Positions 1 through 27,735 of a stretch of 27,735 nt of DNA are shown here, piece after piece; the stretch's first letter is position 1, and every line of letters begins with the position of its first letter. Both the position numbers and the translations under genes were made by a program. Source of the stretch: a virus; the IMG/VR virus record IMGVR_UViG_3300047170_000073, positions 1 through 27,735 of that record; one strand, 5' to 3'. The notes below the pieces were generated by a model. It saw only the letters and a program-made list of their open reading frames with translations, searched no databases and had not been told where the DNA came from.

Positions 1-262
1 TATAGCTCTCGGAAAAATCATCGAGCGCGGCCTGCGTATTGCTCCATTGGCATTGGATTGTAACAAGCGGTGGCATCTGGAAGGCATGGTCTGAGATATT
101 AGCGCCGCGCTCGATTGGATGCTCGGTAATGGTAAGCTGATCGGTATGGTCTTCTTCAATCACAATTCCTGGTATGATAGGGCCGATTGAACGAGTTGGA
201 CCCGAGAATAGGCCGATGAGAGGCGTAGCTATGGCTACCGCTGCTGTGAGTGCTAAGCTCAT
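1..262 (-). CDS. Dit-like phage baseplate/tail protein, N-terminal part (runs off left edge)
   Basis: The first 87 residues are visible. After a hydrophobic start (residues 1-20) comes the stretch PGIVIEEDHTDQLTITEHP, followed by ERGANISDHAF and a Q-C-Q-W strand. This resembles the N-terminal domain of Dit-like tail proteins of myoviruses, which connect tail tube and baseplate. The start ATG overlaps the tape measure stop as ATGA, so the two genes are probably translationally coupled. Position directly after the tape measure is where a Dit or tail-hub gene is expected. The 3' end lies outside the window, so total length and C-terminal domain are unknown. The family call rests on the pattern ITEHP...ISDHA and on gene order. 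Confidence 0.75.
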   Translation of the reverse strand, partial: MSLALTAAVAIATPLIGLFSGPTRSIGPIIPGIVIEEDHTDQLTITEHPIERGANISDHAFQMPPLVTIQCQWSNTQAALDDFSESY

Positions 263-2394
263 TGGCTATGAGCCCTATTATTAAGAGGGGATTGCAGATT
301 GCGCGCATTGCGCTTGGCCACCATGCCTTGATGATCTGCAAGCTGCTTAGCGGTCGATGAAGAAGGCGCAACGATCTTGGTATCATTGTGCTGGATGATG
401 GTTATGCAGGGCTTGCTGCTGGGAGCGGTAACGGGATACATACCAAGATTGCCTGCCATTTTAGCGCGTTGGGTGCCAATGGAAATAGAATCAGCAAGAG
501 AGGAGCCAGCGCGCTCACCATAAGCTGTATCGATCTGGGTAGCCTGAAGATCGGTTATGCCGGGCTGCTTTAACATCTGGCCCGCCGTCCTAGATCCCGC
601 ATCCATGTCAACGCCGCCTATGGGCTTGCCTTGCAATTCAAAATTTAGAAAAGCAAGCTGCTCGCCAAGCGAGGAGCCTCGCATCGGTTTACCGAAAAGC
701 TTTTGAAATGTTTTTTGCCGATCTGGCATCCATTGCGCGATCCCATAAGCATCGCCATTGCTGGAGTTTGGATCGAATGTGGAATCCTCGGCTTGCAAAT
801 TGGCAACAATGCCATCTGCCGCCGCTTTGGACCATCCATATTGATTGACAAATAGATCCCTGATCTGCCGCGCCATGGGGTTTGCGCCGCCTTTGGTATC
901 GCCACCAGAGAAATCAAAGCTCCCTTGCTCGTCTTTTGCGCCAAGAGGCGCTTCGCTTCCGGATCCCCACATATCAAAGGGGTTACCGAAGAAACCATAT
1001 AAGGCTCCCCCCGCCCCAAGCGCTATTGTGCCGAGCAATGATCCAGCCCCGGCAAGCAAACCGCCGCCCACCACTGCCGCGCCACCGCCTGCTGCCGCCT
1101 CTCCCGCTCCAGCCGCTGCTGCGCCTGCCGCCACCCCAGCACCACCTAAACCAAGCATCCCCCGGCCTACTGCTGCGATCAGACCAAGGATTGTGCCTAA
1201 GCGGCTGATAATTGCAATCGACCAGGATCCCACAAAATAGGTTAGGAAGCTTGCGAAAACAATTTGCCACCCGCCAACAGATTGAACGATGCCATCAACG
1301 GTTTTATGAAACCATGTAAAGAATTTCTCAGCCTTGTCGATATCGCTTTGCCATTTCGACCAATCGATTAGGCTCTTGCCGCCATGCTTCCATGTTTCAT
1401 AATCTTGGTAAAGCAGGAGCAATCCCGCAACCAATAATAAAACAGCGCCGATAGGCGATAAGGCAAAAGCTAAATTCATGGCCTTCCATGCCAGCAAAAC
1501 GCCGCCCAATAGCTCAAGCCATTGCTTGGTTTGCGGGTCGAGGGTATGGAAGATGTCAGAAAGCTTATGTAAAATATCAAAAGCTTCTGTGAGCGCGCCA
1601 ACGGTCAGCAAGCCGAGAACGATAAAGCCTTTGGCCACGGCATCTATGACAGCCGTTATATCACCAAAATGATCAACGATCAGCTTGCGGAATTGCTCGA
1701 TATCTGCGGCGAGAGGGCCAGCTAGAGAAGCCTCAACCTTAATCGCCAGGATATCAAAAGCCTCGCCTAGAGTGCGAAGCTGCACCATAAAATTATGAGC
1801 TTGCTGACTATTGCCGGAGGGATCGAGCCCTGCAGCCTGCCACATCTGCTTGTAGGCTGCGGTTAGCTGCCCCAAGCCGTTGATCATCGCAAAGAGGGTA
1901 TTCTGATCGATTCCCATCATCGATGCGTATTTGCTGGCTAGCCAGATCGGCATCTGGCTGAAGCGCTGGCCCAGATCGGTCATGATGGCCGTTTCATCGC
2001 GTGGCTTGCCGTTATTCGAGGTGCTGACCCCAAGATGCTCCAAAACGCTTGCCGCGCCGGGGCTTGAACGCAAAAAATTACCAAGCCCTTCAAGAGAAGC
2101 CTTGGCTGCTGCCGCCGAGCTACCCATCTGCGTAGCAGCGTAGCTTATTGCTTGTATATTCTCAACGGTGCTATTGGTGCGCGCCGAGACGTAATAAAGC
2201 TGCTCCATGCCGGAAGCAATCTTTGCCACGCCAGCCACAACAGCAGCGGCAGCGCCCTCGAACTCTGATCCAAGCTTGATGGCTTTTGCCGTTAGCGATA
2301 AGATCGCATTATCCATCTGAGAGTAGGAGTTGGGATCAACATTAAAGCCGATCCCAACCAGAAACTCTTTTAGGACTCCTACGTTATCGGACAT
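259..2394 (-). CDS. Tail tape measure protein with C-terminal tail lysozyme domain
   Basis: 711 residues from the ATG at 2394. That ATG shares bases with the TGA of the frameshift ORF upstream (TGATG), so I prefer it to the GTG one codon earlier. The N-terminal half is helical and Ala/Gln-rich. The middle has several long hydrophobic stretches and a Gly/Ala-rich segment, as usual in tape measures that cross the host membrane during ejection. Residues about 507-587 match the phage tail lysozyme fold (GWSKAAADGIVANLQAEDS, then GDAYGIAQW), with Glu536 the likely catalytic acid. It sets tail length and probably opens peptidoglycan locally. At about 0.15 nm per residue the tail would be near 105 nm, which is an inference. 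It follows the tail assembly chaperone, the canonical order. Confidence 0.9.
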   Translation of the reverse strand: MSDNVGVLKEFLVGIGFNVDPNSYSQMDNAILSLTAKAIKLGSEFEGAAAAVVAGVAKIASGMEQLYYVSARTNSTVENIQAISYAATQMGSSAAAAKASLEGLGNFLRSSPGAASVLEHLGVSTSNNGKPRDETAIMTDLGQRFSQMPIWLASKYASMMGIDQNTLFAMINGLGQLTAAYKQMWQAAGLDPSGNSQQAHNFMVQLRTLGEAFDILAIKVEASLAGPLAADIEQFRKLIVDHFGDITAVIDAVAKGFIVLGLLTVGALTEAFDILHKLSDIFHTLDPQTKQWLELLGGVLLAWKAMNLAFALSPIGAVLLLVAGLLLLYQDYETWKHGGKSLIDWSKWQSDIDKAEKFFTWFHKTVDGIVQSVGGWQIVFASFLTYFVGSWSIAIISRLGTILGLIAAVGRGMLGLGGAGVAAGAAAAGAGEAAAGGGAAVVGGGLLAGAGSLLGTIALGAGGALYGFFGNPFDMWGSGSEAPLGAKDEQGSFDFSGGDTKGGANPMARQIRDLFVNQYGWSKAAADGIVANLQAEDSTFDPNSSNGDAYGIAQWMPDRQKTFQKLFGKPMRGSSLGEQLAFLNFELQGKPIGGVDMDAGSRTAGQMLKQPGITDLQATQIDTAYGERAGSSLADSISIGTQRAKMAGNLGMYPVTAPSSKPCITIIQHNDTKIVAPSSSTAKQLADHQGMVAKRNARNLQSPLNNRAHSQ

Positions 2395-2630
2395 CACTCA
2401 AGGGCCTCTCTGTAACGAGCTTCATTTTCATCTTGCACATCGAGCGCATCATTCATACGAGCGATATCCTCTAGGTCGAGCGTGCCATCAATCAAGCTTT
2501 CGTATTTACATAATTGGCGGAGCACCGGACGCATTGGATAATCTTCCCCATCACCTAAATCCACCCATTCTATGTCGGGGATTTTTGAGCTAATAGTTCG
2601 CCTAAAGGTGAGGGGCCTGCGGGCAAAAAA
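2394..2630 (-). CDS. -1 frame extension (T part) of the tail assembly chaperone, DUF6889-like
   Basis: This reading frame is open in the -1 register relative to the chaperone gene upstream, from just before the slippery run at 2624-2630 to a TGA at 2396-2394. After the slip it gives 76 residues, including PDIEWVDLGDGEDYPMRP, LCKYESLIDGTLDLEDIARM and NDALDVQDENEARYREALE. That is a convincing conserved protein resembling small DUF6889-type proteins found after tail chaperones. It has no ATG before residue 31 of the extension and no clear ribosome site. A TAA in this frame lies three codons upstream of the slip run. The simplest reading is a G-GT fusion of about 205 residues made by programmed -1 frameshifting, which would help load the tube protein on the tape measure. 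Independent initiation at a rare codon is the alternative. Confidence 0.75.
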   Translation of the reverse strand, partial: FFARRPLTFRRTISSKIPDIEWVDLGDGEDYPMRPVLRQLCKYESLIDGTLDLEDIARMNDALDVQDENEARYREALE

Positions 2631-3010
2631 CCGCTGAGGTTATCCTGTATCACATTGCCGATGATGAGCAGCATGACGCCGAGATCGATATCCTCATATT
2701 GAGGCAGGAGCGCATGCTTATTCCAAGCCGGTACATAGCGCTCGCTATCCTTGCGCATTACAGATCCCATGCAGAGATTAACGATATAGTTGAAACTCTC
2801 ATCGCTAAGCTCGGAAAGCGCGTTGGCAATCGGTGAGAAAGCATCTTTGGCAATTTCGGTTGAAACCTTGCCATCGGGGCCGGAGCTTAGCTTAGCCAAG
2901 CCTGCCAAGCTGCTAACAATCGGCAAGAGCCTCCGCATCAGATGCGCCTGTTGCAGAGCGTTTAATTTGTTGGAAAGATATTCATGTTCTTTTATGGTGA
3001 AGATAGCCAT
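2570..3010 (-). CDS. Phage tail assembly chaperone (G part)
   Basis: 146 residues, largely helical and acidic. It starts MAIFTIKEHEYLSNKLNALQ, continues HLMRRLLPIVSSLAG, and has a C-terminal LLIIGNVIQDNLSGFLPAG segment. This composition and its place between tail tube and tape measure identify a tail assembly chaperone. The start ATG has a strong Shine-Dalgarno, AAGGAG, in its leader. The zero-frame product ends at TAG 2572-2570. A fraction of ribosomes probably shifts to the -1 frame at 2624-2630 to make a longer form. Such chaperones coat the tape measure and recruit tube subunits in the cytoplasm and are absent from the virion, which is family knowledge, not visible here. Confidence 0.8.
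   Translation of the reverse strand: MAIFTIKEHEYLSNKLNALQQAHLMRRLLPIVSSLAGLAKLSSGPDGKVSTEIAKDAFSPIANALSELSDESFNYIVNLCMGSVMRKDSERYVPAWNKHALLPQYEDIDLGVMLLIIGNVIQDNLSGFLPAGPSPLGELLAQKSPT
2624..2630 (-). promoter_or_regulatory. Slippery heptamer T TTT TTG for -1 ribosomal frameshift
   Basis: In the chaperone reading frame the codons are GGT TTT TTG CCC. T TTT TTG fits the X XXY YYZ pattern and lets both tRNAs re-pair one base back. The -1 frame becomes open only at codons CCT CAG CGG just upstream and stays open until the tape measure start. The zero frame stops at 2570, 17 codons after the slip site. A downstream stimulatory structure was not worked out. Confidence 0.7.
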
Positions 3011-3026
3011 GGCTTAAAAAATCTCC

Positions 3027-3467
3027 TTAGTAGGTGCCGAGCACGCCATCTAGCGCGATAACATCAAAGGGCCAGGTTTGCATTCCCGCGTCCTTTGCGT
3101 ATTTGAGATCAGGTAGCTTTTTGAAAGCTACCTGACGGGCTGTCGAGATATCGCCGGAAGCCGTTTGCACAAGGGTCATCGTATTTTTGCCATGCAAGGC
3201 GCTCGATGAAGTTTGTAGATCATACATCACGCGCAGAAGCTGATTGACCGGGCTGGTTTTAAGAACCTCGACTTCAATTGTGGCTCCCTTGCCTGCATGC
3301 AAAGAATGCTGACCGGTACCATCTGCCGCGATGGTCATGGTATTTTTATCCTCGATCATTTTGATCGTGATACCGCCTTCGGTTATACCGGCCCCCGAAC
3401 CAAGGCTGATAGCACCGCCTGGGCCGATGATAGAAAGATTAACATCCAAAAATGAATATGTGGGAAT
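3027..3467 (-). CDS. Tail tube protein, DUF3277-like, probable ATT start
   Basis: The conserved body reads SIIGPGGAISLGSGAG, then IKMIEDKNTMTIAADGTGQ, LLKTSPVNQLLRVMYDLQ-like and HGKNTMTLVQT, ending in a FDVIALDGVLG motif. This is the DUF3277 family of myovirus tail tube proteins, and it directly follows the sheath gene. Family members usually begin close to TYSFLDVN. In this window PTYSFLDVN is encoded upstream of the first conventional start (TTG at 3449), and the codon in front of it is ATT at 3467-3465. A strong AAGGAG lies eight bases before that ATT. I therefore take ATT as the start, giving 146 residues; TTG 3449 would give 140 and cut off the conserved N-terminus. Confidence 0.8.
   Translation of the reverse strand: MPTYSFLDVNLSIIGPGGAISLGSGAGITEGGITIKMIEDKNTMTIAADGTGQHSLHAGKGATIEVEVLKTSPVNQLLRVMYDLQTSSSALHGKNTMTLVQTASGDISTARQVAFKKLPDLKYAKDAGMQTWPFDVIALDGVLGTY
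3109..3135. repeat. Perfect 12-bp inverted repeat inside the tail tube gene
   Basis: TCAGGTAGCTTT and AAAGCTACCTGA flank a three-base loop (TTG on the plus strand). The element lies in the coding sequence for the QVAFKKLPDL stretch. The transcript would form a very stable hairpin in the last third of the gene. Confidence 0.85.
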
Positions 3468-3481
3468 GGCACGTACTCCTT
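3465..3481 (-). promoter_or_regulatory. Ribosome binding site deciding a non-standard ATT start
   Basis: AAGGAG occupies 3481-3476 and the spacer of eight bases ends at ATT (3467-3465), in frame with the conserved tube N-terminus. A GTG lies in the spacer but is out of frame. No ATG, GTG or TTG in frame occurs between the site and codon TTG 3449, which is 26 bases from AAGGAG and too far for normal initiation. Confidence 0.65.
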
Positions 3482-3498
3482 AAATCAAAGGGCGGTTA

Positions 3499-5004
3499 TT
3501 ACTGATTGATCGTTATGGCGACATTGGCCGAGTGGATCGCGCCCGCAAGCTTAACAGCTGTTTGCATAAGCGGCGCGGCGCGTGTTTGCCGGACAGCCTC
3601 GCTCTGCGAGCTAATCGAGGGCGTATAGATGTAATAGCCAGAGGTGAGATATTGGCCCTCCTGCAGGGATCCAAAGCCCGGCGCGTTCCATTGGCCCGGC
3701 GCGATCAAGCCATTGTTGACCCCTTGGCTCAAGGTGCCCGCAAGGGTTGTCGTAAGCTTATTCATGCCCGCATCGGTTTGCGGTATTTTGGTCCCCGCCT
3801 GCACAAAAGCGTTAAAGAGATCGGTCTGCGCTTGGTTCTGCAACCAATCGGCCCCTTGCCTGATATCGAAGAAAAGCCCGCTGGAGCAGAAGGCCTGCTG
3901 CAAGATGGCAATTCCATTTTGATATTCAACAAAGACATTGCAGCATTTTGCGTTAAGCGCGGCGGCTTGGCTCTCGGTGATAACCTCGAATTGGGTGCCG
4001 GGCTCGGTTTGGAATTTGCCGGTGATGGCAACGTTATTGCCGCTCGAATAAGCGATTGTTGCAAAGCGCCCAAAGAAGCTGAAGATCGCGTAGGGATTAT
4101 AGCTGCTGAATTGGCAGACCGTGCGGGTATAGCCGCTCTCGTTGAGCAGATAAGCCAGATCGGTTGTGGAGGCGGGATCCAGAGCTTCCGGATCTTGAAT
4201 TGTGATGCCATAAACGCGCGTCGGGAATAGCGCCTCGATGTAAGCTGAATTGGCCTCATGCTGAGTATTGGTAACGCTTGTATCAGCAAAGCCTCCCATA
4301 TACCAATCGCTCGATTTCGCAGCAAGCGCCTGCAAGGCAGCAAGAGGCGTCTCACCTACAGCCCCATTGGTGATGGATGCGCCGGTGGCTGCTGTCAAGC
4401 CGAGGAGCGCGCTAATATCAACGCCCAATCCTGTGGCGCTCGCATAGGTAACGGTAACCCCAGCCCCGGAGGTGGAGGTTGTGAATTGGAAGCTGTTTAG
4501 GCTCGCATTCCAGATGAAAGTGTGGCTCAATGCTTCCGCCGTGATCGCTGCCTGCACAACAGCAGCCACGGCATTAAGATTGGAAGCGGTGCTGAAATTA
4601 AGGCCGACCAACTGCATGGCGGTGCCGCTAACGGTAATCTGGAAGGTGCCGGTGGTGATGCCGGTAAAGTTGGATAAAAGCTGCTGGGAAGGAGAGAGAA
4701 CGCCGCCCTGCAAAACCGCATGAGAGGGGTTCTTGGACCAAGCCCCGATATAAAGCTGAGAGGGCTGCGGGCTTTGCGAGAAAAAGGAAACCGCAGCCAG
4801 ATACTCAGGGGTAGAGCCTCCAAAATCAAGCGCCACCGCTGGGATGCTGGTATAGGAGCGAAAGCGCTGGGATGTGCTGATTATGCCAGAGCCTCCAATT
4901 ATCATGCATGCGCCAAAATTGCGCGGCACCGCTCCCGAAGGCGTTAGAGAGATTGTAACATTTACGACATCATCAATCGATAAGCCGAGACCGGATCCGG
5001 ACAT
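3499..5004 (-). CDS. Tail sheath protein, DUF3383 family
   Basis: 501 residues. The N-terminus has the DUF3383 layout: NVTISLTPSGAVPRNFGACM, then SQRFRSYTSIPAVALDFG and PEYLAAVSFFSQSPQPSQLYIGAW. The C-terminus has GADWLQNQAQTDLFNAFVQ, followed by a segment with an APGQWNAPGFGSLQ motif. DUF3383 proteins form the contractile sheath of many myoviruses, so this gene is the main evidence for a contractile tail. An AGGAG sits six bases before the ATG. It is followed by the tube gene and preceded by the tail terminator, the standard order. The long open frames on the opposite strand across this gene are shadows. Confidence 0.9.
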   Translation of the reverse strand: MSGSGLGLSIDDVVNVTISLTPSGAVPRNFGACMIIGGSGIISTSQRFRSYTSIPAVALDFGGSTPEYLAAVSFFSQSPQPSQLYIGAWSKNPSHAVLQGGVLSPSQQLLSNFTGITTGTFQITVSGTAMQLVGLNFSTASNLNAVAAVVQAAITAEALSHTFIWNASLNSFQFTTSTSGAGVTVTYASATGLGVDISALLGLTAATGASITNGAVGETPLAALQALAAKSSDWYMGGFADTSVTNTQHEANSAYIEALFPTRVYGITIQDPEALDPASTTDLAYLLNESGYTRTVCQFSSYNPYAIFSFFGRFATIAYSSGNNVAITGKFQTEPGTQFEVITESQAAALNAKCCNVFVEYQNGIAILQQAFCSSGLFFDIRQGADWLQNQAQTDLFNAFVQAGTKIPQTDAGMNKLTTTLAGTLSQGVNNGLIAPGQWNAPGFGSLQEGQYLTSGYYIYTPSISSQSEAVRQTRAAPLMQTAVKLAGAIHSANVAITINQ

Positions 5005-5013
5005 CAGAAACTC

Positions 5014-5583
5014 CTATTCTTCAATAGAGATAATTGGATTGTTAGCAAGCTGCGTTTGATCGAGAGGCTGCACCGCGTAGGTGTTGCTGGTCTTGCGGCG
5101 CAGGTTGATTGTCATATCAATGCGGTTAATAAATTGAACATTGACCAGATCGGGGATCCTGAGCGGTGGGGCGGTATCTACAAAATTAAGAAGCGCCGCC
5201 TTGATCATATCTCGGTTCTGCGCAATGTATAGCCCCGCTCTTAAGATCGCCATGGTGCGCCCAGCGTTAGGCCCATAGCTGCTGGTGAGCACCTTGATAT
5301 CCTCATGCATGCTTAAAGTATCACCAGGAGGCGATCCTAGCTGCTCGATCTGAGGATATTGAGTGATGGGATAAGTTGTGATATTAAACGCTATCCAATC
5401 AACATACGCAGGCGGCTGAACCGGCGGCTCATCTTGGAAAAACGGCCTTATGTATTGAGGCGGTAAGCTTGTAATGCCCATAATGATATCATGGATAATG
5501 TCTTCAAGCTCTTGATCGTAAGGAGCTTGGCCCCCCGCTACCGTTGGAGTAAGATAGCCCGCCTTGGTTGAGGTGCCGCTCAT
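5014..5583 (-). CDS. Tail terminator / neck protein, LIC_12616-like
   Basis: 189 residues. Distinctive segments are ELEDIIHDIIMGITSLPPQY, IRPFFQDEPPVQPP followed by DWIAFNI, and TSSYGPNAGRTMAILRAGL followed by IAQNRDMI. The layout matches the LIC_12616-type phage proteins found just upstream of DUF3383 sheaths, thought to complete the tail tube end and join it to the head. The ATG overlaps the stop of the preceding gene (ATGA), pointing to coupled translation with the connector gene. No catalytic motif is expected. The family name is recalled from sequence style and position and should be treated as probable. Confidence 0.7.
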   Translation of the reverse strand: MSGTSTKAGYLTPTVAGGQAPYDQELEDIIHDIIMGITSLPPQYIRPFFQDEPPVQPPAYVDWIAFNITTYPITQYPQIEQLGSPPGDTLSMHEDIKVLTSSYGPNAGRTMAILRAGLYIAQNRDMIKAALLNFVDTAPPLRIPDLVNVQFINRIDMTINLRRKTSNTYAVQPLDQTQLANNPIISIEE

Positions 5584-5972
5584 AAATGCCCATCAGTGCC
5601 TTTGGTTACGAGATCCTTGAGCGTGCCAACATATCGGCAAAAGCCGTTACCAAAATGGCTCCAATTGCCGGGGATTGCCGTAACCGTGTAGCGGCTGCCT
5701 TTCCATATTACAATATCTGCCTTGAGAGTATCGGTAAGAGTTTGGAGCGGCGTTGTGCTCCAAATCTCAATTGTGCCCTCTGTATTGGCAAGTTGGGGCA
5801 TCATGCGCAAAACTTGGCCAGAGAGCGGCTGGATTGAGCCGTAGCCTGTAAGCTGCGTTACATGCCCCTCTGATCTGCCTTTTAGCGATACATCTTCAAT
5901 CCGGCGCAGATAAGAGAATTCATCACAAAAATCAGGATCGAGCATAAGCTCGCTTACATCTATATTAGCCAT
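5580..5972 (-). CDS. Head-tail connector / head closure-like protein
   Basis: 130 residues, starting MANIDVSELMLDPDFCDEFS, with a YLRRIEDVSLKGRSEGHV strand region and a C-terminal HFGNGFCRYVGTLKDLV. The MLDPDFC opening and beta-rich body are typical of small neck proteins encoded between the connector and tail terminator of myoviruses with DUF3383 sheaths. Its start codon lies in the -35 region of the promoter for the divergent plus-strand gene at 6033, so the two may compete for polymerase. Role assigned mainly by position; head completion or stopper function is an inference. Confidence 0.6.
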   Translation of the reverse strand: MANIDVSELMLDPDFCDEFSYLRRIEDVSLKGRSEGHVTQLTGYGSIQPLSGQVLRMMPQLANTEGTIEIWSTTPLQTLTDTLKADIVIWKGSRYTVTAIPGNWSHFGNGFCRYVGTLKDLVTKGTDGHL

Positions 5973-6000
5973 TGCAACACCTTTGTATAATTGCTATAAA
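5972..6000 (+). promoter_or_regulatory. Sigma70-like promoter for the 6033 moron
   Basis: TTGCAA (5972-5977), a 17-base spacer, then TATAAA (5995-6000). An ACCAACCACGAGAGG leader at 6010-6024 follows and resembles leaders of the other plus-strand genes. A second possible -10, TATAAT, lies at 5986-5991 but has no good -35. Confidence 0.6.
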
Positions 6001-6032
6001 ATAAGCATCACCAACCACGAGAGGCTAAACCC

Positions 6033-6305
6033 ATGCCATTTACAAAAGATGAGATCCTCGCCAGAGAGATCGCCCGCCTGCAAAAGATTGAGCAAGAAGG
6101 CATCAGTCCAGTCTACGATGATTTCAATGATTTTCTTTATGATTATTATCCCAATTTCAGCTGGAATGATGCCTGCCTTGAGCAGCATCAATGGTGCCTA
6201 GATAGCCCAGAATGGCAAGCGCTTGCCGCCTCAATTAAAGCAAAATATGGCTACGATTTTGTAGAGGCATCAAAAGAAGGCATTAAAGAATGGGCTGCTT
6301 ATTGA
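6033..6305 (+). CDS. Small acidic protein of unknown function (moron)
   Basis: 90 residues, rich in Asp, Glu, Trp and Tyr (for example VYDDFNDFLYDYYPNFSWND, then CLEQHQWCLDSPEWQAL). No family was recognised. It is the only plus-strand gene inside the head-tail connector cluster. It carries its own promoter upstream, an AGAGG ribosome site nine bases before the ATG and a terminator immediately after its stop, the signature of a moron. Strong negative charge is common in small phage inhibitors such as anti-restriction or other DNA mimics, but that is only a possibility. The hydrophobic ORF on the other strand in the same place is a shadow. Confidence 0.75.
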   Translation: MPFTKDEILAREIARLQKIEQEGISPVYDDFNDFLYDYYPNFSWNDACLEQHQWCLDSPEWQALAASIKAKYGYDFVEASKEGIKEWAAY

Positions 6306-6329
6306 ATTTCAAAGTCTAAGCTTTTGCCG

Positions 6330-6357
6330 ATAAAAGCCTCTGAAAAGAGGCTTTTAT
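6330..6357 (+). terminator. Rho-independent terminator after the 6033 gene
   Basis: Arms ATAAAAGCCTCT and AGAGGCTTTTAT pair perfectly over 12 bases around a GAAA loop, followed by TTTTG on the plus strand. The minus-strand operon also runs through it. There the run after the stem is shorter (TTTTATCGG), so leakage or antitermination on that strand would be needed. Confidence 0.8.
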
Positions 6358-6363
6358 TTTGTC

Positions 6364-6942
6364 TTAGAGATCCCTGCCTTTGCTGCGCAATACATAGGTA
6401 ATCGCGTTAAACATCGAGCTTGTATCTCTCAGGATCTTGATATAGCTCGATGCGCCTGCCGCGATCTGCGCCATTGTAACGCGTCCCGCTGCTAGATCAA
6501 AAGCCATATCAACGCGCGCCTTCTGGCCGAGCTTGGCCAAGCGAGCAAGCACGGTGCTCGGCGCAAGCGGGGAGAATTGCTGATCATCGATTACCTGCCG
6601 CACGCTTGTTACGCAGCGCAAGCCGAGCCTGCCCATGATCGCCTTAACCTCTGCTTGATTGCCCTCTAGCGCCGCCTTGCCTGCCGCTGCCATGCTGCTC
6701 TGGATTGCATTATTCATGCGTGCAATCCCCGGGTGCAGAAATGGCCTCGGAGGCAGGTTTCGGCTCGCATCGCCATTCTCTTGCATATAGGCGATTACAG
6801 CGTTCCCTGCAGGGCCATCATCGCGGAGGTCCTTATCCTGCGGGATGCCGACCATAAGCTTTGTATTCCGGAGAAAATCAATAGCAGCATCCATCTCAGG
6901 GCGATTATCAATTACCTTCTGAATGCCACTCTTATAGCTCAT
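6364..6942 (-). CDS. Neck / minor tail protein, HK97 gp10-like or virion morphogenesis type
   Basis: 192 residues. After an N-terminal helix come KLMVGIPQDKDLRDDG and the signature NLPPRPFLHPGIARM, followed by a helix that packs in the ring of gp10-like connectors. The pattern V-G-I-P...PPRPF-L-PGI is typical of phage neck or tail completion proteins. The start overlaps the stop of the DUF4054 gene (ATGA), so it belongs to the same translational unit. It forms part of the head-tail joint in the virion. The downstream gene on this strand resumes only after the inserted plus-strand moron. Confidence 0.7.
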   Translation of the reverse strand: MSYKSGIQKVIDNRPEMDAAIDFLRNTKLMVGIPQDKDLRDDGPAGNAVIAYMQENGDASRNLPPRPFLHPGIARMNNAIQSSMAAAGKAALEGNQAEVKAIMGRLGLRCVTSVRQVIDDQQFSPLAPSTVLARLAKLGQKARVDMAFDLAAGRVTMAQIAAGASSYIKILRDTSSMFNAITYVLRSKGRDL

Positions 6943-7403
6943 GCGTCGGTTCCAGGAAATGGCGTGCCGTTTGGTAGCTGAGCGCCGGTCACCTGGACGC
7001 CTCCCATGCCTGCCATCATCACCAATCGATAATAGCGCTTACCAAAGGTAGTAAGGTTCCAATGGCCTCCCCCCGGCTCAACGGAAGCCGCGGTATCATA
7101 ATTAATGCTGGCACCTCCAACGGATTTGGAAGCGATCTGCCCGCCTTGCTGGCCAGGGATGCCGCCTTTGGCTGCCGCTGCATTGTCAATGGCATCGAGC
7201 GTTAGATAATGCGCTGTAAATAGCTCGATGGCCATATTGAGATATTGACCAAAGCGGCGGGGATCAAGCACCGCATTAGCCAGAGTGAGATATAAATTAC
7301 AATCGCTCTCTGGATATTTTGCCGGATCAGCAAAAGCTGTAAAATCAGCTTTGAACTGAGCCGCGGTAACATTCCCCTGCACGCTGATCTGGGTGCCGCT
7401 CAT
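6939..7403 (-). CDS. Head-tail connector, DUF4054 family
   Basis: 154 residues. The opening FKADFTAFADPAKYPESDCN, the central RRFGQYLNMAIELFTAHYLT helix and the Gly-rich C-terminal half with GGGHWNLTTFGKRYYRLVMM are diagnostic of DUF4054. Members sit directly downstream of the major capsid region and act as adaptor proteins at the portal vertex. It begins seven bases after the STY1053-like gene ends and overlaps the next gene by four bases, consistent with an uninterrupted operon. Confidence 0.8.
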   Translation of the reverse strand: MSGTQISVQGNVTAAQFKADFTAFADPAKYPESDCNLYLTLANAVLDPRRFGQYLNMAIELFTAHYLTLDAIDNAAAAKGGIPGQQGGQIASKSVGGASINYDTAASVEPGGGHWNLTTFGKRYYRLVMMAGMGGVQVTGAQLPNGTPFPGTDA

Positions 7404-7409
7404 AGCTGC

Positions 7410-7853
7410 TTACTCCGTAACGGCGGTGGGTAAAGCCTTTCGCCCTCCAACTGCTTTGGTAGCAGGATCCGATTGCTCGGCCCGATCAGCTTCCGGCTCA
7501 GATGCCTTGCCAGCATCGGCAGGATCAGGCTTGATCGGCTCTTGAGCGGTAACCGTGCGCCGAGCCGGGGCAGCCTTTTCAGCTTCCCGCGCATCAAGCG
7601 CCGCTTGAGATTCCTCGTACGCCTTGCGCGCCTCTTCAAAAAGCTCATAACGCTTTTGCGTGAGCGCTTTGAGATGCGCCGCGTGCTGGGGCGTGCCGAC
7701 GGCGAGCGCATCGGTTGTCGCTTTGGTTGTATGCGCAAGCACAAACCAATGTTTGGCGATATCTGGCTCCCGATCATGCTCACCGGGCAGAAATTCCTCC
7801 CGCCTACCATCATCATGCTGAAGAGTGAATTTCTTCGTTACGGTAAATCTCAT
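7410..7853 (-). CDS. STY1053-family phage-associated protein
   Basis: 147 residues. The N-terminal 45 residues (MRFTVTKKFTLQHDDGR, then FLPGEHDREPDIAKHWFV) match the compact domain of the STY1053 family, a short protein often found after the capsid gene. The rest is a charged, low-complexity tail rich in Ala, Glu, Lys and Pro, longer than usual and probably disordered. Function is unknown even in better studied relatives; a role in head assembly or as a capsid-associated factor is an inference from position. The ATG is preceded by CGGAG at normal spacing. Confidence 0.7.
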   Translation of the reverse strand: MRFTVTKKFTLQHDDGRREEFLPGEHDREPDIAKHWFVLAHTTKATTDALAVGTPQHAAHLKALTQKRYELFEEARKAYEESQAALDAREAEKAAPARRTVTAQEPIKPDPADAGKASEPEADRAEQSDPATKAVGGRKALPTAVTE

Positions 7854-7907
7854 GGTATTGTCTCCGAATAAAAAGATTGCGCTTTTATGATTAGCAGGGG
7901 TTAGGCT

Positions 7908-8957
7908 TTAGATGCCGTCAGCGTAACCAACGGTTTCCGGATACACAAATTCCATCACGCCGAGACGGCCAAAATAGGTGCACATCTGGTAGATCGAGCG
8001 ATACTCAAGCGGGGTACGCTGGAGCGGCACGAGCGGGAAGCGAACGAAATCGGTATTCTGGGTATAGGCAACCATCCGATCTGTGCCGCCGACGCCGCGC
8101 CCAACCAACCATTTTGTCGGCTGGATATCGAGCGCCTTGCCGTTGGTCTGCAAAGCGATGCTGTTCTCCTCAAGGAATTTCAGCAAGCTCATATTACCAG
8201 CGGTCGAGACAATCGTACGTACCAAGAACGAGTATTTCGGCGGGGGCAGGAGCAGCTTCTCGGGCACCACGGAATAACCGGTAGCTGTCCAGGCCGAGGT
8301 CAGCAGGGTATCAACGTCGTTAAGGATCTCCTGCGGAGTCTTATTGATCCAGAGCGGCGATCCAAGCGCACCATTGACAACGTTCCCTGAGGTGCCGACG
8401 CCTGTATAATTGCAGAGCCCCGGCTGATTGAAGGTCGTATCACCGATATAGACCTGCTCATCGATATCCATCTGGTGCTTGAGGCGCAGACCCTCGAATT
8501 TCTGCGCATCGACAGGGCGCCCAAGCTTTTGCGAAGAAAGAAGCTCGGGAATGGTGTACTTGATTTCCATACCCCAAAGGTAGAGGGGGTGGATCGTCTT
8601 ACCGATATCGAGCGCAACGCCTGAAATAGCATTCGCATCGGTTGAAATCCAAGCCTTGCCGCCCGGCGTGATGCCACCTGGCGAGCCGAAGCTGGAGTTG
8701 GTAAAGCTGCTCTGCTCATCGGCAATCGAGACATCCTCGCGGAGGCCGATATCGCGCTGCCATTTTACGCTAACAAGCGGGTCATGCAGCTTCTGGTCAA
8801 GGCGTTCAAGCTCCCCGATCAGGAAGGCACCAACGCCGTCGATGGTCAGACGATCATAGGTCAAGCCCAGGTCTCGGGTAGCACGGCGTCCGCGCGCAAT
8901 GGCGGCAGAGTTGCTTGGGCGGTATTCAGATCCATCCGCCATCAATAGTTTTCTCAT
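7908..8957 (-). CDS. Major capsid protein, DUF2184 family
   Basis: 349 residues. Recognisable segments are FLIGELERLDQKLHDPL with VKWQRDIGLREDVSIADEQ, the WGMEIKYTIPELLSSQKLGR helix region, a QMDIDEQVYIGDTTF motif, and a C-terminal VPLQRTPLEYRSIYQMCTYF ending in GVMEFVYPETVGYADGI. This is the DUF2184 type of HK97-fold major capsid protein. It follows the protease, scaffold and cement genes. CGGAG precedes the ATG. No N-terminal delta domain long enough to act as scaffold is seen, which fits a separate scaffold encoded upstream. Confidence 0.9.
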   Translation of the reverse strand: MRKLLMADGSEYRPSNSAAIARGRRATRDLGLTYDRLTIDGVGAFLIGELERLDQKLHDPLVSVKWQRDIGLREDVSIADEQSSFTNSSFGSPGGITPGGKAWISTDANAISGVALDIGKTIHPLYLWGMEIKYTIPELLSSQKLGRPVDAQKFEGLRLKHQMDIDEQVYIGDTTFNQPGLCNYTGVGTSGNVVNGALGSPLWINKTPQEILNDVDTLLTSAWTATGYSVVPEKLLLPPPKYSFLVRTIVSTAGNMSLLKFLEENSIALQTNGKALDIQPTKWLVGRGVGGTDRMVAYTQNTDFVRFPLVPLQRTPLEYRSIYQMCTYFGRLGVMEFVYPETVGYADGI

Positions 8958-8998
8958 TTCGATAATCTCCGATAGGTTAAAGGTTTAGATGGCGGATT

Positions 8999-9499
8999 TT
9001 AGATGTTGTAAGCGACCTCTGTGATCCCGTTTGAATCAGCAGGACCCATGAAGGTGGCAGGAATGGCGATCAAGCCAGCGCCTGCCGCTGCCTCAAAGCC
9101 ACCGGCAACAAGCAAGCCGGAAGTGGTGGTGCGCCAATAGACAACGGCCCCCTTGATCGCGGCTGTGGTATTCTGCAGCAGGACCGACATATAACCGCGG
9201 CGCAGGATCGAGCAAGCGCCTTGCACCGGTGGGGTCGATACGCCGAGCGCCGGGGCCTGGATTGGATCCTGAACCGGGTAGGGGCGGGCAAGCAAGCCGT
9301 AAAGCGATGCAAGCGTATCACCCGCTGCCGGGATGCGGATCTCGCCGGAGGTAGCATCGAGCACAACGCCCAAGCCAAAAGCAGGGGGAGCGCCGGTTAC
9401 GCCGTAAGGGGTAATGATCTGAGCTTCAACCGTTGCAATCTCGGCGCGGTTGATATCACCCACAATTCCCGCAGGCATGCGAAGCAAATAGGACACCAT
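8999..9499 (-). CDS. Structural cement / decoration protein, gp24-like
   Basis: 166 residues, small-residue rich and beta-rich: RMPAGIVGDINRAEIATVEA at the N-terminus, FGLGVVLDATSGEIRIPAAG in the middle, and GAVVYWRTTTSG near the C-terminus. The opening AGIVGDINR and the G.V.YWRT segment are typical of the Gp24-type cement proteins encoded just before DUF2184 capsid proteins. It probably sits on the capsid surface and stabilises it. The ribosome site TTGGAGA precedes the ATG and has the same form as those of the neighbouring capsid and scaffold genes. Confidence 0.75.
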   Translation of the reverse strand: MVSYLLRMPAGIVGDINRAEIATVEAQIITPYGVTGAPPAFGLGVVLDATSGEIRIPAAGDTLASLYGLLARPYPVQDPIQAPALGVSTPPVQGACSILRRGYMSVLLQNTTAAIKGAVVYWRTTTSGLLVAGGFEAAAGAGLIAIPATFMGPADSNGITEVAYNI

Positions 9500-9543
9500 T
9501 GTTTTATCTCCAAAAGATTAATGAATTAAAAGAGGATCGAGAT

Positions 9544-10464
9544 TTAATGCGCTGACTTGTTGTTCTTCCAGAACTCCCTGCCGCGTGCATTGATCTCGGC
9601 AATGGTCGGGGCTTTCGAGGTGGCGTAAATCATATGGCCGGAGTTGGCAGGACCATTACCGGTATCACGAGCGCCGCCGCGCTGCTTAACAAGCTCCGAT
9701 GCGCCGATGAAAAGAGTTTCAACCTTATCGCAAGGCATCCCGTCAAGCTTGAGGCTATCGCCGGTTAGCGGGCGGATGATCTCCGAGATTGTATCATCGG
9801 CAATGGCTTTGGTCAAAGCCCGGCGACGGAGAGCGCAGAGCGCGTCGCTTGTGAGCTTTGGATCGGCCCTGCGATCATAGGTCGGGAATTTGATGCCGGG
9901 GCTAAGGATCTCGGCGCGGGCGCGGGTTTCATGAAAGCTTGTTTCAAGATTAGCGCTATCTTTTGCGCCGCCCTTCTTGCCTTCATCGGTATCATCGGGA
10001 TTTTCTTTACCCTCGATGGCATCGCGCATGCGCTTATCGGCGGTTTCTTTTTCCGTTTTCTCTCTTTCGGCTTTCTCAGCCTCATCGCGAGCGCGCCGAT
10101 CAGCCATCCGCGCGTCCATTGTGCGCTTATAGCTGTCTTTCATTTTGCCGTCTTTCATGCGACGGTCCATCATCTTATCGCCGGTCACCCCTTCCGCATC
10201 GTCGAGGCGGGCCGCGATCTCACCCAAGACCTCAGCCAGATCGGTGACATCCATGCCCTCATCTTGAGTAGCGGCTGCTCTCTTCCTTCTGGTCTCCTCA
10301 TCTTCATCCTCATCCGGCTCCGCATCGCGGGTTAGGATGCGAGCAAGGGCGCTTTCAAAGAGCCCCGCATCCTTTGCCTCGAAAGCAGCGCGGATGGTCG
10401 ACAGATCCGACATCGTACCAAGCAACTGCTGCCGCACGGTCGGGCTAATGGTTTTACGCTTCAT
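9544..10464 (-). CDS. Nested in-frame head scaffold candidate
   Basis: An ATG at 10464 (residue 310 of the protease fusion) is preceded by TAGGAG eight bases upstream. It would give a 306-residue protein starting MKRKTISPTVRQQLLG, containing the acidic and coiled-coil region (DEDEDEETRRKRA, MKDSYKRTMDARMADRRARD) and the helical C-terminus. The site has the same AGGAGA form as the starts of the cement and capsid genes, so it looks like a real initiation region. A scaffold made from an in-frame internal start of the protease gene is known from lambda Nu3 within C. Here it is an inference from the ribosome site and the composition. Confidence 0.6.
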   Translation of the reverse strand: MKRKTISPTVRQQLLGTMSDLSTIRAAFEAKDAGLFESALARILTRDAEPDEDEDEETRRKRAAATQDEGMDVTDLAEVLGEIAARLDDAEGVTGDKMMDRRMKDGKMKDSYKRTMDARMADRRARDEAEKAEREKTEKETADKRMRDAIEGKENPDDTDEGKKGGAKDSANLETSFHETRARAEILSPGIKFPTYDRRADPKLTSDALCALRRRALTKAIADDTISEIIRPLTGDSLKLDGMPCDKVETLFIGASELVKQRGGARDTGNGPANSGHMIYATSKAPTIAEINARGREFWKNNKSAH

Positions 10465-11391
10465 TTCACTATCTCCTATTGAGCACCGTGGGCCACAGCG
10501 ACCCTTTGTAACAAGTGCGACATGGTTGCCGATAATTCTTACCTGCCTCCCCCGGCCTGGAGCGGTTTGTTCATAGTCACAATCATAGCCAGATGAGACT
10601 TCTTTGATCTTCTTAGCCAAGACATCCTTGATGATATCAGGATCTGTAATCAGCAGATCGGCAAGCATGAGATCATCAAGCTGGCCCTCACCTCTACGCG
10701 GGTGCATCACCGTGCCGACCGCGTAGATGCGCCAATTCTCAGGAGTTACTTCAATTCCATCTGGCGGGTGATCAAAGGTAACCGCCTTGCCAGCAAAAGA
10801 GAGAATACAATTTGGATGAAATAGCTCCCCCTCGTCTCGCTCGACCTGGACAACTCCTCCCGAGCCAGGGCGGCTTTCAATCGGTACTTCCTGGCCATCG
10901 CCTTTATAGAAGAGCGTGCCGAGCCTGCCAATCGGCACATCCTCGCAGAGGAGAAAGCCTTCAGGCGTCATGCTCTGCTTTGGACCAAGCTGCTCGGTTG
11001 TATAAAACCGCATCTCTCGGTCGGTTGTGAATTGGCGCATACGCATATCAAGAACCTCTTCTGCGCCTGGATGCAAAGGGCCCGGCGCTGTATCTGCCCG
11101 CCTCCAAATGAACTCTGTATGCTCATCATTAAGGATCGGCGTGAATTCAGGCGACATAACCGAGAAAGTGGTAAAATCTACCTTATCGGTTATGCGCCGG
11201 TAAAGCGGCTTAAGCGCGCCTGTAGGACAATGCCCTATTTCCTCAACGCATTCGCGAGTGGCTGCCTCGATAGGGGTTTCTCCCTCCTCGATCTTGCCGC
11301 CTGGAAATGCCCATTCCTGGCTATCGGCCCGCTTGAGAAAAAGAATTTTTCCCTGCTCGGTTAGGATTAGAACGCCTGCTGCCTCGATCAT
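9544..11391 (-). CDS. NUDIX domain fused to DUF2213 head maturation protease and scaffold region
   Basis: 615 residues in four parts. Residues 1-130 form a NUDIX hydrolase: the box runs from Gly32 through Glu38 to REC-V-EEIG at 46-53, fitting GX5EX7REUXEEXGU, although the U positions are Cys and His. Residues about 130-320 match DUF2213, a prohead protease-like family (KAVTFDHPPDGIEV, SSGYDCDY). Residues about 330-490 are highly charged coiled coil with MKDGKMKD-like repeats. The last 120 residues are a helical tail. It probably cleaves scaffold and capsid during head maturation. The NUDIX domain may hydrolyse a nucleotide or have lost activity. The ATG overlaps the stop of the lysozyme-like gene. 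An internal start at 10464 splits off the scaffold portion. Confidence 0.85.
   Translation of the reverse strand: MIEAAGVLILTEQGKILFLKRADSQEWAFPGGKIEEGETPIEAATRECVEEIGHCPTGALKPLYRRITDKVDFTTFSVMSPEFTPILNDEHTEFIWRRADTAPGPLHPGAEEVLDMRMRQFTTDREMRFYTTEQLGPKQSMTPEGFLLCEDVPIGRLGTLFYKGDGQEVPIESRPGSGGVVQVERDEGELFHPNCILSFAGKAVTFDHPPDGIEVTPENWRIYAVGTVMHPRRGEGQLDDLMLADLLITDPDIIKDVLAKKIKEVSSGYDCDYEQTAPGRGRQVRIIGNHVALVTKGRCGPRCSIGDSEMKRKTISPTVRQQLLGTMSDLSTIRAAFEAKDAGLFESALARILTRDAEPDEDEDEETRRKRAAATQDEGMDVTDLAEVLGEIAARLDDAEGVTGDKMMDRRMKDGKMKDSYKRTMDARMADRRARDEAEKAEREKTEKETADKRMRDAIEGKENPDDTDEGKKGGAKDSANLETSFHETRARAEILSPGIKFPTYDRRADPKLTSDALCALRRRALTKAIADDTISEIIRPLTGDSLKLDGMPCDKVETLFIGASELVKQRGGARDTGNGPANSGHMIYATSKAPTIAEINARGREFWKNNKSAH
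10462..10478 (-). promoter_or_regulatory. Internal ribosome binding site and ATG within the protease gene
   Basis: TAGGAG at 10478-10473, spacer of eight bases, ATG at 10464-10462, in frame with the surrounding gene. It falls exactly at the boundary between the DUF2213 domain and the scaffold-like coiled coil. Confidence 0.6.
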
Positions 11392-11879
11392 GCGTTGATA
11401 GCTTGCACAAAGAGAGGTAAGCTGTTTGCGATCTCGGTTGCGCCAAGGGATGTGTTATACCATTGCTTATGATATTGGGCCATCCCCATTGCATCGGTGG
11501 CGCTCGGTAAAGGAGCCGGGGCTCGATAAAGCTTGACCCGAGCCATGGCGCAAGCTAAATAAAGATTGCCAGCCATCTCTTGCGTGGGGTTGAGCGATTT
11601 AACGCCAAGCATGAGGCTAAGGATGATCGCCTTGAGCGTAGCGTTTTGTGGGAAATCAAGAAAATTAGAGAAGCAATCATTATATGTGGCAGGCTCCATC
11701 TCCCATAAGCCTATCGCTGGCCCGCCTCCTAGCTGCGCAAGATATTGATCGGAGCTTTCAACCAATGCAATACCGGCAAGCAGATTGATCGCCGCTAAGG
11801 AATTCAGGATCGGAGGCAAGAGGGCAAGCGTTGGCACAATGATTAGCTGCTTAAGCTGCGAGATTGGTATCCCCGACAT
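11388..11879 (-). CDS. Lysozyme / transglycosylase-like phage protein (possible endolysin)
   Basis: 163 residues. The motif LLAGIALVESSDQYLAQLGG, then GPAIGLWEMEPATYNDC, resembles a lysozyme-fold core with Glu41 as candidate catalytic acid. Further on, ARVKLYRAPAPLPSATDAMG followed by AQYHKQWYNT is a pattern I recall in many phage lysozyme-like proteins. It likely cuts peptidoglycan glycan strands, either at lysis or as part of the virion. It has no signal peptide. It lies at the end of a lysis-like group (lipoprotein, peptidase, coiled-coil membrane protein) and overlaps the protease start by four bases. Confidence 0.6.
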   Translation of the reverse strand: MSGIPISQLKQLIIVPTLALLPPILNSLAAINLLAGIALVESSDQYLAQLGGGPAIGLWEMEPATYNDCFSNFLDFPQNATLKAIILSLMLGVKSLNPTQEMAGNLYLACAMARVKLYRAPAPLPSATDAMGMAQYHKQWYNTSLGATEIANSLPLFVQAINA

Positions 11880-11888
11880 TGCGGCCTC

Positions 11889-12281
11889 TTAATGAAGGTG
11901 GCTTAAGAAATTAGAGCCGCTGAAGAGTGAAGCAGCAACACCAAGTATTGCGATGATGAGGAGCATGCGGTTTTGCCGCTTGGCTGCTTCCTCGATCTTG
12001 CCTTGTTTGATGCCATCAGAAATGGCAATTTTGGTTGAAATATCATCAAGCTTGTCTTGCAGGCTAGTTTGAAATTCTTTGGCAGCCGCATCCTGCTTTT
12101 GAAGATGCTCGTTTGTCAATCGAAGCTCCTTGAGATTATCCTCATGGCGGCGCTGGTTGGTGCCTTCGTATTGAGTTAAGCGGCTTTCGTATCCAGTAAG
12201 TCTTCCCTCGAAATTAACAAAACGGCTCTCTAGGGAATCAACCCGCTTGAACACTCCATTTTTATCAAATTCTTCTACCAT
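11889..12281 (-). CDS. Coiled-coil protein with C-terminal membrane anchor (XhlA-like layout)
   Basis: 130 residues. Residues 12-100 are heptad-like and charged (SLESRFVNFEGRLTGYESRL), and residues 106-121 form one hydrophobic segment (LLIIAILGVAASLF) ending in a short polar tail. This layout, a soluble coiled coil followed by one membrane helix, is that of XhlA-type phage proteins that act with holins. A role in lysis beside the lysozyme-like gene ten bases downstream is therefore plausible. No sequence motif proves this. Start chosen at ATG 12281 with GGGAG in front, three bases after the peptidase gene ends. Confidence 0.5.
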   Translation of the reverse strand: MVEEFDKNGVFKRVDSLESRFVNFEGRLTGYESRLTQYEGTNQRRHEDNLKELRLTNEHLQKQDAAAKEFQTSLQDKLDDISTKIAISDGIKQGKIEEAAKRQNRMLLIIAILGVAASLFSGSNFLSHLH

Positions 12282-12283
12282 TA

Positions 12284-13069
12284 TTAGCTCCCATCAGAAG
12301 AGACGATTCCATGCTGCTCAACGATGAGATCATCAAGTTCCCGCCAAGTTAATTGGGAAGGGCTAATGCCTGTAATAGGATTAAGCCATTTACGCATGAG
12401 AAAGGCTGTGCCTTCGCTCATATATTTGGATATCCAAGCGCGGGAAGCTATTACATAGCCGCCCCAGGTGGCGATTTTGAACCAAGCGCCAAAATCATAA
12501 TAACCAACTACAAGGGTATCATGGCCTCCCAAGCCGCCATAAGCTCCGCTAACGTCATCCCAGGTATGGGTCTGATCGTACGCATCTTCTGCGTCGGGCG
12601 GAAGCTCTACCCCTAATTCGGTGGGGCCGAAGAGGAAGAGCGAGCGCATAAGCGCATCGATATCCGCCGCCTCGATCTGAGCAAAGCCTTCCAGCTTCTC
12701 TAGCGCATTAGGAGATGTTATGGCAAGGCCATTTTGCATCCAGTAGCGATTTTTATCTAGCAAGACGATACCATTATCATATTCGCCAGTGATCGGGTTA
12801 TAGCCGGTCGCTTTTGAATAATCTAGAATGGCGCATTGAGCGGTTGGCATCTCTGGAGCCCCCGCTTGCTGAGTTATGAATTGCACGGCATGCAAAGAGG
12901 TTGCAAACGCGCAATCGCCTACCGTATCATTGCCGAGCATAGGCACCTGGGAGATCCCAACCGACCAATCAATGCTTGCCGGAAGCTGGATCGGCGCAAG
13001 CAATTTGAAGGTTTTAGCCAAAGGCAAAGAATTATCAAAGACCGCGGGGGCCTTACCTAATTTTTTCAT
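12284..13069 (-). CDS. Papain-like (C1-type) cysteine peptidase homologue
   Basis: 261 residues. The core reads PASIDWSVGISQVPMLGNDT followed by VGDCAF, which puts a candidate nucleophile at Cys53. A GGLGGHDTLVVGY motif gives His183, and FKIATWGGYVI corresponds to the papain NSWG region, though the usual Asn position is Ala here. The protein lacks a prodomain and a signal peptide. It may process virion proteins, modify a host surface protein or be an inactive fold used for binding. It sits between a lipoprotein and a coiled-coil membrane protein in what looks like a lysis or host-interaction group. I recall similar stand-alone proteins in proteobacterial phages but no proven function. Confidence 0.6.
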   Translation of the reverse strand: MKKLGKAPAVFDNSLPLAKTFKLLAPIQLPASIDWSVGISQVPMLGNDTVGDCAFATSLHAVQFITQQAGAPEMPTAQCAILDYSKATGYNPITGEYDNGIVLLDKNRYWMQNGLAITSPNALEKLEGFAQIEAADIDALMRSLFLFGPTELGVELPPDAEDAYDQTHTWDDVSGAYGGLGGHDTLVVGYYDFGAWFKIATWGGYVIASRAWISKYMSEGTAFLMRKWLNPITGISPSQLTWRELDDLIVEQHGIVSSDGS

Positions 13070-13101
13070 ATGGGATCTCCCTTAAGCAAGCCTAGTCTCT
13101 G

Positions 13102-13596
13102 TTAGCCGCCTGCAAGTACGGTTCGCGCTTGTTCGACGCTCATGGCCCCCGGCGTTGCTGAAACGGCCACAAGCATCCCCACAGCCGTTTCTATGTAGGG
13201 AAGCAAGACCTTTGCCGCCGCGATGATCTCAGGGATCGGCGGAGGCAGAACAACGCCTAACACCGGCAGCAGGACCAAAAGCTCATTGAAGTAGCCGCCG
13301 ATCTGCGCAATGATGGGCTGAGCGGCGGTTGTTGTGATCGTTGAGCTTATGCCAGCAGCAGCGGTATCGATCTGATTGATCAAGGTCGTTATGCTGACAA
13401 CTTCAGCTGGTTGAATGCCGGTGAGCGTTGAAACAATCGGCAAGAGCTTGCTGACTCCGGAAGCAAATAGCTGCACATCACTCAAGGTCTGCTGGGCGAT
13501 CTGGGAAGCACTCATCCCAGCGCACCCAGCCAAAGCGCCAAAGCTAAAGGCTGTTGCCCCCAGCAAACCTAAGCGTCGTCGTTTTAAGCTAAGCAT
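13102..13596 (-). CDS. Predicted lipoprotein of unknown function
   Basis: 164 residues. The N-terminus has KRRR followed by a hydrophobic stretch ending in the lipobox LAGC with Cys25, so it is probably exported and lipidated. The mature part is helical and apolar (VSKLLPIVSTLTGIQPAEVV; ELLVLLPVLGVVLPPPIPEI) with no charge-rich region. Its size and place in a lysis-like cluster might suggest an outer-membrane spanin, but it lacks the Pro-rich short form usual for those. Superinfection exclusion lipoproteins are another possibility. AAGGAG precedes the ATG. No family recognised. Confidence 0.65.
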   Translation of the reverse strand: MLSLKRRRLGLLGATAFSFGALAGCAGMSASQIAQQTLSDVQLFASGVSKLLPIVSTLTGIQPAEVVSITTLINQIDTAAAGISSTITTTAAQPIIAQIGGYFNELLVLLPVLGVVLPPPIPEIIAAAKVLLPYIETAVGMLVAVSATPGAMSVEQARTVLAGG

Positions 13597-13601
13597 GGGC
13601 C

Positions 13602-13937
13602 TTACTCCTTCTTTGCCAAAAGAGGCGCTGCCGCAACCTCAACCTTGGCAGCATCGGTAGCGATTGCGCTTAGATCGGCAGGCGTAATCACAAAATCAGG
13701 GAAAATCAGATGCACTAGCCCATAGGCGACAAATAATGCGCCATAGATCGGGGATACAGATTTGTCCATGATGCTGCCGATCTCTGCGCCTGCTGCTGTC
13801 AAAAAAGCAACGACAGAGGTGCGGTTGGAAGCAACATAGAACCAAGCCTTTACCTTTTGAATAAAGGTCTGGGGAGCCACCACAGCTGCTACCTTTGCAG
13901 CGGTCGGGGAGGCAGGTGGGATAACGGAAGCACTCAT
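13602..13937 (-). CDS. Small membrane protein, possible holin
   Basis: 111 residues. An Ala-rich N-terminal tail is followed by an amphipathic helix (FIQKVKAWFYVASNRT) and two moderately hydrophobic segments at about 42-60 and 64-82 (SVVAFLTAAGAEIGSIM; IYGALFVAYGLVHLIF), then an Ala-rich tail ending AKKE. Two membrane segments and a charged C-terminus fit a class II holin, and the surrounding genes make that reasonable, but no holin family was recognised. The start has GGAGAGAG upstream. It precedes the lipoprotein by five bases. Confidence 0.5.
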   Translation of the reverse strand: MSASVIPPASPTAAKVAAVVAPQTFIQKVKAWFYVASNRTSVVAFLTAAGAEIGSIMDKSVSPIYGALFVAYGLVHLIFPDFVITPADLSAIATDAAKVEVAAAPLLAKKE

Positions 13938-13980
13938 CTTTACTCTCTCCTTTTGGTGTTAGAGTAAGCGCATCATCCGC

Positions 13981-14202
13981 TTACTTTGTGAGATGGACTT
14001 CAATGGCGCGCTTAACGCGTGCTACTTGATGCTTGAAGTTAGCTGGCAGAAGCGCCATCTTGGCGAGCGCTGATTTGAGATCATTTTCGATCTCGGCATG
14101 CCACTCCGCAACGGTCGGCTCGCCTGGATCGCCAACCTTGGCCGGTACCTTCTTTACGGAAGGCTCAGGCAAGGGGGCGAGATCATCTTGATTGGTATCC
14201 AT
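13981..14202 (-). CDS. Small protein of unknown function
   Basis: 73 residues: a Pro-rich acidic N-terminus (DLAPLPEPSVKKVPAK) and an amphipathic C-terminal helix (EWHAEIENDLKSALAKMALL, then NFKHQVARVKRAIEVH). A good AAGGAG precedes the ATG, which supports expression. It lies between the second SGNH hydrolase and the membrane protein, with short gaps on both sides. No family recognised and no membrane segment. Confidence 0.6.
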   Translation of the reverse strand: MDTNQDDLAPLPEPSVKKVPAKVGDPGEPTVAEWHAEIENDLKSALAKMALLPANFKHQVARVKRAIEVHLTK

Positions 14203-14238
14203 TTTAATTTACTCCTTATATGGCGTTAAAAACAATTT

Positions 14239-15573
14239 TTAGGAAGCGCGCTGACGACACCAGCTTTTGCTGATCTGAACGGTAGCGGTTCCTGCCGCGG
14301 TAAAGGATCCAGTCATCTGCACATAGGCGTTACCAATAGCCGTGCCGACTGGCGTTACCACTTTGGGGGTCTTGGTTTGATAAGAATAAGCAACGGATGG
14401 GCCTTGATTGCTAACGCCGCCATTGAAATAATCGAGCCCAGCAGCGATCAAAACATTCCCCGCCGCATATGCATAAAGCTCTGTATCAAAGCCAACGAAA
14501 TTAGGCGACGCCCCAGCCAGCACATTGAAGGAAGCACCCGCCTGTATGATATTGCCGGGCTGGATATTGCCGAGCGGGGATTGATTGATTAGCTGCACAA
14601 TACCAGCGCCAGTTGCGGTAATGGCAAGCTGAAGCTCGTGACCAACTCCATTAGGCTCGGCAACGTATGTAAGCGCAACGGTCCAGCCGGTCGGCACCAA
14701 TAGGGTCCAATCCGCCGGGGCAAGACCGGTAACCGTGCCGCCTGAGATCGTGCCGCCGGTTTCATAGGTGAAAAGATTATTACCCAGGATCTGCTGATTG
14801 GGATCTTCAGAGAGCGCACAAGGCACAACGTTAAGAGGAGGCACATCCGGTAGCGCATTGATAAAAAGCTGCGCCATGTAATAGCTGCCAAGACCGTTGG
14901 GATGGAGCACATCTTGCATGCGACCAGCGAGAAAGGCAATTGTATTGCTGAGCGCGGCTGAGGGATCCCAGAGCACGGGCGTTACATCGATGTAGATGAT
15001 CTGGCCGGTCTCGGCAAGCTCACGGCATAGCTCATTATAGCGAGAACAGCCGGTAACAATAGCCGCGCTTACTCCCCCTATGCCAATTTCGGAAAGCAGG
15101 ATCGGCGTCTTGCCTGCCGCAATCAGTTGCTGGCATGCTGGGAGAATGCCGATATTGGTAACGGGCACCCCTGTTACCGTTGGCGTATAGGTGCCGCCGT
15201 TCCATGCCTGATCGGCGGTGGCGCCCGCATCGAGATCGTTAATGATGCTCCAGATCACGCAGTATTTGCTGGTTGAGGCTAAGGCCGTGGCCAAGCCTGC
15301 CGCCAGATATTGGTCGGAGCGATCTCCAGCAATACCAAGCATATTATTACATACATAGCGCTGGCCATTGAGCGCGTTAGCCATGTTGAAAAAATGCGAA
15401 TTATTCTGACTACCAAGCGGCACGTTTTGGAAATTCTGCCTGCTATCGCCGAGCAGATCAAAGCCGCGTTTTTGCGAGCCTGCCGAGATTGTATTGCCCA
15501 GCGCAGATGCAACGGCAGCGGGCATCCCGATGCTTTCAAGATAGCGGCCGTTAGGTTTTGTTAATGCCATCAT
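14239..15573 (-). CDS. SGNH/GDSL-type esterase with C-terminal carbohydrate-binding-like domain
   Basis: 444 residues, no signal peptide. Catalytic blocks are visible: LLGDSRQNFQN (Ser44 nucleophile), LGIAGDRSDQYLA (block II glycine), WSIINDLDAG (Asn112) and DVLHPNGLGS (Asp221 and His224). Residues about 255-440 are a beta-rich region (NNLFTYETGGTISGGTVTG; WTVALTYVAEPNGVGHEL) resembling a jelly-roll sugar-binding domain. In tail proteins such enzymes deacetylate surface polysaccharides at adsorption, so a receptor-binding esterase is likely. It directly follows another SGNH gene in the same direction, with 25 bases between them. Substrate unknown. Confidence 0.8.
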   Translation of the reverse strand: MMALTKPNGRYLESIGMPAAVASALGNTISAGSQKRGFDLLGDSRQNFQNVPLGSQNNSHFFNMANALNGQRYVCNNMLGIAGDRSDQYLAAGLATALASTSKYCVIWSIINDLDAGATADQAWNGGTYTPTVTGVPVTNIGILPACQQLIAAGKTPILLSEIGIGGVSAAIVTGCSRYNELCRELAETGQIIYIDVTPVLWDPSAALSNTIAFLAGRMQDVLHPNGLGSYYMAQLFINALPDVPPLNVVPCALSEDPNQQILGNNLFTYETGGTISGGTVTGLAPADWTLLVPTGWTVALTYVAEPNGVGHELQLAITATGAGIVQLINQSPLGNIQPGNIIQAGASFNVLAGASPNFVGFDTELYAYAAGNVLIAAGLDYFNGGVSNQGPSVAYSYQTKTPKVVTPVGTAIGNAYVQMTGSFTAAGTATVQISKSWCRQRAS

Positions 15574-15598
15574 AATAAATAACCTTTCTGTATTTGGA

Positions 15599-16879
15599 TT
15601 AATTCAAGAGCATGTGGCAAAGACCCTGGGCCTGATCGGCATAACCAATCGAGTTAGGGTGATCGGAATCTGAAGTCACGTAATAGCCAAGGGCTGAGGA
15701 TATCGGCTCGCTAACCCATCGAGCATTGAGATCATAAAGGGGAATGTTATCTGCTGCCGCCAGCGCCTTGGCCATCGCCAGATAGGAAGGCGTTAAGCTT
15801 GGCGAGCGCAGATCGGGTGTCCAGGTCATTAGCATTACATCTCCCGATAGCTGAGCGGCGGTGATCGCGGTTTGAAGCTCCGTCTTTACCGATGCCGCGC
15901 TATTGCCTGCTGAAAGATCATTGGGACCAAACTCGATAATGGTGAGCACCGGCGCAAGATATTCAAGCGTGACCAAAGGATCGGTGATAAAGCCTATATT
16001 GGTCATCCATTGCGCGAGCACAGCCCCGCTAACGCCGGTATTGAATATCTGCACGCTCGATACCGCCGAGTTATAGGCATCGATCCCCACCTCTGCCGCG
16101 TTATTGCCTGCCCCATTAGCGGTCCAATTAAGCGATACCATATTGGTGGCGCTTGTTGAGGAAGCGGTAGCTACCGCTGTATATAGCTGATCGGTGCCGG
16201 TTGTGCCATTGATTGCTACAGCGGTGCCGCCTGTTGCGGTAGCGGTGAAGCTGCCAAACATTCCTAAGCCAACGAAATTCCAAGATGGGTAGTAAATTTC
16301 AAAAGTGTTAATCGGATTATGATTGGGCGAGCCTGCATTCGGAGCATACACCAAAGGCGCTCCAGCCGCGCTGGCCCCTGCTGTCTCCCCACCTAACGTT
16401 GGTAAAGAGCTATATTGGATCCAGCTTCCTGCTGTAAAACGGGCATCGGTTGTGAGCCTGCTAAAAGAAACGCCGGTACCAGAGTAAAGCGGGCCGGTGC
16501 CGAGCACGCCGTTATTATTGGCTTGGATCCCATTCTGCTGAAGGCATGCCGCCAGATAATAGGTGATGTTGATTATATTGGTGCCGCCAACCCCTGACCC
16601 ACCCGCTATGGTGCTATCGCTGCCAATGATTACGCGGGGATGGATCACGCTTGCGCCGTTGCGCATCTTGGCAATGGCTGCCCTCCAATGCGGTAGCAAA
16701 ATTGCGGAAGAGGCTTCCCCTCCTGATCGTTGATAGAAAGGCAAATAGCCATTGCCATCAAGCTGGGCCACGCCTCCCGGCTGACCAAGCGCGCTCTTGG
16801 GGATCGACGGGGGAGGCACCGCTTGGGCATGCGCAGCCAAGGGGGCAAGGAGGAACAAAAAGATGAATAAAAATTTCAT
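15599..16879 (-). CDS. Secreted-type SGNH hydrolase with inserted beta domain
   Basis: 426 residues from ATG 16879. A longer frame exists but would overlap the upstream gene and bury the signal peptide. Residues 1-18 are a Sec signal (FLFIFLFLLAPLAAHA, cleavage near AHA-QA). A linker QPGGVAQLDGNGYLPF resembles phage fibre repeats. Catalytic blocks: VIIGSDSTIAGG (Ser89 candidate), IEFGPNDLSAG (Asn320) and SDSDHPNSIGY (Asp404 and His407). Between blocks, residues about 185-290 form an inserted beta domain. It probably removes acyl groups from a polysaccharide. The signal peptide implies export from the host cell, unusual for a virion part. It lies seven bases after the gene upstream. Confidence 0.8.
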   Translation of the reverse strand: MKFLFIFLFLLAPLAAHAQAVPPPSIPKSALGQPGGVAQLDGNGYLPFYQRSGGEASSAILLPHWRAAIAKMRNGASVIHPRVIIGSDSTIAGGSGVGGTNIINITYYLAACLQQNGIQANNNGVLGTGPLYSGTGVSFSRLTTDARFTAGSWIQYSSLPTLGGETAGASAAGAPLVYAPNAGSPNHNPINTFEIYYPSWNFVGLGMFGSFTATATGGTAVAINGTTGTDQLYTAVATASSTSATNMVSLNWTANGAGNNAAEVGIDAYNSAVSSVQIFNTGVSGAVLAQWMTNIGFITDPLVTLEYLAPVLTIIEFGPNDLSAGNSAASVKTELQTAITAAQLSGDVMLMTWTPDLRSPSLTPSYLAMAKALAAADNIPLYDLNARWVSEPISSALGYYVTSDSDHPNSIGYADQAQGLCHMLLN

Positions 16880-16886
16880 GGCTCGA

Positions 16887-17357
16887 TTAGCCCTCAACGA
16901 AGGATAGGGGGGTGCTGGCAACGGGAGAGATCGCATAGATCGGGCCAGCAGCGCCGGGGCCGACAAATTGATAGCCTCCGCCACCAGGGGCAAGCGGAAT
17001 GCCGCCTCCTTCTGCCACGTTTGAAGGACCAATATCAACGGTCTCAATGCCGGTCGAGCGGTTATAAATGATCAAGAGCTTGCGGGTGGCGCTATAGGGT
17101 ACAACGCTAATTGCGGTCCCTGCTGTTGCGCTGCATGGCACCGCCGCTGAATTAATAAGCGCGGTAGCAACTGGCGCAATGCCTCCCGATATGGATACAG
17201 GCAATGGGTTGCCTGTATCCACCGTCGATCCTTCAACCTCGATGCAAGATTGCAGCGCAACGCTGGCAACCGTTGAGCCTGATACGGTATCCTGCCACGC
17301 CCTAAATGTTTGGGGAGAGCCGGTGCCATCAAGCAAAGTAACCGTTATGGATGCCAT
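16887..17357 (-). CDS. Virion-associated protein of unknown function
   Basis: 156 residues, beta-rich and Gly-rich. An N-terminal ITVTLLDGTGSPQTFRAW segment is followed by VDTGNPLPVSISGG, a motif I recall from phage structural proteins, and then ATRKLLIIYNRSTGIETVDI and GGIPLAPGGGGYQFVGPGA. The second half looks like a small beta-sandwich used in adhesin-type virion proteins. It sits between a fibre-adaptor-like gene and the first SGNH gene, so a tail fibre or decoration role is likely. A perfect 13-bp hairpin lies within the sequence for the VDTGNPLPVS motif. Confidence 0.6.
   Translation of the reverse strand: MASITVTLLDGTGSPQTFRAWQDTVSGSTVASVALQSCIEVEGSTVDTGNPLPVSISGGIAPVATALINSAAVPCSATAGTAISVVPYSATRKLLIIYNRSTGIETVDIGPSNVAEGGGIPLAPGGGGYQFVGPGAAGPIYAISPVASTPLSFVEG
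17192..17221. repeat. Perfect 13-bp inverted repeat in coding sequence
   Basis: TGGATACAGGCAA and TTGCCTGTATCCA flank a four-base loop (TGGG on the plus strand). It is entirely inside the 16887-17357 gene. Confidence 0.85.
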
Positions 17358-17368
17358 TTATATTTTCC

Positions 17369-17872
17369 TTACAGGAGAGCGATATAGCCAGAATTGGAAG
17401 CCTTGTTGAATTTAAGTGCTGGCTTAGAAGAGGGAGGGGTAGGCGGCGAGGTTGCAGGAGGCATCACAAAAATAGGCGGGATGCCGAATTGATATTCAGC
17501 CGATACCTGCTGTACCAGCATCCAAATAGTGCGGCTGATGGTTCTGCCGCCATTGGTGGTTATTAAAAATAAGATTGGATAATCCTGGCAATTCACCCCA
17601 CCCGATACCTCAATCGTTAGCAGGCTCTCGCTGCTCTGCTCTTGCGCTTGGGTAATTACAAAAGCTTGTAATGATTGGGATAAGCATTGCGCCGACCAAG
17701 CATCAACCGTATCATCGATCTCAGCAAGGTATGCTGTAATATCGAGCGTAAAATCGAGCGTGTCATAGGGATCTTTTGTCGGGAAGCGTAATGTGGTGCC
17801 AGGAGGGAGCGCGAGAGGCAAAGTAACCGTGCGAGATAAGGATGGAGGAGGCGGCTTGGTTGATCCTGACAT
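17369..17872 (-). CDS. Fibre-tail adaptor-like protein, copy B
   Basis: 167 residues. After a Pro-rich start it reads RFPTKDPYDTLDFTLDITAY, LAEIDDTVDAW, and later RTIWMLVQQVSAEYQFGI. The same framework (RFP-KDP--LDF-LDIT--LAEIDDTV; RTIW-LVQ---AEY) occurs in the 19116-19757 gene, so the two are paralogues. I recall such KDP-LDY openings from phage fibre-tail adaptor proteins. It would attach a fibre or enzyme to the tail. It comes just before the 16887 gene and the first SGNH hydrolase, which may be what it anchors. The C-terminal 40 residues are Pro-rich and unique to this copy. Confidence 0.65.
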   Translation of the reverse strand: MSGSTKPPPPSLSRTVTLPLALPPGTTLRFPTKDPYDTLDFTLDITAYLAEIDDTVDAWSAQCLSQSLQAFVITQAQEQSSESLLTIEVSGGVNCQDYPILFLITTNGGRTISRTIWMLVQQVSAEYQFGIPPIFVMPPATSPPTPPSSKPALKFNKASNSGYIALL

Positions 17873-17890
17873 CTATTGATCCTAATTATT

Positions 17891-18607
17891 TTACTGCATA
17901 AATATCAAAGGTTGTCCCGCTGGCGCGGAAGCTGTAGCAGTTAAGCTACCTGAAATTGGCGTCAATAAAGTGGAACCGCTGCCTGCTAAATATAGGTACT
18001 GAATGAATATATTACCGCTTGCATTATAACCTAACACATTCACGGCGCTAACAATGCAGCGAACCGTTATAGCAGCAGAACAAATAACGGAAAGCCAGTA
18101 AATGGTATTTGGTTGCAAAGTAAAAGCAGAGCTTAATGATCCAAATATATAACCGGTTGCCGCGCCGGAAAGGCTAGAAGAAGATGCCAACAAAGAACCG
18201 CTCGGCTGATTGCCCCCGCTCCCTCCGTTGTCTCCATAAATCCCGACGCTAAAAGTTGAAGATGCAATGGCGGCAGTTACGTTTAAGCCTAGCTGGTTTA
18301 TGGTGGTAGGTTGCGAAACTACAATAGGAATAAACATTTGTCGGTTAGCGGTAACTGCTATTGATGTAGCGGAGGGACCTATAGAATTCAAAACCCTATA
18401 GTTACCAGATATAGGCGTAAGATTTGGTATGCCAGGGCCAAGGCTGGTTGTTAATCCAGTCCCGCCTTGCGCAACAGATAGCGGCGTTGTTAACCCTAAT
18501 ATCTGCGCAGCAGTAACGGTTGCAAACCGAGCGGATGGATAGGTTTGCGCCTGAGCGCTGCCGATCATTAGCGCGATCAACACTAAGAAAACTAAAAGCT
18601 TTTTCAT
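17891..18607 (-). CDS. Secreted-type fibre-like protein
   Basis: 238 residues. Residues 1-20 form a clear Sec signal peptide (two Lys, then a Leu/Ile-rich core, cleavage after AQA). Next come TPLSVAQGGTGLTTSLG, where SVAQGGTG is a hallmark of phage tail fibres, and a beta-rich body (TTINQLGLNVTAAIASSTFS followed by VGIYGDNGG; LQPNTIYWLSVICSA) that looks like a sugar- or fibre-tip domain. The combination of fibre motif and export signal is odd: a fibre assembled on the tail would stay in the cytoplasm until lysis. It may instead coat the infected cell or reach the particle after export. Confidence 0.65.
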   Translation of the reverse strand: MKKLLVFLVLIALMIGSAQAQTYPSARFATVTAAQILGLTTPLSVAQGGTGLTTSLGPGIPNLTPISGNYRVLNSIGPSATSIAVTANRQMFIPIVVSQPTTINQLGLNVTAAIASSTFSVGIYGDNGGSGGNQPSGSLLASSSSLSGAATGYIFGSLSSAFTLQPNTIYWLSVICSAAITVRCIVSAVNVLGYNASGNIFIQYLYLAGSGSTLLTPISGSLTATASAPAGQPLIFMQ

Positions 18608-18622
18608 GCGAGTGCTTTCAGG

Positions 18623-19105
18623 TTAGCTCTTGGATAAGATGCCACCGTTGTTCCAAAATTGGCCCGATGTGCCGGGGAGAGTTGTTGGCAAGCCGCTAAA
18701 CCATGAAGCATAAAGAGCGCCTAATGCTGTTGTGGTATTAGGTAACGCTGCATTGGCAGTGGTCGAGGCGGAATTAGCGGTTGAGAGCGCTGCGGAGGCA
18801 TTGGTGTTAGCTGTGCTCGCATTGCTATTAGCGGTACCGACGCTTGTGGTCAGAGTGCCCTCTGCTGCGGTAGCTCGGTTGGTCTCAACCAATATGCCTG
18901 CTGTCACAAAAGCATCGGAGGCAGCGGTACCTGTATTATCCCCGGCGCTTGCTGTTGGCACCGTTGGGGATGTAGTAAATGTTGGGCCCCCGCTGATTGT
19001 GGTTACCGTGATCGTTTGAAAGCTCGGAGAAGGCAAGCTGCTTGCCAGAGCGATCTGGGAAGCCATGATTAGCGCCGCTGCTACCGGCAAATATGATAAT
19101 TTCAT
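18623..19105 (-). CDS. Secreted-type fibre-like protein with C-terminal WNNGG motif
   Basis: 160 residues from ATG 19105, preceded by AAGGGG; the longer open frame upstream would bury the signal peptide. Residues 1-21 are a Sec signal ending ALA. Then TTISGGPTFTTSPTVPTASA followed by NTGTAASDAFVTA, a typical fibre segment, and an Ala/Ser/Asn/Thr repeat region (residues about 85-125: STANTNASAALSTANSASTT), probably a coiled or triple-stranded shaft. The end GTSGQFWNNGGILSKS closely resembles the C-terminus of the gene upstream. It is likely a short fibre or appendage; the signal peptide again suggests export. Confidence 0.65.
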   Translation of the reverse strand: MKLSYLPVAAALIMASQIALASSLPSPSFQTITVTTISGGPTFTTSPTVPTASAGDNTGTAASDAFVTAGILVETNRATAAEGTLTTSVGTANSNASTANTNASAALSTANSASTTANAALPNTTTALGALYASWFSGLPTTLPGTSGQFWNNGGILSKS

Positions 19106-19115
19106 TGGATACCCC

Positions 19116-19757
19116 TTAAGGCTGTGATATGCTAAGCACGCCGCCGTTGTTCCATAGCTGCCCAGGCTCGCTCGGCTCGCTCGTTGGTGCCTCAACCAAT
19201 ACCGCTAAGATCGCCGCCGCTAAGCCGCTCCCCTGCACTGCTTGCGCAAGTAAGCTTACCAGCACCTTCATCGTTGCCCCATCAATGCTCATTGCAACAT
19301 AATCGGTGGCAGCCGGTACTTGATCGCTTGCAGGCAACGCATTAACATCAATCTGGCCATCGGCTGGTAGAACCGTGATTGGTTTTGGAACGCTATATTC
19401 AGCTGTCTGCGTTTGCACCAATAGCCAGATTGTGCGATCTAGCAGCAAGCCGCTGCTGGTAAGCACGTAAAAAATAATTGGATAATTGACGTTCTCGGTG
19501 CCGCCTCCAATCATGGCGGTAATCACCTCAACCCCTGATTGGCTATCATAGGATATCGTGAGAGGCGTTATCGAGGCGCTAGGGGTTGAAACGGTAAAGC
19601 TCTCAACGGTATCATCGATCTCGGCAAGCCAATTAGTTATATCAAGCGAGAAATCTAGCTCATCGCCTGGATCCTTTGGCGGAAACCTAATTGTGGTGCG
19701 AGGGGGGATTATAAGCGGTAAGGCAATGGTGCGCGAGAGCGCGGGGTTAAGGGTCAT
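19116..19757 (-). CDS. Fibre-tail adaptor-like protein, copy A, with C-terminal WNNGG motif
   Basis: 213 residues. Residues 5-115 are the adaptor-like framework shared with the 17369-17872 gene: RFPPKDPGDELDFSLDITNW, LAEIDDTVESF, and RTIWLLVQTQTAEY. A linker follows, then an Ala-rich segment (LVSLLAQAVQGSGLAAAILA) and the ending PSEPGQLWNNGGVLSISQP. The C-terminus is shared in pattern with the next gene. The ATG lies one base after the gp7-like gene stops. Attachment of a fibre to the tail is inferred from similarity to phage adaptor proteins. Confidence 0.65.
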   Translation of the reverse strand: MTLNPALSRTIALPLIIPPRTTIRFPPKDPGDELDFSLDITNWLAEIDDTVESFTVSTPSASITPLTISYDSQSGVEVITAMIGGGTENVNYPIIFYVLTSSGLLLDRTIWLLVQTQTAEYSVPKPITVLPADGQIDVNALPASDQVPAATDYVAMSIDGATMKVLVSLLAQAVQGSGLAAAILAVLVEAPTSEPSEPGQLWNNGGVLSISQP

Positions 19758-19758
19758 T

Positions 19759-20511
19759 TCAATCTACCTGCACGATGGGCTCGGGCCAGCATCGGCAGTT
19801 ATAGATCCGCCCTGCATGGTAGCGCTTGCCGGGCTCAACCTCCGGCGGGTTAGCCCATTGGCAAACCCTGCCTTCCATGTGCAGATGGCTGTCTCGCTCT
19901 CTGCGATCTTTAACGCCTCGCCAGATATAGCTTGTCGAGCCAACCGCCACGGATCGAGCTTCTGTGAGTTCAGATGCGGTCCTTGCAATTTCTGTACGAG
20001 CAATAAGAGTAGCTCTGGCTTTTGTAACATCGCCGGTCTCCATTATGCGCTTGGCAAGCTCATCATGCCTGCCGCTAACGGCTAGGTTCTCGATCGTTAG
20101 CTCATGCACGCGCTTTGCCGCCTCTAGCGGTAAGCTTGTAATCAGATCGACCTGCCGAGCTAAGGCCGCTCGCAAAACCCGACCCGTCGCCTCTTTAGCG
20201 ATCTCTTGCCGGAGGGAAAGACCCATTTGCCTCGAATAGCCCTCCCAGGCAGCCGTGTCACGGCGTCCTACCTCTTTTAGGACCAAAGCTGCCGTCGCTG
20301 CTGCCCACGGCCGTAACATCTCTGCATAGCGGAAGAGCATCATGTTGAGATTGCCCATCGCAGTTGGATCCTTGAGCACATCAAAGCTATCGATCAGATG
20401 ACCGATGTGCTGGGCGATCTTGCGAAGCTTAACCGCGTACTGGCTAGATGCGCGGCGCACGCGCTCGAAAGCTAGTTTCTCGCTCGGCTTGTCTTTTATG
20501 CGTAATGCCAT
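19759..20511 (-). CDS. Phage head morphogenesis protein, SPP1 gp7 / Mu gpF-like
   Basis: 250 residues. The N-terminal two thirds is helical and basic. The C-terminal domain carries the family signature: ARTEIARTASELTEARSVAV, then YIWRGVKDRRERDSHLHMEG and a cluster with Cys and Asn (YNCRCWPEP). SPP1 gp7-like proteins bind the portal and are packaged in small number in the procapsid. It normally follows the portal; here the HNH region and a plus-strand gene stand between them. The start has no clear Shine-Dalgarno. It shares a short intergenic region with the divergent gene at 20583. Confidence 0.85.
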   Translation of the reverse strand: MALRIKDKPSEKLAFERVRRASSQYAVKLRKIAQHIGHLIDSFDVLKDPTAMGNLNMMLFRYAEMLRPWAAATAALVLKEVGRRDTAAWEGYSRQMGLSLRQEIAKEATGRVLRAALARQVDLITSLPLEAAKRVHELTIENLAVSGRHDELAKRIMETGDVTKARATLIARTEIARTASELTEARSVAVGSTSYIWRGVKDRRERDSHLHMEGRVCQWANPPEVEPGKRYHAGRIYNCRCWPEPIVQVD

Positions 20512-20522
20512 ATTTTACAATC

Positions 20523-20551
20523 TTTATGCTTGCAAGCATCGGTGGTATATC
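20523..20551 (+). promoter_or_regulatory. Promoter of the 20583 gene, overlapped by a palindrome
   Basis: TTTATG (20523-20528), 17-base spacer, TATATC (20546-20551), then an ATCAACC leader motif from 20564. The perfect 14-bp palindrome ATGCTTGCAAGCAT (20526-20539) covers part of the -35 and the spacer, a typical operator position. A related inverted repeat, TATTGC-TT-GCAATA, precedes the 23784 promoter. Confidence 0.5.
20526..20539. repeat. Perfect 14-bp palindrome, candidate operator
   Basis: ATGCTTGCAAGCAT reads identically on both strands. It lies between two divergent genes (20511 minus, 20583 plus) and could bind a dimeric regulator. Confidence 0.7.
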
Positions 20552-20582
20552 ATAAGCTAAAGCATCAACCATGAGGTGCCCC

Positions 20583-21161
20583 ATGAAGCCGCTATTTGAT
20601 CCTAACCATCCAATCGCCATCGCTGTAGCCCCTTTGCGCGCTGCTGCCATCAAAAGCGCCGAGGATTGGATCCGCGAGCGCATCAAAACCTCCACCGCCT
20701 TGCTGATCGCGCGTGATTGGGACCTCAATAAAGCCGCCCCACGGTCTGATTCTATGAAAACCAGCCGCCTTCAATATGAAAGCGCTATGGGGTTGCGCAA
20801 TTGGCTACAAAGCCTCACCCTCTCTAATGAAGAGCGCAACGGGCCTTATTATAGCCGTAACCGCAATTCGCCTGAATACCGGCAGATGGCTTACCCTAAT
20901 CATGCTGAGATAATCGAGCAGGCAAAAGAGCAGGCAGCCGCTCAATATGATGCCTTTGTCTGCAAGCTGATCAAAAAGATCGGGCCGGTCAATAGAGCGC
21001 TCCTTCAAGAGCAAGGCGTTTGGCAATACTCAATCTTGAGCGTGCGCAAGCTCGATGGCCCCCGCGTGCGCTGGGAGCATTGGAAAACGCAGCAGATCGA
21101 GAATGTCTCAGTGCTCGGCAATTATTTCCCGCAATGGCCAACGCGCCTAATGAAAAGCTAA
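20583..21161 (+). CDS. Accessory protein of unknown function
   Basis: 192 residues from ATG 20583, chosen because GAGGTG lies just upstream; an in-frame ATG four codons earlier lies before that site. It starts KPLFDPNHPIAIAVAPLRAA and has helical, Arg/Lys-rich parts with aromatic residues (MGLRNWLQSLTL; KLDGPRVRWEHWKTQQIENV). No family recognised and no membrane segment. It is transcribed against the surrounding head genes, with its own promoter and a strong hairpin directly after the stop, so it behaves like a moron. It has the same leader motif as the other plus-strand genes. Confidence 0.7.
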   Translation: MKPLFDPNHPIAIAVAPLRAAAIKSAEDWIRERIKTSTALLIARDWDLNKAAPRSDSMKTSRLQYESAMGLRNWLQSLTLSNEERNGPYYSRNRNSPEYRQMAYPNHAEIIEQAKEQAAAQYDAFVCKLIKKIGPVNRALLQEQGVWQYSILSVRKLDGPRVRWEHWKTQQIENVSVLGNYFPQWPTRLMKS

Positions 21162-21208
21162 AAAATCCCCCGCCTAGCAGCTTACCATTGAAGGGATGCT
21201 AGGCGGGG
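21160..21208 (-). terminator. Terminator for the minus-strand portal/HNH unit
   Basis: TGCTAGGCGGGG and CCCCGCCTAGCA pair perfectly over 12 bases with a 17-base loop; on the minus strand the stem is followed by GATTTTTT. On the plus strand the same stem begins a few bases after the stop of the 20583 gene but lacks a T run after it, so it may protect or partly terminate that transcript. Confidence 0.8.
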
Positions 21209-21213
21209 CAAGT

Positions 21214-21324
21214 TCAGGGAGGAAATGCTTGATGCCGGTCGCAGCCGTTTGTCCCCGCTGGCATCACTTGCGGGGCGGGATCGCCTTGAGCCCATATCAT
21301 GCAGCAAATACCGAGAAATAACAT
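21214..21324 (-). CDS. Possible 36-residue membrane-anchored peptide
   Basis: MLFLGICCMIWAQGDPAPQ opens a 36-residue frame ending at a TGA just before the terminator. Read further back without a stop, the frame adds a basic segment (YRRKRSENFKLNGFILAG), giving a classic signal-anchor layout. The only starts that would include it are GTG codons at 21384/21387 inside the previous gene. The ribosome site is weak. It may be a small exported peptide or a chance frame; listed because charge, hydrophobic core and position fit. Confidence 0.3.
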   Translation of the reverse strand: MLFLGICCMIWAQGDPAPQVMPAGTNGCDRHQAFPP

Positions 21325-21349
21325 CCCTGCTAATATGAAGCCGTTTAGC

Positions 21350-21622
21350 TTAAAATTCTCTGATCTCTTCCGGCGATATATCACCACGGCACATCTTGCT
21401 GAATAGCTCTCTCACTCTCGGCTCCCAATCGGGATCCTTTGCCACAATATATTTCATACCCCGCCATCGCAGAAAAGCTTGCTGCTCGCAGATTGCGATC
21501 TTGCGCAGCGTCTCGGCAGTCTCCGGGAGATAGGCAAGCACAAGCCCTTCTCTGATCTCCAGCGGCTCTGGTTCCGGCGGTCGGATCCCTCTTAATCTCG
21601 AAGATGGAATTGCTATACTCAT
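21350..21622 (-). CDS. Small protein overlapping the 3' part of the HNH gene
   Basis: 90 residues from ATG 21622; an ATG at 21661 with AAGG close by would add 13. The sequence PEPLEIREGLVLAYLPETAE, then KIAICEQQAFLRWRGMKYIV and WEPRVRELFSKMCRGDISPE, reads like a genuine soluble protein with amphipathic helices. The HNH frame across the same DNA is Arg/Ala/Cys-rich and looks like a shadow there. So the real coding frame between 21620 and 21381 is probably this one. No family recognised; in the same transcript as portal and HNH, ahead of the terminator. Confidence 0.55.
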   Translation of the reverse strand: MSIAIPSSRLRGIRPPEPEPLEIREGLVLAYLPETAETLRKIAICEQQAFLRWRGMKYIVAKDPDWEPRVRELFSKMCRGDISPEEIREF

Positions 21623-21962
21623 GCTGCGCCCGATATAAGATTGCCTCGCCTCTATACACATTTACCTTATGGGTGACCTGCTCAACATGCCAAGGATTGC
21701 AGCATGCTCTTGTGCGGCAGAGATGATCGAGCACCAAGCCTTTGATCAGGGGGCCAACCATTTCGCAATAAAGGATCCGATGGCATGGGATCTCTTTCTT
21801 GACCGGGTTATACCAAGCTCTGCCATAGCCATTGCGGTTAAGCCTACCCTGAAATATCCAGCAAGGGCCGCGCCCTTCTAAAATGCTTTGCTCAACAAAG
21901 ATCACCTTGCGCAATATGCGCTCGACAACCTTGCTGATCGGCAGATGCTCGTCCATGATCAT
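21381..21962 (-). CDS. HNH endonuclease (3' extension probably not original)
   Basis: 193 residues. The first 105 are a typical phage HNH_3-type protein: GPCWIFQGRLNRNGYGRAWY, then HRILYCEMVGPLIKGLVLDH, LCRTRACCNPWHVEQVT and NVYRGEAI. The catalytic set is His80, Asn89 and His92, with Asp79 and Cys82/Cys87. Such enzymes may be free-standing homing nucleases or assist packaging near the terminase and portal. The last 75 or so residues run over another good frame and have a shadow-like composition, which suggests loss of an original stop by a small indel or point change. The ATG lies 11 bases after the small gene upstream. Confidence 0.8.
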   Translation of the reverse strand: MIMDEHLPISKVVERILRKVIFVEQSILEGRGPCWIFQGRLNRNGYGRAWYNPVKKEIPCHRILYCEMVGPLIKGLVLDHLCRTRACCNPWHVEQVTHKVNVYRGEAILYRAQHEYSNSIFEIKRDPTAGTRAAGDQRRACACLSPGDCRDAAQDRNLRAASFSAMAGYEIYCGKGSRLGAESERAIQQDVPW

Positions 21963-21973
21963 CTGCTATACGA

Positions 21974-22171
21974 TTAGTTTGGCAATCGTATGATAGGAAA
22001 GTAAGTCAATCTACCCTCGCTCGCAAGCTGATCTCTCCAATGCTGCTCAATCTCCTCGGCCTCATTATACATAACCGCATATTGTTTACCTAAGCCGTCG
22101 GGGCGTTTAGCTTTTAGTAATCTGCGCGGGCGCGGCTCATGGGGTCTCCTATGCGGCTCAAGCATTGGCAT
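21974..22171 (-). CDS. Small protein of unknown function after portal
   Basis: 65 residues from ATG 22171, which has GGAGG six bases upstream; the longer frame upstream lies inside the portal gene and looks like shadow. The N-terminal part is basic and Pro-rich (LEPHRRPHEPRPRRLLKAKR), followed by an amphipathic segment NEAEEIEQHWRDQLASEGRL. It overlaps the portal 3' end by 14 bases. No family recognised. Confidence 0.55.
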   Translation of the reverse strand: MPMLEPHRRPHEPRPRRLLKAKRPDGLGKQYAVMYNEAEEIEQHWRDQLASEGRLTYFPIIRLPN

Positions 22172-23684
22172 TGACGCCCTCCAGCTTATCAGGCTTTTGC
22201 GGGTTCTCTGCGTTTTGCTGCTGCGTGGCCCCAAGGCTGAGATCATTAACCTCTGGCGGCTCTGGTGGCTCCCCCTCTGCCGCTTCTACATCTTCATCTG
22301 TGATATTGCTGAAGATGCCGGTTAACCTGCTCGATGCCTGCAACTCTTTGAGGGCTGTCTTTTGGTTGATCAAGCCAGCATCGAAGGCAGCCTGCACCGT
22401 TGTCTCAACCTTTGTTGCATAATCTGATTTTTCAGGCGCACTCATCTGCCAGAGCGGGTTAAATGTATAGCTGAAATTATTGTCGAGCGGTCTGCCAAAT
22501 AGCGAGTAGTTGGCGCAATTGAGCACCTTTGTTAACGGCAAGCGCACCCTGCTCTCTTGGTCGCTGCTGCACATATCATAGTAATTGCGCGTATCAGCGT
22601 CGCCGGTCGCATTGAGGCCAGCGGGCGCTTGGCCAAACAAGCGCGTGAGCGGGATCGCGGCACCCCCTGATAGCTGCTGACTAAATTGGATCAGCATATC
22701 GCTTAACCCTGTAAAGGCATAGCTGTGCGTTTCAAATTTGTCTTTGGCATCGATAACCGTTAAGCCCTCGGTATTCTGCAGCATGCGGATGACGCTCACC
22801 TGCTGCAGAAATGCCTGATACATCTGGCCACCAGCCGCGATAAGCTCCCTCAAGCCCTCAACAGAATAGGTGCGCAGATGCGCCTTATAAACAAGCTGGC
22901 TTGCGCCGGTTGTAGCGCTATCGAAGGCCACGATACGATCGTAGATCGGCTCGATGATCGAGCAGCCCCATTGGTTCTCTTGCATCGCTTGCCAATAGGG
23001 CAACTCAACGCCTTCAAAGCGGATGAAGCGCGAATAATGAAAGCGCATACGAGGAATGGCTAAACCATCGGCCTGCACCTCATAATACATCGGTTTTCCG
23101 AAATCAGGACCGGGTTCGGTAACAAGCTCATTGAGATGAGGCCAGACCATCCAGCGATCTAGCACGACCAACCCTTGGAACTGCCCCTTACCGATTGTCT
23201 CTAGACGGAGAGGAGTATCAGGGCGCTGCCCCTTGATCATAATATAGCAGCCAGCGCCTCCATAAAGCCTAGCCCACTTTAGCGCCTGATTGAGCTTCTG
23301 CCATACTCCGATCTCGCTGAGATAAGTATCTCTGGTAGCCACATCCTCCGGCTTCTCATCCGAGGTCGAGGTGATGCCTGCTCGCGTCATATCATCTGGG
23401 ATACAATCTACAAGGCGCTTGACAATCCAAGATCCTCGATACATCCATTCAAGCAAGGTATGGTTGCGGCTAACAGGATTGAAGCCATAATAGCTCGCCG
23501 AGCTTTGGTTGTTAGTGCCTAAGCCGAGCGATGCCGCAAAATTCTGAAAGCTATCATTGGTGCCGTCTTTTGTCACCCATGCTTTGGGCGTATCAAGGCT
23601 TGGCTGCGAGCCTGCCTTAACGCGGATCCTAGGCTTCTCTGTGCTCGCTAAAGCTTGCGGTGATATTATGCGGCGAGGAGCCAT
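22158..23684 (-). CDS. Portal protein, DUF1073 family
   Basis: 508 residues. Signature regions include the N-terminal NHTLLEWMYRGSWIVKRLVD followed by IPDDMTRAG, the LNQALKWARLYGGAGCYIMI segment, RMRFHYSRFIRFEGVELPYW, and the C-terminal GDADTRNYYDMCSSDQESRV. This is the DUF1073 type of dodecameric portal through which DNA enters the head. The last 40 residues are acidic and Pro/Gln-rich and probably disordered. It follows the terminase but is separated from it by the plus-strand accessory block. AGGG lies before the ATG. Confidence 0.9.
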   Translation of the reverse strand: MAPRRIISPQALASTEKPRIRVKAGSQPSLDTPKAWVTKDGTNDSFQNFAASLGLGTNNQSSASYYGFNPVSRNHTLLEWMYRGSWIVKRLVDCIPDDMTRAGITSTSDEKPEDVATRDTYLSEIGVWQKLNQALKWARLYGGAGCYIMIKGQRPDTPLRLETIGKGQFQGLVVLDRWMVWPHLNELVTEPGPDFGKPMYYEVQADGLAIPRMRFHYSRFIRFEGVELPYWQAMQENQWGCSIIEPIYDRIVAFDSATTGASQLVYKAHLRTYSVEGLRELIAAGGQMYQAFLQQVSVIRMLQNTEGLTVIDAKDKFETHSYAFTGLSDMLIQFSQQLSGGAAIPLTRLFGQAPAGLNATGDADTRNYYDMCSSDQESRVRLPLTKVLNCANYSLFGRPLDNNFSYTFNPLWQMSAPEKSDYATKVETTVQAAFDAGLINQKTALKELQASSRLTGIFSNITDEDVEAAEGEPPEPPEVNDLSLGATQQQNAENPQKPDKLEGVNANA

Positions 23685-23710
23685 CTTATTACCCTAATCT
23701 TTTATGGTGG

Positions 23711-23724
23711 TATTGCTTGCAATA
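23711..23724. repeat. Inverted repeat upstream of the 23784 promoter
   Basis: TATTGC-TT-GCAATA, six-base arms with a two-base centre, containing the core GCTTGCAA also found in the palindrome at 20526-20539. Confidence 0.5.
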
Positions 23725-23726
23725 GC

Positions 23727-23755
23727 TTTACAAAGGCATTAGGCTCGTATATATT
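23727..23755 (+). promoter_or_regulatory. Sigma70-like promoter of the accessory block
   Basis: TTTACA (23727-23732), 17-base spacer, TATATT (23750-23755), followed by the leader ATCAACCAAGAGAGG at 23760-23774. It would drive the overlapping small genes from 23784 onward. Confidence 0.6.
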
Positions 23756-23783
23756 AGATATCAACCAAGAGAGGCTTAATATC

Positions 23784-24107
23784 ATGGCAGCGCGCAAATC
23801 AGTCGATCAATCCAAGCTCCGGTGGCGCATCGAGCCGCTTACCTTGAGCGATAATGGGCAGGTAATCGATCATCTAAAATTCTTAAATGAAGTGCTCGAT
23901 CACGGTAACCCAAATAATGAAACCTTTATCACCCTCAAGCGGCATAATGGCTTGATCATCTCAGGCTATGTGATCCTGCGCGGCAAAGCGGAAGATAATG
24001 AGCGCGCCGCTGTCTTCTATTGGCAGCCTTTGCTTAAGATCACGCAGCAGAAGGCTTTGAATTATGCCTTCAATCATCTCAAGCGCCTCAACCAGGATGC
24101 TGATTAG
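23784..24107 (+). CDS. Accessory protein of unknown function
   Basis: 107 residues, mixed alpha/beta by appearance: KLRWRIEPLTLSDNGQVIDH, then NNETFITLKRHNGLIISGYV and KITQQKALNYAFNHLKRLNQ. It is the first gene of the plus-strand block; AGAGG lies about ten bases before the ATG. No family recognised and no membrane or metal-binding motif. Its C-terminal pattern (polar start, Ala-rich helix, basic end) is faintly like the other small proteins of the block. Confidence 0.7.
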   Translation: MAARKSVDQSKLRWRIEPLTLSDNGQVIDHLKFLNEVLDHGNPNNETFITLKRHNGLIISGYVILRGKAEDNERAAVFYWQPLLKITQQKALNYAFNHLKRLNQDAD

Positions 24108-24124
24108 GAAGCGAGGGATGCCTT

Positions 24125-24313
24125 ATGATCCGCGAGCCGCCGATTAAGGTTGTCAATGGCTGGTGGCTCAAGCGAGCTCCTGCCGACCATCGCGTCTATT
24201 ATGAGCTTACCGCTCGATCAGATGAGCAGGGTCACCAGATTGCCTACCATCGCTTCGATAGCCATCGCGAGGCGATGCGGTATGCTGAAGAAAACCTCGC
24301 ACCAACGGAGTAA
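24125..24313 (+). CDS. Small accessory protein of unknown function
   Basis: 62 residues, rich in aromatic and charged residues (VVNGWWLKRAPADHRVYYEL; HRFDSHREAMRYAEENLAP). GAGGG lies eight bases upstream of the ATG and the next gene starts six bases after the stop, so it is part of the same transcript. The strand-then-helix ending, with an Ala-aromatic helix, resembles its neighbours. No family recognised. Confidence 0.65.
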   Translation: MIREPPIKVVNGWWLKRAPADHRVYYELTARSDEQGHQIAYHRFDSHREAMRYAEENLAPTE

Positions 24314-24319
24314 TTGAAT

Positions 24320-24487
24320 ATGGCTAAGCTCGCCAAGCAACCCAGCCCTCTTTATCGGGTAACTGTGCATCTCAAAAAGCCGATTGTGCGCTCTGGGCTC
24401 TCTGCCTATGCAGCAAAGCGGTATATCGAGATGATGCAGGAAAAGCATCCAAAGAGCCGCATCACCAAGCAGGAGCAGGCATTATGA
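24320..24487 (+). CDS. Small accessory protein, paralogue of the next gene
   Basis: 55 residues. Its body LYRVTVHLKKPIVRSGLSAY, then AAKRYIEMMQEKHPKSRI aligns with the next gene's MVTVLAKSGNIVKDRMTQQE, then AKNFMDLMEAKHPKACMI. Both have a V-T-V strand, a basic residue group, AK-helix, M-M and KHPK. The stop TGA overlaps the next ATG (ATGA). Probably a small beta-alpha fold; function unknown. Confidence 0.65.
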   Translation: MAKLAKQPSPLYRVTVHLKKPIVRSGLSAYAAKRYIEMMQEKHPKSRITKQEQAL

Positions 24488-24723
24488 AGCGTAAAGCTTT
24501 GCCGGGGCAAGCTACCTACCAGATCATCGAGGGCAAGAGCTTTGATCTTAGCTCGATGCATGGGGGCGATCATCGCATCTTCATGGTTACCGTGCTTGCC
24601 AAGAGCGGCAATATAGTTAAAGATCGCATGACCCAGCAAGAGGCCAAGAATTTTATGGATCTCATGGAGGCCAAGCATCCTAAAGCCTGTATGATTAAAG
24701 CGGTAATGGAGGAGTTCAAATGA
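24484..24723 (+). CDS. Small accessory protein, paralogue of the previous gene
   Basis: 79 residues. It has an extra N-terminal segment (MKRKALPGQATYQIIEGKSF) compared with the 24320 gene and then the shared body ending EAKHPKACMIKAVMEEFK. Four-base overlaps with both neighbours indicate tight translational coupling. Likely arose by tandem duplication. Function unknown. Confidence 0.65.
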   Translation: MKRKALPGQATYQIIEGKSFDLSSMHGGDHRIFMVTVLAKSGNIVKDRMTQQEAKNFMDLMEAKHPKACMIKAVMEEFK

Positions 24724-24950
24724 CCCAGACCTACAAATTTCTAGCATGCGGCAACGATGCAGTCGGCGCTCTGCAATTCTTTGGCAAGGGCCAGATGCGA
24801 GAAGCTGAGCAATGGTGTGCCGATGCAAGCAAGATGTTTGGTGCCAGCTTTGGCGTTAAGCGCATCGAGCTTGATGAGGCGCAGGTCTTGGCAATGATCA
24901 ATAGCAACATCCTGCTGCAGAAGATGATGCAAGCAAAGTCGGGTAAGTAA
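24720..24950 (+). CDS. Small accessory protein, possibly of the same fold
   Basis: 76 residues. MREAEQWCADASKMFGASFG and VKRIELDEAQVLAMINSN make up a helix-strand unit whose spacing is faintly similar to the two genes upstream. No metal-binding pair or membrane segment. It overlaps the previous gene by four bases and the following 31-codon frame by one base (TAATG). Confidence 0.6.
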   Translation: MTQTYKFLACGNDAVGALQFFGKGQMREAEQWCADASKMFGASFGVKRIELDEAQVLAMINSNILLQKMMQAKSGK

Positions 24951-25045
24951 TGCCTTTCCTGCTACTCGATCTGATCGATGGGGCTATTGTCTTTGTGCTC
25001 GGCTTGGCGCTAATCTGGCATATCACAAAACCTGAGGAGTATTGA
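24950..25045 (+). CDS. 31-residue single-pass membrane peptide
   Basis: The frame starts at the ATG in TAATG at the end of the previous gene and ends just before the next gene, whose ribosome site (GAGGAG) lies inside it. The product has an Asp pair, then GAIVFVLGLALIWHI as a single hydrophobic segment and a polar tail KPEEY. Coupling and gap-free spacing favour a real gene, but it is short. Confidence 0.5.
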   Translation: MPFLLLDLIDGAIVFVLGLALIWHITKPEEY

Positions 25046-25048
25046 GCG

Positions 25049-25330
25049 ATGCCTGGAACCAGCCGCCGCCTATATTGCGAAGATTGCAAGACCGAGCGTA
25101 TGTGCCATCGCTGGTATGCAAGCTTCTGGCTCGATGTGCTGCTGATCGGCTGCACGCTCGGCCTATGGCTGCCGGTCGGCATCTATCATCTGCTTTACCC
25201 ATCTCCATTCCGGTGCAACCTATGCGGCTGGACCGTTGGGAGGCGCGTTGCCTATCAGCGCTCCTCGTTGCTTAATCCCAAGCTATTTTTAGCGCTGGCC
25301 ATCATCGCGATGGTTGCGATCTGCCGTTAA
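25049..25330 (+). CDS. Membrane protein with split zinc ribbon
   Basis: 93 residues. CEDC (Cys10 and Cys13) and CNLC (Cys56 and Cys59) are two CxxC knuckles separated by hydrophobic residues 26-49 (FWLDVLLIGCTLGLWLPVGI); a second hydrophobic segment lies at 79-92. The layout CxxC-membrane-CxxCG resembles small zinc-ribbon membrane proteins found in bacteria and prophages. A metal-binding role is likely from the cysteines; phage function is unknown, and superinfection exclusion is one possibility. GAGGAG precedes the ATG. Confidence 0.7.
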   Translation: MPGTSRRLYCEDCKTERMCHRWYASFWLDVLLIGCTLGLWLPVGIYHLLYPSPFRCNLCGWTVGRRVAYQRSSLLNPKLFLALAIIAMVAICR

Positions 25331-25340
25331 AAATAGCTTG
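25279..25340. repeat. Inverted repeat at the 3' end of the zinc-ribbon gene
   Basis: AAGCTATTTTTA (25280-25291) and TAAAAATAGCTT (25328-25339) are perfectly complementary over 12 bases with 36 bases between. The arms extend to about 16 bases with one mismatch. The stop codon lies at the start of the right arm. No T run follows, so it is not a classic terminator. Confidence 0.6.
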
Positions 25341-25366
25341 CGTTGTAAACTATTTCCACATATATC
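25338..25366 (+). promoter_or_regulatory. Probable promoter of the 25398 gene
   Basis: TTGCGT (25338-25343), 17-base spacer, TATATC (25361-25366), then the leader ATCAACC at 25376-25382 and AGGAG before the ATG. Both boxes are imperfect. Confidence 0.45.
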
Positions 25367-25397
25367 TTAGAGGCCATCAACCTTTTAGGAGCCTGCC

Positions 25398-25622
25398 ATG
25401 ACCAATACAATCGCCGACCAAGCCAATGATTCAATCTTTGCCGCTCAGACCCAATTCAAAGCTGATCTGGCTGAGAAAATCGATGCGCTTATCAGGAAAA
25501 GCCTTAAAGGCAGCTATCTCCTCCAAGGCGCTCTGGATCCAGAGCGCACCAAAGGAGCGATTGCCCATGAAATAGCAGATTCAGTATTCGCAATCCTAAG
25601 CGCATATGAGGATCATAGCTAA
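25398..25622 (+). CDS. Small accessory protein of unknown function
   Basis: 74 residues, helical: DSIFAAQTQFKADLAEKIDA, then LLQGALDPERTKGAIAHEIA. AGGAG lies upstream of the ATG. It has its own promoter and a terminator 20 bases after the stop, so it is a separate transcription unit. No family recognised. Confidence 0.65.
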   Translation: MTNTIADQANDSIFAAQTQFKADLAEKIDALIRKSLKGSYLLQGALDPERTKGAIAHEIADSVFAILSAYEDHS

Positions 25623-25642
25623 CAGCCTCGCCTGCCCGCTTT

Positions 25643-25675
25643 AAAGCCGCTTGGCTGCTGCTGAGCGGCTTTTAT
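25643..25675 (+). terminator. Terminator after the 25398 gene
   Basis: AAAGCCGCT and AGCGGCTTT pair over nine bases around a 12-base loop, followed by a T-rich stretch (TTATCTTGT). Confidence 0.7.
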
Positions 25676-25689
25676 CTTGTCTGCCTCTC

Positions 25690-25788
25690 AGGGAGCGCGT
25701 TAGCAAGCTAAGCGCCCCCGATCCCTGCCCAGGGCATACTCGGGGGCCACGTATGCACCACTTAGGCGCGCAAAGCCTAACCCTGGGC
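25690..25788 (+). ncRNA. Structured intergenic segment, possible small RNA with pseudoknot
   Basis: Three hairpins can form in a row. GCGTTAG pairs with CTAAGCGC (one bulge) near 25697-25715. GCCCCCGA (25714-25721) pairs with TCGGGGGC (25740-25747), 8 bp. TTAGGC (25762-25767) pairs with GCCTAA (25775-25780). In addition GCCCAGGG (25727-25734), in the loop of the second hairpin, is complementary to CCCTGGGC (25781-25788), which would make a pseudoknot. The first two helices overlap slightly and may be alternatives. It lies in the 241-base gap between a terminator and the promoter of the 25864 gene. No known RNA family recognised; not a tRNA. Confidence 0.4.
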
Positions 25789-25804
25789 CGGAACTTTACA
25801 ACGC

Positions 25805-25833
25805 TTGCATTAAGCTGCTTTGTATATTATGAT
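25805..25833 (+). promoter_or_regulatory. Promoter of the 25864 gene
   Basis: TTGCAT (25805-25810), 17-base spacer, TATGAT (25828-25833); AGGAG lies before the ATG. Confidence 0.55.
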
Positions 25834-25863
25834 CTGCAAGCTAACCCACAATAGGAGCGCTTT

Positions 25864-26118
25864 ATGTTTAGATCACAACTTGCCTTTGCTATCCTGCATC
25901 TGCCGATCAAGCAGGCAGCTTACTCTGATGGAGTTTATCCAACTCGCACATTCCCTATCGATGGCCCAATCCTCCAAGCTTTGGCGCAAGCTGCTTTGGA
26001 GGGCTTTGAAAGCCGGAAGGCTGCTGCTCAGTTGCGGCCCGCTATGATCAAGCCTGCCGTATTCAGCGATGCCGATCTGCGGGCGATGGAGGTAGCTAAG
26101 CTTGTGCTAGAGCAATAG
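25864..26118 (+). CDS. Small accessory protein of unknown function
   Basis: 84 residues: an N-terminal LAFAILHLPIKQAAYSDGVY, a PIDGPILQALAQAALEGFES helix and the C-terminal FSDADLRAMEVAKLVLEQ. AGGAG is well placed before ATG 25864; an alternative frame starting at 25820 lies mostly in the same DNA and looks like a shadow. It has its own promoter and a terminator after the stop. No family recognised. Confidence 0.65.
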   Translation: MFRSQLAFAILHLPIKQAAYSDGVYPTRTFPIDGPILQALAQAALEGFESRKAAAQLRPAMIKPAVFSDADLRAMEVAKLVLEQ

Positions 26119-26128
26119 CTTAGCTATA

Positions 26129-26404
26129 TTATCCAATCAAAGCGCCTTGGTTATGCCTTGGCGCTTTTTTGCGAAATCGGTATAGCATCATGCGCAACCT
26201 ATATAAAGCGTCGGCAGCCAGCGCCAAGAGCGCGAAAGCAATCAGCCATTGCAGGCTTGTTATCAAGCCGAGCGGCGCAATGCACCATACCGCATTAAAA
26301 GCCACAAAACCCGCAATCAAAAAGAGTTGCCGGTCTTGCCAGAGCGCGAGGGTTGCTCGCTCAATAGCCCGGAAGGCTTGATCATCTGTCCAATGCTTAT
26401 TCAT
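26129..26404 (-). CDS. Small membrane protein of unknown function
   Basis: 91 residues. An N-terminal amphipathic part (TDDQAFRAIERATLALWQDR) precedes two hydrophobic segments at about 28-48 and 50-68 (LFLIAGFVAFNAVWCIAPLG; LQWLIAFALLALAADAL), then a basic tail (RFRKKAPRHNQ). AGGAG lies upstream of the ATG. It is downstream of the terminase and converges with the 25864 gene. Topology like a holin is possible, but no family is recognised. Confidence 0.6.
   Translation of the reverse strand: MNKHWTDDQAFRAIERATLALWQDRQLFLIAGFVAFNAVWCIAPLGLITSLQWLIAFALLALAADALYRLRMMLYRFRKKAPRHNQGALIG
26139..26170 (+). terminator. Terminator after the 25864 gene, inside a convergent gene
   Basis: AAAGCGCC (26139-26146) and GGCGCTTT (26160-26167) pair over eight bases and are followed by a T run to 26170. 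The element also encodes the last residues of the minus-strand gene ending at 26129. Confidence 0.8.
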
Positions 26405-26415
26405 TGCATCTGCTC

Positions 26416-26610
26416 CTATTTTACTCTTGGTGGGTTTCTTTTACAATAATGCCAAAGCCGCTCATAAAGCGGGTGCTCACAGAGCGCGAGATTAGCCATG
26501 TCGGTATGCTTCATGATGATAACCGAGAGGCTAATCTGAGTAGCCTCGATCTTGCCTGGATATTTTTTGGTATCGAACTCGATCTCGAAGGTATCGGTCT
26601 CCTCATTCAT
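26416..26610 (-). CDS. Small protein of unknown function after the terminase
   Basis: 64 residues: acidic N-terminus (NEETDTFEIEFDTKKYPGKI), then EATQISLSVIIMKHTDMANL and CEHPLYERLWHYCKRN. The ATG overlaps the terminase stop (ATGA), so it is co-translated. Position next to the terminase could suggest a packaging accessory role, without sequence support. Confidence 0.6.
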   Translation of the reverse strand: MNEETDTFEIEFDTKKYPGKIEATQISLSVIIMKHTDMANLALCEHPLYERLWHYCKRNPPRVK

Positions 26611-27735
26611 CTTATAAAGACTCCATTGCCTTGCATCCTACCCGCAAGCTTGGCCCATACGCCCATGCCGCCCCGGCTCTGGATCAAGCCGTCGAGCGCA
26701 TATCTGGCAGCGTCCCAACCATGGTTATGCTTATCGACCGGCACCGGCAAGATATCGCCTGTGAGCTTATCTACTTTCCATTGGTAAAGCCGCGCCTCTT
26801 GCGCCATGCGCGGGCAGCGCTCATGGATCATAATCTTTTTAAAGCCCTTAAGATGCGTGATACCATCTGCAACAGATCCCTGCCATTTTGTAGCAGGCTC
26901 GATATTCAGGCCGTTAAAATTTCCGTTACCGCGGCGCATATAGCTGATGGTCTCTGGCCTAGCGTTATCGGCTTTGACCGGCCAGTTAGCGATCTCTGGC
27001 AAGCCAGGAAAGACCATGCCGTTCTTCTCTGCTCTGCCGCCTTGCAGCAATGCATGAAGATCATCAAGCTCGACGTGAACGCCGTAAGCCTCATAATCTA
27101 TGTAAAGAACCTCATCGCGTATCCAGCAGCGTAAGCCAAAAGTTGGATCGTCAGCATAGCCCCAATCCACGCCAAAATAGAAGCGATCAACATTGGCAGG
27201 AGTTTCAAAGCATTTAACCTCATAATTGCCTCGGAAGATTGTGGCTTCCGAGAGGAGCAGGAATGCCCCTCCGTAGATATGCTCATATGCCTCGGGATCC
27301 TTGGCAAGCAGGATCTGCCGATCTTTCTCCATATCTGGCGGCAGCCATTTATTATCATCCCAATTCATCTGGACAACAATGGCGCGAGGATCGATCTCTG
27401 GGCCTTGGAAGAGCATGCTTGTGGGATCGGTAGCAAGGTAGGGGTTATAGCTCACCCATATCTCAGCGCCATCCATGCCGCGAATTGTCGGGATCAGAAT
27501 AGACCAGCTATGCGCAGATACAACCTGAGCCTCTTCAACCCAGCATATGGTTATCCCCTCAGTCGAGCGGATGCCGTTATCATTTTGCCAGAAACCTTTG
27601 AAGATAAACTCTGCGCCGGTATGCTTGTGAGTAATCTTGGTCTTCTCGATATCAAAGAAATCGGTCAGCCCCATAAGATGGATCTGATTTACAATTACTC
27701 GATAAGCGCTATCTGCTGTACTATTCTGGTATTCC
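26607..27735 (-). CDS. Terminase large subunit, PBSX type (5' part beyond right edge)
   Basis: The frame is open to the window edge. The part before the first internal ATG reads YQNSTADSAYRVIVNQIHL, which is the usual continuation of this family, so the ATPase Walker A region lies outside. Visible: the Walker B strand ITICWVEEAQ, a coupling region IPTIRGMDGAEIWVSYNP, and the RNase H-like nuclease with FGVDWGYADDP, YIDYEAYGV, WPVKADNARPETISYMRRGN and HNHGWDAARYALDGL. Acidic catalytic residues are in the first, third and last of those nuclease motifs. It packages DNA into the head by ATP hydrolysis and cuts concatemers. The stop overlaps the next gene by four bases. Confidence 0.92.
   Translation of the reverse strand, partial: EYQNSTADSAYRVIVNQIHLMGLTDFFDIEKTKITHKHTGAEFIFKGFWQNDNGIRSTEGITICWVEEAQVVSAHSWSILIPTIRGMDGAEIWVSYNPYLATDPTSMLFQGPEIDPRAIVVQMNWDDNKWLPPDMEKDRQILLAKDPEAYEHIYGGAFLLLSEATIFRGNYEVKCFETPANVDRFYFGVDWGYADDPTFGLRCWIRDEVLYIDYEAYGVHVELDDLHALLQGGRAEKNGMVFPGLPEIANWPVKADNARPETISYMRRGNGNFNGLNIEPATKWQGSVADGITHLKGFKKIMIHERCPRMAQEARLYQWKVDKLTGDILPVPVDKHNHGWDAARYALDGLIQSRGGMGVWAKLAGRMQGNGVFIR

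Follow-up and report, generated by a model that had tools for sequence, protein, structure and literature searches.

Signal peptides predicted on fibre-like and SGNH proteins in the virion operon of a contractile-tail phage

In the virion operon of a contractile-tail phage, it was found that two, and probably three, genes for fibre-like or SGNH proteins begin with a predicted Sec/SPI-type signal sequence, and export of their products is likely. In the best reading, to which I give about an even chance, receptor-binding and glycan-deacetylating modules would have been recycled by an N-terminal swap into exported proteins that act in the periplasm and in the lysate.

Signal peptides in the fibre cassette

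The window, that is, the whole stretch of DNA analysed here, is a linear 27.7-kb IMG/VR record from an uncultured virus, and its minus strand carries the virion operon (Table 1). Signal peptides were called with a purpose-written, rule-based detector of n-, h-, and c-regions. A preliminary description had placed signal peptides on the genes starting at 16879, 18607, and 19105, with fibre motifs or an esterase behind them, and both claims were borne out. The three N-termini, all opening with an ATG on the minus strand, are MKFLFIFLFLLAPLAAHA^QAVPPP (16879; score 10.17), MKKLLVFLVLIALMIGSAQA^QTYPSA (18607; 12.15), and MKLSYLPVAAALIMASQIALA^SSLPSP (19105; 8.33), where ^ is the predicted cut. Positive controls, 12 E. 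coli signal peptides, scored 8.1-11.1. Among internal Met pseudo-starts, 27 of 4951 (0.5%) falsely reached a score of at least 8, as did 8 of 18253 arbitrary internal positions of structural proteins (0.04%). Because of an Ala-rich N-terminal arm, the detector also passes 10 of 57 major capsid proteins from relatives, at 8.4-9.2; a score of 8-9 alone is thus weak evidence, which makes 19105 the least secure of the three genes. The scores of the 16879 and 18607 genes exceed that of every passing capsid arm. The N-termini have a basic n-region, a hydrophobic h-region, and a c-region of the A-x-A type, and the case for a Sec/SPI-type signal sequence predicted from them is strong for 16879 and 18607 and moderate for 19105. 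Among the 30 window genes scored, only the lipobox protein (13596) exceeded 8 besides these three, and two further genes stayed below it at 6.5 and 7.7. The capsid arms of relatives, for example in L059 (14161-15198) and similar loci, look signal-like, being hydrophobic and Ala-rich (MSKIILPRMAAAAAIAMVNAPA).

Table 1. Features of the virion operon in the window
Feature	Positions	Strand	Remarks
TerL	26607-27734	minus	
Portal	22158-23684	minus	Phage_portal_3
MuF	19759-20511	minus	
Fibre cassette	15599-19757	minus	
gp77-type fibre-tail adaptor homologue A	19116-19757	minus	PF23148, E 5.4e-14; WNNGG C-terminus; no signal
Fibre-like protein, 160 aa, predicted exported	18623-19105	minus	moderate signal; alanine-zipper/coiled-coil middle; WNNGG C-terminus
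Fibre-like protein, 238 aa, predicted exported	17891-18607	minus	signal; QGGTG collar; jelly-roll-like domain
gp77-type fibre-tail adaptor homologue B	17369-17872	minus	PF23148, E 6.7e-14; no signal
Small protein, 156 aa	16887-17357	minus	between adaptor B and SGNH gene; weak phrog_30212; no signal
SGNH/GDSL esterase, 426 aa	15599-16879	minus	Sec/SPI signal; predicted cut after residue 18
Second SGNH/GDSL protein, 444 aa	14239-15573	minus	signal score 6.5, unconvincing
Lysis-like group	11388-13937	minus	
Small protein, 111 aa	13602-13937	minus	two hydrophobic stretches; holin-like by eye; no Pfam match
Putative lipoprotein, 164 aa	13102-13596	minus	lipobox LAGC (detector and sequence)
SLT-like protein, 163 aa, candidate muralytic enzyme	11388-11879	minus	phrog_3108; Pfam SLT E 0.0079, below cut-off
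NUDIX-DUF2213	9544-11391	minus	
Cement	8999-9499	minus	
Major capsid	7908-8957	minus	
Sheath	3499-5004	minus	DUF3383
Tape measure with tail lysozyme	259-2397	minus	

The three signal-bearing genes look operon-borne rather than separately promoted, since the intergenic gaps from 19757 to 14239 are 7-25 bases and no excess of terminators or promoters was found inside the fibre cassette. Rfam and tRNA scans of the window were empty. Both adaptors clear the curated PF23148 cut-off of 27 (52.9 and 52.6 bits), and adaptor A has a structural-chain match to 8jou_D (E 0.015). An alignment of gp77 found no match in the genome contigs, and a search with PF23148 across 385 genomes (the class of G001) gave 5 positives whose loci were too short or unrelated. 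No hit to the fibre-motif pattern was obtained in 385 genomes.

The 19105 protein has a PHROG tail-fibre match and shares its C-terminal motif with adaptor A. The domain of the 18607 protein matches the NCBIfam choice-of-anchor R family, named for surface-anchored proteins, over the cut-off. Its model has a mean pLDDT of 45, so that the top Foldseek match, a capsid protein of cyanophage A4, is a hint only. The domain has a Cys pair, whose closeness could not be shown in this low-confidence model.

The 16879 protein carries a fibre-type collar, GGVAQLDGNGYLP, of the GGVAxLDGNGYLP type, and SGNH blocks I (GDS), II (G), III (GxND), and V (DxxH) in order, block I reading GSDST. The SGNH/GDSL profile match is 33.0 bits against a cut-off of 32.9. 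The model of the mature protein aligns best with periplasmic Ape1 (8gld, Z 13.8 over 300 residues; 4k3u, Z 13.2 over 280), while the alignments with other SGNH proteins, among them the tail fibres 9lna and 4qnl, are confined to the core, at about 160-195 residues; the mean pLDDT is 42.8, and the Z values of 11-14 are nearly tied, with 9lna and 4qnl almost equal. Since the model is poor, the Z gaps are small, and a signal-less SGNH protein of a relative (L007) has a similar inserted region, the likeness to Ape1 is a lead only. A three-sequence profile search detected no Ape1 chains up to E 0.1, and a single-sequence scan of viral contigs detected no relatives of the SGNH gene.

N-terminal swap and recurrence in other phages

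What do the nearest relatives carry at these N-termini? In L047 (66% portal identity), a protein 49% identical to the 18607 domain over 186 residues has a longer, virion-type N-terminus and no signal. In L007 (63% portal identity), an SGNH protein whose SGNH part matches that of the window protein at E 3e-6 has about 100 extra N-terminal residues, likewise of the virion type and without a signal. The WNNGG end of the 19105 protein is also found on a signal-less L047 protein. The window proteins lack the N-terminal domains of the L047 and L007 homologues and have a signal peptide instead, though other modes of docking are possible. A tail-fibre-like protein of L047 itself (phrog_33320), with its gene cut by the contig end, begins with a signal, MKKLLFILAILLPAMAQA^Q. 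As far as the predicted N-termini indicate, the swap runs both ways, with signals in the window against virion-type ends in L047 and L007, and a signal elsewhere in L047. It had been proposed that signal-less homologues in the same role would refute export. Such homologues were found in the same place in L047 and L007, and export is not thereby refuted; read together, they indicate an N-terminal module swap and show that export is not essential to these modules.

Signals on fibre-like and SGNH proteins are recurrent yet uncommon. L008 and L048 (53-54% portal identity) have signal-bearing proteins in the same MuF-DUF2213 slot as the window cassette. Their C-terminal domains are 42% identical, both proteins have a signal, and two Cys residues of the mature proteins are conserved, while the preceding region differs in sequence and length. 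In L029, which was picked up through homology to the window SGNH protein, the SGNH protein (4143) and its neighbour (2735) have signals, and a third gene (6337) has a weak one. An unselected motif scan gave L134, with a signal on a fibre-like gene beside its fibre. In PBC5, a Sinorhizobium phage that has been isolated, the SGNH protein encoded three genes past the adaptor (orf16) is signal-bearing; a copy in a Sinorhizobium MAG (L032) is 84% identical and keeps the signal, although 9 of the 27 signal codons change the amino acid. An A-x-A^Q or near cut is predicted for the window proteins 16879 and 18607, L047, L029 (2735 and 4143), L048, L134, PBC5, and L032, the PBC5 and L032 cuts being taken as ANA^Q and AYA^Q, which are not the first choice of the detector. 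Q directly follows the predicted cut in 9 of 12 signal-bearing proteins.

The rarity is also evident. A signal was found in 0 of 12 unselected fibres sampled by motif. When 693 genes lying downstream of the portal were surveyed across 78 related loci, with capsid N-arms and internal tape-measure segments set aside, only L047, L048, and L008 had one, in all cases between MuF and DUF2213 or its place. Across 394 genomes of the family, a search for PBC5 orf16 recovered the known copy and a distant signal-less homologue. The L008/L048 domain gave nothing usable in phages, plasmids, and 385 genomes, and the signal-bearing proteins of L134, L029, and L047 had no match among GenBank phages. As a pointer to disulfides, Cys parity was rejected as too weak (9 of 11 complete proteins are even if PBC5 is cut at ANA^Q).

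Two of these loci have further features. The signal-bearing genes of L029 (2325-10097) adjoin an apparent lysis cassette, as in the window. The signal-bearing gene of L134 (2-1303, minus strand), whose product combines a collagen-like stretch with eight closely paired Cys, comes after the baseplate/fibre cluster of another contractile-tail phage.

Probable export, its possible role, and rival readings

The preliminary description had read the signals as a sign of export. This part stands as a sequence-based reading, well supported by the canonical cleavage sites, the recurrence in unrelated phages, and the retention of the signal across the diverged L008/L048 and PBC5/L032 pairs. The roles it had proposed, receptor masking or exclusion of rivals, are possible; a role directed at peptidoglycan would suit the SGNH gene at least equally well. 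Export in vivo, the substrate, and the benefit (lysis aid, release, or exclusion) are what I infer from these features.

The proposed mechanism would run as follows. The two, probably three, proteins would be late products that leave the cytoplasm through Sec, lose their signal to signal peptidase I, and fold in the periplasm. Between them they would keep the usual receptor-binding parts, namely a collar, a jelly-roll domain, a coiled coil, and an SGNH esterase, while a signal peptide takes the place of the virion-docking N-terminus. The compartment reached by Sec contains peptidoglycan and lipid-linked glycans. There, and in the lysate after the cell opens, the proteins may bind and de-esterify glycans of the host envelope. 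The SGNH protein would most likely strip O-acetyl groups from the peptidoglycan or a surface polysaccharide of the infected cell. Removal of O-acetyl groups would open peptidoglycan to muramidases and lytic transglycosylases. De-esterification would help lysis or keep progeny from sticking to debris, and perhaps also shut out competing phages. As for the fibre-like proteins, they would either attach to glycans from the inner side or escape when the cell lyses. The alternative substrate, O-acetyl groups of surface polysaccharide, is that of G7C gp63.1 and the Klebsiella prophage SGNH proteins (PMC13123978).

The main rival, which I consider unlikely, is that the proteins are exported and cut but join the virion after lysis, when the compartments mix and the fibres dock onto gp77-like adaptors assembled in the cytoplasm. 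Adaptor A is followed directly by two signal-bearing genes, and adaptor B by one small gene and then the third (gaps of 7-18 bases). This order counts against the best reading, since the place directly behind the adaptor is that of the true fibre in GP4/Bcep22-type phages; the JC1 adaptor gp55 and fibre gp56 were both found in CsCl-purified virions (PMC9144972). In addition, the collars are of the virion type, and the paired cysteines in several signal-bearing proteins would fit periplasmic folding before such docking. On the other hand, the adaptors of L047 and L007 precede signal-less fibres, and a brief encounter after lysis would probably be inefficient.

It is quite unlikely that the genes are host-type exported surface or enzyme genes, acquired by the phage as lysogenic-conversion morons and merely fibre-looking. 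SGNH and beta-helix enzymes are common among secreted enzymes, and choice-of-anchor R, matched by the 18607 protein, is found in a bacterial ORF with a signal (L140) as well. A further exported product, lambda Lom, comes from a gene flanked by tail genes (PMC12309495). Against this, the short gaps and the lack of promoter or terminator excess within the cassette do not suit morons, the collars and WNNGG ends are phage modules, and the closest homologue of the 18607 protein is a phage protein (L047).

I regard as improbable a third explanation, in which the hydrophobic N-terminus is retained as a docking peptide or a membrane anchor of a virion protein. Phage fibres commonly dock by their N-termini, and the Ala-rich capsid arms of relatives pass the same detector. 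However, docking would not need the A-x-A cut followed by Q that is kept over many unrelated proteins, and it would be difficult to prevent the strongest h-region (LLVFLVLIALMIGSA) from entering Sec. Finally, that the signals are functionless, arising by chance or as recombination relics in a fast-changing fibre cassette, has very little to recommend it: the patchy distribution, their absence from the unselected fibres, and the modest 19105 score would fit, but signals are kept in the PBC5/L032 and L008/L048 pairs, and three lie within one cassette with canonical cleavage sites.

The usual view is that tail fibres assemble in the cytoplasm. If the recycling of receptor-binding modules into exported proteins reflects a general strategy, in which an N-terminal swap switches such modules between virion and exported forms, phages would also export their entry enzymes and lectins by Sec onto the envelope of the dying cell for release, disarming of debris, or exclusion, or would mount them on particles after lysis. 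This generalization is tentative and somewhat doubtful. Annotation pipelines label such genes as tail fibre and go no further. If the products of some fibre genes are exported, predicting host range from fibres would give wrong results for those phages, and phages would have a class of late effectors that work on the cell envelope. The idea is testable, for PBC5, an isolated phage, carries one such gene.

Known systems and neighbouring genes

The closest known arrangement is the module of GP4/Bcep22-type podophages (gp77 adaptor and gp80 fibre; PF23148 and PF23140). Adaptors A and B match PF23148, fibre-like genes lie behind them, and L047 has PF23140 too. In contrast to that module, the window is a contractile-tail genome with two adaptors and with signals on the fibre-like genes behind them. 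In the Burkholderia phages BcepIL02 and BcepMigl and in Atu_ph08 and PBC5, the post-adaptor fibre starts with MALKLSNN or similar and has no signal; GP4 itself was absent among the matches listed in the phage search. The window SGNH protein resembles SGNH tail-fibre esterases (G7C gp63.1 and Klebsiella prophage receptor-binding proteins) in its fold, complete motif, and location in a tail/fibre cluster. Those are virion receptor-binding proteins, whereas in the window protein a signal stands at the position of the virion N-terminus; no signal peptide is mentioned for SGNH receptor-binding proteins in PMC13123978. Like Ape1 of Neisseria and Campylobacter, it is signal-bearing and, in the low-confidence model, interrupted by a beta-rich insertion, but the identity is only 12-14%, with no match at the sequence level.

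The preliminary description knew of no described mechanism for such proteins. This was too strong, since in lambda the exported protein Lom is encoded between tail genes (PMC12309495). In both cases, a gene situated among the tail genes of a phage of Gram-negative bacteria encodes a protein with a signal peptide; unlike the window proteins, Lom is an outer-membrane barrel, neither a fibre nor an esterase. Exported tail-operon products and SGNH fibres are thus already known, and what appears to be new is the signal peptides on phage fibre-like and SGNH proteins, with no precedent for fibres found in the literature searched. Open-literature searches in a limited collection returned no account of signal peptides on phage fibre, spike, or SGNH proteins, and the papers on phiCbK, CBB, MP1, and Atu_ph07 mention signal peptides only for other genes, in methods, or in references.

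Several observations concern the neighbouring genes. In most of the roughly 70 relatives found by portal, MuF and DUF2213 are direct or near neighbours; in the window, the fibre and lysis-like cassette (11388-20511) lies between the two. The window DUF2213 protein, in the scaffold/protease position, has a NUDIX domain at its N-terminus (E 5e-16), and the DUF2213 genes of L008, L048, and L104 begin without an evident one. The putative lipoprotein gene adjoins the holin-like gene and may encode a spanin or an exclusion factor; Ala follows the lipidated Cys, which is the outer-membrane type under the E. coli rule. The SLT-like gene lies three genes past it. A late-operon phrog_19005 protein (12284-13069) has a GDCAFA...H pattern suggestive of a cysteine peptidase. 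The second SGNH gene, which lacks a signal, comes directly after that of the predicted exported SGNH protein, as if there might be one esterase for each side of the membrane.
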